A DNA stretch of 64,000 bases from Achatina immaculata (Eukaryota > Mollusca > Gastropoda > Stylommatophora > Achatinidae), in contig CM019702.1 of assembly GCA_009760885.1 (NCBI GenBank), positions 49,585,925-49,649,924 on the forward strand, given 5' to 3'. A program made the position numbers and the translations under genes. Each line of letters opens with the position of its first letter. Positions within the stretch are counted from its first letter, which is position 1. Below, piece after piece: positions 1 through 64,000 of this stretch. A model generated the notes under the pieces. The model did no database searches. It had not been told where the DNA came from and saw only the letters and a program-made list of their open reading frames with translations.

Positions 1-207
1 CCGTGAAGTCATAGTCACTGACGTAGACCGTGAAATCTAGCCACTGATCTGGACCATGAAGTCATAGTCACTAACAAAGACCATGAAATCGTAGCCATTG
101 ATCTACACCATGAAGTCATACTGACTAACTTGACTAGACCGTGAAGTCATAGTGAATAGACATAATATATATATAGTAATTGACATAAACCGTGAAGTCA
201 TGGTTAC
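1..207. repeat. degenerate tandem repeat, unit about 27 bp
   Basis: About seven diverged units of the type CCGTGAAGTCATAGTCACTG, two alternating variants, running in from the left window edge. One unit is interrupted by a short TA run near 165. The ORF from 217 that follows looks fortuitous. Confidence 0.75.
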
Positions 208-473
208 TGACAGACGTTGCAAGTTGAATTGATGATAATGCGAACAGAAAAATTAGGAGAATCGTGTGTTACAGAGACATTGATCAATGATAATTGTAAC
301 ACGAGAATTATTCTAAGCTTAGCACGTGCTGTATGTCCAAGAATAATGAAGTTAAACAATTTGTTAAGTCGTGTTAGAGTCTGTTTTCACTCTTTTTGTC
401 TACGACAATTCTTTGGTCACTCATTTCATGTTTCCAGAAGTCGACAAAGATCGCACTGCATAGTGTAGGTAAA

Positions 474-1190
474 CCTCGATCTCGATATACAGGATACCGC
501 ACGTATATGTCGAAATGACATATATCGAGGTTGAAAAAAAAAAAACAACGTTGGCCATGATATTTTGAAACATTCCTTAAAAGACTTCATTTAGGCATTT
601 AAAATAAGTTTTATCTTCATAAATAAATAAGATTTAAACAATAATGGAAAACAAATAAGAAAAAAAAATGTTTATTAAAGAAATTAGCGACAAAACGAGT
701 CAAAATAGATGTCTTACTTTCTAGTACAATTGTTGCCCAGTGTCGTCTGAACATTTGTGGTATTTCTCTTTTCGTAAAATTTACGATATCAGGTAAATGA
801 GATTTCTAGGTTTCTGCGAGCAAGCATGGTTCTTTTTTACATTCGAATATATATCATCTATAATTTCTTGTGGAACAGTTTCCAAATTTCCAAACATCTG
901 CTTAAGTTCTTTTAACGAAGTTTCCTTTGAGATACACTCTTCTTCAGTCGTGAGTTCTTGTTTCACCCTAAAATACGCTGTAGTTCCAACTCTTTAAACG
1001 GGTTGCAGTGTAAGGACGAGTAAGCAGTATACCGGCACTTCCAGTCCAAAGTTGTTTTTTTTAAAAATTCAATAACAGAACTCATAATTATAAATTTTGA
1101 ACCTCACATATAGAGATATTGTAGGGATGTTTGTGATGGCATTAACCGAAAACCGCACTGATCGAAACCGCGCATATCGAGGTTTATTTG
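474..1190 (-). mobile_element. possible pogo/Tigger-like DNA transposon remnant
   Basis: The ends carry inverted ACCTCGATAT-like motifs (ACCTCGATCTCGATAT near 474; CATATCGAGGTT near 1175-1187), with another such motif in opposite sense near 526-537. Tigger/pogo elements have ends of this kind. On the - strand, about 985 to 781 encodes KETSLKELKQMFGNLETVPQ followed by a helix-like segment, which could be the degraded acidic C-terminus of such a transposase. A CUE-like helical segment of a host gene is the alternative. A similar CCTCGATATAAG end occurs near 5610. Confidence 0.3.
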
Positions 1191-1344
1191 TATGTCATCA
1201 TCTATATTCGAATCCAGGTATCTGTCCTTCTCTTGAAGCTGTGAAGCACACATGATTGAGAAATGATAAATGTATGGATGTATTCTTATAACATACAAAC
1301 CTGCACACTAATACATAAACACATGTAAAACCAATTATACACAT

Positions 1345-1460
1345 ACAAACACTCATGCACACCAGCCAAGGGAGTTCAGCAGTTGCATTTCTCCAGGGTC
1401 TGTAGGGCTTCCTCTGTTTTAAGGGAGGGTCCTTGGGGCCCGTAGTGGTTGAAAACAGAA
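1345..1460 (-). repeat. single-unit copy of the interspersed 'core' repeat
   Basis: Reverse-complemented, 1380-1455 reads ...GGACCCTCCCTTAAAACAGA..., with the same order of blocks as the unit that is expanded at 12188-14745. Only one unit is present here. Confidence 0.5.
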
Positions 1461-1475
1461 TGGCTAATCAATACC

Positions 1476-1479
<4 letters not shown>

Positions 1480-1506
<27 letters not shown>
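1480..1506. repeat. (AG)n microsatellite
   Basis: About 13 AG dinucleotides. Confidence 0.95.
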
Positions 1507-1509
<3 letters not shown>

Positions 1510-2055
1510 GGAAGGGGGATATATTTCTTCACCGGCTTACGAAATTCTTCACGAAGGCTCTGCGTATACATATGAATACACATAAACAGATACATGAAAC
1601 CACATATACATACTTGGGCTGAAAAATGAGTTGCATGGAGTAAGAGATGACTGGAACCAACATCAAACTAAATACAGCAAAGGTAACATATAAAAGCAGG
1701 GAGTCACATTGCACTAGCATTTCTAGTCTGAAAAAACTCTAGTCTAGAAGCCCCTCTGTATATAAACAAACAAGCAAAGAAAGAGCTCTCTAGTTCGAGC
1801 ATTCGATACACAAACTCAGCGTCAAACTCGGTGGCAGAGATCTTCATGTAAACACTAATTGAATAAATTCATCATTCTCTATGTCTTCAAGCACAGGCTG
1901 CTACAGCATAAACACAATAAACAGAAACAGAATGGGTTAAAAGCTGTCGTTATTTTCAATCTTTAACCCTATAGGAACGAAGACGGTCCTGGGTATATTT
2001 GGCTGGATAAGGGGAAGGGAAAGAAGCGAGGAGGAATTTAGATTTCTTTGTGAAA

Positions 2056-2116
2056 AAATCATCATCATCGTCGTCGTCGTCATCATCATCACTTTCTATT
2101 TCTTCTTTTCAAACTT

Positions 2117-2177
<61 letters not shown>

Positions 2178-2519
2178 GCAGCTGCTATTGGTACCACAAA
2201 TGCAACAAAATGATCTTATGATTATCACAACTGTCTCTATTACAACCATTACTACTTCTAATATTGCTGCTGCTGCTGTTACTGCTACTACTAACACTAC
2301 TGTAAGATGTAGTTATTACTAAACTACTAGTACTAATGCAAATACCACAAATAGAGCTACCAACGTTATTACCTGCACACCGTTAGTACTACCACTTCTA
2401 CTATTACTATCCTCTTCCCCTACCACCAATCACTACTACCGCTACAGAAACAATAACTGCTACCACTACTACTACTAGTACTACTACTACTAATACTACT
2501 ACTACTACTACTGCTACTA

Positions 2520-2565
<46 letters not shown>

Positions 2566-2580
2566 TGCTGGTGCTATTAT
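2056..2580. repeat. trinucleotide repeat cluster (ATC, CTA, CTG)
   Basis: Runs of ATC/GTC at 2056-2092, (CTA)n at 2118-2175, then (CTA)n and (CTG)n at 2460-2575. The poly-Leu, poly-Ser and poly-Val frames across it are repeat artefacts. Confidence 0.95.
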
Positions 2581-3242
2581 TACCTCAGCATTAAAATGCA
2601 ACATCCGGCTAAATCTGGAATCTGAGCACTAAAATAAGCTAAAAGTTTTCTCAAAGCCCTGGGAGACACTTTTTATTTGTTGAAGGTACACTTCTTCTTA
2701 AGCTGTTCCTGTGATTTGAAGAAGCACGCGAGAAAGTTCTATCTTGACATATGTACTCCAAGTTTCTCAATAAGTAATGGAACTTTTGCTATTTCATTTG
2801 TTACAAATTACTGAGTTACTTTCTATACACTCTATAGAACTGACAAAAATTGATGTTGACCATGGTGATTTCTTGTCACGTGTAGAAAACTAATGGTTTC
2901 TTGGATTAACAACTGTGTTTGAAGTGGCCAAGTTAATGTGCCATTTCCAAAGAAGTCAAAAGGTGCCTACTTTGTTACAACCTGAACATGTGAGAAAACG
3001 ATTGCCAGCAACATAGGCGCAACGGAACCTAGCGTTTCTTGATGTAGGCTTTGGAAAAGTATGCAGAATACTGACGGATTTTTCAGATGTTGAGTATAGA
3101 TTGTATTTTTTAACTAAACAAAGATGTAACCAATAAATAACATTGGACAAAATTGACTTCTTGCTACCAACAAAAAGGATATATGCTATCAACAACAGAC
3201 TCCTCCCTTTCCCCTTTGGGAAAGTCAAGCTAGCTCGCACGG
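2581..3242. other. region upstream of the first coding exon, no feature seen
   Basis: AT-rich unique-looking sequence. It should hold the promoter or the last upstream intron of the receptor gene. I see no TATA box or initiator that I would defend. Confidence 0.4.
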
Positions 3243-3507
3243 ATGCTCATTACATTAGACCTCACCCCTGCCTGCCAAGTGGTATGTTTGCTTCTTGTCC
3301 TAATGGTTCATCCGGGCACCCAGCAGCACTGCCAAGATCACGAGGAATGTCGAGGGGAACGCCCATTACTTCCTACTGGCTGTTGCCCCGTGGAGGCGGG
3401 ACAAGAATGTCAACCTGCCAATGGCACGTTTTGTGATGCAGAACTTGGATTTACATGCATGAATGCTTCTGGAGATGTGGTGGAAAATGGAACCGGGACA
3501 TGTAAAG
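3243..3507 (+). CDS. sas: sas-like exon 1: signal peptide and Cys-rich N-terminus
   Basis: The ATG at 3243 opens 88 codons. Residues about 11-22 are hydrophobic ([10 protein letters not shown]), followed by HPGTQQ, which fits a cleaved signal peptide. The mature N-terminus is Cys-rich ([30 protein letters not shown]) and loosely recalls IGFBP-type Cys motifs. The exon ends in a strong donor (AAAG/GTAAGT) in phase 1. An overlapping frame from 3143 is a shadow: it has no signal peptide and no Cys pattern. I see no clear TATA box upstream, and a 5' non-coding exon may exist outside the part I can recognise. Confidence 0.7.
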
Positions 3508-6500
3508 GTAAGTCTAAAAAGCAAGTGATTTCATTTATTAACTGAAATTAATTGAGATCATCATTAACAAACTCAACAATGTGAATTTGAAAAATTACAT
3601 AACAAATAAGCAAAAAGTTAGTCATATTCACTCTAAATGAAAAAAAAAAGAAATACGAAAGTCCATGGAGTAGTCTATACTATGCAGTCTTGCTTTTATT
3701 GGAACGTAGTTCTTTCCTGTTTGGGTTACATTTCTTTATAAGTAACTATAACCCCGCAAAAAAAATGAGTGACAGAACGAAAATACGAGTATGCGTTGTA
3801 TTTAAAAAACTGCTGTGCTAAACAGACACAGAATAGGTGAATTTTTGAGACAGACTTTCAAAATGTAGTTTTCTGATTTTTCTGGGACAAAAATGTTTGT
3901 CTAATGAAAATGTCTAGAAATTATAATTTTATCACGAAATAGTAAATCATAAATAAAATAAATAAAAGCAAAAACAAAACAAAAACAAAAACAAAACCAA
4001 ACATTACATAGCATATAAATAAGCAATGACAAAGCAACCCCAAGAATAAAAGAAAAAAACTACACTGAGAAAGGAATGAACGTAAGAATAAATAAACCAG
4101 ACAAACGGTAAAACCAGCGCATAAATATCTCAAAGACAAAAAAGAGAGACAGGCCATTAGAAACATCGAGACCTACATTACAGGAAGAGCTAAAGGAAAC
4201 GAGAAAGACATGGTTTGAGGTACCCTCGACTTGCTCAAGACGGGATTAGCAGGGGAACGTTTACCGATGCCTTATGTTCCATTGGGAATACAGAGGATGA
4301 TGATGGTGATGATGATGATGATGATGATGATGTTAAACATCTAAACAGAACGAACCATCATGTAATAAGCGCAAGCCCGAAAAATACGCATACACACATG
4401 TACAACGAAAAAGTAAAAGAAATGACGACAGAAATAGTGACACCCTGCAGTTTTCTTTGATCTGTTACTAATGTTTTAGTAGGTAGACGATTCAGTGTGT
4501 TTAACTGCTTGTGCTAGAGATTATGAATAGTATATTTAGTGTAGCAGATTTATAATCTTCTCTTCAGTGCATCCGGTGGCTACATTCAAGAGTAGCTGGT
4601 ACAGTATCTTGTACTGCCCTTGATCCTCGTACACATTTCAAATTCTGTCCTTGTAGGCTCACATGTTGAAACCCAGGAATCTCCAGCTGCGAGCAACGAA
4701 GTTGCATTCTGAAGGTCACCTACTAAATATGTTGTCAATGTCAGCCGAAAGATGTCTGGATAAATCCACACACAAAAATTCGTTTCCCAGTATATCAAAG
4801 AGATGATATTTATATCAATGTAAATACCTTCAAGAGAAATTGTTAATTATTTAAATATAATTAGAAACGTCCTTCCCGTCCAAGCAGAACATAAAAGACG
4901 CTGTCCAAGCCAGTGCATAAAGACGCAGTCCAAGCCAGAGCATAAGGGCGCCAGGTTTTTCCATAACGTTTTCGTGAGGAAGCACAAGGAATGGCAATTA
5001 GTGTGCAAGCTAAACAAACCACATCAGGGTTTCTTTGACACCAGTGTTCTGTACCTGTCTGTGACAGGTTGTGTATTTGAAAGAAGGAGGTGGGGGTGGG
5101 GTATTGTTAACCGTGTAATGCAATTGTGTTACGGTATTTAACTACCAGAGTTCTTTTGTGTGAAATAAACTGGCACATTGTATGACGCCAGTATAATCAG
5201 AACCAGGATACAACATTATTCCCTTGATTAAGCGCCGGGTCTGAAATAGTCGCCTGTATCAACTATGATATGAGGGAGGAGGGAAGAAGGAGCCAATTGT
5301 TTCATGTTTTGAATAAACGCATGTCTCAAACAAACCCCAGATCTGAAATAAACGAGGGTCAGCACATCGTCTCTGTACAGTATAGTCTAATACCGATACT
5401 ACAGAACCGTTATTGGCAATTTGCAAATAAACGACTGCCTTTGAAAAAACGCCGGCCTCTAAAAATGCCGAATGACTTAATTTTGCGAATAATCTCAAGT
5501 AAAGTAAAATATTATATAACATCTAATTATATGTAAGTTACATATTTTCAAAATTTTAAATGTTTTTACTGAGCATTTGTATGCATAAAAATACGGGGGA
5601 GACCTCGATATAAGTCAGTCCGATATACGGCATTTCGTACTTACGTTGTCGATTAATTAAAAACGATAAATTCGACATAACTCGAATTCGCACTTACATT
5701 ATTTAAACAGGAAAGCACGCATAATTTTTTTTTACATTGGATTTTCTTTCTTTTTCTTACAGATATAAATTTATAATTACATTATACACATACACGGACA
5801 TATGTATATATATATTCGTATTGTGTACACAATATATGTAGCATGTACCAAAACAAACTACATTATTGCGTATGTATTAATATTTAATAAAACAAACGAA
5901 TTTTAAACACCTGGACAGGTGTGCCTCAGGATTACGTCGCTTTAGGTTCTAGACTGATGCTGTACTCGAAAATATCCGTAACTCGAAATACTGTCTTTTC
6001 TCTCTCTCTCTCTCTCTCTCTCTTTCACTTTTTAGACGCATGTACTGAAATGAAGGAAGTCTTAATCAAAGAGTAACACAGTATCACAAATGGTTGCAAC
6101 GGGCGCTGTATTAGTAAAGAGACTAACGACAGCGACACCGGTAGTTGTAAGATATCAGGCGCCAGCGTCAAGACAACCAAAGAGCTGGAACCCTCTAACA
6201 TGCACGCGGTTTCAGGGAAAGCAGAATTCAAAATGTCCAACCGTAGGAAACACTGTAATTCGCTGTGTGCCTGTATTCCATTCATTACTGTAAAATCGTA
6301 AGTTTAGAAAACCATAATAAGGGAAGATGGCATGAGTCATTCAGTGTACGCTTCAAAAACAGTCCTCATACTTCAGAAGGCGAAATGTAAATCTACACTC
6401 TCCACAGAGAGTCCAAACAAGGCTCCAGGAAAAGAGCATAGATAGAAAGTTGAGACAAAGGTCGAGAGTCTCTTGTTGACCGCGAAACTCAGTCAGGCGA

Positions 6501-9243
6501 CCTTGCCCAGGAGGCTGAGCATATGAAACTAAACACAAAAAGGGGCTGGGGGGGGGGGGGAATGGACACGTGTTTTTTTTTTTTTCACAGCACAAATTCT
6601 TTACAAGCGACTTTGACGTTCCAGTGTTGTGTCAAGGTTTTCTTAGATAAAACATTTTATTGTATAGAAACAAATAATCATTAATTATAAACTCTCAAAC
6701 AGTTCAAAACCGTTTGTTCTAATTTTATTTGTAAAACAATGAAACATTACAAAGAAGCCATAAGTGCAACAAGGCTCTTACATAGCTGGCTAAAATACAG
6801 AGTGGGGCACACGAAACCGGTCCACTGTCCAATAAAGTCCGGAACAGAAGTAGGAAATATAACATGAAAACTGTATTCTGGAGATGGGACAGGTTTTATG
6901 TGCTCCAAACTATAAGATGGCAAAAGGAAACAGTAAATAAACTGAAGCAGGTGGTAATCCGCCTAAAAGAGCAGTCTGCTTGTATCTTACATAAACATTG
7001 TATACCGCATAAACAGAAGCCGAGTCGAATATTCTATCATATTTGTGTGTCAGATTTCCTTGATAGCTTCTTCTTTTTTTTTCTTCCTTCAAATTTAATG
7101 GTTATCAAAGCTTCATAATTCATGGATGCTTGATCTGTGTTGGCTGTAGGCAGGCTCTGAATGCGGGCGAAATTGGTTTCTTAAAATGTTGTTACAGTAA
7201 AGAACGTTATCTGTGGTGCTTGTGGCCAATATATCTCTGAGTAATGATCCTGGTCTAAACTATGTTATTCTGAGCTGCCATTTAACTTTACCTTTGAATA
7301 CACGTGTTTTTTTGTTTGTTTGTTTGTTTTGCAAACCTGTTTGCTTCATCAATTTTTTTTTCTTTTGTTGGTGGCACGGTGCACATGAACACTCAAGTTT
7401 TTCATGTCTTCTCATGGCTGTTTACAAGACAGCTCCACCCACCCAACCCCCTCTCATATTTGTTCTACACCTTTGTTGAATGTACAGTAAAAGTGCCATC
7501 TTTCGCTCTTATTGCTACAGTACTACAGTGTCAGTATTACATAACTCTGAGATTTCATGGAATATATTCAGATTTTGGGACACAAATCGTACGAAATAAT
7601 AGATATTTCGAAACAGAAGTTGAAGAAATGAAGATTTCGGAACAGAAGTTAAAGAAATAACGCAGATTTCGGGACAAATCCTTAAGAAACAATAGATATT
7701 TCAGGACAAAATGTTAAGAAATAGTTCATATTTCGGGACAAATTGTAAGAAATAGTAACCAGATGAACATATAGCCTATTTTTTTAAAAAAAGTCCTCCA
7801 ATTTACAGACCATATCCTTGCCCGAGATTAACAGTTTTTTGCACACAAAAAAAAATCAGAACAAAAATATTAATTGTAAGTTATTTAAATGATTTATAAT
7901 TAAAGAGCTTTACTTCAGTGTAATATTTTAATCTTTTAAAATAGAAATAGAAAAAAAAAGCAGCTTGTGTGTCAGATTCACAGTGCTTTCTATGGGCCTC
8001 ACTAAGGCGAGAGGCTAAAGCTGGTCTAGGTAAGTCGTTACAGCAAGTACAGGCTGGTTTTTCCGTTTATCCCCATTTTATCCCCTACACAAGAACGAAA
8101 ACAAAAACAAAAACTCCAGACCTTATCATAGTTCAGCCCGTGTACTCTGAGCGAGAAACCGTGTACTCTGAGCGAGAAACTGTGTACTCTGAGCGAGAAA
8201 CCGTGTACTCTGAGCGAGAAACCGTGTACTCTGAGCGAGAAACCGTGTACTCTGAGCGAGAAACCGTGTACTCTGAGCGAGAAACCGTGTACTCTGAGCG
8301 AGAAACCGTGTACTCTGCTCATAGCTCTCAACCACGTCGCCCTTCAGAATAGTTGTAATATAGGAGTACATTATAACAACATAAAAGGCTAACAAAAATT
8401 TAAAAACATACCAAAAACTATACATACAAGGGCGAACAAGAGGGAGATATATTTAAGGACAAATAACTACTTGTAGAAAATTTAGGAAAACTTTTTGTTC
8501 CTCTCAGGAAAGCCAGTATGTTAAACAACTAAAGTACAAACGCAAAATAATATGTAAAAAAAAAATAAATAAACATTTCAAAAACGAAGAAAAACGAAAC
8601 ACAGCCTCAAGACAAAGTGGATGTGGAATAAATTTCATACATTATGTTCAAACAAAAGAATACAAGAAATTTAAAAGAAAACAACTCTAGGAGTATTAAC
8701 TAAGGACAATGTTTGTGTGTGTCTTAAAATAATCACAAAGACTTTCCATACTCAGACTGAACATTATTAAATAAGAGCCAGGCAATTTGAATTTTAACCA
8801 AAAAAAAAAAAAAAAACTCAATGTCAATTTTAGTACAGAAGAAGAAGAAGCAATCAAGTACTCACAGATACGTCATCTGGCGGATTCGTGTGCTGTTTGT
8901 GAAATTACACACGAGTGATTATTGGCTATAATTTGTGAAGCTGTTCACGGGGATGCTAACGCTTATTATAAGAAGTGATAAGGAACACGTGCTTCCTTTG
9001 TTTTTTTAAAAATGTCATATATGATGGGGACAAGTTAAAACTGGAGAAAACTCCGCTTTGGTGTTTCAGGGACATCAGCCGAAATCCAAAAGAAAGCACA
9101 GATTTTTCTAGCGAAAACACCAGGAGAAAAAAAAATGAAATTAGCTTCAAGATTCTTCAACGAAGGCAAAGAACTACGTGAAGTTTCTACACTGAGGGAG
9201 ATTTTTCAAAGAAATTGTAAGAGAGATAGATAGATAGAGAGAG

Positions 9244-9296
<53 letters not shown>

Positions 9297-12200
9297 GTGA
9301 TGTAGAGAGGAGATGCAAAGGAAAGGAGGGACAAATTATGGGACAGGAGAACATGGAGGTAGGGGAAGCAGGGATGTGGTGGAGGAAAAAGCGGATGTGG
9401 AGGAAAAAGCGGATGGAATAAAGTGCAAAAGTAGAAAGGCTGGACGTGAATAATCATCATAAACAAGGTCTCTGTAGGCCGGTGAAAAACTATCCCTTGC
9501 GGAATTTTGCCTCCCTAACAGCTCTCTTGAAGACCTCTCGGTTGCAAGCAAGATGCCCTGATGCTGATGCAAGCATTCGCAAATCGTCAAGGATGTCTTG
9601 TTGCCAACCTCGCCTTCATCCTCCTCTTTTTCCCATTATGTACCCTTCCAAGATTCTCTTCTCCAAACTCTCATGATGTTTAGTACGTCCGAAGTACTTA
9701 ACTTTTCTCTGTTTAATCTTCATTACTAACAAGCCCTCTTAAATTCACCCCCCCCTCAACCTTTCATACCCCGCTTATCCCTATTGATTAGCCTATTCTG
9801 TTTTCATCCACTGTGGGCCCCTCAAAAGCCACCCGGACCCTCACGTAAAACAAGGGAAACCCCCAGGGCCGTGGAGCAGTGCACCGGCTGGACTCCCCCT
9901 AACCCTCAAATCTCACCCACACAACCCAAACACACTCCCTCACCGGGCTTGACAGTACATGAGCAAAGGTCGACTGCCCTGAAAATGAATGATTTCTTCT
10001 TTAAAAATGAGTGTTCTCTTGCAGAAAGTATTGCCTTAAAATGTATGCTCACTAAATCAGCAGGACGTGACATATCCCATATATAATCTGATAATAAAAT
10101 GTGAGAGGTGGGTATTTTTTGTGGGGGGGGGGGGGGGAGTGTGTGTGGAAAGAAGAGAGGGCTTAGATAAGGAGTCAGGAGAACAGCAATTATTGAACTG
10201 AGAGAAAACACCATTGCTGTAATACTTTCATTTTTATATACTTCCTCCTAGATTTTTAAAAAGTATATTCTTGTTATATGAAAAGTGGTGGTTCTTCCGA
10301 GATAATTTATACGCTTGTGTGTATGTGCGTTTGTATGTTCCAAAGTTTTTTTATAGCAGTCCAGGTATTGATTTAGACTCATTTAAAAACAGCGAGAAAC
10401 ATACTAAGCGTCTCTGTCAGTGAACATCAGAGCGTTATCAAATGCTACACTGAGCCTGTCTTAATCTTTGCAAGTGAAGCATGGACAATCAACAGACCGA
10501 TGCAAAGATCATTAGAGGAAACAGAGTTGTGGTTTGTTAGAAGAATGTTAAGAGTACCATGGACAGCTAGGATGACAAACAGGGAATGTCTAACAAAAGC
10601 AAATGTAGAAAGGAACCTAATTAAACCCATAAGAAAAAAGAGTCATAATTCTTCGGACATGTAATGAGAAGAGGATGGCTTGGAAGCACACCAGCAGGAA
10701 AGATAAACAGGAGAAGAGGATGGCTTGGAAACACACCGGCAGGAAAGATAAACAGGAGAAGAGGATGACTTGGAAACACACCAGCAGGAAAGATAAACAG
10801 AAGAAGAGGATGGCCTGGAAACACACCAGCAGGAAAGATAAACAGGAGAAGAGGATGGCTTGGAAACACACCGGCAGGAAAGATAAACAGGAGAAGAGGA
10901 TGGCTTGGAAACACACCGGCAGGAAAGATAAACAGGAGAAGAGGATGGCTTGGAAACACACCGGCAGGAAAGATAAACAGGAGAAGAGGATGACTTGGAA
11001 ACACACCGGCAGGAAAGATAAACAGGAGAAGAGGATGGCTTGGAAACACACCGGCAGGAAAGATAAACAGGAGAAGAGGATGGCTTGGAAACACACCGGC
11101 AGGAAAGATAAACAGGAGAAGAGGATGGCTTGGAAACACACCGGCAGGAAAGATAAACAGGAGAAGAGGATGGCTTGGAAACACACCGGCAGGAAAGATA
11201 AACAGGAGAAGAGGATGGCTTGGAAACACACCGGCAGGAAAGATAAACAGGAGAAGAGGATGGCTTGGAAACACACCAGCAGGAAAGATAAACAGGAGAA
11301 GAAGCAGAGGCAGATCAACAGAAAAAAAAATCAAAGACAGTCTAACGCGAGAAGGCGCAATAAAAAGCCACAAACTGAGCCAATGACAAATATCAAGGAT
11401 CGAGATCTATGGAAAAGCATTACCATCAAACTCTACCGGCACAGCACATGATGCTGATAATAATGATGAGGTATTACTGTCTTTGTATGTGGTTATGTCA
11501 AGAAAACGTAAAAGCAAACGATGTCTATTTGTGACCCTCCACCCTCCCCTCCCCCCCCCCCCCAAACTCCTCGGGAAATGAAAATCCTTAACATCCCAAG
11601 GAGGGCTCCTAAAAAGCAAACACGCTGGTCAAGTTGGTTCTATCCTGGCCTATGACCGCCCGTTATCTGAGAAACAAACACCACGGATGTGGTCCGTGTT
11701 TAAAACAACGCGGGAAAAGATGACTTTAAACAAATGACTGTTGAAACGTTGGCTCAGGGCAAATCCTCGCTGGGATATAAGGAATGCGGAAGGAAAAACC
11801 TGACCGCACATCATTGTCACGCCTTAGGGAACGATATCAAGTGATGTTCTAGAGCCAGATCTCTAGAGAAATAAGCACAGAACGTCTTATATTTGCAAAT
11901 AAAGCAGATAACTTGTTTTCTGTCCTCCGAGTTCTGAATAAAGGCACTTTCAGCGGAAGGTGCTAACTGTGAAGGGAACCAGTGTGAAGGGCTGCAGACT
12001 AATACAATGGCTAAATATTTTTCTGTTATATACGTACGTGGCGGTAGCAAGGTAGTGGCAGATGTAACAGTTGTAGTTATATCAGTAGTAGTCAAGGTAT
12101 CACATAAAAAAAAATATTTTAAATCAGTGCAAATCTCTCGCTTCTTTTTTCCTCCCCCCCCCCACACACACACACACAAATTATCTGTTTCCATCCACCA

Positions 12201-15200
12201 CGGGTCTCACGAGGCCTTCTGGGCTCATCTTAAAAACAGGAAAAAAAACCATCTGGGCTCACCATAAAAATAGGAAAAAAACCCATCTGGGCTCACCTTA
12301 AAAATAGGAAAAGACCCCACCTGGGCTCACCTTAAAAATAGGAAAAAAACCATCTGGGCTCACCTTAAAAATAGGGAAAAAAACCATCTGGGCTCACCTT
12401 AAAAATAGGAAAAAAACCCACCTGGGCTTACCTTAAAAATAGGAAAAAAACCATCTGGGCTCACCTTAAAAATAGGAAAAAAACCCACCTGGGCTTACCT
12501 TAAAAATAGGAAAAAGACCATCTGGGCTCACCTTAAAAATAGGAAAAAAAACCCACCTGGGCTCACCTTAAAAATAGGAAAAAAACTCATCTGGGCTCAC
12601 CTTAAAAATAGGAAAAAAAACACCTTGGGTCACCTTAAAAATAGGAAAAACCATCTAGGCTCACCTTAAAAATAGGAAAAAAAACCATCTGGGCTCACCT
12701 TAAAAATAGGAAAAACCCACTAGGCTCACTTTAAAAACAGGAAAAAGAAACGATCTGGGCTCACGTTAAAAATAACAAAAAAAAAACCAAAACAAAACAT
12801 CTGGGCTCACCTTAAAAATAGGAAAAAACATCTGAGCTCACCTTAAAAATAGGAAAAAAAAACATCTGGACTCACCTTAATAATAGGAAAAAACCCATCT
12901 GGGCTCACCTTAAAAATAAGAAAAAAAACATCTGGGCTCACCTTAAAAATAGGGAAAACCCATTGGGCTCAGCTTAAAAATAGGGAAAAACCACCTGGGC
13001 TCAGCTTAAAAATAGGAAAAACCATCTGGGCTCAGCTTAAAAATAGGAAAAACCATCTGGGCTCACCTTCAAAATAGGAAAAACCAACATCTGAGCTCAC
13101 TTTAAAAACAGGAAAAACCCTCTGGCTCACCTTAAAAACAGGAAAAACCCTCTGGGCTCACCTTAAAAATAGGAAAAAACCTCTGGGCTCACATTAAAAA
13201 TAGGAAAAATCCTTTGGGCTCACTTTAAAAACAGGAAAAACCCTCTGGGCTCACCTTAAAAACAGGAAAAACCCTCCGGGCTCACCTTAAAAACAGGAAA
13301 AAACCCTCTGGGCTCACCTTAAAAACAGAAAAAACCCTCTGGATTCACTTTAAAATAGGAACCCTCTGAGCTCACTTTAAAAATAGGAAAAACCCTCCGG
13401 GCTCACCTTAAAAATAGGAAAAACTGTCTGGGCTGACCTTAAAAACAGGAAAAACCATCTGGGTTCACCTTAAAAACAGAAAAATCCTTTGGGCTCACTT
13501 TAAAAACAGGAAAAACCCTCTGGGCTCACCTTAAAAACAGGAAAAACCCTCCGGGCTCACCTTAAAAACAGGAAAAAACCCTCTGGGCTCACCTTAAAAA
13601 CAGAAAAAACCCTCTGGATTCACTTTAAAATAGGAACCCTCTGAGCTCACTTTAAAAATAGGAAAAACCCTCCGGGCTCACCTTAAAAATAGGAAAAACT
13701 GTCTGGGCTGACCTTAAAAACAGGAAAAACCATCTGGGTTCACCTTAAAAACAGATAAACCCTCTGGGCTCACCTAAAAAACAGGAAAAACCATCTGGGC
13801 TAACCTTAAAATCACGAAAAACCCTCTGGGCTCACCTTTAAAAGAGGAAAAAACCATCTGGTCACACCTTTAAAAAACATCTGGGGTCACCTTAAAACCA
13901 GGAAAAACCCTCTGAGCTCACCTTAAAAATAGGAAAAAACCTCTGGGCTCACCTTAAAAATAGAAAAATCCCTCTGGGGTCATCTTAAAAATAGGAAACA
14001 CCAACTGGGCTCACCTTAAAATTAGGAAAAACCCTCTGAGTTCACCTTAAAAATAAGGAAAACACACTGGGTTCACTTTAAAACCAGGAAAAACCCTCTG
14101 AGCTCACCTTAAAAATAGGAAAAACCCTCTGGGGTTACCTTAAAAATAGGAAACACCAACTGGGCTCACCTTAAAAATAAGAAACACCATCTGGGCTCAC
14201 CTTAAAAACAAGACAAAACCCTCTGGGCTCATCTTGAAAACAGAAAAAAATCCTCTGGGCTCACCTAAAAAAAACAGGAAAAACCCTCTTGGCTGACCTT
14301 AAAAACAGAAAAAAACCCCTCTGGGTTCACCTTAAAAACAGAAAAAACCCTCTGGACTCACCTTAAAAACAGAAAAACCCTCTTGGCTCACCTTAAAAAA
14401 CAGGAAAAACCATCTAGGCTAACCTTAAAATCACGAAAAACCCTCTGGGCTCACCTTTAAAAGACGAAAAAACCATCTGGTCACACCTTTAAAAAAACAT
14501 CTGGGCTCACCTTAAAAACAGGAAAAATCCTCTGGGTTCACCTTAAAAAAAGGGAAAACCATCTGGGTTCACTTTAAAAATAGGAAAAACCCTCTGGGCT
14601 CACCTTAAAAATAGGAAAAACCCTCTGGGCTCACCTTAAAAATAGGAAAAACCCACTTGGCTCACCTAAAAAAAACCATCTGGTCATACCTTTAAAAAAA
14701 TCCTCTGGGCTCACCTTAAAAACAGGAAAAATCCTCTGGGCCCCGGAGCATTACGCTGGCTGGACTCCTCCCTCCCCCCACCCCCCGTAGGAACTGGTAG
14801 TAGTAATTGCTGTAGCAGCAGCAGCAGCAGTAGCAATATTGGTGGTAAACAGATAAAACTTCAGTTCGTTTCTGCAAAAGTAAAAAGAAAAGCAAACCGG
14901 AGTTCCTTGGGAGGCAATTTTTTATTTTTATTTTGCGTGGATATATGACTCGTGATGATATCTTCTACCAGTGTTATACTGGCATCTGCTTTTTAAGTCT
15001 CTGTAGTAGGCTTGTTAACGTTTTTTTTTTTTTGTTTTTTTAAAAACAATTAGACCCTAATGTGTCCACTTTTTCCTATACCCCTTTCATCACATCATCA
15101 TTCAGAATTCAAAAATCAAAATCCAGCATCATCACATTTAGGACAGTACCATGCATGCCCCGGCTCGTACATCAACATCCAATGAAGCGTTTGTCCACTA

Positions 15201-18200
15201 GCGGTTCCTGCCAAATGCTGCTTTAATTATTACACAAGATAATGGATTTTAAAAAGAAATGTCGCTAACTTGATTTTACTTCACGTGTGAATATCTGGGA
15301 AGAGAACAACTGAAATAGAATTCTAATCTAGCAACAAGTTAATGCTTTTTTTTTCAGAATTTGAATACTATACCTCCATTATATTGTTCGCTTTATCCGC
15401 TGTTTAGAATCGCTGCTTCATGAATTCACAACAAAGAGAGTCTTCCACTGAGTTCTGATTCATTCATTTTGCTGTGATTATCTCGCATACCTTAGGAAAA
15501 AAATTTGAACTTTTGACTCACCGTTCCAATGAATGTGGACTTGCGTCTGTATACTTTCTACCTCGATTGTTTTGATGTGGCATCTACGAGTGTCAGTTTC
15601 ATGTCCCGCATAGATATTTGTAAATGCTCTGAATCATGTCCAGCATAAATATTTCTACATGTTGTAAGTTATGTCCAGCAAGAATATTTCTACATGTTTT
15701 AAGTCATGTCCAGCATAAATATTTCTACATGTTGTAAGTCATGTCCAGCATAAATATTTCTACATGTTTTAAGTCATGTCCAGCATAAATATTTCTACAT
15801 GTTGTAAGTCATGTCCAGCATAAATATTTCTACATGTTGTAAGTCATGTCCAGCATAAATATAGATATATATATACATACACGTTGTAGAATGATTCTAT
15901 GCCCAGCATAGATATTTATAGAAGCTGTCAGTCATGTTCTCCCTCATTCTGTCCGTTCTGTGCTGGAAATACCAAATTTATCTCATACAATTTCCATCGC
16001 CACTTGTTCTTTTCTTCCAGTTCTTATATAATTCATAAGTACTCAAAAAGAGCGCCAGGGTCAGGGTTGCATGTAGTCACAGCAGAATGCAGAACTTTGA
16101 AAAGTCTTTTTTAAAGCCTATTCAGATTCAGTGAATGTATGCATCTTTTATAGGAGACAGATTTCACAAAGACAAACAATGTAGAACAGTATCATGGATC
16201 TTGGGTAAATACCTGCGGAAGGTGCGTGTTGTTCCTATATTCAAAGAACAGGATGTTCGTTCGTACCAGAGAACTACTCAGACTAAATTTCGTTGTACCT
16301 GGTGCCCTCGTGCGCGAAGTGGTTTCTTTTGACACGGGTCATACAACTTGAAGCACAGAAATCTCCCCTTTATAACATGCAGTTTAACATTACTTGAAAT
16401 AAAACTTAGCTTTTTTTTTCTTGAACCCTATTTGGAAGAAAGGGAAGGGAAGGGAAGCTGTCAGTCAGAATGACCTAAGTTAGCGGAACTGTATGAATAG
16501 ACAACTCAAGGTTTGCAGCATAAAAGGTTCTCCTTCAAATATCATAGCAAGTTCTACCGAAGGATCGCTTCATCTTATTTCACGTTATTTTCTCGTTTCA
16601 TTCTCAAGTACGTGTTCCTACCGTCTCCTGCCTCAATGGCAAGATGTTGACATGAACTAAAGAACAAACATCCTTGGCAGAACACGTCATGCGCACTACG
16701 TCCTTCCCCTTGGGCACATTCTGGTTTATAATCCTCAGAGTAAAGACATGAAACTATAACATTACCTTCCACTTTACGGGTCAAGCAGGTACACGTAATA
16801 CACACAAGTAATAACTTCAGATGGGAAATGCAGAACAGAAATTAGGAATAGAATAGGTCAATCAAAGACTGCATTTCAGAGAATGAGAAACATATTAGCT
16901 AACACATCTTTATCAATGAATGTTAGAAAACGAGTCTTAAAATGCTATATTGAACCTATCTTGTTATATGGAAGTGAATCATGGACAATAGGCAAGTCTG
17001 CACAAATATCATTGGAAGCAGCAGAAATGTGGTTTATTAGAAGAATGTTGCGAATCCCCTGGACAGCAAAAATAACTAATGAAGAATGTATGAGAAGAGC
17101 TGGAGAGACAAAAAAAAAACCTTGTCAAAAAGATAAGAGAGAGACAATGTACTTTCATAGGACATGCAATGAGAAGAGGGGGCATTGAAAATATTATAAC
17201 AACAGGAAAAATAGAAGGAAGAAGATCAAGAGGAAGACCAAGAGAAATGATACTGGACAGTCTGACGGGATGGTGTGAGAGGAGATCATCAACTGAACTG
17301 ATGGCCTGCATGAAGGATCGGGTACTCTGGAGAAGCATAATAGCCAACGCCAGTCGGCACGGCACATGATGATGATGATAGGTACACTAGGACTTGGATT
17401 TATCACACATACGCACTCCTTGCCTAGGTACAGATGCCGCGTAAAACATCCTTCAAGCGTATACAGATTCTCAGAATTTATTGTGGCTGTAAAGCAAAGG
17501 GAAAATGTGATACAGCTTTTCTTTAGCCAAGGCAGATAAAGCATGTCCATCACCGACTGTCTTATCTGATTAAGGAACGCGGGGCACTGTGGTTTTATTT
17601 AATTATTTATCTGACCTTTTCTTCGTAGCATGTTTCTGTAATGCGTATTATATTTTGTTTTTGATGTCTTTCACATGAGAAAATTCATCATCATCATCAT
17701 CATCATCACCATCATCATCATTGTCTGTGCCGTCTTCAGTACGAAGGTTGGCGGTAATGAATCTCCAACGTCTTCCATCCCTCGTCTTCATGATGCATTC
17801 AGCCAGGCTATATCCGTGTTGTGCATGGAGAACTCTGCACAATCTTTGGCTGCTGTTAGCACAGGCTCGGGGTGGCTGCGAGAAATAAGTTCCCCTTGAA
17901 GGCGAGCAGTTAACCACATACAAAGAAAGACGACAGCAGCTGAACTTACATTTTAAGTGCGTTGAAAATAATGTTTTTTTTAATTCGTCTGTAAACATAA
18001 GACTGCTTAATTGAGATAGTTGTCGTTTGTGTTTCTGGGTTTTTTTTTATCCATAATGTTGCACAGAATGAATAAATGTTGTAAAGTATGTTCACAGTCT
18101 GCCGAATAAGAAATAATATACTGTAATAAACATAACAGTGAGTCAGTTCTCACGCTCGTGTTATTCTCATAACCCTGTATGTAAACACTTCTCATCTTTC

Positions 18201-18966
18201 CTGGAAAATTTGCATAGGGCTGACGTAATGGGATGTACCGCTCTCATTTTCTAGTTATAATGATACGCAACCTGTATAATACATTTTTTTCCTCTTGCTT
18301 TTCGCTTGACACTTTTTAAAAATTTCTATTTTTTTTTCCAGAAAATACTGCTTATTTTCTCTTTTTCTGTCCATTTAAGTTTTAGTTTATCTGCGTATTT
18401 TACATAATTCAGAGTTTTCTTTTAAGACTTTTCAGTCCACTTTTGCAATTTGTGTTTCTTTTCTTTCTGCAGAATGGTTATTCCTATATTTTTTGCCAGA
18501 AAGTCTGTGGTCTGCCTGTAACAGAACATTAGACATTAGAATACACAGATTTAACCAATAGCCATTACATCTCATTATCTCGTGTGAATTATATGAGTGA
18601 TGCCGGGCCATCCGTTTCAACAAAATCAGTTTTATACCTCAATTATTTGACCGTTTCTACTGTATAATAAAATCCGTTGTTTCTGTGGGATCTCGCTTTT
18701 ACGTGCTTTTTTGAGATCTCTGTTACGACAACACAATTTGTTTAAGTGGAGATTCATATACGTTTTGAAGGATCAGTTCGTGTGTTTGTGGCTGATCTTT
18801 TTTTTCATCCTGTAGGTCAAAGAGAGAGAGAGAGAGAGAGTGTGTGTGTGTGTGTGTGTGAGAGAGAGTGTGTGTGTGTGTGTGAGAGAGAGAGAGTGTG
18901 TGTGTGTGTGTGAGAGAGAGTGTGTGTGTGTGTGTGAGAGAGAGAGAGTGTGTGTGTGTGAGAGAG

Positions 18967-18998
<32 letters not shown>

Positions 18999-19023
18999 TG
19001 TGTGTGTGTGTGTGAGAGAGAGA

Positions 19024-19057
<34 letters not shown>

Positions 19058-21529
19058 TATTCAACTTCTTATCTGTCTGAATTTGTTTTTTTCTTCAAAT
19101 GTCACCCTATTAAATTCCCCAAGCTCTCTCCCCGCTGTCTGGGTAAAGCCTGGCTAGATAACTTTCCCTGTACTTCGACCCAAAAAATAACGTTTCGCAA
19201 CTTCTCTGTTCTCCACACATAAAATTCCAAGTTTTTCTAATTCTCTCCCTCAGTTTCATATTTCTGTTTCTATAAGTTCTCTTTACTTGTTTATAAAAAA
19301 TATTCAAACAGATTATGTAAAAAAATAAAATCTTTGCGAGTTTCTCAGTACGATGTGTTCTAACTTTAATTAGAAAAACAAGCGGGCTGCGTTTACTCAG
19401 ACAGCGGAAGAGTCTGGGAAATCTAACAGGGCGACATTTGAACAAAAAAATACAGACAAAATCTAAGGAGAATTGTATTCACAGTTGCCAAGTTCTCTAA
19501 ATCAAAAGATAAAAAAGGCGTACTGCACCCCTTTGTTTTTCTAATTCCAAAATTCAAAACGTTTATTCCAATACAGTTATCTTCTCTGTACCCGGTGAAA
19601 AGAAATAATAATAATTATTATTATTATTATTATTACACATAAATAAACGGAATATAAATACTGCACTTCAGACTTGTAGCGAAGGTGAAACTGTCTTAGA
19701 TTTTCTCCCCATATTATCAATAAATGCTAATTCTGTATTGTCCTTGACCCAAGTATTTGTCCTGGTTTAAGAAAAATGTCACAAAAAAGCAGTTTATCTG
19801 AATAAATAATACTAGGGACTGCACACAATGGAGAAGCAAGGCGGTAGGCTTGTCAGTTAGGCATCAAATCAATAAATGAATGAATATATTTCTTTTAAAA
19901 AAATGGCGCCGTTTAATGCCTCAATCTCATTGATCTGTCGAAACAAAACGCCTGCATATGCTTTGTAACGGTCACAAAAATACATCAAGGTTGTCCAGAA
20001 TTTACATTTTGTGTACTATGTTGCTTGACAAGGCTGTGAATGTTAGTAAATGCTGTAATCTGAGAGTTTGACCTACTGTACAGGATGCACAGTCTTTTAA
20101 GTTACACATTATCCCTTGGATAATACTGACCTATCAGAGGCAGAGTTAATGTAGGTGCAAGGGTATTGTTCCAGGAGACAACAGGGTAGAAAATATCAAG
20201 AAAACTAAAATGCAAGTAAAAATTTTAAGCTACGACGGTCGTTCCAAAGTAAATTTACAAGGGTTATAACATCAAGAGCAACATGTATCTGGACATAACA
20301 CACTGTACGCTGTGGTGTCTGAAGGCAGCACGTAAACGTTCCAGTGTTGTAGCGTACACAGCCGCATTAGTTGTTGCTCCCATTTCCAGGAAATCAACTA
20401 TCAACACGGCTTTCTGATTCTAAAACACGGTAATCATCACCTTTGCCACAGACGACATGATCTTGAATTTTCTATTTCGTTGGCAGCAGATGCTTCCATT
20501 CCATGCTTGCACATTTAGATCCTGGGGTGTTATGGTGAACATAACAATGCGTTACAGAAAGTCGTGGCCTTGAAATGGCATATTGCTGCGGGAGTGACAG
20601 GGCGTATGCCATTCTTTTTTCCTTTGTGGTCCTCGCTCAAAAAGGGCTGGCGTGATACATCGTGCACCCACCTTTTAAATCCCAAAAGCACACTCATTCT
20701 GGACACTGCTCCGCGCGACAGAATCAAGTCATACTTTAACTCATTCACAGTCACTCGTCTGTTCTCCAACATTGCAAGTTCCATTCGCGTCTTCTTAGCT
20801 GCCGAACTTGCTGGCGTGGATCTGCCAGTCCGCGCTACGTCATTGGTTGTCATTCTCCCGTTTCGAAATTCTGAACAGCGTTTTTGCAACTACACGTTGT
20901 GGACTTATTACATTGTCTCCATATACGTCTACCAACTGGCGATAATCCGCGGCGGGCACGTGCTTCGCATTCAGAAATCCTATCACAGCACGAAGCTCCT
21001 GCTCGGACAGCTACTTCAGTCGACCTTCCATCTTTAAAACAGATGCCTCCTAGATAATGCTGCACAGTGATGCCATCTGACACGGCTTTGCCAAATGACG
21101 AATACAGAAAATTCTGCAACCAAGCCTATTAGACTGACATCTCGTTCTCGTTGTTGCGTGTGTCCTGATTTTCCCAGACTGCGCCATTTGTAGACTAATA
21201 CACTTCGTCTTCGGCAGCATTGGCAACCTCGATAATGGCGGGACTTACCCGGGTGATCCATGTCCGAGCGCTTGTCGGAGAAATGATCCCGCTGCTTGCA
21301 CGAAATCACATACAGAATCGTTGGACATGGTGTAATCCACATCACTTTTGCAGGGGGGAACTCCAGTCTGTGATGAAAAAAAGCACAATTGTTCACGCAC
21401 TCGCACAGAAGGCACAGACGCAACAGTACTGTCCGTCATCTTAGACCGGACCTCCGAATGTCGGTCTGACATCAATTTTAAGGACGTTACATGATCTTGT
21501 AAACTTACTTTCGATATGCCCCTCGTATC

Positions 21530-21567
<38 letters not shown>

Positions 21568-21642
21568 AGAGAGAAAACGAACGAAAGAACATACTTTATT
21601 TTCAAAGGGTTAAGAATTCGGCACTCAGGCCCGTCTAATATT

Positions 21643-21676
<34 letters not shown>

Positions 21677-24600
21677 AATGGCAAGAATGATATGCACTAG
21701 GTGGCAGCTAATTTAGATCTGCTCTGTGATCCTCTTCATAAACTTCTCGTCCAATTAAACATAGTAGTAAATAATAAGATTAATAATAGAGAAATACAGA
21801 GAGTTTAATGTGAATCTATATTTATCCTTTATAGACTACTCAAAGGCATTTGACTGTGTACAACACCAGAAACTTTGGGAAATAATGGAAAAAATGGGAT
21901 TTCCAACACATTTGATACAATTAACATCACTGCTGTATCTAGACCAACAAGCAACAGTAAGAATAAATGGTGAAACAACAAGTTGGTTTGACATAAAACA
22001 AGGGGTCCGTCAGGGGTGCATATTGTCACCCTACTTATTTAACTTGTATACTGAAAATATAATGAGGAATGTTAGAGAAGATGTAGACAAAGAATATTAC
22101 GATGCCATAACAGTTGGAGGTTATGAAATACCAGAGATTAGATATGCTGATGACACAGTATTGCTGTCCACAACACAAAAAGGAATGGAAAAACTAATTA
22201 TGTCAGCCGCAAGAACAGCGAAGAGCAGAACCTCTATCTTAATGCAAAGAAAACTAAATTGATGACAACTGACAAAACAAACAAGGCAACTGAAATATGT
22301 ATCAATGAGGAAAAACTGGAAGAAGTGGAGAGTTTTGAATATCTTGGATCGCTACTAACTAATAATGGAGATACAATGAGGGAAATTAAAAGGAGGACAT
22401 CTATCGCTCTTCAGAAAGTAAAACAAATAAAGAATCTGTGAAGAGGAGCAGACAAAACCACAAAAATAAGATTTTTAAGGGCATGCATCTTTCCCATAGC
22501 AACATATGCCTGTGAGACCTGGACACTTAACAAAACACATGAGAAAGACATAAATGCCTTTGAATGTAAATGCTACAGAAGAGTTCTCCAAATATCGTGG
22601 ACACAAAAAAGAACAAATATATCTATACTACAAGAGCTTAATATTGAAGAAGGCTGGCTAGTGAAGAGGATTAAAGAGAGAAAATTGAAATATTTTGGAC
22701 ACATTAAACGTCATGATAATTTAGAGAAGACCGTATTGGAAGGATACATAATGGGAAAAAGAAAAAGAGGAAGACCAAGACGAAGATGGCTGCAAGACAT
22801 CGTTGACGATCTGCAAATGGACGCAGCAGCAGCAGGCCATCTTGCTCACAACCGAGAGGCCTACAGGAGTGCTGTTTGGGAGGCAAAGTTCCGCAAGGGA
22901 CATGCAAATGAATGAATGAATGAATGAGTAAATAATATCTAGTCTGTTTAAAATAAGGAATTTTATCAAATTTCATTGATTTGTCTTAGACAATCTTGAA
23001 TTTCCAAATCATGACTTGGAATAAGATGAATGATGGACTTTATTTAAGTTTGACCCCAATCACTTAGTCTAAGTACTAACTGACAACGATCTGGAGTAAA
23101 AAAAAAAAAAAACTTCCACAAGTCACTTAGTGTTATTTAATGGGCCACCAAAAAGAACACAGTTACAGTTACGGACAAACCTTGATGTAACATCAGACAA
23201 TTAAGATAAGTAAATAAGAGCTCAAAAAGCCAGGTGAAATAATTAAAACAGGGAGTGTTAATCTATAATTACTAGAACAGGTATACAAACAATCCAGGAG
23301 GATGTCAAAGGGACATCACTCAGTTTTGTGTTTATGTGTAAAGTGGCGTCACATACGCTGGATGTTGCATTGTTTCCCTGGATGCATCGGTGTCTTCCCT
23401 ACAGGGTAAAGCAACGAAATTTGATAAATGAATAGGGTAAGGAACATATGGAACTAATACAGGGTGTTCCAAAATTTCCTTTACACTTTCTGGTGGCCAT
23501 TGTAAGAAGACAAATGCAGCTGTATGAAGAAAATGTGTGTTATTTTGTAGAGAAATTCTCAGAGTTTTAGACATACTTTATAAGGACTCAGTGTAAGGTT
23601 CTCTGGTGACATAGAATACGTCAGTGCGATAACCTAGTTCTTCTCAGGCTTTAAGTAGGATACCTGGAACAGCAGATGTGATGACGTCCGTATTTTGTAT
23701 GTAGGATACCTGGAGTAGCAGATGTGATGACGTCCGTGTTTTGTATGTAGGCTATCTGGAGTAGCAGATGTGATGATGTCCGTGTTTTGTATGTAGGCTA
23801 TCTGGAGTAGCAGATGTGATGATGTCCGTGTTTTGTATGTAGGGTACCTGGAGTAGCAGATGTGATGATGTCCGTGTTTTGTATGTAGGGTACCTGGAGT
23901 AGCAGATGTGATGATGTCCGTGTTTTGTATGTAGGGTACCTGGAGTAGCAGATGTGATGACGTCCGTGTTTTGTATGTAGGCTATCTGGAGTAGCAGATG
24001 TGATGACGTCTGTGTTTTGTATGTAGGCTATCTGGAGTAGCAGATGTGATGACGTCCGTGTTTTGTATGTAGGCTATCTGGAGTAGCAGATGTGATGACG
24101 TTCGTGTTTTGTATGTAGGCTATCTGGAGTAGCAGACGTGATGACGTCCGTGTTTTGTATGTAGGCTATCTGGAGTAGCAGATGTGATGACGTCCGTGTT
24201 TTGTATGTAGGCTATCTGGAGTAGCAGATGTGATGACGTCCGTGTTTTGTTGCCTCAGAATGTTCAGATCCTGTGGAAGAGGGGAAATGGTTTTAATATA
24301 CCCCCACAAGAAAAAGTCACAAGATCATGGGATCTATGGGGCCACTGCAACAAATATGAGTCGTTTTTACTCGCTATTTCGGTCTATCCACTGCCAGATT
24401 AGCTTTCCAAAAGGCGTGCAAGTCTCGGTGCTTGTGAGGAGGTGCCCTGTCTTGTTGAAAAATGAAGTTTTAGTAGTCTTCCTGAAGCTTACGCATCAAC
24501 CAATCAATTAACATCCTCAGATATGACACACTAATTACGGAGTCTTCATGGAAGAAGAAAAGTACATCACTGAAATGGCACAAAGGATGTTCACATTTAA

Positions 24601-26250
24601 TGGATCAAACTGTTGCGCGATAACCCGTTAGGTGTTTTCTGTATCCCAAACACAATCATATCTGCTCACCTTTTCACTTAAAAGGAACGACGATTCGTCG
24701 CTAAAAGTTACCTTCCTGGCATACCAGCTACCCTTTCGATATTGCTTCTAAAACCCGTACAGAATTGACGTCTAATCACTTTGTAATGTCTGTTAAAGTA
24801 CGCACTAAATGTAACTTGTATGGGCGAGTGCAAAGGCGAATTCGAACTTGGCCACACATCTTAACACATGACTTCTTCGGTGAAATTACTTTCGTGGACT
24901 GCATTGATACTCCTTGCGACTTTCCTTCACCATTTTACATGACATAGACAGACACCTACCGTGGTTGGCGGGATGGAGACCTTTCTCTTCAAACCTGCTC
25001 TACTATTGATAGATCGTCGGTCTAGAAGTGATTCATTTTCGATACATGTGCGGAAACTTCACGATATTGCTGTAACACTGTTGGCTTTCATCAAATCCAA
25101 CAAGCAAAATGACATTTCGGTTCGTATTTCCACCGTCTTGTATATACACTCTCTGGTGTGCTCGGTATGACGCGTGGAGCGTGATTTAAAACTTCGATAG
25201 CTTCCCTACAATTTGTTTTCCTTCAGTTAACACACACTTTCTCCGTGCAGCTGCATTTGTCTTCGTACAATGACCTTCGGAAAGTATAAAGGAACTTTTG
25301 GAGCACGATTTTCAGTACCTTCAGCGATAGAAGTACAGGCGGGGAAGGCTCGGTGATTTGAAACAAAAAAAAATAAATATAAGAAAAATTACAACTAAGC
25401 CCCTTTTTTGCTATTGATGTATCATATTCTCTCTCAAGGAACACTCTTGGAGATTTTTGGAGACGGTAAAATATTAATATTTTTAAAAAATGCCTTGGAA
25501 GTTAATGAAGTTTCTGAGATATGAGGATATGTAACCTGTGTGTGCCAATAAGGAATGTAGAAAAAAAAAGAAAAGATATTACAGAAGTATGGAAGACAGA
25601 GATATTGACACATTTCTTCTCAGGAAACTGTTCTGAAGTAGGCAAATATCAAGTGTTGTGGATCTTACCAAACATCATCTTGCTGAATAGCACCACTCAT
25701 GGCTGACTCTACAATGCTCTATTTGCATAATCGGACAGGTATTATGATAACCACACCCCTCTATCTAGGTCTACCCTACAAGTACCATTTTCACCCCAGT
25801 CTTCTTCACATTTATCTTTCTGATATTAAAGAATAATTACCACTATGCTTCCAGGTCGATACAACTTAAACGTCACGTCACGAGGCGAAACAGAAGTGAA
25901 CCTGGCCTGGACTGCCTTCGCCCCTCCTGGTTATATGTTTGAATATGTTCTGTTGTACCGAGTGGGGAGCAGCCACGCCCACCTCTCTGAGTGGAGTAGA
26001 AGAGAGGTGAGTGAGTCAATGAATGAGTGAGTGATAAATGACTGTGATGAAATCCGAAGTTGACTGACAACTTAACGATTTTGTGGTAAGAAAATAAGTG
26101 TAGTCTATAAAGGAGTGTCATCTTTGTTGTTTTGTTTTGTTGTTGTTGGTTAGTTTTGTCGTTATATGATACACATATCATCATCTTTACTGTTTTTTTT
26201 TTTGGTAGGATATAAAAGTTCTCTCGTTCTCTCTCTCCCCTCTGCCTCCC

Positions 26251-26302
<52 letters not shown>

Positions 26303-27125
26303 GTTGTGGTAGAATGTAAACATTTTTTTTCTTTTGCTCTTGTTGCTGTTGAAAGATATATATATATATATATCGTCATGTCAGGTTTTTTTTCGGGCTG
26401 TAATAGAATCTTCCTGTAAATGCAAACTTCAGTTCTCTGTAGCTGATCTTTTCCTTTTTTTTTTGTGAAGACACTTAAAACAATCATCTTCTTTATCAGA
26501 CCGGAAGTAAATTATTACAATGTCATCTCCCAACAACGTCATTTCTTTAAATGAACAAATATGGGGTGATGAAGCATTTTCTTGTGCTTTCAGATAGGAA
26601 ACCAGCCGTTCTACACCATGCGACGTTTGAGTCCAGCCACCTTGTACTTTCTGAAGATAGCCGTGTGGGAGAACGCATTTAGTGAGATCTTAGGCAACAC
26701 TTCAGAGACAGTCATGGTGGAAACCCTACGTAGGTTGACAATGCTGCATTTGTGCTGTTTCTAGAGTGTGTCAGAAAGTGGTTCAGTGCTATAATCTGTA
26801 GCTTCATGCAGCCTTAGGACTGGACTCAAGTCCTGGTCCTCCCACCCCCCTTTTTCAGTTCTCTGCTGAACTTTTGGGTGCTGATGACTGATACTTGTAT
26901 TGAAATGGTTAAGATAGCAGATCTGACAATTCATTTTATTTAAGAGACAGAGCTTATATTAAAAAAAGTGTCTCATCTAATACAATCTACCTCAGCCTGC
27001 TATCAAGCGGCCTTTTGGTGACTTCTTCTAGTCGCTTCAGATTTTATGTGATAACTGTGACATCTAATCGATTTAATTTGGATTCTTGAATAAAATATAC
27101 ACAGAAATCAGAGAAGAGAAGAGGA

Positions 27126-27170
<45 letters not shown>

Positions 27171-27193
27171 GCATGCTTTGAAGGCAGAAATTT

Positions 27194-27227
<34 letters not shown>

Positions 27228-28052
27228 ATGTTGTGGTAGAATGTAAACATTTTTTTTCTTTTGCTCTTGTTGCTGTTGAAAGATATATATATATATATAT
27301 CGTCATGTCAGGTTTTTTTTCGGGCTGTAATAGAATCTTCCTGTAAATGCAAACTTCAGTTCTCTGTAGCTGATCTTTTCCTTTTTTTTTTGTGAAGACA
27401 CTTAAAACAATCATCTTCTTTATCAGACCGGAAGTAAATTATTACAATGTCATCTCCCAACAACGTCATTTCTTTAAATGAACAAATATGGGGTGATGAA
27501 GCATTTTCTTGTGCTTTCAGATAGGAAACCAGCCGTTCTACACCATGCGACGTTTGAGTCCAGCCACCTTGTACTTTCTGAAGATAGCCGTGTGGGAGAA
27601 CGCATTTAGTGAGATCTTAGGCAACACTTCAGAGACAGTCATGGTGGAAACCCTACGTAGGTTGACAATGCTGCATTTGTGCTGTTTCTAGAGTGTGTCA
27701 GAAAGTGGTTCAGTGCTATAATCTGTAGCTTCATGCAGCCTTAGGACTGGACTCAAGTCCTGGTCCTCCCACCCCCCTTTTTCAGTTCTCTGCTGAACTT
27801 TTGGGTGCTGATGACTGATACTTGTATTGAAATGGTTAAGATAGCAGATCTGACAATTCATTTTATTTAAGAGACAGAGCTTATATTAAAAAAAGTGTCT
27901 CATCTAATACAATCTACCTCAGCCTGCTATCAAGCGGCCTTTTGGTGACTTCTTCTAGTCGCTTCAGATTTTATGTGATAACTGTGACATCTAATCGATT
28001 TAATTTGGATTCTTGAATAAAATATACACAGAAATCAGAGAAGAGAAGAGGA

Positions 28053-28097
<45 letters not shown>

Positions 28098-28116
28098 GCA
28101 TGCTTTGAAGGCAGAA

Positions 28117-28159
<43 letters not shown>

Positions 28160-31100
28160 TACACCTTGAATAAGTATTTCATGAACAAGAGTAGAGAACA
28201 CATGCCAGTAAATAACTGAACGAATAAAGGAGTCAATTAATGAGTGAATGAGTGTGTGAATGAAGTATCTCTGCTACAGTGAAAGCGGTCTTTTCTATTT
28301 CTCAGGATGCGATATCCATACTACAAGTACTTAATATTGAAGAAGGCTGGCTAGTAAAGAGGATTAAACAAAGAAAACTTAAATATTTTGGACACATTAA
28401 ACGCCATGGTAATCTAGAGAAGACCGACTTGGAAGGGTACATAATGGGAAAAAGAAAGAGAGGAAGACCAAGGCGAGGATGGCTGCAAGACATCGTTGAT
28501 GATCTGCAAATGGATGGATCAGCACCAGGCCATCTTGCTCACAACCGAGAGGCCTACAGGTGAGCTGTTAGGGAGGCAAAGTTCCGCAAGGGACATGCAA
28601 ATGAATGAAGTGATGGGACGGACTCTTCAAATGTTTCATAATCAAGAACCTTTCTCGACAAACTCTATCACCATTAAGTCGATCTCTGAACCATTGATTA
28701 AAATGGAGTTTAAGAAATTGGTGCAAAGGCTTATGCTACATTGGTCCAACAAAAACAATGAGTATGAATGGCGCAACCGTGCTAGTAATTTGCTAGCGAG
28801 GTGTCACAGAGTTCGCGATAATTGGGGAGAAGAGCTCGGGCGCAGAGTTGCACTGTTTATTGTCATATTAATTTATGAACATAAATGCATGTAATGGCGA
28901 CAAATGTTTACACAAATATAAAGTGTAATCGTTTATTGCTTTTTATAATTTGGCACCCCTGAAATAGTACTGGCGCCAATTGAAATGATTTTTCTACTGG
29001 TTTGATCATTGTCTACTTGTGGAGTACAGTTTGAACTTATACATTTCTTCTTGTTGTTGGTATTCTAACAATCACCTAATTTTCTATATTATACACTGAG
29101 AAAATACAACAAGACACCCAGGCTTCCAACTCCACAAAATAATACAAATACACAGCTTAACATAACTTGGCAGCCTTCCAACCAAACAACTGGTCAACAA
29201 TGAGAATTCCAACAAAGCCAATTGGTGTAGTATTTCATCAGACCACGCACATTTATTAATGGACAAAATGAGGGTGAAACCATGAATGATGGAAACATAG
29301 CCATCTGGCTGAACAAGAATTACATTAACAGTGCCCGGCGTGAGAGCGAACTCCACGCCATATGGGCGAAAACCTTACAATGTACTATGCACAAAAAAAT
29401 CAATACTTACAACATTACCAACAAACCTCAACCACCACAGGGAAAAAACTAATTCTTCCATCTCACTACCAACACATTGCCACTGGTAGAAACTCTTCCC
29501 ACACGAGATTCCAATTTGCAATAAAACTACTAAATTTCTTCCTACATCACCAACCAATAAAGCTCCTGCTACAACAAACAAGTAAGGCTTTCTCTACCAC
29601 ATTCTAGAGTCAATCACACAACCTTTCTCTGACACATTCTGACCAAGCCTGACTTTCTCAGCCCATGCATACCTCCCGTTCAACTCAACCACGTGACTTC
29701 GAATTTTCTCGAACCACGTGCTTGGCACACGGTGATGAGTTGTGGTCTACCACAACTACAGGGCTATACACAATACACTCTGTACAGAATTGTTATTCTG
29801 TTACAAAAGGAATCATGAAATTTCGATTGACAATACTTAAGTGTCTGCTCAGTAAATGTAATGTGAATTATAAAACGTTTCAAAACGTGTATGAATAATA
29901 CTGCAGTAATGAAAAAAGGTTTAATTCCGACATAAGTATGTGGGAGGGTTCCTATGTTTAAGCACATCCTTCAAGAAACCTTTTGTACTCATACTTGCAG
30001 CTGTGGAATTATGTGAACACATAGGGCACGCGTATCAGGTGGGTGAACGTTTCATTCACGAATGCGAGGACAACTGCACTTGTTTGCCAACTGGAAAGAT
30101 TCAGTGTATTCCACTCTGTCCTGAATTGCCAGAGCTAGAAAACGGGTGTCATCGCGTTTACGGGGAACAGTGCTGCGAATACAGTATTGTTTGTCCAGAA
30201 ATAGGAGGTAAGCATGAATATATGTCTTTATTGTTTGTCCAGAAATAGGAGGTAAGCATGAATATATGTCTTTATTGTTTGTCCAGAAATAGGAGGTAAG
30301 CATGAATATATGTCTTGATTGTTTGTCCAGAAATAGGAGGTAAGCATGAATATATGTCTTTATTGTTTGTCCAGAAATGGGAGGTAAGCATGAATATATG
30401 TCTTTATTGTTTGTCCAGAAATAGGAGGTAAGCATGAATATATGTCTTGATTGTTTGTCCAGAAATAGGAGGTAAGCATGAATATATGTCTTGATTGTTT
30501 GTCCAGAAATAGGAGGTAAGCATGAATATATGTCTTTATTGTTTGTCCAGAAATAGGAGGTAAGCATGAATATATGTCTTGATTGTTTGTCCAGAAATAG
30601 GACGTAAGCATGAATATATGTCTTGAGTGTTTGTCCAGAAATAGGAGGTAAGCATGAATATATGTCTTGATTGTATGTCCAGAAATAGGAGTTAAGCATG
30701 AATATATGTCTTGATTGTTTGTCCAGAAATAGGAGGTAAGCATGAATATATGTCTTTATTGTTTGTCCAGAAATATGAGGTAAGCATGAATATATGTCTT
30801 GAGTGTTTGTCCAGAAATAGGAGGTAAGCATGAATATATGTCTTGATTGTTTGTCCAGAAATAGGAGGTAAGCATGAATATATGTCTTGAGTGTTTGTCC
30901 AGAAATATGAGGTAAGCATGAATATATGTCTTGATTGTTTGTCCAGAAATAGGAGGTAAGCATGAATATATGTCTTGATTGTTTGTCCAGAAATAGGAGG
31001 TAAGCATGAATATATGTCTTGAGTGTTTGTCCAGAAATATGAGGTAAGCATGAATATATGTCTTGATTGTTTGTCCAGAAATAGGAGGTAAGCATGAATA

Positions 31101-33057
31101 TATGTCTTGACTGTTTGTCTAGGAATAGGAAATAAGCATGGATATATACTTCTATTGTTTGTCCTGAAAAAAGAAAGAGGTAGGCATGGTTATTTATCTC
31201 ACTAAAGGAGATGCACTTGGATTGTTTGTCCAGAAATGTGAGTTCAGTATGGATTGTTTGTCTGGAAACAGGATATAAGCTTGCAAATCTGGACTGTTTA
31301 GAAGGCTTGAAGACAGTGACAGGAAGAGACAGCTTACAAATTAATAAAAGCTTTACACAAATCAAGTAAAAGAGAGCACTGGCAAGAGAAGACAAGAAAC
31401 AAGTTGCCACTTAGTACTGCTGGTTTTATATTAATGTACTGAGTCGGTTTTATGGAAAAAAAATAAAGATCTTGCTACGTCAGAGAAAAGAATGGATACT
31501 GATTTTTTCTTGTTCAGTATATGATTTTGTAATGATTTCCTTTTCATTGTTATGTGAGGTAGTCATACTAGGCAAGAAATGTCACTCTGTGGATTTAAAA
31601 TCCATAGTGAGGTTGGGAGTAATATTCCTGAAGGCATAAGGAAAAGTTTTTTTCCTGTCACTGAAATCTCAAGAAAATTTTTGTTGGCATGGGCAAGCCA
31701 TTTCATACTTCAAGTTCTTCAGGAATTCGAAAGAAGAAAGCTGAAAATTCAAATGGGAAACAAGGGAGATAAATAGGCAGATGAAATAAGACAATATGAA
31801 TAAATTGTTATCTTTGAAAATAGTACATTTATCTTCATCTCTCCGAGTCCAGCATCTGAAAACAAGAGTAGAAACAACTTATTTAAATAGCTTCTATATT
31901 ACTAAAATCTGAGATATGATGATGTAAGTTAAATTTTGAAAGGAAAAGTTAAATGATGAAAAAGAAATGAACTGATTTTGACCTGACCACATAAAAAAAA
32001 ACTCATAATAGTCAAACAGTATTGCTCGTTTGGTAACACAATAATGACGCTAGGAATCTTAACTGTTGCAGAGGCTTGCTCGCACGACGGCATCGACTAC
32101 TCTCATGGTGAAGAGTTTGAGCTAGGATGCCAAATTTGTACTTGCAACAACAGCCAGCTGGTGTGTGCTTATCCTGAAGAATGTCACGTGATGGAGCCAA
32201 CAGACGAGTGTGCACACCCTATAAGCAGGGAGGTAGATGGCCAGTGTTGCCCAGAATGGCACTGTGGTAAGGCTGCACTTAATTTGTTATGTTCGTGAGA
32301 GTTCTAAAACAAAGTAGATTAATTCTTTCTTTTTTTTCTCTGTGAAAGATTTATTTAGATAAATAAATAACTGTTTTACAATCCTGTGTTTCCTTTGTTG
32401 AGTTAATTATTTCAAAAATAGATTTCTTTAGTAGGAGAAGGTTATAAAATCTGTGAACAGAAAACTTGGTTTCAGCTTTTTAAATCAGACTAACTGGTGA
32501 ATTAAAACTGGCCAAATATGTGACTTCTATTTCAATGTGTTATAACACACACAACCAGTATATTATGACAATATGTGAAAAAAAATTAAGGAATGAAGAC
32601 TAATTTTTTACTTTCCTATTAAAGTGACATCATCAATCTCATAGTTTATGCACACAAATTCTATGACACCAGTGAAATATCTTTTGAGAATGTTTCCACA
32701 ATTTTACTGGAAGTCATGTTTTCAAGTCATATATGTAAGAAATATTCTTCTTCTAATTTCAAGCATGCAACTATGAGAACAGAACATACGACCAAATGGC
32801 ATATTTCACCAGCAGCCACTGCAACCTGTGCCAGTGTGATAATGAAGACAGTGTCCAGTGCACACCAGACTGTCCTCCTGTAGAGATGGTCCTTCCAGAT
32901 GCTGCGTGTCCTGATCCTCACATTCGTCAAGATGGCTGCTGTGATACCCTCCACTGTCATGATCCAAATTTAGGTTAGTTGGTTTCCCAGTACTTGTCTA
33001 CATACCACATTCTGTATGTCTGTTTGTTAGTCCTTCACATTCCACATCAATCTATTT

Positions 33058-33104
<47 letters not shown>

Positions 33105-36100
33105 TTCTTCTTCTTCACCTTTCCAAGTCATTAAAGCTCATTATTGCAGATGAAGTTCACCTCCATTCCTCTCTATTCCTAATCTTCACTCTCCAGTTGG
33201 TGAAACCAATTTCTTTTATATCCTCTTCTATGCTGTCTTTCCATCTCTGTCTTGTAGAAAACTCCTATGCACAATTGATTACACATATCTTAAATCCTTC
33301 CCGTGCCATTAAACGTTACATAGGGCTCGCAAGGTAGTTTGCCAATTTTTCCTGTCTTCGGCGAGTCTTTCTACCTCATCAAGGGATTTTATGCCTATTA
33401 ATTTGGCCTCTCTTAACAATGTCCTCTTCAGAGTTTCATGCGGTCTGCCTCTTTTTCTTTGGCCTGGTGTGTTCCATTTTATAGCTTGTTTTGGAATTCT
33501 CTGACTGTTTCTTCTCATCATGTGACCAACATATGTCCATCTCCTTTTCCTGTTCACCCATGAGACTGGTTGTTGTTCAGTCATCTGTCTTATCTCTGCA
33601 TTGTTCCTGAATTTGTTCCACTTGATGCCAAGTATTTTCCTTAGGCATTTGTTTTAAAAAAAGTCAATTTCTTTAGTTGTTTTCCAGCTTTCACATGGAT
33701 AAATGAGGGTGGATTATTACATTTGAATTGAATAGTCTTAACTTGGTTTTTGTGCTTATAACTTTTGAATGCCATGTTCTCAAGATTCTTGAAGATCGAT
33801 GCTGCTTTTGCAATTCTAATTCTAATTTCCGTTCTGGTGTCCCCATCCTGGTCTGTGTAGCTGCCAAGGTATGCAAATTGATTGACTTCTTCAATATTTG
33901 TCCCTTCTATGTGAATTTTTCTATTTTGATTAATGGGAAGTTTCATTATTTTTGTTTTGTCCTTGTTAATTTCAAGTTCTATTTTGCTAGCCAGTGAAGG
34001 CAGGCTATCTGTTTTTTCTTGCATAGAATTCACATTGTTACTGATAGGAGTTACTCATAAATCAAGCAAATTATAAATAGTACTTTCTCATTTTACATTT
34101 TATGTGTACTTGTGTCTTCAGTATATTACTTACTACACTACCTGATGAGGAGTATAACAGAATGTGTGTAAACAAAGTTCCTTAACTATCAAGCTGTACT
34201 AGGCTTATAGTGTTGGTGAAACCTACTCATAATTTGTCTTTTTCTTGTGTTGAGTCTGGCTTGTGATTTGTTTAGAGAGAAACTTGTGATTTTGGTGTGT
34301 GAAATTCAAATGTTGGACATCTTGTGAGAAGATTCATTTTTAGATTAGCTTGAATTAAGTGAGAATGAAGAACACACATTCTAACAAGTGCTGTAAAGGA
34401 GTTATGTATTTATTCGTCTTACTTCAATTATCACTGTTTTCATTCCTGTGGTGGACTGATTTGTATAGACTTTAAAAACTGCCTAGATTACATTGTTCAT
34501 AATGTTTTTACACACTATTTGAGATGTCACTTCACCATCTTCATCACCATTTCTCATTTGGATTAATCATCATCATGAATTGGAAAGATTAAAAGTCTTT
34601 AGCTGTTGATATGGCCTTATCATTGACATACATGTATATAACTTGTGTGTGTGTTGAACAATTGAATCTGGGTTGTAGTGATGTTGTATTATACAATCAT
34701 CATAAGTTCTGACACAGACAATCCTTTTCTCCAAAATTTTTATACTCTGCTATTGTTAATTTTCCTCCAGATATGGCACAGTATATACGAAGGATGTTTG
34801 CACTGTCCTATAGCCCTGCAACTTTGACCTTGAGCTTTGAAGTCAACCCTCCAACAGAAGTGAATGGAGTGCCTTTATATTGTCAGTATGAGATTCTTTA
34901 TGCCAATACATCAGACCCATTTGGTAAGTAACCTGCTGTTCTAAACACATAATATTGTGGTGCACAATTGATACAAAGTTTTCACCTTAGTTATGATGAA
35001 GTTATTACATTATTGCCATGTAAAGAAAGAGAAGAAAGTGAAGAAGTACTGGAAAATAGAATTTAGAAGATACCGCAGAGTTTAAAACAAAAGATGAACT
35101 ATGTTTTATGATTGAAATAAAAAGCAAATTACAACATAATCTATTAGTTGAACATGATTCAAAGGCTAAATGTATTTTTAATGATATGGATATAATACTA
35201 TTATCAAAAAATTATCAGAATAAAGGGAAAAAAATGTTCAAAGTTTTATACTACTGTATTTTCAATACAAACTATATTTTATTTCCACCACATTCAGAAA
35301 CAAAAAAGCCCAAATCTTATTTCTTTTAGATTTTTGCTATACCACCTGTATGCTTAGTAATACTCTTAATTGAACCTTCACATTTTGTTATGACGGCATT
35401 TTAAAAATTTCATTTTAAAGCAATCATTATATTATCCTTTTCTTTCACAATACATTATCTTCAGTAACATCTGCACAAACCGATGCTCGTCTAACTTGAA
35501 AGGTTATTGTAGTATAATATATACAAGTTTTTTTTTTATGTTCAGTGACATGGACCCATCGCCTGGTGCAGCCTGTTGATATCCAGCTTCATCATGATCA
35601 GCCATACCTTCTGGAACCCACAGAGGCACTTACACGAGACAATGCCATTGTTGTTGGTGACAGAGCGTATGTCACGCTGTCTGGCATGTACCCTGACACA
35701 ACATATTATGTAAAAATAATCCCACTGGATGGTACCTTGGATGACATGCCTGGACATTCACATGAAGATTTCAATTATTCAGACAGCAGAATATCAGCAA
35801 TGGTCGTGGTGAAAACTATGCCTCTTGATAACAGTACGTACATGAGAAAATCATACAAGTTTCCTTTTTTTTTATCTTTGTGTGCACGTAGAAGACGCAG
35901 AAGAAGAGTATTATCATTTCCAGTAGTAGATTAGTGTTTATTGTGCACATACTCACTTTTTAATCTTCCATTGCTTTCATATAAACTAAAATTTAAAAAT
36001 AAAATAAAAGTTCAATGATTTAAAAACACCTATCGAAATTAATAAAATGAATGAACACAGGACAGATATTGTTGCTGATAAACTCTAATCTTCTTCTTCT

Positions 36101-39100
36101 GCTGCGTTCGAAGTTGTTGGACACATCAGATCCTGATCCTTATCACAATGGCAAAGGCTGCAGTCCTCTCCAGATCCTGATAGGAGCCCCAAAGCTTTTA
36201 CCCCAAGCTCATGTCTTCTGGCCATGTCTCACGCTTCAGGTCTGCATGGTTTGGGCACTCTTGTAGGATATATTCTGAAGTCTGGACTCCACTGCCACAT
36301 GGACACTCATCTGTGTGAGACATTTTGAGTTGATGTAGGTGGCTCAGTAGTCAGCAGTGGCCTGTCCTTAGGCAAAAGAGGATGGTAGATGACAGACAGA
36401 AACTAGACTGAAAATAATTCTTTAAAAAAAAAAGCTTTCATAAACATTTGATTACTTGACTCAGTGTTTCTCTGTTACTTTTCTTCAAAGTTATTTGTGA
36501 TTAATCTTTCTGTCAGATAACATGTCCTTCTTTTGTTTTATTTCCTCTCTTTTGATAAATCTCCTTCTGCTCTCAGTTTTTATATTTTTACAATAGGCAA
36601 AAGTCAACCACAAAACTGCCCGCTCCAGAAACAGTGCTGAAAAACTCACAACTTTAAGAATAGACGGATCATAAATAAATTCCTTTTAGCTGACGACCAA
36701 GCATTTATAGCCACATCAGAGAAAGACCTACAGCAGAACATGGATAACTTAGTGAGGGCATGTAAAATCCTCAACATTGAAGATTAGTGGTGGAAAAATG
36801 GAAGCCATGACTATAGTGAGAGAAGAAATCTCAAAAAAAAAATCTTTCTGGACAACCAGCCCTTGAAACAAGTGAAACGTTTCATATACCTAGGTAGAAC
36901 AGTATTATCCTCAGGGAAAATTAACACTGAAACTGAAAACAGATGCAATAAAGTCTTTAGACAAATGACATTTTTACCGAAAAACAAATACACCACATTT
37001 GAAACGACAAAAGCACTGCACAATACACTTTTCCTCCAAACTCTACGCTGTCAATCTCAAACATGGACACTAACAGCCAGGCACAAAAAGAAAACCATCA
37101 TGACAGAAATTAGATGTTTAAAGTGAATACTAAATGTGACAAAATGAGACCAAATAAGAAATGACACCATCGGGGCAATGGTTAAAGTAACATCAGTACT
37201 ACATTACATTCAGAAATAGCAAGTCAAATGATTTGGCCAGGTTACATGGCTACCATCAGAAAGTATACTATAAAAAACAGTTACACTAAAGAATTGTAGA
37301 AATCAGAGCCCACCCATGCAAGAGCTGGAGGGAGCAAACTGCAGAAGCCTTAAATATCCCATTATATGAAGCAAACTGTGGGAGCCCTATCAAGACGTCA
37401 GTTTATCCCCTCAAGACATCAAGACATCAGTTTATCCTATCAAGACATCAGTTTATCCTATCAAGACATCAGTTTATCCTATCAAGACATCAGTTTATCC
37501 TCTCAAGGCATCAAGACATCAGTTTATCCTCTCAAGGCATCAAGACATCAGTTTATCCTCTCAAGGCATCAAGACATCAGATTATCCTCTCAAGGCATCA
37601 AGACATCAGTTTATCCTCTCAAGGCATCAAGACATCAGTTTATCCCCTCAACACTAAAAGGAATATGAGTAAGGAGAAAAAAAAGGAAAGGAGAATCGTT
37701 TGGAATTTTAAAACAGAAAATAATTATAAGTCACATTACTGATGCTCATATTGTTCTTTTTTAATCAGTCTAATTATGTTTTTATTACTGATCTTCTAGT
37801 ATTCTTTCCTAAACTTCTTGTTCATAAACATCTAATCGTCTTTTTCATCTGCAAATCAATATAATGACTGTCAGTGAAACTTTCTATATTTCTCATATGC
37901 CTAGACATATTTCACTGCTCAATATTTCTGAATTTACCATAGTAATTAGTATAGGTTAATGCCACTTTTTCAACAGTAACATCATGTTTCCATAATGGCA
38001 TGGAAATCTTACATGGAAAAAATGTTGACAGTGACTGTGGTCAGATCTGCAAATGCATTATGGGAAAAATAACTTGCCATAGCACATGTGAAGAAGAGCT
38101 GGTCATTGTGGCAGCTTCACTAACATGTCCAAGACCTCATCTAGTGAAGCAAGAAGGAGACTGTTGCCCTAGGTGGATCTGTAATCCATCAGGTGACTAT
38201 GTCTGTTTATAAACTAAGTAGAATGGAAAGCAAAGGCTTTATAATGACTTCTCAAAGTGATAGAAAAGTGAAAACATTCGGAAAGAGAGAACAGTAAAGA
38301 ACATAAGCTATGAAACTGTACATGTACACATTCCTAAACATGGAATTCTAAGCTAGTTTTGTTTAAATGTTATCACTGTTTGCAGCATAAATGCTTTATA
38401 ATGTGTTTTGACAAGATTTACTGTCTCTGTCAAGTACTGTAAAGTTTCAAGATCAGTACTTTTAGGGGCATTGTCACTGTAGCATAGCTTTTTGATGATG
38501 AGAATGCATTTCTGATACTAATCAGGAAAAATTTTGTTGAAAGGACAATAGTCTTCATCATCAGTTTCCAACATAAGGTCTGCAAACCTAGAGCTTGTGA
38601 AGTGTCATGTGAGAGATTATATATAACAATCCCAAGTGGTGGTGAAGTGTTGTTGGGAGGGGGGTATGTGGCTTATTATCATTGGTTTCAGGGATCTGTG
38701 ATCTGAAAAATGGTTTGTAATCTTTTGGTCTACATGAATATTTTTACAGTATATGTGAAAGACCCACTGAACAGACTATGCTGGTTGGGCCACGTGGAAA
38801 GAATGGAAGAGAATAGCAAACAAAAAATGATTTATGTACAAAAGAAGAAGCAAACAAGACCAAGGGGTAGGCAAAGACAGAGGTGGAAAGACGACATAAA
38901 AGAGGATACATAGGAAATTCATGTCACCAACTGGAGAGAGAAGATCGGAAATAGAGAGAAATTAAGGAAAACTTTATCCGCAACAATGAGCCTTAATGGC
39001 TTGGAAAGCTAAAGTACAAGGTCAGACAATTAAGTAATGAGAATGATTTTATTATGACCAAGACAAAAATGCCATCTGTGAAGCAAAGCATGGAATTCAG

Positions 39101-42100
39101 AGAGGCAACCTTCATCTATGATCTGGCATATTTTCATTGCCGCCCGATGAGCAGCCAACAAACAAATCGCCATTTTGTTGACCTAGTCAGAAGTGCATTG
39201 TTACGTAATCAGCATGGAGCAAAAAGCTAACATTAAATTATGTTTAAAATTCGGAAAAAGTGCCAGTGAGACAGTTGAACTGATGCGACAAGTTTATGGG
39301 GATAATTGTTTATCTTATGCACAGATATTCAGGTGGTATTCACTGTTCAAAAGTGGCGTGGAAACGATTACAAATGCTACTAGACATGGACGCCCAATTT
39401 ATGTTCATAATAAGGAACTCATTGCAAAAGTCAGAGAACGGATACAAGAATATCGTTGTTTGACTGTGAGAATGATGGCAGATAAATTTGATGTTAACTG
39501 AGAGACCATTCGTAAAATGTTAGTGGAAGATTTGGGCAAGAAAAAAGTTGCTTTCCGGTTTGTACCACAATCATTGTCTGATGACCAAAAACATCAGCGT
39601 TTTGAGTACACAAAATCCCCTGGGAACACCTGTGTTAAGAACACACTTATCTTAACATAGTCTTTGTGACTGAGGAAACATAGATGTGATTGCTTAAAAA
39701 CTCTGACTCACTTTTGTAGACCAGAAACCTGTAGCAATCAGCACTAATTATAATGTCAGGTTGGTGGACGGATAGGGACATGGAGATCACCAGCAGGGAT
39801 GAGGAAAATCTGGTGTGAAACCAATGAATCCAGGATGTGACAAGCCTATGGGTCCCTACAACAGTGGCTACCAAAATGATGTAAACAAAACAGAGCCAGC
39901 AGACTATAGGTAGCGGGGACTGGATATCGTTGAAGCGCTCATCAGATTCCTCATCCCAAAGTTAGAGTGTCTCTGTGGAACTGTCTCAAAGCCGTTGGGC
40001 CTGATGTGGAAAGGGGGCTTAAGTACAGCCACCAGAGGCTAGAAAACAGGTCAGCCTACACCATTGTCTTCATGGCAGTCCGAGCAAGATCACAGTCTGC
40101 CCTAGCAAGGAAAGATGCTGAAGTTGGAGGTACCCAGCCAGAGGCGCATCACAGAAATCAGGGTACCACGCATTACCGCTAGATGCGTACGAAGAAGAAG
40201 AAGAAGAGTACACAAAAGACATCAGAACGTGTCGCAGAAATAAACATTTCTTAAATTTGATTATTGCAGAGGATAAAACATGGATTTTCCGCTATGATCC
40301 CACAACTAAACGCCAAAGTGGTTAGTGGAAGTCATCATTATCACCAAAAGGCAAAAAAAAAAAAATTCGTCTTCAAAAGTTGAAAGTGAAGACAATATTG
40401 GTGTGCTTCTATGACAGCAAAGAAGTTATTCACAAAGAATTTAACCCACAGGGACAGACTTTCACTGCCAAAGTTTATTTAAGTATTTTTGAAACACCCA
40501 TTGAAAAAAGATTCTCTGAGTCCGACCTGAATATTCAACACCTGTCATTTTTTTCCTTCTTCATGATAATGCACCGGCTCACCGGGCGGTAGCTGTACAG
40601 GAATTTTTGGCCAAAAAATAAGTGTGTGTTCTCAACCATCCACCCTATTCCACAGATTTGTCAACCAGCGATTATTTTCTATTCCCAAAATTAAAGTTAC
40701 CATTGAAAAGATGCTTCTTTGACGATACTGATGACATCCAAAGGCCCCTAACATCGAGTTTAAGGGCCATACCAATAGAAGAACTGCAGAGGTCATTCCA
40801 GTGTATGTTAGATCGTGTCACTCTCTGTATCAGTGCACAAGGGGGTTACTTTGAATAAAATACAGGTTATATCTTCAACTGTTGTTTATTTTATTTTTTA
40901 ATGTAATTAGTCTCATAACTTAATTGTCGGACCTTGTAGAAGAAGAAGAAGGTGTGAAAAACCCATTTAACTGCCCATTCCACTAAACTAGCAACTCTGC
41001 TAGATTTTCAGACATGTAAAACTTGTCTTTCCATCAGAACTAACTGGCAAAGTTGAGAAGGTGAAGCAGGATATATGTTTACCCGAATCAAAACTATCTT
41101 CTATGATGAAAAAAATCCTATTAAAATACCATTACAATACATTATTGCTACGATTTTGTAAAATAACAATTATTACAGCAACAGGATGTCATTACGGTGG
41201 CCTTATCATGGAATCTGGACAGTCAGTTACAGAAATGTGTCAAGTCTGCACGTGCGTAAATGCTTCCATTCACTGCAGCAGTGTGTGTCCACCCTCTGGT
41301 CTACCACCAAGACCGCAGTGCCAGCTGGCCAATATTTCTGGTGACTGCTGCTCACAGTGGAAGTGTCCAGTGGGTTAGTTTTTTTGTTTTTTTTTCAATT
41401 TTTATAAAAATTATTTCTTCTGAATCTGTAACAAGAAAACAAAAACTTCACTGATACTGAGAATGTAAATCTTTGACACTTATGCTCATATTTTCTTGCT
41501 ATGATATGGGGGGGGGGGGCATTCACATGTAAGGGTGACACATTTTTACATTAATCATCTAGAAGTGAAAGAAATGTGAAAGAGGTTATTTTTCTGTAAA
41601 AACATGAGAATGCAAAAAAGTACATTTTTATTATCCACAAGCAAAACAAACATAGATAAGCACAGTGAAATAGTAAATCATAACAAAGTGAAAACACACA
41701 AAACAAAAGCACTGTGACATTCATATGTAATAGTAAAACAGCTTGATTATCCAGAAAGTTAATATAAAAGTAAAAAAAAAATGGCATCCACTGAGACACA
41801 GAAGAAATAAAAATCACATCTTAAAACATCTACAAATAAATCAAGAAAATAGCAAAAGCAAATTAATTATATGATCATTCATTATATATATTATAAGCAA
41901 CATGCCTTTAATCACAAAATGGTTATATTAGTTTCAACCATATAATATTGATGACAGATGTATCCTTCAGATGCCAGGAGTGGAGCAGTGCCAGTGACAT
42001 TTTCTTTTAAAAGTACTTTCCTGTGGGTGTCTGAGTGGTGAAGTGGCTAGTGCACTGGTTTCTCATGGTGAAGGTCGGGGTTCGAATCCGGCTGGAGACA

Positions 42101-45100
42101 CCCCAGTCACCCAGCTGTAGAAGTGAGTACTCAATTTCTTCTGGAGTTGGGGAAGGAAATGCGGCCAGGCGTGATACTGACCATAACACCCTCTAGTGTC
42201 CTGACAGGTCAAGGAAAATATGGGCACTAACACCATATCCCACATGTGCCTCTAAGGCATGACAGGATTACCTTTATCTTACTTTCCTGTAAGAAGTTGA
42301 ATTGTAATAATCTAGCAAATGACAACTAGTTATAATCTATCAATGCCATTCTTATCACATGGCAAAAGGGCAAATGGTTTGGTTATACTGCATTTAGAAC
42401 AGCTTCAGTGCAGACATATAGTGCTGTTTATGTTATGTGATTTGTTTCTTAATGTCTTGTTTCCATTGTAGATTATTATGTTTATTACAACTTACCTGAA
42501 ATAATTTGCAGAAAAACACCTTCCATATGGCATAAAATCATCAGTTCTAAAGTATTTCCATGGCAGCTGCCGTACAACTGTCTCAGACCATCTAGAAGAT
42601 TTTAAGAGACAGGTCTTGAGCTACACAACAAGTCACATGGAATGTTCAAATATGCAGTCAAAATTAGCCAGATTTTGTAACACAGTTCAAATCAAAGTTG
42701 TCTGCCCTGAATCAGATGATATTGTCAGTGATTATCGAAAGATGCGATCAGTCAACACTAGCAGTAGTGATGAGAATATTCCAGTCATGGTCACACTGTA
42801 TCTGAACTTCAGGTAAGAGCAAGATTCACATGGTTTATTTTTGTATATTTTTTTTTTTTGTCAGACTCATTTTATAGCACAACATTCTTATTCATTACAG
42901 AAAACCTATCCAACAGAATCCAAATTTTTCTCTTAGAAAATAAAAGAAAAAGGCTTACACTTGCACAGAAATAGCAAAGCAACAGTTCTTTACATGATAA
43001 AGTATCACTTTCGAATTTATTTTTAATAATTTTGCTAACTGGTAAATATATTTGCTATTCCTATGAACTTGTATCTAGAAATGCTGAAAATGGTTTATTG
43101 TGCAAAATAATCTTTCATGGCAATCTACAGCTCCACATATTCAGATCCGATGACAGTGAAACATGTGCGGTCTGCTGGGTTTCACCTCTTGTCCATTCTG
43201 AACTCAAGCTTTGAGATTATGTTGGACAATGGTCAAGTTGTGACCTCATTAGCTGGGGCCCAGCTTCAAGGGATGTCATTTGCATGTGATCATGGCTTCA
43301 TATATGCAGGAGAATTTTGTAGTAAGTATACAGCATATGAGTAAATTTAATTGTGTGCTTGGAAATATGCAGATAAGATGGATTGTATGATTGAAACCTA
43401 GCATCCATAATGAGTATGTAAGCAGTTGGATATAGGAGTAAACCTGAAAAAAAGACACCAACTGCCATGGCACCAGCAAGCCTTTTTTTTTCTGCTAAGA
43501 ACAGGCCATTGCAAACTACTGAGCCAGTCATTCTCATTCATTATATCTTTTATAAATGAATATCTTTACAGACTTGAATCAAAACTTTAGGGCACACTGC
43601 AAGAGTTTCCAGCTCATGCAGATCTATATTGTCAGAAGTCCTGTGGTCTGAAGCTGTGAGAGAGATGCTGGACAGATATGAAGAAAACTTTGAATCTGTA
43701 AACAGAGCTACTGGTTTAACACAGCTGTAGAATGCTGAAACAGAAAATGATTTGTTTGGTTTAGATTATTATATCACTAAGGAGGTTGCAACCAGGTACT
43801 ATTTGGGGGGGGGGGGCGTCCAGCCAGTGAATTGTGTCAGTGCCCAGAGTTTTCTACTCTTTTGAGAATTGACCTGGAGGGCTTGGGAGGGGCACCATAG
43901 TGAATGAAAACAGATAAGTGATAGTGGGAAGGTGGGGGGGGGCTCTGCTCTGGCTTATAGAATTTCATTATGAGGCCCTGATGCAATTAAAGAGAATGTG
44001 AAATTTGGTTCCTTTGAAAGAAAAAATATTTTGCGAACATCATATTGAAAAAAGATGTAGGCAATATGTAGGAATCTATAAACTGTTTCAACAGTATTTT
44101 GAAGGCAAATTAGCAATTTAAGAAAATAGCAGCTTTTTTTTTTCTAAACTGAGAAAAGTTATAAGTGATGAATTAAAATGACAATGAAAATTAAAAGAAA
44201 AGTAGAGAATATGATTCTGAGGGGATAAGAAATGGAGTTTAAGCTTCTGGAAAGTCTCATCACACGTGGAACAAAGCAAAATTATAGATGAACTAATTAA
44301 GCTGTTTCAGTTTTTAAAAAGAATTCTAAATTTTTTTATAGAAATGATGAAACCAATGCTGTCAGTGATACTGATCGAATGATGATATGATGAAGATGTA
44401 TTACTTATTTATTAATACTGAAGTTTTGTCTCTGTCAAGTCCTGTCCAAGACTGAGTCAAGTTTCTCCTTTAAGCCTATCATCCAGTTGACACCAGTACA
44501 GCTCACAGCAAACTCTGTTGTGTTACACTGGTCCACCATTGGGCACCAGCATAAGAAGCAGATCACTGGATTTTTGGTAAAGGTTATTAGAATGAAGCTT
44601 CACTGAGCATATTTTAAATAATCATTAATTTAATAGGCTGATAATTTAGCCATATACATCTTGTGTAATTTTTCAGAATCCTGTAATCACAGCTTATCAC
44701 TTAAAACTTTACCCATGGACATTCTTTGCGGAACGAATTCAAGAACAAAAGATGAGCAAACAACATCCTGTCTCACGGGTGATAAGAAAAAGGAGATAGA
44801 CATATGTTGGTCATGTGATTAGAAGAAACAATCAGAGAATCCCCAAACAAGCTATTCAGTGGAACACAACAGGCCGAAGAAAAAGAGGTCAACCATGTGA
44901 AACTCTAAAGAGGACATTGTTAAGAGAGTCCTGTTCAGTTGGCATAACATCCCTTAATGAGACTGAAAAAACTCGCTGGGGACAGGAAATCTTGGCAAAC
45001 TACCATTGGGGCTTGATGTGAAGTTTAACAGCATGGGAAGGATGTAAGATGAACATTCTTTATGGCTACTTGAGTTGACTCAAGTTGATATAGCAAATTA

Positions 45101-48100
45101 AAGAATTTCACATATCATTTATTACAGTTGTTATTTTTTTTTCAAGTATCCTAGATCTCAAAATGCAGGTCATTGTTTAGTTTATCTTGGAAACAATAGC
45201 ATTTTGTAACTGTATCAGTGAACCTGGCAAAAGCTGCCACGACACCAGCAAACATTTTTATATGTTTCTCATGTATGTCAGATGCAGAATGATGAAACTA
45301 ATAAATCCTAGTTAAAAGTGTTGCACAATACTTCTGAACTGAAATAAACTGTTTATTTGAAAATATTTATAGAGTGCAAACAGTTATGGATAGATAAAAA
45401 AAAATAAAAACAGAAATATGTTTATCAACTTGGTACACATCTTACTTGTCTAGGATTAAAACTTAAAAATATGAGAATTTTATCCAGTTGCTTTTGAATA
45501 ATTGTTATGACTTTCTTGACAGGTGGAGGTTAAAAAGGATGGATGCATCCAGTGGTTTTCTAGCAGTAGCATTCTTGATTCATCAGCCATATCATACAAC
45601 TTGACTTCCTTGAATCCTGATCAAAACTACACTGTTCAACTTGTAGCACTCACAGCATGGTCAGGGAAAGGAAGATGGAAGGTCGGAGAAATACATTTTA
45701 GAACCAAACCTGTATCAAGTATATCAGGTGACAGTATATGAGTGTGCTCATTATGTTAGGATGCATATGTATCTATGCATAAAAAAAAAGATGTATAAAA
45801 TTAAAGATTACTCCAACATTTTATAGAAAATGAGCAATACATTTTCTTGTGCCAGATTATGAGAAGAAAGCACTTATAAAATCTTGCAAAAATTCACATA
45901 AGAAAAGGTAATGAAATCTCAAAAAGTACAGCTTTCAAGGATACATGACAACTATTGGCATGTTGATGAACTATATTTTACACATATTTTAATACTTTCT
46001 GCTATTTATTTGATAAAATGGCAATATGTCCAACATAAGTATAATTGAAAAATTGTTGTATTTATGAATGAGGGCAGTATATGACACTATACACTGAGGT
46101 AATGAAGATGTATAAATATGTATTTTTATACTTTCTGTTTCTTAGACACACTAATAAAATAACTAAACTGCTACTAAATGCACTTTTTCTCTTCTCCTCA
46201 TGTAGCGGCAGTGACCCTATCTCCAACATTCACCTTAACAGAAATTACAGTGGCTGAAACCAGTGTTTTGTTTTACTGGAAACCTCTGCCTTACAAGTCT
46301 GATGTCACTGCGGTTAATGTTTTATACAAGCGTCCTCATGAGCATCAATACCAAAATAAGTAAGAATGCTTTCTGTTATTTGAAAGAGAATTGGGTGGGA
46401 GGGTGGGAAGAAATATGATAGGTGGGGATTTTTTTTGTCTTTTTAGCTCTATGATCATGAAATGAGAAAAAACTTCATGTTTCTTTCCTGTCTTCATCAA
46501 TGTTCTGTTTTCCATTTCATGTTCATAGATTTGTTTTATTATTCTCTTCTTTTTCTGTGTATTTAAAGAAATAAATGCTGACCAATGAGGATCCGTTACA
46601 AAATTAATATTTTTATAGAGAGCTAAAATACATAAAGCATATGTAAGCTCATTGGAGTATCATTAGCATTGCCCATTCCTTACTGAATGTGAGCTCATTG
46701 GAGTATCATTAGCATTGCCCATTCCTTACTGAATGTAAGCTCATTGGAGTATCATTAGCATTGCCCATTCCTTACTGAACTGTGTGATAATAGTTAATAA
46801 TAAGTGAGAGAGGAACAGTGCAGAATTAAGACCAAAAGGAAGTTTGTATAGTTAATTTTGATATTTCAGTCTGCAATAGTTTCTTAGATCAAAATCTTCC
46901 AAAAGTGGTTGAATAAAAATAAAATTAAATGTGATTACACCATTGTCTATTAGACTTTTGGATTTTGGAACATGATATCGCTTATAAAATTTTATTATGA
47001 AAGGGCTAATACTATTTTGTTAAATTTCCAGTAGTTTGACATTATGACATTTTCATCTCTAAAGACAACTTATGTCACCAGTAAGCAAGAATTATGTGCA
47101 GCTGGTGAATCTGGAACCAAATACAGCCTACACTGCAGAGTTGATCATGTTTCTGTCATCTGATGAGAGTTTGAGATCACTTCCTGTTCACTTTGTAACC
47201 ATGGTTTCACGTGAGTGTTGCCCTTTACCTTTTACCAGAGTCACCAAAAAAGGGGTGGGGAGGGGGTGGGAAAGGGTCCAGGTGGTGTATTGCTCTGGGG
47301 GCTAGAGGGTTTTCCCTGTTTTAAGAGCGGGTCCAGAGAGGATGACAAAAAAATAAGCAGTGAGGAGTGGGATATGGAGCTTTGTACCACTTTTCAAAAT
47401 TTCTCCTGGAGGCCCTGCCTGTTACTTTTGTATTTACTCAACCAGACATACTGCATTGATTTAGAAGAGCTCAAACATTGCCTTAAAAATTTTGCAAAGA
47501 TCTACAGTTTATATTCTTGTCAGTTGATATTATTATTATTATTATTATTCATTCATTCATTCCTTTGCATGTCCCTTGCGGAACTTTGCCTCCCAAACAG
47601 CACTCCTGTAGGCCTCTCGGTTGTGAGCAAGATGGCCTGCTGCTGCTGCATCCATTTCCAGATCATCAACGATGTCTTGCAGCCATCTTCGTTTCGGTCT
47701 TCCTCTTTTTCTTTTTCCCATTATGTATCCTTCCAATACGGTCTTCTCTAAATTATCATGACGTTTAATGTGGCCAAAATATTTAAGTTTTCTCTCTTTA
47801 ATCCTCTTTACTAGCCAGCCTTCTTCAATATTAAGCTCTTGTAGTATAGATATATTTGTTCTTTTTTGTGTCCACGATATTTGGAGAACTCTTCTATAGC
47901 ATTTACATTCAAAGGCATTTATGTGCTTCTCAGCTGTTTTGTTAAGTGTCCAGGTCTCACAGGCATATGTTGCGATGGGAAAGATGCATGCCCTTAAAAA
48001 TCTTATTTTTGTGGTTCTGTCTGCTCCTCTCCACAGATTCTTTATTTGTTTTACTTTCTGAAGAGCAATAGATGTCCTCCTTTTAATTTCCCGCATTGTA

Positions 48101-51100
48101 TCTCCATTATTAGTTAGTAGTGATCCAAGATATTCAAAACTCTCCACTTCTTCCAGTTTTTCCTCACTGATACATATTTCAGTTGCCTTGTTTGTTTTGT
48201 CAGTTGTCATCACTTTAGTTTTCTTTGCATTAAGATAGAGGTTCTGCTCTTCGCTGTTCTTGCGGACTGACATAATTAGTTTTTCCATTCCTTCTTGTGT
48301 TGTGGACAGCAATACTGTGTCATCAGCATATCTAATCTCTGGTATTTCATAACCTCCAACTGTTATGGCATCGTAATATTCTTTGTCTACATCTTCTCTA
48401 ACATTCCTCATTATATTTTCAGTATACAAGTTAAATAAGTAGGATGACAATATGCACCCCTGACGGACCCCTTGTTTTATGTCAAACCAAGTTGTTGTTT
48501 CACCATTTATTCTTACTGCTGCTTGTTGGTCTAAATACAGCAGTGATGTTAATTGTATCAAATGTGATCATTATTATTATTATTATTATTATTATTGCAT
48601 GCTGTGCCAGAATGTGTTGATGATCATGTTTCTCCATCTTGTGTGAACCTTGGCATTTCGATCAAATCAAATTGTTTTCTTTATTCATACCACTGAAATA
48701 ATTTTTGTCCTGGCCTTCTTGTCTTGGCCTTCTTCTCTTCTTTTTTCCCTTGAGTATTCATTACTAAGTTCTCTAAATTGTCTTCTTAGACCTGTCAAAG
48801 AAATTTTTATTATAATTTTAACTAGTTTCCATTGCTTTGAAACTTTTTGAGAAAGTACTCACCCTAAACATCAATAACACAAAATCAGTCAATCAAGTGC
48901 CGTGCCATGTGGTGTAGGTGATCATTTCTCTCCACAATTCCCTGTCTTTAGACTTGATTATGAGATTCGCCGGTGACTTTCTTCCTAGCCACACTGGCAG
49001 CCCATCCAGTAACTTCTCTCTGTCTTCCTCTGTCTCTTCTTCCCTCAATTTTTCCACTTGCCACAGTGTGTTCCAGTTTTCCTCTTCTCAGAAAATGTCC
49101 TACAAATCTCGCTTGTCTGCCTCTGATCTTTGCTGTAATTTGCCTTTTAACTTCCAGCCTCTCTTAAGACTTCTTCATTGGTTTTCTTAGCTGTCCATGG
49201 TACCTTAAACATCCTTCTTATGAACCACATTTCCATAGCCTCCATTTCTCACTCTACTCTCTTATTCATAGACCATGATTCACATCCATAAGAACACAAA
49301 AGCAGAGGTGAAAAATGACTCTTCCTAAATATATTTCCAAGGTACGTGGAATGACCTTGACATAAGTACATACATGCAAATATTCTGGTACACTAATAAC
49401 ATCAGACGGAAACTGTACCTCAAAGGAAAAATTAGAATATGCTAACAGCTTTCAGGAAATGAGAAATGTCTTGTGTAACATATCTCTATCACTGAATGTC
49501 AAAAAAAAAAAAGAGTTATAAACACTAAAATGAGACTATCTTACCTATGGAGATGAACTGTGGGCAATGAACAGATGAACATAAAGATAAAAAATTGTAA
49601 TAGAGATGCCATTTCTCAGAAGAATGTTAAAAGCATCATGGAGTAATAAGAAGACAAACAAGGAATGTTTAACATAAGCAAATGAAAAAAGAAATGGGTC
49701 TGACTAAATCCATAAGGAAATGGCAATCATCATTAATCGAAAATATAATGAGAAGGTGAAGAGTTGACAACGTCATAACAACAGGGAAGATAAATGGAAA
49801 GAGAGCAAATGAAAGTGAGTAGAGAAGATCACTGACGAACCGTTGTGATGGCATACTAAAGAATCACCAGCCGAGGCGATGGAAAATATCAAGGGAGGAG
49901 ACTGTGTAGAACCGTGACTGGTTCTGGTGTAACACCTAATGCAGGTCTCACATCATCATTTACTAAGTTCATTTGTCATTTATTTTTAGAGCAAATAAGT
50001 TTATATTTATTTAGAACATTGACGAAATTGACCAGCCAAAGAAGTATGAAATTCATAATAAAAGTATTAAATTCATACAGGGAAACATTCAGAGGAGTTA
50101 CTGATAGCAGTTTTGGTATCTTGCTCTGTGACTGTTATTGCTAGCCTAGTCGTCATTTTCTCCTGCATCTGGTGGCAGAGGAAGAGGAAGAAGGGAGACA
50201 ACAATGGATTTGAAAACAAGATATATGGGGTGAGTTATTGCTCATTACATCAAAATGAAGTTGTTAATCAAATGAGATAATTACATATTTAAACAATTTT
50301 AACGTTTCTTTCACAATCAGAAGTGCAGAAACTCATATCTGTGCATTTTCTTTTATTTTCTTTAAGTTGTATACAGTATGGAGATTCATTCACTCATTCA
50401 TTCAGTTGCATGTCCCTTGCTGAACTTTGCCTCCCTAACAGCACTCCTGTAGGCCTCTCGGTTGTGAGCAAGATGGCCTGCTGCTGAAGTATCCATTTGC
50501 AGATCATCAACGATGTCTTGCAGCCATCTTTGCCTTGGTCTTCCTCTCTATACTTTTCCCATTATGTACCCTTCCAAGTCGGTCTTCTCTACATTATCAT
50601 GACGTTTGGTGTGCTCAAAATATTTTTCTATATTTAATCCTCTTTATTACCCAACCTTTTTGAATATTAAGTTCTTGTAGTATGGATATATTTGTTCTTT
50701 TTTGTGTCCATAATATTTGAAGAACTCTTCTGTAGCATTTACATTCAAAGGCATTCATGTGTTTCTCAGTTAAGTGTCCAGGTCTCACAGGCATATGTTG
50801 CAATGGGAAAGATGCATGCCCTTAAAAATCTTATTTTTGTGGTTCTGTCTGTTCCTCTCCACAGATTCTTTAGTTGTTTTACTTTCTGAAGAGCAATAGA
50901 TAGTAAAACAACTAAAGAATCTGTGAAGATTAATGTATGGAGATTAAGAAAGTAATAACTATGATCATTGAATGCCTGAGTAATGAAATAGTGCACTAAT
51001 CTTTAATGGGAAGGTTGGTGGTTCAAGTCATGTCAAGGTGGGGGCCCCCAAGTCTGTATGCTGTAGATATGGCTAAATGGCTCCTCTTAAGTTGGGGCAT

Positions 51101-54054
51101 ACCACTCATAAAGGGGATGACATCATCCTCTAGTGTCTCAACAGGTTAGGGAAAATATTGACAATAACAATAACATTAATAACAGTAACATCATAACCTA
51201 TAGGTGCCTCCTCAGTATGGTAGGACTACCTTTATCTTTTCCCGACTGCTTGTTTGTAATAGATTTTATACCTGCTCTTTTACTTCTGATGATTAGCTTT
51301 ATGTCATTAGGGTGTGACAGCTATGAAACATTGACTCATATTCCTACTTTTTGTCTAACTTTGTTTTTTTTTTTTAAATAGAAATGTTTATAGTACTAAG
51401 TGTATAAATTTAGGGAGATCAGCAAACTCCTGCACAAACTACAGAACTGTTGACCTGATCAGTCATGCAAGTAAAATTCTATTAAAAATCGTAATGGGTA
51501 GACTTCATAAGAAAATAGATGGAGAAATAAATATGCTCCAAGCTGGTTTTAGACAAGGAAGAGGAACAAGAAATCATATATTCATTATAAGATTAATGAA
51601 TAGAAATGCAGAGAATTTAATGTGAATCTATATTTATCTTTTATAGACTATTCAAAGACATTTGATTGTGTACAACACCAGAAATTTTGGGAAATAATGG
51701 GAAAAAAATGGGATTTTCAACACATGTGATACAATTAATATCACTGCTGTATCTAGACCAACAGGCAGCAGATAGTGAAACAACTACTTGGTCTTACATA
51801 AAACAAGGGGTCCATCAAGGTGCATACTGTCGCCTTACTTATTTAACTTGTGTACTGAAATTATAATGAGGAATGCTAGAGAAGATGCAGACAAATATCA
51901 TTATGATGCTATAAAAATTGGAGGTTATGAAATACTAGAGATTAGATATGCTGATGACACAGTATTATTATCCACAACACAAAAAAGGAATAGAAAAACT
52001 AATTATATCAGTCCATAAGAATAGTAAAGAGCAAAACCTTTATCTTAATGTAAATAAAACTAAACTGATGACAACTGGCAAAACAAATAAGGCAGTTGGT
52101 ATAAATATCAATGAGGAAAAACTGGAAGAGGTGGAAAGTTTTGAATATCTTGGATCATTACTAACTAATAATAGAGATACAATGAGGGACATTAAAAGAA
52201 GGACATCTATTGCTTGTCAGAAAATAAAAAAAAAACAACTAAAGAAGCTGTGGAGAGGAACAGGTAGAACTACAAAAATGAGGTTTTTAAGGGTTTGCAT
52301 CTTTCCATTTGCAACATATACCTGTGAGACCTGGACACTTAACAAAACAGCTGAGAAACACATAAATACCTTTGAATGTAAATGCTACAGAAGAGTCCTT
52401 CAAATATCATGGACACAAAAAAGAATAAATATATCCATACTACAAAAACTTAATACTGAAGAAGGTTGTCTAGTAAAGATGATTAAACAGAGAAAACTTA
52501 AATATTTTTGAACACATTAAACATCAGGAGAATTTAAGAAAGACAGTCTTGTAAGGGTGCATAATGGGAAAAAGAGAGGAAGACCAAGGCAAAGATGGCT
52601 GCAAGATATCGGCATCTTACATATAACTGAGAGGCCTTCAGGACTGGTGTTGGGGAGGCAAAGTTCCACAAGGGACATGCTAATGACCAACTGACTGAGC
52701 AAACTGCTGACTGACTGAATCCTTCTTTTAATATGGTAAATTTATTGACTGCCTTCATGGATATTTTGTATATATATATATATATATCCCTATGTGCCTC
52801 TAAGGCATGGCAGGATTACCTTATATATATATATATATATATATAGATATAGATATATACACATAAGGTGTGTCCAGTAAGTAATGAGACTGGTTCCATA
52901 AATTTCAATTTGTTCAAGATATACTTACATATACTTAAAACTCCTTGAAATAACATCTTTGAGCATGAATAAACTGTTGCCAGGAGTTCTGCCATGAGCC
53001 GTAGCTCAGTCTTGAACAGGGATCTCCTTCAAAGCACTCATCACAGCAGCTTGCCCGTCATTAACATTCCTATAATGGTGGCCTTTTAAGCTTGATTTGA
53101 GCTGGGGAAACAAAAAGAAGTCAGCCAGAGCAAAGTCTAGGCTGTAGGGAGGGTGGCACAGCATTGCCATGGTTTGTTTCACCAGAAACTCTCTCACTAG
53201 CAGAGATGCACAGCTCAGTGCATTGTTGTGGTGAAGAACCAAGGTGTTGGTAATCTCCGGGCGGACATGTATGACTCAGTTCTTCAGCCGTTTAAGCACT
53301 TCCATGTAAAATGCTGTGTTGACTCTTTGTCTGGGTGATACAAACTCCTTGTGGACAACACCTTAAGAGTAAAAAAGACATTGAGAATCGATTTCATCTT
53401 CTATTTGCTCATTTGAGCATTCTTGTTGGTCGAGGAGACTTGGTAGTGTGCCACTCATAGCTCTGTCTTTTCATTGAATGTCTTCTTCCACCGAAACATT
53501 TGTGCTTTCAATAAAGCATCCTTCCCATAGGCTTTCTGCATCATAGGTCTTGGAATTTTTCAAGTTTAACACAAAACTTTATTGTGTATCACTGCTTGAC
53601 ACTCCTCTGCATTTTGACCCTTATGTGATGCTTAAACATCTGTCCATTTCACAAGCGATCCCCACTCTGTAAAAGCTCAGAGCCAGATGAAAAGATATCG
53701 ACACTTTACCTAACATCCCCCACTAACTTTCAGGCCCAGAGAATCCGACTCCCAGCCCTTTTGATTGGCTGAATAAATTAAGTCTCATTATTTACCTGAC
53801 ACACCTTGTATATATATATATGCAATAAGTTAATTAAAGTAGGCAGCAGATGCATAGATTAGCTTATCATAACAACACGGTCAAGAAAGGCTTGGCAAAG
53901 TCATTATGAAGAAAATTTTTAACTCGGAAAATAAATATTTAAAAATGTTTTTGATTTAAAGTAAAACAATTTACATATGAATCTACAGATCCAGCTCGAA
54001 AACAACAATGGTGATATACAGACAACTCCAGTGGCTAATCCATCAGCAATCTAG
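3243..54054 (+). CDS. sas: Sas-like receptor with VWC and FN3 domains (gene model, 18 exons)
   Basis: The exons are 3243-3507, 25855-26006, 26594-26729, 30001-30207, 32072-32266, 32764-32973, 34771-34923, 35546-35833, 37977-38192, 41179-41373, 42512-42812, 43131-43321, 44440-44576, 45523-45727, 46206-46359, 47065-47210, 50081-50229 and 53989-54054. All have AG/GT borders, all phases agree, and the sum is 3366 nt with one terminal TAG. The protein has a signal peptide, four FN3 or FN3-like domains, five 10-Cys VWC domains, one helix (about residues 1056-1081) and a short basic tail. This architecture is that of arthropod stranded at second / putative epidermal cell surface receptor. In Drosophila, Sas is an apical epithelial surface protein and a partner of the receptor phosphatase Ptp10D. 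The name is inferred from architecture, not from a search; another VWC/FN3 receptor is possible. Exons hidden in the 22 kb first intron cannot be excluded. Confidence 0.7.
3508..4214. other. start of the 22 kb first intron, nothing recognised
   Basis: AT-rich, with A-rich stretches near 3638 and 3955-4000. No exon-like frame with splice sites found on either strand. Confidence 0.5.
4215..4336 (+). mobile_element. LINE 3' tail with (GAT)n
   Basis: A short unique-looking block ends in an impure (GAT)n run (4292-4332), as the LINE-B copies in this window do. Only the tail is present, so the family is a guess. Confidence 0.4.
4337..8139. other. intron 1, no gene seen
   Basis: Contains recurring TAAACG/CGCC motifs at 5229-5460 (degenerate repeats), a CCTCGATATAAG transposon-end-like motif near 5611, (TC)n at 6000-6023, poly-G at 6550-6560 and repeated TTTCGGGACAAA-like motifs at 7560-7750 (unit about 50 bp, diverged). 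The frames of up to 118 codons show no splice context or recognisable domain. Confidence 0.5.
8140..8317. repeat. 21-bp minisatellite, 8.5 units
   Basis: Unit GTGTACTCTGAGCGAGAAAC plus C, almost perfect, with one C-to-T change in unit 2. Since 21 is divisible by 3 and the unit has no stop in the frames concerned, the long ORFs on both strands here (VYSERET and VHGFSLR repeats) are by-products. Confidence 0.95.
8318..9218. other. intron 1, nothing recognised
   Basis: AT-rich with poly-A runs (8560, 8803). No exon or element identified. Confidence 0.5.
9219..9294. repeat. (GATA)n/(GA)n microsatellite
   Basis: Mixed GATA and GA runs. Confidence 0.93.
9470..9745 (-). mobile_element. LINE-A 3' end (minus), decayed
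   Basis: Reverse-complemented, it contains the LINE-A C-terminal region (GRP-type basic motif, WQQD in place of [14 protein letters not shown]-like end), aligned by eye with 22661-22915 but with more substitutions and stops. It is 5' truncated. Confidence 0.7.
9795..9915 (+). repeat. single-unit copy of the 'core' interspersed repeat
   Basis: Reads TTTTCATCCACTGTGGGCCC, then one unit (CCCGGACCCTCACGTAAAAC...), then GGAGCAGTGCACCGGCTGGA. The same left and right flanks bracket the 2.5 kb array at 12188-14770. This appears to be the unexpanded version. Confidence 0.65.
10430..11455 (+). mobile_element. LINE-B 3' part, with internal minisatellite
   Basis: Contains the C-terminal region of a non-LTR reverse transcriptase: [36 protein letters not shown], then HVMRRG and, beyond the repeat array, [17 protein letters not shown], ending near [18 protein letters not shown] and GATGATG-like sequence. 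It is 5' truncated. The copy at 16830-17375 gives the undisturbed order. Confidence 0.78.
10666..11295 (+). repeat. 45-bp minisatellite inside LINE-B coding sequence, 14 units
   Basis: Unit GAGAAGAGGATGGCTTGGAA plus 25 more, 14 copies, highly similar. In the LINE-B frame each unit is 15 codons ([15 protein letters not shown]), stop-free, and the frame is kept on both sides. The homologous segment occurs once in the LINE-B copy at 17169-17240 ([20 protein letters not shown]). Confidence 0.9.
11456..12187. other. intron 1, nothing recognised
   Basis: Unique-looking, with a C-rich stretch (11521-11563) and a CA run (12163-12178). No exon found. Confidence 0.5.
12188..14770 (+). repeat. 2.5 kb minisatellite, unit 30-33 bp, about 80 units
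   Basis: Units of the type CTGGGCTCACCTTAAAAATA followed by GGAAAAAACCAT, with variable A-run length and many variants. A higher-order repeat is visible: the block from about 13215 to 13470 recurs from about 13490 to 13750 with the same variant order, including CTCTGGATTCACTTTAAAAT. The left flank (TTTCCATCCACCACGGGTCT) and right flank (CCGGAGCATTACGCTGGCTG) match the single-unit copy at 9795-9915. Confidence 0.9.
14771..15598. other. intron 1, nothing recognised
   Basis: Short (GCA)n at 14812-14832, a T run near 15021. No exon or element identified. Confidence 0.5.
15599..15866. repeat. 35-bp minisatellite, about 7.5 units
   Basis: Unit CATGTCCAGCATAAATATTT plus CTACATGTTGTAAGT. The first and last units are diverged. 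Confidence 0.92.
16830..17375 (+). mobile_element. LINE-B 3' part
   Basis: Two frames separated by a small frameshift near 17110 encode [40 protein letters not shown], then [29 protein letters not shown] and [20 protein letters not shown]. This is the post-RT region of a non-LTR retrotransposon. The 3' end is GATGATGATGAT. It is 5' truncated. Confidence 0.8.
17680..17905 (-). mobile_element. LINE-B-like 3' end (minus) with (ATC)n
   Basis: Reverse-complemented, it reads ...[22 protein letters not shown] followed by (GATGAT)n, matching the [19 protein letters not shown] end of LINE-B. Confidence 0.55.
17906..18821. other. intron 1, nothing recognised
   Basis: AT-rich; no exon or element identified. 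Confidence 0.5.
18822..19056. repeat. compound (AG)n/(TG)n microsatellite
   Basis: About nine alternations of AG and TG runs. Six-frame His-Thr, Ser-Leu and Cys-Val proteins over it are artefacts. Confidence 0.95.
19057..20224. other. intron 1, nothing recognised except (ATT)n
   Basis: Contains (AAT/ATT)n at 19606-19635. No exon found. Confidence 0.5.
20225..21130 (-). mobile_element. mariner-like transposase remnant (minus)
   Basis: On the minus strand, from about 21060 to 20600: a [13 protein letters not shown] start, [54 protein letters not shown] and LSEDHKGKK. These are in the order of the two N-terminal HTH motifs of mariner/SETMAR-type transposases. Several frameshifts and stops; the C-terminal catalytic part towards 20225 is hard to follow. 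A TIR-like ACGACGGTCGTTCCAAAGTA lies at the left end; its partner was not found. Confidence 0.6.
21131..21530 (-). other. unidentified frame next to the mariner remnant
   Basis: Two long minus-strand frames (21245-21592 and 21034-21423) overlap here. The phrases [20 protein letters not shown] and [20 protein letters not shown] are not a family I recognise. It is followed by (AG)n at 21531-21562. It may be part of a further mobile element. Confidence 0.25.
21531..21674. repeat. two (AG)n microsatellites
   Basis: AG runs at about 21531-21562 and 21642-21674. Confidence 0.93.
21775..22920 (+). mobile_element. LINE-A, 5' truncated, RT and C-terminus
   Basis: Reverse transcriptase blocks [27 protein letters not shown] and the catalytic RYADDTVLL are intact in 21810-22262. 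A small frameshift near 22205 and a stop at 22441 break the frame. The rest continues with [63 protein letters not shown] and [19 protein letters not shown]. The end is (ATGA)n. Non-LTR retrotransposon; the clade is not assignable by eye. Confidence 0.88.
22921..23460. other. intron 1, nothing recognised
   Basis: AT-rich; no exon or element identified. Confidence 0.5.
23461..25190 (-). mobile_element. decayed mariner/Tc1-superfamily transposase (minus)
   Basis: The left end reads AGGGTGTTCCAAAATTTCCT, a TIR-like start. On the minus strand the frames include [20 protein letters not shown] (near 24460-24400), the 'QDGAPPH' catalytic block of this transposase type, and near 23640-23580 the C-terminal [20 protein letters not shown]. 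Many stops. The 3' coding part has been expanded into a minisatellite (23660-24250). The right end is not located. Confidence 0.6.
23660..24250. repeat. 46-bp minisatellite, 13 units
   Basis: Unit AGCAGATGTGATGACGTCCG, then TGTTTTGTATGTAGG, then CTATCTGGAGT. AGCAG starts recur every 46 bp from 23671 to 24223. The unit lies in the C-terminal coding part of the minus-strand transposase remnant. Confidence 0.93.
25191..25854. other. end of intron 1, nothing recognised
   Basis: AT-rich; ends in the acceptor TATGCTTCCAG of exon 2. Confidence 0.55.
25855..26006 (+). CDS. sas: sas-like exon 2: first half of FN3 domain 1
   Basis: Acceptor CTTCCAG/GT and donor GAGAG/GTGAGT; phase 1 in, phase 0 out. 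It encodes about 51 residues including [13 protein letters not shown] and EYVLLYRVG, the B-C strand pattern of an FN3 domain with the conserved Trp. The other half of the domain is on the next exon. Confidence 0.78.
26594..26729 (+). CDS. sas: sas-like exon 3 (copy 1): second half of FN3 domain 1
   Basis: Acceptor GCTTTCAG/ATAGG, donor CCCTAC/GTAGGT; phase 0 in, phase 1 out, 136 nt. It encodes [19 protein letters not shown], the typical FN3 'L.P.T.Y...V' strand F. An identical copy lies 927 bp downstream, so either copy could serve as the functional exon. Confidence 0.75.
27521..27656 (+). CDS. sas: sas-like exon 3 (copy 2): tandem-duplicated exon
   Basis: This is identical to 26594-26729 with the same acceptor and donor. 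The exon is 136 nt (not a multiple of 3; phase 0 to 1). Splicing copy 2 after copy 1 would shift frame and meet TAG inside copy 2 (in the ATT-TAG of the GCATTTAG context). Only one copy per transcript can therefore give full-length protein. The perfect identity points to a very recent duplication or an assembly artefact. Confidence 0.6.
28300..28612 (+). mobile_element. LINE-A 3' end fragment
   Basis: Encodes [32 protein letters not shown] and [19 protein letters not shown], ending [10 protein letters not shown] then a stop, AVREAKF and an ATGAATGA tail. Confidence 0.88.
28613..30000. other. intron 3 remainder, nothing recognised
   Basis: A 132-codon frame runs over 28496-28894, but its start lies in the LINE-A end and the rest ([20 protein letters not shown]) matches no family I know; it could be another transposon end. 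No splice-bounded exon seen. Confidence 0.4.
30001..30207 (+). CDS. sas: sas-like exon 4: VWC domain 1
   Basis: Acceptor CTTGCAG/CT, phase 1 in and out. It has ten Cys in VWC spacing, with the NCTC and QCCEYSIVC motifs. The 3' end (from about 30185) is the first unit of a 44-bp tandem repeat, so the donor GAG/GTAAGC is repeated many times downstream. Confidence 0.8.
30185..31145 (+). repeat. 44-bp satellite carrying a splice donor, about 22 units
   Basis: Unit ATTGTTTGTCCAGAAATAGG followed by AGGTAAGCATGAATATATGTCTTG. The first unit is the last 23 nt of exon 4 plus the first 21 nt of its intron. AG/GTAAGC is preserved in nearly all units (exceptions near 30691 and 31134). Diverged pieces continue to about 31290. 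The 452-codon minus-strand frame across it is an artefact of a stop-free repeat. Confidence 0.95.
31291..32071. other. intron 4 remainder, nothing recognised
   Basis: AT-rich; ends in the acceptor of exon 5. Confidence 0.5.
32072..32266 (+). CDS. sas: sas-like exon 5: VWC domain 2
   Basis: Acceptor TGTTGCAG/AG, donor TGTG/GTAAGG, phase 1-1. Ten Cys in VWC order, with CQICTC and GQCCPEWHC. One complete domain on one symmetrical exon, as for the other VWC exons here. Confidence 0.82.
32764..32973 (+). CDS. sas: sas-like exon 6: VWC domain 3
   Basis: Acceptor TTTCAAG/CA, donor TTAG/GTTAGT, phase 1-1. Ten Cys, with CNLCQC and GCCDTLHC. It follows exon 5 after a 497-bp intron in which I see no other feature. 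Confidence 0.82.
33061..33102. repeat. (TA)n microsatellite
   Basis: About 20 TA units in the intron after exon 6. Confidence 0.95.
33300..34030 (-). mobile_element. LINE-C 3' part (minus)
   Basis: Minus-strand frames: [38 protein letters not shown] (post-RT 'YLGS' block), then [39 protein letters not shown]. One frameshift or stop near 33640. The 3' end lies near 33310. Confidence 0.82.
34031..34770. other. intron 6 remainder, nothing recognised
   Basis: AT-rich; ends in the acceptor of exon 7. Confidence 0.5.
34771..34923 (+). CDS. sas: sas-like exon 7: first half of FN3-like domain 2
   Basis: Acceptor TTCCTCCAG/AT with a good pyrimidine tract, donor TTTG/GTAAGT, phase 1-1. It encodes [12 protein letters not shown] and [12 protein letters not shown], an FN3-like first half in which the usual Trp of strand B is replaced by Phe. 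Confidence 0.72.
34924..35545. other. intron 7, nothing recognised
   Basis: AT-rich; a 73-codon frame at 35108 has no splice or domain support. Confidence 0.5.
35546..35833 (+). CDS. sas: sas-like exon 8: second half of FN3-like domain 2
   Basis: Acceptor ATGTTCAG/TG after a T run, donor AACA/GTACGT, phase 1-1, 288 nt. It encodes [20 protein letters not shown] (strand E-F pattern of FN3), a linker and [11 protein letters not shown]. This half is longer than usual because of an inserted loop before the L.P.T.Y motif. Confidence 0.75.
36085..36410 (-). mobile_element. non-LTR retrotransposon 3' end (minus) with (TTC)n
   Basis: Reverse-complemented, it reads [20 protein letters not shown] (Cys/His end of many LINE polyproteins), [11 protein letters not shown] and KLWGSYQDL, with a 3' (GAA)n tail at 36090-36101. 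It is unrelated to LINE-A to -D by eye. Confidence 0.6.
36600..37380 (+). mobile_element. LINE-D 3' part, decayed
   Basis: Encodes [37 protein letters not shown] and [20 protein letters not shown], with stops. The same sequence order occurs at 56100-56880. Its extreme 3' end runs into the minisatellite at 37386. Confidence 0.78.
37386..37655. repeat. minisatellite with 21-bp and 29-bp units from a LINE-D end
   Basis: Four units of AAGACATCAGTTTATCCTAT plus C, then about six units of AAGGCATCAAGACATCAGTT plus TATCCTCTC. It starts at the GAGCCCTATCAAGACGTCAG end of LINE-D; in the other copy (56842-56872) that end occurs once as GAGCCCTACTGAGACATCTG. Confidence 0.9.
37977..38192 (+). CDS. sas: sas-like exon 9: VWC domain 4
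   Basis: Acceptor TTCAACAG/TA, donor TCAG/GTGACT (a weak GT donor), phase 1-1. Ten Cys with CGQICKC and GDCCPRWIC. It lies about 320 bp after a minisatellite that grew from a LINE-D end. Confidence 0.8.
38740..39016 (+). mobile_element. LINE-E 3' end, split by a mariner
   Basis: Encodes [20 protein letters not shown] and [19 protein letters not shown], the generic C-terminus of this LINE group, then GGAAAGCTAAAGTA. The (GAA)n tail resumes at 40939 on the other side of the mariner (TA at 39015-39016 and 40937-40938). Confidence 0.72.
39017..40936 (+). mobile_element. mariner element with both TIRs, interrupted
   Basis: TIRs: CAAGGTCAGACAATTAAGTA at 39017 and the reverse complement CAAGGTCCGACAATTAAGTT ending at 40936, flanked by TA on both sides. 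The transposase starts near 39214 ([38 protein letters not shown]) and continues with [13 protein letters not shown] (first Asp), [11 protein letters not shown] (second Asp) and [13 protein letters not shown] (third Asp). It is inactive: in-frame stops after DKFDVN, after RQSG and after FLAKK, plus a 590-bp nested insertion. Confidence 0.9.
39616..40205 (+). mobile_element. retroelement insertion nested in the mariner
   Basis: The 590 bp are flanked by a perfect 12-bp direct repeat GAGTACACAAAA (39604-39615 and 40206-40217) and end in (GAA)n, as expected for target-primed retroposition. The mariner frame resumes cleanly after it (EYTK/DIRTC). The coding content is not clearly recognisable. 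Confidence 0.85.
41179..41373 (+). CDS. sas: sas-like exon 10: VWC domain 5
   Basis: Donor GTGG/GTTAGT; phase 1-1; ten Cys with CQVCTC and GDCCSQWKC. Two acceptors lie 6 nt apart in the same phase (TTACAG/CAACAG/GATG), so two forms differing by two residues are possible. The start given uses the upstream AG. Confidence 0.78.
41374..42013. other. intron 10, first part, nothing recognised
   Basis: AT-rich with poly-G at 41509-41519. Confidence 0.5.
42025..42279 (+). mobile_element. tRNA-derived SINE (tRNA-Met-like head), with target duplication
   Basis: The head at 42026-42102 folds like a tRNA: the acceptor strands GGTGTCT/AGACACC pair, there is an A-box region TGGTGAAGTGGCTAGTGCAC, a B box GGTTCGAATCC, and anticodon-loop CTCATGG giving CAT. 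The body follows to 42279. A perfect 11-bp TSD TACTTTCCTGT lies at 42014-42024 and 42280-42290. It is a SINE rather than a tRNA gene because the body and TSD are present and diverged copies occur at 50985 and 59697. Confidence 0.9.
42512..42812 (+). CDS. sas: sas-like exon 11: first part of an unrecognised Cys-containing module
   Basis: Acceptor TTTGCAG/AA, donor TTCAG/GTAAGA, phase 1 in, phase 2 out, 301 nt open. It encodes about 100 residues with few Cys (GSCRTT, HMECSN, RFCNT, VVCPES) and ends MVTLYLNF. It is neither VWC nor FN3. The alternation of short amphipathic strands is compatible with a SEA-like or similar fold, but I cannot name it. Confidence 0.7.
43131..43321 (+). CDS. sas: sas-like exon 12: second part of the unrecognised module
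   Basis: Acceptor ATCTACAG/C, donor TGTA/GTAAGT, phase 2 in, phase 1 out. It encodes [19 protein letters not shown] and ends [15 protein letters not shown], a C-x8-10-C ending like the C-terminal loop of small extracellular modules. The odd phase-2 junction with exon 11 suggests the two exons form one ancient unit. Confidence 0.65.
43322..44439. other. intron 12, nothing firm
   Basis: Poly-G at 43806-43816 and 43934-43941. 43797-43870 (GGGCGTCCAGCCAGTGAATT) weakly resembles the reverse complement of the 'core' repeat flank. No extra exon with matching phase found. Confidence 0.4.
44440..44576 (+). CDS. sas: sas-like exon 13: first half of FN3 domain 3
   Basis: Donor TTTTTG/GTAAAG, phase 0 out. 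It encodes [17 protein letters not shown] and KKQITGFL, a clear FN3 start with Trp. The start was chosen for phase: only the AG at 44438-44439 (after TTTTGTCTCTGTCA) gives the required phase 1. The better-looking acceptor ending at 44474 would be phase 0 and would break the frame. Confidence 0.6.
44735..45050 (+). mobile_element. LINE-C 3' end, decayed
   Basis: Reads [49 protein letters not shown] and [11 protein letters not shown], matching the LINE-C copy at 33300 with frameshifts. It lies in the intron of FN3 domain 3. Confidence 0.8.
45051..45522. other. intron 13, last part, nothing recognised
   Basis: AT-rich; ends in the acceptor of exon 14. Confidence 0.5.
45523..45727 (+). CDS. sas: sas-like exon 14: second half of FN3 domain 3
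   Basis: Acceptor CTTGACAG/GTG, donor TCAG/GTGACA; phase 0 in, phase 1 out. It joins in frame to exon 13 (GFL/VEVKKDG) and contains [20 protein letters not shown], a textbook FN3 strand E-F motif. Confidence 0.8.
45728..46205. other. intron 14, nothing recognised
   Basis: AT-rich; ends in the pyrimidine-rich acceptor of exon 15. Confidence 0.5.
46206..46359 (+). CDS. sas: sas-like exon 15: first half of FN3 domain 4
   Basis: Acceptor CTCATGTAG/CG, donor AATAA/GTAAGA; phase 1 in, phase 2 out. It encodes [17 protein letters not shown] and [11 protein letters not shown], the Trp-containing first half of FN3. Confidence 0.78.
46643..46780. repeat. 46-bp tandem repeat, 3 units
   Basis: Unit AGCTCATTGGAGTATCATTA plus GCATTGCCCATTCCTTACTGAATGTA, three nearly perfect copies with offsets of exactly 46. 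Confidence 0.93.
47065..47210 (+). CDS. sas: sas-like exon 16: second half of FN3 domain 4
   Basis: Acceptor CTCTAAAG/A, donor TTCAC/GTGAGT; phase 2 in, phase 1 out. It encodes [20 protein letters not shown]. It is the last ectodomain exon; the next exon begins only about five residues before the membrane helix. Confidence 0.78.
47225..47345 (-). repeat. single-unit copy of the 'core' repeat (minus)
   Basis: Reverse-complemented: TGGACCCGCTCTTAAAACAG, then GGAAAACCCTCTAGCCCCCA, then GAGCAATACACCACCTGGAC. This is the same block order as at 9795-9915 and as one unit of the 12.2-14.7 kb array. Confidence 0.6.
47545..48570 (-). mobile_element. LINE-A (minus), least decayed copy, 334 codons open
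   Basis: The minus-strand frame from 48561 to 47557 is uninterrupted: RT block GVRQGC at residues 31-36, catalytic YADD at 78-81, YLGS block, [20 protein letters not shown], and [20 protein letters not shown] near the C-terminus. The tail (ATTC)n lies at 47547-47562. It is 5' truncated within the RT, so incapable of autonomous movement. Both sides have (ATT)n, apparently the target. It is closest to the copy at 21775-22920. Confidence 0.92.
48880..49310 (-). mobile_element. LINE-B 3' part (minus), decayed
   Basis: Reverse-complemented it contains [14 protein letters not shown], [20 protein letters not shown], a GRP-like basic stretch and an end near [16 protein letters not shown]. Diverged, with stops. 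Confidence 0.62.
49370..49912 (+). mobile_element. LINE-B 3' part, strongly decayed
   Basis: Recognisable blocks: [58 protein letters not shown] and [14 protein letters not shown]. Frames are broken throughout. Confidence 0.6.
50081..50229 (+). CDS. sas: sas-like exon 17: transmembrane helix and juxtamembrane tail
   Basis: Acceptor TCATACAG/GG, donor ATATGG/GTGAGT; phase 1 in, phase 0 out. It encodes a helix of about 25 residues ([20 protein letters not shown]...), the stop-transfer run QRKRKKG, and NGFENKIYG. The N-x-x-Y (NKIY) resembles a PTB-type binding or internalisation motif. It is separated from exon 16 by a LINE-A and two LINE-B insertions. Confidence 0.78.
50385..50930 (-). mobile_element. 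LINE-A 3' part (minus) ending in a perfect foldback
   Basis: The minus strand encodes [31 protein letters not shown] and the GRP region to a CATTCATTCAG-type tail at the left. At its 5' side two perfectly complementary 24-bp arms (50860-50883 and 50902-50925) surround an 18-nt loop, the second arm repeating LINE-A sequence in inverted sense. Confidence 0.85.
50985..51240 (+). mobile_element. SINE copy, diverged
   Basis: Contains GTGCACTAATCTTTAATGGG, a degraded B box (GGTTCAAGTCATG), and the SINE body blocks CATCCTCTAGTGTCTCAACA, GGTTAGGGAAAATATTGACA and the TAGGACTACCTTTATCTT end shared with 42025-42279. Confidence 0.8.
51390..52705 (+). mobile_element. LINE-A, longest copy, decayed
   Basis: It extends further 5' than the others: [40 protein letters not shown], then [53 protein letters not shown] and the GRP region. 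Broken by stops and at least three frameshifts. The 3' end lies near 52690. Confidence 0.85.
52767..52862. repeat. (TA)n tracts around a SINE tail fragment
   Basis: (TA)n at 52768-52787 and 52824-52845. Between them lies TATGTGCCTCTAAGGCATGG CAGGATTACCTTA (about 52790-52823), identical in plan to the 3' end of the SINE. Confidence 0.75.
52866..53808 (-). mobile_element. mariner-like element (minus), internally reduced, with TIRs
   Basis: Left TIR AAGGTGTGTCCAGTAAGTAA and right TIR (reverse complement) AAGGTGTGTCAGGTAAATAA, TA on both sides. The minus-strand frame 53242-53006 reads [40 protein letters not shown], matching the second and third Asp blocks of mariner (with N for the expected D-N context). 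About 940 bp, shorter than a typical 1.3 kb mariner, with stops. Confidence 0.82.
53989..54054 (+). CDS. sas: sas-like exon 18: C-terminal tail and stop
   Basis: Acceptor ATCTACAG/AT in phase 0. It encodes 21 residues ([20 protein letters not shown], then I) and TAG. It continues the polar, Asn-rich tail of exon 17 in frame. It lies 3.8 kb downstream, past LINE, SINE and mariner insertions. I see no AATAAA or ATTAAA in the next 900 bp, so the polyA site is unplaced. Confidence 0.62.
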   Translation: MQLENNNGDIQTTPVANPSAI

Positions 54055-54990
54055 AGTAAAGTGAAGACAGCGACTAGGCTTTCCGCAGGCTGATTAGGCT
54101 TAGGATGATAGTTCAAAAGTCATGATTATTGTTGCTTTCCCCGAGATCATAGTGTGGTTCATCTATGTGAATATAGTGTGGTTCATCTATGAATATAGTG
54201 TGGTTCATCTATGTGAATATAGTATGGTTCATTTGTGTGAATATAGTGTGAAAAGTATTGACAGGCACTGTGTTGTTATTAATTCATTTATGCTGCAGAT
54301 AATACAAGATAAAAAGTATAAGAAGCTTTGAGAGGGTATAGCTTGTCATTGACTTGCCAGTTTCAAGAGAGCCACCAACATAAAACTTAACTTAGAATAG
54401 ATGTACTCGTGCAGTCTGCACAGACAATCAGATCAAGTTCATGGTCTGACCCATATGAGACACTGAACATTTTGGTCCTTTGAGATCAGTGTTACATGTA
54501 GTTCATAATTTGTATGTATATACCAAGAAAGTATGATAAGGTAATGTTTATATATGCTAGTGACGTTGTTTTCATTCCATTTGAATCATGATATTCATGT
54601 CACATGAAAGTATGATTTTCATTTTTTTTAAGGTTTTAATTCGTTTTGAGTGAAGTTACTCAAGTATGGGCAATTATTTATGACTGGCTGTTTGCAGGGG
54701 ACTTCAGAATGAATCAGTGAATGTGATTACAGAGAACTTTTATAGAGTAAATCAATGTTTTGATATGGAGTTGTTACTGATATAAAAACACATTGCTGCT
54801 GGAAACAGTACATAAATGGAACTGTTTTTCAATGTGTGAAGACAAAAATGAGAATCATTGCATATATTTAAAACTGAGATTTAAGTGATGGATTTTAAAA
54901 AAAAGCAAACATAGTTAGAGAAAAGTTGCCAGAGCAACATATGAAATACATATATATATATATATCAGTACCAGATATGATTAGCTGTGT
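54055..54990 (+). other. probable start of the receptor 3' UTR, then unassigned
   Basis: Follows the TAG of exon 18. Includes a tandem repeat at 54148-54250 (about five units of TATAGTGTGGTTCATCTATG with GAA). No canonical polyA signal found. Confidence 0.4.
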
Positions 54991-55029
54991 CCATACAGCT
55001 AATCACTATCATCTGGGCAATTTTATTAT

Positions 55030-56890
55030 GTTGAAAATGATAGAAGTAGTTATTAGAATACACAGGAAAAGTCATTTTAAAACACATAAGAAGAAGACAT
55101 GTGAAACAGTAAAACTAAGAAGGCTCAGAAAAGAGAGTGTGACAGAAGAATATGAGAAGAAAGTAATAGAAATGTTCATAAATTTTACCCACAGAAATGA
55201 AATCAGTAGAAGAGGAATGGGCCTTGTTCAAATCCAGCATTTTACAAGCACTTTGACCTGACACAGCTTTAGAATAATGTTAATGGTGACTCAATATGCA
55301 AACCACAGCTTGTACTAGAGAGGTGGAGACAATACTTCGACAGACTACTCAATGTACTTTCTGAGGATTGTCAGTGGAATGATAAACGACACAGTCAGCC
55401 CCATAAAACTTGAATCAGACATACTGCTAAATGAAATCGGAGAAGCTATCAGAATTGCCCCTTTGAACAAAGCTTTAGGATGTGAAGGAATACCCATCAA
55501 GTTCATCAAATGTATGAAAGAGTTGGAACAACTTGGCTTCACAGACTATAACCTGGCATAGGAAAAACAAAAAACACCACAGGATTGGAAAAATGCAACT
55601 AATATGGAGGCATCTCACTATTAAGTTATGCTGGGAAAATATTATGCAAAATCCTGGAGAAAAGACTACAGCCATTGACTGAATCACAGTTAAATGAAAC
55701 TCAGATGAGATTTTAAGAAAAATAGAAGCTGTATAGATGCCACCCTCTCCTTAAGACAAATAACAGAAAAATCAGTTGAACACAATCAGATACTACACGT
55801 AGCTTATTTAGATCAAGAAAAAGCATCCAATAGACAGATATAAATATTGGAAAATCTTACAACATTAAGTAATAAGTGCACATCTCATCACCTTGCACAA
55901 AAACCTATATGAAGACAGTCAGTGTACAGTTATAACAAATACAGGATACTCTGAATCATTCATTATAAAATTTGGAGTGAGGCAGGATTGTGTACTATCT
56001 CCCTTACTATTCGTAAAATACATTGATAACATCTGCAGAGAAGCTAACATGCATAGTAAAAATTCAGCAACAAAACTGCCCATCAGCTCAGCTCCAGAAA
56101 TAATGCTAATAAACACACACCCTTCAGAAAACACAGCCAACAGGCAGACCATAAATGAACTCCTTTTGTTGATGACCAAGCACTTATAGCCACATCAGAG
56201 GAAAACCTACAGCAGAACATAGATCTTAGCAAGGGCATGTAAAAACTACATCATGAAAATCAGTGCTGAAAAAATAGAAGTCACGACCATTGCCAGAGAA
56301 AAAGTTCAAATGAAAATCATCTTGGACAATCAGTCTTTGAAATAGAGAAGCACATCTAATATCTAGGTAGTACAATATCATCCAGTGGGAAAATCAATGC
56401 TGAAATTAACAACAGATGCAATAAATTAAAACACAGCTTTGGACAAATGACACCTTTGCTGAAAAACAAATACATCACTATTGAAACAAAAAGAGCACTG
56501 TACAATACAATTTTACTCCCAGCTCTGTGCTGTGAATGTTAAAAGCTTAAAACAAGGAAAACCATCATGACAGAAATGAGATGTTTAAAGGAGAGTGCTA
56601 AATGTAACAAGAAGACACCAAATCAGAAATGACACCATCAGGACAAGGGTTGGAGTAACACCAGTAACATCCAGATACAAGTCAGATGGTTTGGCCACAT
56701 TACATGACTACTACCAGACAATATACCACAGAAAACATTCATGGTAAGATTTGTAGGAAACAGGAAGAGGCTGTCCAAGCAAGAGGTGGAGGGAGGAAAT
56801 TACAGAATCCCTAATTGCCCCATTATATGAAGCAGATCACAGAGCCCTACTGAGACATCTGTTTGTCATATAACTCTGAAATGTGTATGA
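55030..56890 (+). mobile_element. LINE-D, longer copy, decayed
   Basis: Blocks in order: KLRRLRKESVTEEYEKKVIE (pre-RT region), EIGEAIRIAPLNKALGCEGI (RT start), LDQEKASNRQI (degraded), KFGVRQDCVLSPLLFVKYID (RT), LLMTKHL where the YADD block is expected, then LNNKYITIETKRALYNTILL and the 3' end near GALLRHLFVI. Many stops. Confidence 0.8.
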
Positions 56891-57044
56891 GAAAGGAAAC
56901 ATGACAAAACAAAAAGTGATAATAATATGAACAAGAAAATATGTGGTCAGGACATGCTCTCTGACATTTAGGTAAAGATGATAATTATGTTTTGTCCAGT
57001 TTATACAAACAAATCATCCAGAATTTTTTTCAAACTTTAGAGAA

Positions 57045-57850
57045 ACATCTAACATAGTACACTCTTCCCGCACTGTGAAATGTCACATAGGGCTCGCACT
57101 GTAGTTCCCCATGTTTTTTTTTTTTTTTGACATTTTTCAAACTCATCAAGAGATCTTATGGTCACCAAATTAACCCCTCTCAACAGTGTTATCTTTAGAG
57201 TTTAATATGGTTAGCCTCTTTTTATTCGCCCTTGTGTGTTTCATTTGACAGCTTGTTTTGGGATTCTCTGTTTCTGTCTTCTCATCACATGCCTGATATA
57301 GATCCATCTCCTTTTATTTTTATCGCTGATGAGACAGGTTGTTGTATGCTCATTTTCCTTCTCTATACTGGACATGAATTTGTTCCATTATATACAGACT
57401 ATTTTCTTTATACATCTGTCTTCAGATGTGTCTAATCTCTTTAGTTGTTTTCCAGCTTTCGTATGGATAAATAATAGTTGATATTACATTTGAGTTGAAT
57501 AATCTTAACTTTGTTTTCATGCATTTGAATTTCAATTATTTTCTCAAGATTTTTAAAGCCAATCCTGCCTTTGTAATTCTAACTTCTTTTCTGCTGTCAC
57601 CATCTTGGTCCATATCATTTCCAAGGTATGCAAGTTGGTTTAATTCGTCAACAGCTGTTACTTAGCAGCTGACATAGACAAATAATTCCACGTGTGCAAG
57701 TTTTGTTGAAACAACACCAAAGTATATATTTTTTTTTCTGTAAAATGGGAGTTTCATTATTTTTGTTCTGTTCTTGTTAATTTCAAGTCCTATTTTATTA
57801 TTCCTTGAAGACAGGGTATCTATTTTTTATTGCATCAAGTTCATTGTCAC
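57045..57850 (-). mobile_element. LINE-C 3' part (minus), interrupted
   Basis: The same order as 33300-34030 on the minus strand, more decayed: the GRP-like region near 57220, the YLGN-like block near 57625, and the ELEINKNRTKIMKLPFYR-like stretch near 57780-57735. A block of about 65 bp absent from the other copies sits at about 57658-57725. Confidence 0.75.
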
Positions 57851-57993
57851 TGATAAGCACTATGTTGTCTGCAAAATCAAGGTCCTCTTGTTGAGTCCCA
57901 TGTACTCAGTCAGTGCCCGTTTTACCCATGCAGCATTTTTTTCATCAGAGAAACATGCAAAAGCATTATTACTTTTTTTTTTCATTAGAAAAA

Positions 57994-57997
57994 CGAG

Positions 57998-58052
<55 letters not shown>
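57994..58052. repeat. (TA)n microsatellite
   Basis: About 27 TA units. Confidence 0.95.
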
Positions 58053-58055
<3 letters not shown>

Positions 58056-58059
58056 CATC

Positions 58060-58835
58060 AAATGCAGTCATCCAGTCAGTGGAAGACTGTATTAAATGTT
58101 CTGTAAAGTTCTCTTCTAACTGTAAATCTGTAAGCTATAATCAGAACTACTAAATTTGACATTTTTATAACATTTTAACAAAACTTTGATAAACTTGTCA
58201 TCTTCAGCATATGTGAAGTCTAATGATTTAATAAAACAGTAAAAAAAAAAAAACCTTGCAGATTTTTCAAAATCTTAGATGAAGTAAAAGATGAAACATG
58301 ACCCAGCTTTCATTAAAAGAGCATGGTATGTCAGAGCCCACTTTCAGGAAAAGAGGAAAATCATTTGCTCATCAGAATGAATCTGAGCCATAGACTGTGC
58401 TATAAGAAAAAAAAGCAGGATAATTTAATGACTGAGGTTGATCTTTGTGTTCTGAGACTTGGAGCAAAACAAAGCAAGAAGAAGAAGTACATTACATTCA
58501 CTTTAGAACATAACGATTGTTGGTTTGTGAGGAGTAGTAAGAGGGATTGTTGGGAAGTGAAGATCATACGTTGATCTTGCACTTGTGTACAGACATTTTC
58601 CTGCATAAAATGTTGATAGCTAAAATGCATAGAGACACAGATAAGAAAAAAAAATAAGAGAACGTTTGGAAATGAGGTATATATTTAGCTTTTCATGTGA
58701 TTTGGACACAGTATAGAAATGAAATCAAGGAAATTTGGAGTTAAAAATTGTAAAAACAAAAATCACAAAGCCACTGCAGGAAAGTCATGAAAACAAAGAG
58801 TAAGCAACACACTACTGAAAGGGTAACTTATAGCC

Positions 58836-58870
<35 letters not shown>

Positions 58871-59570
58871 TGCATGTGAATGTGCATCCATGTGTGTGGT
58901 GTGTGTGTGTGTATTCCAGAAATCATATTGCTTCAGTCAGATGTCTAAATATCCCTTAGTTTAAAGTACATGTCCCATATTGTATTGTATTCTCATCTTT
59001 GCTCACCACAGAAATGAAAGGAATTTCAGTATTTGGGTGGGTAACTGAGAGGGACATTTTGTGTTACATCAAGACAGGGGTCATTTCTATCTCAATTTCA
59101 AAATGAGGCATTGCAGTTTGGTTTCACACATCTTTCTTTCTGTTATGTCTTTGGACTCAACTCTGTGTCTGGGGGGGGAGGTTCTGGACAAGGTGGAGGG
59201 TAAGACAGGACTGTTCTAGCAGCACCAGTTAAAGGCAGACTGCTCCACTTTAAATGAACGTATGGTACCAGATGTAGATGTATCAGATCATCATTTACTG
59301 ACAAGACTCTATACATCATCAGGAACAGTTATAGACTGGGCTAGATGCTGCTCTTGATATGGAGCAGCTCAGGCAGGATCACTGAGGCAAGTTACCCAGA
59401 AGTTCTTAATTATCTTAGTGGAAATGTTGCTATTTTGAAGAAAATTCAATATGTAGAGAAGTACAAAAGGTAGGCTTGATTGGCACATTTGTAAGTAAAG
59501 TCTACTAATGAAAATTTTGGATTAAAATTAAAATTTTAAACTGTGTTTTTTTTTTTTTTGTTTCATTACT
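58060..59570. other. no gene seen
   Basis: AT-rich; (TG)n at 58843-58868 and 58896-58912, poly-G at 59171-59178. The frames of up to 83 codons have no support. Confidence 0.5.
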
Positions 59571-59636
59571 TAGCAGCTGATATAGACAAATAATTCCACG
59601 TGTGCAAGTTTTGCTGAAACAACACCAAATCTGCTT
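59571..59636. repeat. 65-bp dispersed repeat
   Basis: ACTTAGCAGCTGATATAGAC through GCAAGTTTTGCTGAAACAAC is nearly identical to 57660-57722, where it interrupts LINE-C. Confidence 0.85.
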
Positions 59637-59696
59637 CACACAAAATTACACAAAATTTCTGCAGTACCATGAAACAGATTCTTCAGTATTGAAATG

Positions 59697-59955
59697 GTGC
59701 CTGGGTGGTTAGTGCCCTAGTTTCTCATGGCAAACTTCAGTGGTTCAAATCCTGCTGGAGGTGTCCTAGTCACCCAGGTGTAGACATGGGTACCTGGCAG
59801 GGCCTTCTGGAGCTGGGGAAAGAAAGGCAGCCATGCATGACGCTGACCTCATCACATTCTAGTGTGCTAACAGGTCAAGGAAAATTAGAACACTAACACT
59901 ATACCTCTTAGATGGCATCATGACATACCATGACTATCTTTACCTTACTGGCACT
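59697..59955 (+). mobile_element. SINE copy
   Basis: Head GGTGCCTGGGTGGTTAGTGC, B box GGTTCAAATCC, body CACATTCTAGTGTGCTAACA GGTCAAGGAAAAT, end CATGACTATCTTTACCTTAC. Same family as 42025-42279 with a deletion in the A-box area. Confidence 0.85.
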
Positions 59956-60817
59956 GAAATAAGAATATTGTTCATATCCTTGTTTTCTGAAATCATATCA
60001 CAGGAAAGTGATGCTTAAAACATGTCACCCAAAGTTAGTCTCTCCTGAAAGAATGTCCTAGGTTCAAGGACTAACACTTCTCTTCTGTTGCTCATTTATT
60101 CATCTCTGCTGATAAGTGAAAGGTTGTACCTTCTTGTCCATCTGATGCCATTTGTAAAAACTTGCATCAACCTTCATTCATTTACAGCCACAATTTTGTT
60201 GTTGTTGTTGTTGTAATTTTGAGACATGTTTCTTTTAAATTGTAGCAGTTTTCTCATCTTTGTATCACAGGTATTTGATTACTGTAAATAAAATTACTTT
60301 TACCAGTATAAAAAAAAAGAGACTCTTTATGACTTTACTGAACATAAATGTATCTTTCAGGAGTTGTAATGAAGTTAATATTACCAACAACAAAAAGCAA
60401 AACCTTTATGAAAAAATCCCATGTGATGATATAATTGAGGTATTCTTTGTGTTTTCTTGTTGATAATTTTGTTAAATCACTCAAACTCGGATGCAACATT
60501 TTTATATCATATTTACACCTTGTATTTTCTTTTGTACTCAAGAGACGAAAATAAAAAAAAATGAATGGATAAGAAATGCAAAATTTCTGTGTGTTTTATA
60601 GTTCATTTTTTGGGGGGTATTTTTAACAGGGTCACTGAACTCAGACTTAGAAGTGCTCATTTTTTTCAAAAATTGTACTGGAATTTACATATTATGTGGA
60701 TCTTTATGAATGAAAACGAATTTAAAGAACTGAATTTAAAGCTACTGTAATAAATCTGAGTGTCAGATTTAATATTATTGTTCTCATAAATAATATTGTA
60801 TTTCTATATTTTATGCA

Positions 60818-61045
60818 AGGTGGCCTGATTAGCTGAGTGCTTGAGAGCTGGGTTTACTAATCAGGTGGTACTGTGTTCAAGTCTCAACAGTGGGTTTTTT
60901 TTTCTGGTACAAAATCCAAACTCTAGATCTCCTCTCAGAGAAATCTGAGAAGGTAAATGCCGGCAGGTGAGATACTGACCACATCACAGTTTCATGTGCC
61001 GAAGGTTGCGGAAATACGTGCCCGTATCCTTAATATACTTTAATC
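60818..61045 (+). mobile_element. SINE with a different tRNA-like head
   Basis: Head GGTGGCCTGATTAGCTGAGT with A-box-like GATTAGCTGAGTGCTTGAG and B-box-like TGTTCAAGTCTC. The body shares GATACTGACCACATCACAGT and related blocks with the other SINE, so the two probably share a tail. Confidence 0.65.
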
Positions 61046-62505
61046 TTGTGGGGGAAAAAAACCAAAACAAAACATGAGTGATGAGCTGGAATGCATGTTG
61101 GTGTTAAATTACTTTTTGTTACATATTTCTCCTTCAGTGAGTCGCATCATATTGTTAGCGAGCAAAAGTGAAACAGCTTCAGATGAACTGTACTGACATA
61201 AGCATTTCATTTGGCCACCTGTGATGCGACTAAACCATGATTTCTTGTAAAGAGCATATTGGTATAGAAGGCTTGCAAATGACTCACTCCGTTTCACGTC
61301 AGTTTAACCAAACAGTGAGATTCTAATGTACTTTTTACTTTGTGTATTACACGCAACTTAAATTAATATTAAAATTGTATACAATGATTTACTCTTCTAC
61401 GTCTCATCTCTGTATATCAAAACCCCGTCAAGATAGAATCTTCAATATCAGTATGTTCGTTGTCAATAATAACAAAAGAGCTTAGTAAACTTCAGCTTTT
61501 AACCTTCAGATGAGTCAAATTGTAATGGGGAGTGGTTATCATTGTTGCACGCACAGGGAACATAATTTTCTGCAAAGCCACAGCTGAATGAAATAAGCCA
61601 CCGCAATCCTTAGAGATACAAAAAGGGATTTGAAAATAAAAGTTTTGGATAACATATCGCGTTGGGAATTGTGTATCATATGTTTATGTGCTGACGTCTT
61701 AGCAATAAGCTTTAGTTTTTAATCTTCTTCTTCATGTGACGTGTCCTTTCCAGAAGGTTATCCCTCAGTTTTTAATCCACGGGTACATTTATTTTGCAGA
61801 TAAAATATTTTCCTGTTAATTTTTGTAATGAATCAAGTTTATATTCGTATTTTATTAGATTTTAGTGCATCAAGTGGAGTACAGTAGGTCAAGTTATTAT
61901 TTCTGAGAAATTTTACCGATAAATGTGCCATTATGTATTTGGCAGGAAGGAAATGAAGTTTGTATAAAATAGAAAATTTTAAAAAATACATTATAGTTTC
62001 CCAAATATTCAGTTATAAAACACAGAGAAACAGTTGTTTTATCTGTTATTTCACTCTGACTTCGTGTTTATTTCAGATCCTGGGTTTCACAGCAGGAAGT
62101 CACTGTACTTGATTTCGAGACTGTATTGAGAAGCATAATAAAGTAATAGCCCAGCTTTTATTTCCAAACTGATAACCAGATTTCCTATAAACTGTAAACG
62201 GTTCTCTGACTGCGGATTTAAGATAGCTATCTTAAATCTAATCACATGATTCGCCCCCGTACTTTAAATCAACAGTTCATCTGTACTTGCGTTGGTGCTC
62301 TGCTTTTTAAATGTGTTACTGCTGTAGTACCAGGACTCATCTATATTTCGCGATATTTACATCTAAAACGACTAGATTTGACTACAGATCTGATATGAAC
62401 TCGTAAGAATCATATGCTAGGACCAATGAACTGGGTCGGTGTCCACAGTGATGCATGTTATGAAAAAGAAATAAATTTGGTTTTGATTTCATCGTCACGT
62501 CTCAT
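61046..62505. other. no gene seen
   Basis: AT-rich unique-looking sequence on both strands; no domain-bearing frame. Confidence 0.5.
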
Positions 62506-62509
62506 TCAC

Positions 62510-62630
62510 CTCATCATCATCATCATCATCATCAGGCGCCGTGCTTGTAGGCGTTGGCGGTCATGCTCTCCACATACCTCGGTCCCTGATATTTGATATT
62601 TTCCATCAGCTTACGTGTAGCTGGTGATTT
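62510..62630 (-). mobile_element. LINE-B 3' end (minus) with (ATC)n
   Basis: Reverse-complemented it reads ENIKYQGPRYVESMTANAYK HGA followed by (GAT)n, matching the LINE-B end. Only about 90 bp of the element. Confidence 0.7.
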
Positions 62631-62829
62631 GTTGTTGTTGTTGTTGTTGTTGTGTCATCGCGTTAGACAGTCAATGATATTTTTTTATATCATTACCCTC
62701 GAAATTCGACTTCAACAAAGCACGTGGCAAAAACCGATTTTATGTCTAAGCAAAGTGGTCATTTGAAGTGTTTATACTACGTGATGATGCATCGGCAAGT
62801 TGCCACGGTCATTCATTGTGTGATTTGCG

Positions 62830-63235
62830 GTATGTGAAACAGGTGCCAGATAACGGCTTCTGTACACTGAATATATTCTGGAGTTGTTCGTGTTCAAAGC
62901 TTGACGACACCCAGAAATGATCGTTTTCTCACTCTTCTGCCGCGACATAATGAAAGTCATCCAACTCATAATTCATTAGCAAGATTAACTATAAGAAATA
63001 GGCTTTATGAGGGTGGTCTTCGGTCTAGAGCAGCTGCTACTCACATTATTTAGTAAAGAAACCACAGGAAGGCCAGACTAGAATGGGCAAAGGAACATGC
63101 AAACTGAACTGTTGCTGATTTTACCCCTGTCTTGTTCACAGACGAGTCCAGATTATGTCATGCGTGACAGATCGTAAGAGGAGAGTGTGGAGACGAAAAA
63201 ATGAGCGCTTTTTATAAACATAGTGCGACCAGTGT
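62830..63235 (+). mobile_element. Tc1-like transposase remnant
   Basis: Frames with stops read TTPRNDRFLTLLPRHNESHP, TIRNRLYEGGLRSRAAATHI, RKARLEWAKEHAN and LFTDESR (catalytic Asp region), in the order of Tc1-type transposases. No TIR identified; the catalytic C-terminal half is missing. Confidence 0.72.
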
Positions 63236-63904
63236 AAAAATTAAAGAGGTAGTAATGTATACGCGGAGTTGGAGTTTGGTTCTTTGAACTTGTTTATGTG
63301 ATTATGAGGTGTTTTCTTCCCATTTTTAAGAGCAGTCGTACATGGGACCCTAAATATCTCAACCCAGGTTCTAACCTTTCATCTGTGCCCAGCTTGGTAC
63401 CTAAGAGTTTTACCTAATGTGATGAAATTAGCCACATTAACACAGCACATTTTCACATACATAAGTAATAACTCGTATACTATATAATGATCAAGGCAAA
63501 TAGTAATCAATTTTAATCACATAACAAGAAAACATATCACACAAGACAAAAGACAACCGAAGGCCATAAAATCTGTATTCATCACGAACAAGAACATACA
63601 ACCAGAAAAGTGAGACACTTCATGAGCTCCAACTGCTCAACAAAATATCTATAACTATATGTGAGTCTCATATTAATCATACTTCTGTTTCATACTGGTC
63701 CTTCTTCACATAGAAGGCCTCACTATGCTGTTCTGTGCCACCACACTAACGTCCGACAATTCTATCTTCTCAATACAAAGCTACACCAACAACTCGTGAG
63801 TTAGCATCAAAATACTTAACACATAGTATACTCGTATTAACTCACGAAACATCATGTTCAGATTTGCACAGTGCTCATGACTGCACTTTACCGTCACAAA
63901 ATAA
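63236..63904. other. no gene seen
   Basis: AT-rich, nothing recognised. Confidence 0.5.
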
Positions 63905-64000
63905 TAAATCATCATCATCATCATCAGGTGCCGTGCCGACTGGCGTTGGCTATTATGCTTCTAAAGAATACACGATCCTTCATGCAGGCCATCAGCTCAG
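63905..64000 (-). mobile_element. LINE-B 3' end (minus), running off the window
   Basis: Reverse-complemented: [24 protein letters not shown], then (GAT)n. Nearly identical to the end of the copy at 16830-17375. The element continues beyond 64000. Confidence 0.85.

Follow-up and report, generated by a model that had tools for sequence, protein, structure and literature searches.

A minisatellite across an exon–intron border multiplies a splice donor in a gene of the snail Achatina immaculata

Which of many equal splice donors is used when a tandem repeat copies the end of an exon into the following intron, and does such an array do anything for its gene? The question is raised by a 44-bp array at the exon 4/intron 4 border of an Achatina immaculata gene, contained in a stretch of 64,000 nucleotides that we refer to as the window and number from its first base. 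In a six-frame comparison, the first homolog came from Bulinus truncatus, with 46% identity across the query, and proteins of Biomphalaria, Lymnaea and Elysia were compared further. The homologs bear VWC and FN3 Pfam domains, and one of the records is named 'epidermal cell surface receptor'; by homology, the host is a gastropod epidermal-cell-surface-receptor-like VWC/FN3 gene, in whose predicted protein a signal peptide and a membrane segment were recognised by eye. The part of the gene model that matters here is as follows.

3243..50232, plus strand: host gene span, with 17 coding exons by homology (borders of exons 10–17 approximate, last C-terminal residues unmapped).
30001..30207, plus strand: exon 4, a VWC-type domain by homology, phase 1 in and phase 1 out, with acceptor TACTTGCAG and donor GAG/GTAAGC.
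32072..32266, plus strand: exon 5, the next VWC-type domain, with acceptor CTGTTGCAG.

Using tblastn, exon 4 was matched by Bulinus P0001 (53% identity) and Lymnaea P0003 (61%), and over exons 4–5 the nearest of seven proteins was that of Lymnaea stagnalis (55%). Exon 10 matched Pfam VWC just under the cut-off (E 2e-5), and exon 4 alone gave no Pfam match and no significant match to PDB (three up to E 1, best E 0.12). When Lymnaea P0003 was searched against the genome (1.65 Gb, 145 contigs), all 15 of 15 matches fell inside the window, and the host gene is apparently single copy.

Exon 3 (136 nt) fits the phase of exon 4. It lies in each of two identical 881-bp stretches, 26301-27181 and 27228-28108, 927 bp apart; because of its length, both copies together would shift the frame, and the pair may have arisen very recently by duplication, may be two mutually exclusive exons or may reflect a mistake in the assembly. 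The window also holds a 336-aa reverse transcriptase ORF on the minus strand (47557-48567, RVT_1 E 1.8e-18), to which a protein on a short public contig is 97% identical. Residues 677-851 of Bulinus P0001 form a repeated tail (VYQHAPKCI type) that closes its gene model, probably a tandem repeat read as coding.

A preliminary description of this DNA had proposed a 44-bp repeat of about 22 units, the first of them lying across the exon 4/intron border, and both TRF (30186-31169, period 44, 22.4 copies, 95% matches, score 1770) and a table of the individual units confirmed it.

30186..31169, plus strand: 44-bp minisatellite that begins in exon 4 and runs into intron 4 (TRF and unit table).
30186..30229, plus strand: unit 1, with 22 nt of coding sequence (IVCPEIG plus one base) followed by the first 22 nt of the intron, 1 difference from the consensus.
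31110..31300, plus strand: decayed 3' units of the array, which the array query also matches; the end near 31300 was judged by eye.

Exon 4 thus contributes its last 22 nt to unit 1, or 23 if the preceding T is counted. With the register set at 30186, units 1–21 differ from the consensus at 0–2 positions and unit 22 at 11, and the mean pairwise identity of the units is 96.8%. Measured against unit 1, divergence is 0–1 in units 1–9, 0–3 in units 10–21 and 10 in unit 22, so that variation grows with distance from the exon, which is the pattern of a polar, growing minisatellite. Over 21 units, 10 substitutions fall in the exon-derived half and 7 in the intron-derived half. Since 21 near-identical units stand head to tail, an origin by chance is impossible. 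The unit sequence had no match in a viral collection. A minus-strand frame of 452 codons that crosses the array had matches to six Pfam models, the best being VHL (E 2.1e-14); no individual stretch passed, and the frame was rejected as a repeat artefact.

An inflated or wrong number of units would be a trivial explanation, and the neighbouring 881-bp identical duplication of exon 3 does raise local doubt about the assembly. Against this, the unit variants follow an ordered pattern, the array is shorter than 1 kb and lies within an 83-Mb contig, and similar arrays are present elsewhere in the genome; we consider an assembly artefact the least probable of the readings weighed here.

Because the border lies inside the unit, the donor is copied with it. 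In agreement with the earlier statement that the GAG/GTAAGC donor recurs in nearly every unit, the motif is exact in 19 of the 22 in-register units, the deviant ones being unit 10 (GACGTAAGC, GAC/GTAAGC), unit 12 (GAGTTAAGC, GT lost) and unit 22 (GAAATAAGC, lost).

30208..30213, plus strand: donor 1 (GTAAGC), presumably the authentic 5' splice site, by the ungapped homolog junction (6 of 6 covering) and the in-phase joining to exon 5.
30252..31093, plus strand: donor copies of units 2–21, 18 more of them exact GAG/GTAAGC, one GAC/GTAAGC and one without GT.

The weight-matrix score of GAG/GTAAGC was 6.9, third of the nine donors scored in the host gene with a simple matrix taken from general knowledge. 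Donors 1–9 and ten later donors are identical over the 9-mer, and therefore nothing local explains a preference for the first. The frames do distinguish them: from donor 1, exon 4 joins exon 5 in phase, and when exon 4 is extended to any border of units 2–22, TAG is met in unit 2 (21 of 21), as had been predicted for the use of a later donor. In all six homologs that cover the exon 4/5 junction (P0001-P0006) the junction is ungapped, with no extra residues, as predicted by the use of donor 1; the seventh, P0007, covers only the C-terminal part, outside exons 4–5. We infer the use of donor 1 from the length of the homologous proteins alone.

Taken together, the locus is probably an ordinary minisatellite across the exon 4/intron 4 border, in which donor 1 gives the normal mRNA and the rest is intron, perhaps with slight noise from donor 2. 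A tandem duplication over the border would have started the array, which then would have spread into the intron. For the spliceosome, exon 4 would be defined by its own acceptor together with donor 1, and the whole stretch between that donor and the acceptor of exon 5 would be excised. Occasional use of donor 2 would yield a TAG-containing and probably decayed transcript, and the array may persist as a nearly neutral element without a job. The suggestion of many competing donors with noisy or length-variable transcripts is accordingly probably overstated.

The same description had pointed to a phase-keeping 9-nt micro-exon encoding Glu-Ile-Gly in the units, and the sequence anatomy behind this idea was right. 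In 20 of the 22 units the stretch before the 9-nt piece is TGTTTGTCCAG (exceptions: unit 12, TGTATGTCCAG, and unit 22, TGTTTGTCTAG), and the piece between CAG and GTAAGC in units 2–22 reads EIG in 15 of 21 cases, contains an in-frame stop in 3 and encodes other residues in 3.

30243..30251, plus strand: first candidate 9-nt micro-exon, AAATAGGAG (unit 2), which would add Glu-Ile-Gly.

Splicing could in principle ratchet along the array, donor 1 being spliced to CAG in a later unit, with AAATAGGAG (9 nt) retained and the next donor used, which would yield (EIG)n proteins. Besides preserving phase, this would draw on an acceptor-like stretch that scored 3.4–5.7 in units 2–4, within the range of 0.6–7.6 of seven host-gene acceptors, on a simple scale taken from general knowledge in which the exon 3 acceptor was scored one base out of register. 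Exons of 9 nt are poorly recognised, however, and two observations also speak against it: 3 of 21 pieces contain stops, and the six homologs that span the junction have no extra residues. An intron spanning one unit would be 35 nt long and one spanning two units 79 nt; 35 nt is presumably too short for a mollusc intron, and human introns below 66 nt are termed ultra-short (PMC4463651). We regard such micro-exons as highly unlikely.

A recursive splice site is an acceptor AG immediately adjoining a GT donor, so that the exon has zero length. In the array, CAG stands 9 nt before GT, and the AG that touches GT has a G before it and other AGs just upstream, so that it is not of this kind. A different array on the minus strand (L033, G000:C1 252617-252874) repeats TTTTTCCTCCAG/GTGAGT in 25-bp units, in which acceptor-like and donor-like motifs stand back to back and resemble serial recursive splice sites.

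A border array that multiplies a donor is an already known kind of structure. Amphioxus genes contain so-called mirages, described for Adh3, the globins BflGb6 and BflGb9, TnC and PGBD5 (PMC3087553, PMC3902484). As far as the available parts of these reports describe them, they are minisatellite-like tandem duplications over an exon/intron border, with many of the units carrying splice signals (in the snail, an exact donor in 19 of 22) and with units alike within the cluster and diverged at its boundary, as in the array described here; the snail unit of 44 bp lies within their reported range (10–72 bp in Adh3, about 150–160 in the globins; PMC3087553). In contrast to BflGb6, with 6 and 3 units, the snail array has 22, in a gastropod host. 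The amphioxus cases include acceptor borders together with RNA and haplotype data, whereas the snail array is known from the sequence of one assembly. Mirages were reported, in the same parts, not to disturb regular splicing (PMC3087553, PMC3902484).

A second parallel is the VNTR in intron 18 of human ABCA7 (25-bp unit, 23.7 copies in the reference), whose first two unit bases are the GT of the exon 18 donor, according to the sections available of PMC5954066. There, out-of-frame retention of one unit is one of three alternative isoforms, two frameshift isoforms amount to 14 ± 6% and 2 ± 1%, respectively, and are constant with array length, and skipping of exon 19 rose with array length (PMC5954066). 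The ABCA7 unit starts at GT, whereas the snail unit includes 22 nt of coding exon; length polymorphism and a disease association are known for the ABCA7 VNTR, and the snail array comes from one assembly. In human duplicated genes, minisatellites of about 30 bp at exon–intron boundaries change splicing, on the evidence of the available part of PMC2812944; these boundary repeats belong to segmental duplications and are able to give rise to new introns, while the snail gene looks single-copy.

ABCA7 shows that such arrays can matter, which is the counterpoint to the neutral reading. Accordingly, the array might affect expression, with use of donor 2 or skipping of a neighbouring exon scaling with array length, and the dose of the gene being tuned through stop-containing mRNAs. 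The 18 later donors identical to donor 1 would allow this, and both one-unit retention and length-dependent skipping of exon 19 are on record for ABCA7 (PMC5954066, as far as available); on the other hand, one-unit retention itself was constant with length in that part of the same report, and arrays are depleted, not preferred, in exons. We therefore think an effect on expression unlikely.

This depletion was seen when arrays in the window were counted (period at least 12, at least 2.5 copies, simple units excluded). They cover 6032 of 64000 nt (9%), and 5780 of the 46990 nt of the gene span. In the host gene, a single donor out of 16 and no acceptor out of 16 fall within them, as do 22 of the 3277 exon nt; about two donors would be expected in arrays by chance, from coverage. 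There is no array excess at the donors of the host gene, and a depletion in its exons. One other array touches the theme of donors, a 31-bp repeat at 12218-14673 (about 79 copies) whose minus strand repeats the donor-like TTTTTAAG/GTGAGCCCAGA, antisense in intron 1.

In a genome so rich in repeats (9% of the window), strikes on exon borders are likely. A preference of minisatellites for the donor motif found no clear support in a genome-wide search for three AGGTRAGY spaced 15–45 nt: counted as matches rather than arrays, the donor motif gave 13411, its reverse 9664, a permuted motif 11091 and the permuted motif reversed 13234, so that it was the highest of the four patterns, 39% above its own reverse and 1% above another control. 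Without a clear excess of the donor motif, random seeding in a genome this rich in repeats is a sufficient explanation.

A dispersed 44-bp satellite carrying TGTTTGTCTAG (L004, L006, L008 and others) occurs on many contigs, with at least 146 matches, mostly 85–94% identical. Because of its period, the border array could be thought a divergent member of this family that was inserted and supplied the end of exon 4, and three family arrays indeed score 13–15 against the unit, the maximum over 60 shuffles being 9. That search also returned two non-family arrays, with scores of 13 and 16.5, which makes such scores the level that a search of 1.65 Gb yields; kinship with the satellite was rejected as being at chance level, the unit showing no clearly greater closeness to the family than is found among arrays met by chance. 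Moreover, the exon end encodes VCP, common to Lymnaea, which suggests an age greater than that of the array. We give an inserted satellite very little credence.

To place the minisatellite at the exon 4 border among its like, donor-motif arrays were surveyed over the initial 15.2 Mb of a single contig, where matches were grouped into 26 arrays; after a microsatellite-like array and two nearly identical neighbours had been set aside, 23 were examined. Five of these 23 were judged, from ORFs and by eye, to begin at an exon end.

L082: 48-bp unit, at an exon with an HRM domain (Pfam E 1.1e-9, above cut-off).
L051: 23-bp unit, 19 copies; together with the next exon, Xan_ur_permease (E 4.6e-7, above cut-off).
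L080: 33-bp unit, at an Ig-like exon whose PDB matches at E 10 or below number three, each of them to a DIP or Dpr Ig protein, the best at E 0.01.
L048: 46-bp unit, at an exon that is receptor-like by eye.
L085: unit of about 29 bp, at an exon judged by eye only.

Acceptor-like AGs upstream were recognised by eye for L051, L080, L082 and L085, and only L082 and L051 were supported above a curated Pfam cut-off. For L051, the PDB matches up to E 10 were two SLC23 member 1 chains (E 0.1 and 0.28), and the NCBIfam matches were all below their cut-offs. L080 matched Pfam I-set below cut-off (E 0.11), the L048 peptide had no match in Pfam, PDB or NCBIfam, and L085 had just a weak match to the bacterial CoiA_C (E 0.0081, below cut-off) and none once joined to its downstream ORF. 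An ORF of at least 60 codons led into 7 of the 23 donor arrays vs 13 of 92 non-donor array ends, with the first donor misplaced for at least L075, L077, L083 and L090, and this hints at an excess of donor arrays at exons. On these same counts, ORF length was rejected as too weak to indicate by itself that an exon precedes an array; L083, L086 and L090 have an ORF of at least 60 codons and were not judged exons.

A second, array-blind sample consisted of 40 FN3 exon ends picked by hand out of 145 FN3 matches (10 of the 40 from one cluster on contig C29, 20 viewed on the donor side only, and some true exon ends possibly beyond the fetched stretch). A donor array was found at one of the 40, L107, whose 4.2 copies of a 38-bp unit begin 9 nt within the exon; the end of L113 has a poor 12-bp repeat (73%) and was excluded from this count. 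Judged by match coordinates, none of the 20 FN3 exons viewed on both sides had an array touching its acceptor.

Read-through past donor 1 meets a stop by unit 2 in six of the seven border arrays (that of the window, L048, L051, L082, L085 and L107). The exception is L080 (with L092; G000:C1 near 6298690), in which donors 1–7 share the reading frame and the product would gain 11 residues (VSRNYTLGNYQ type) with each. Its first donor (CAA/GTAAGT) fits the consensus less well than the six copies that follow it, most copies reading CAG/GTAAGT. Arrays of this kind thus seem, from their sequence, to recur at exon borders in other genes of the snail genome, which is new here. A rough extrapolation from one contig end (26 arrays per 15.2 Mb, 2–5 of 23 at exons) gives a few hundred genes. 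The wider proposition, that donor arrays at hundreds of this snail's exon ends form a natural tandem-donor series with varied unit lengths, copy numbers, first-donor strengths and frames, and that at least L080 could yield an Ig protein growing by 11 residues per unit, seems to us evenly balanced between true and false.

The choice of a 5' splice site among identical neighbours has usually been studied with few engineered duplicates. In this snail a single intron offers 19 equal donors and other genes seem to carry arrays as well, so that the effect of position would be separable from that of strength by RNA sequencing. For annotation, the arrays are a warning, as splice aligners may place junctions ambiguously within them. 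No report of mirage-like arrays in molluscs was found in the open-licence literature searched. The mirage phenomenon, which the papers found report from amphioxus and, in similar guise, from human genes, would be extended to a mollusc, in which recurrence across the genome seems to be present.
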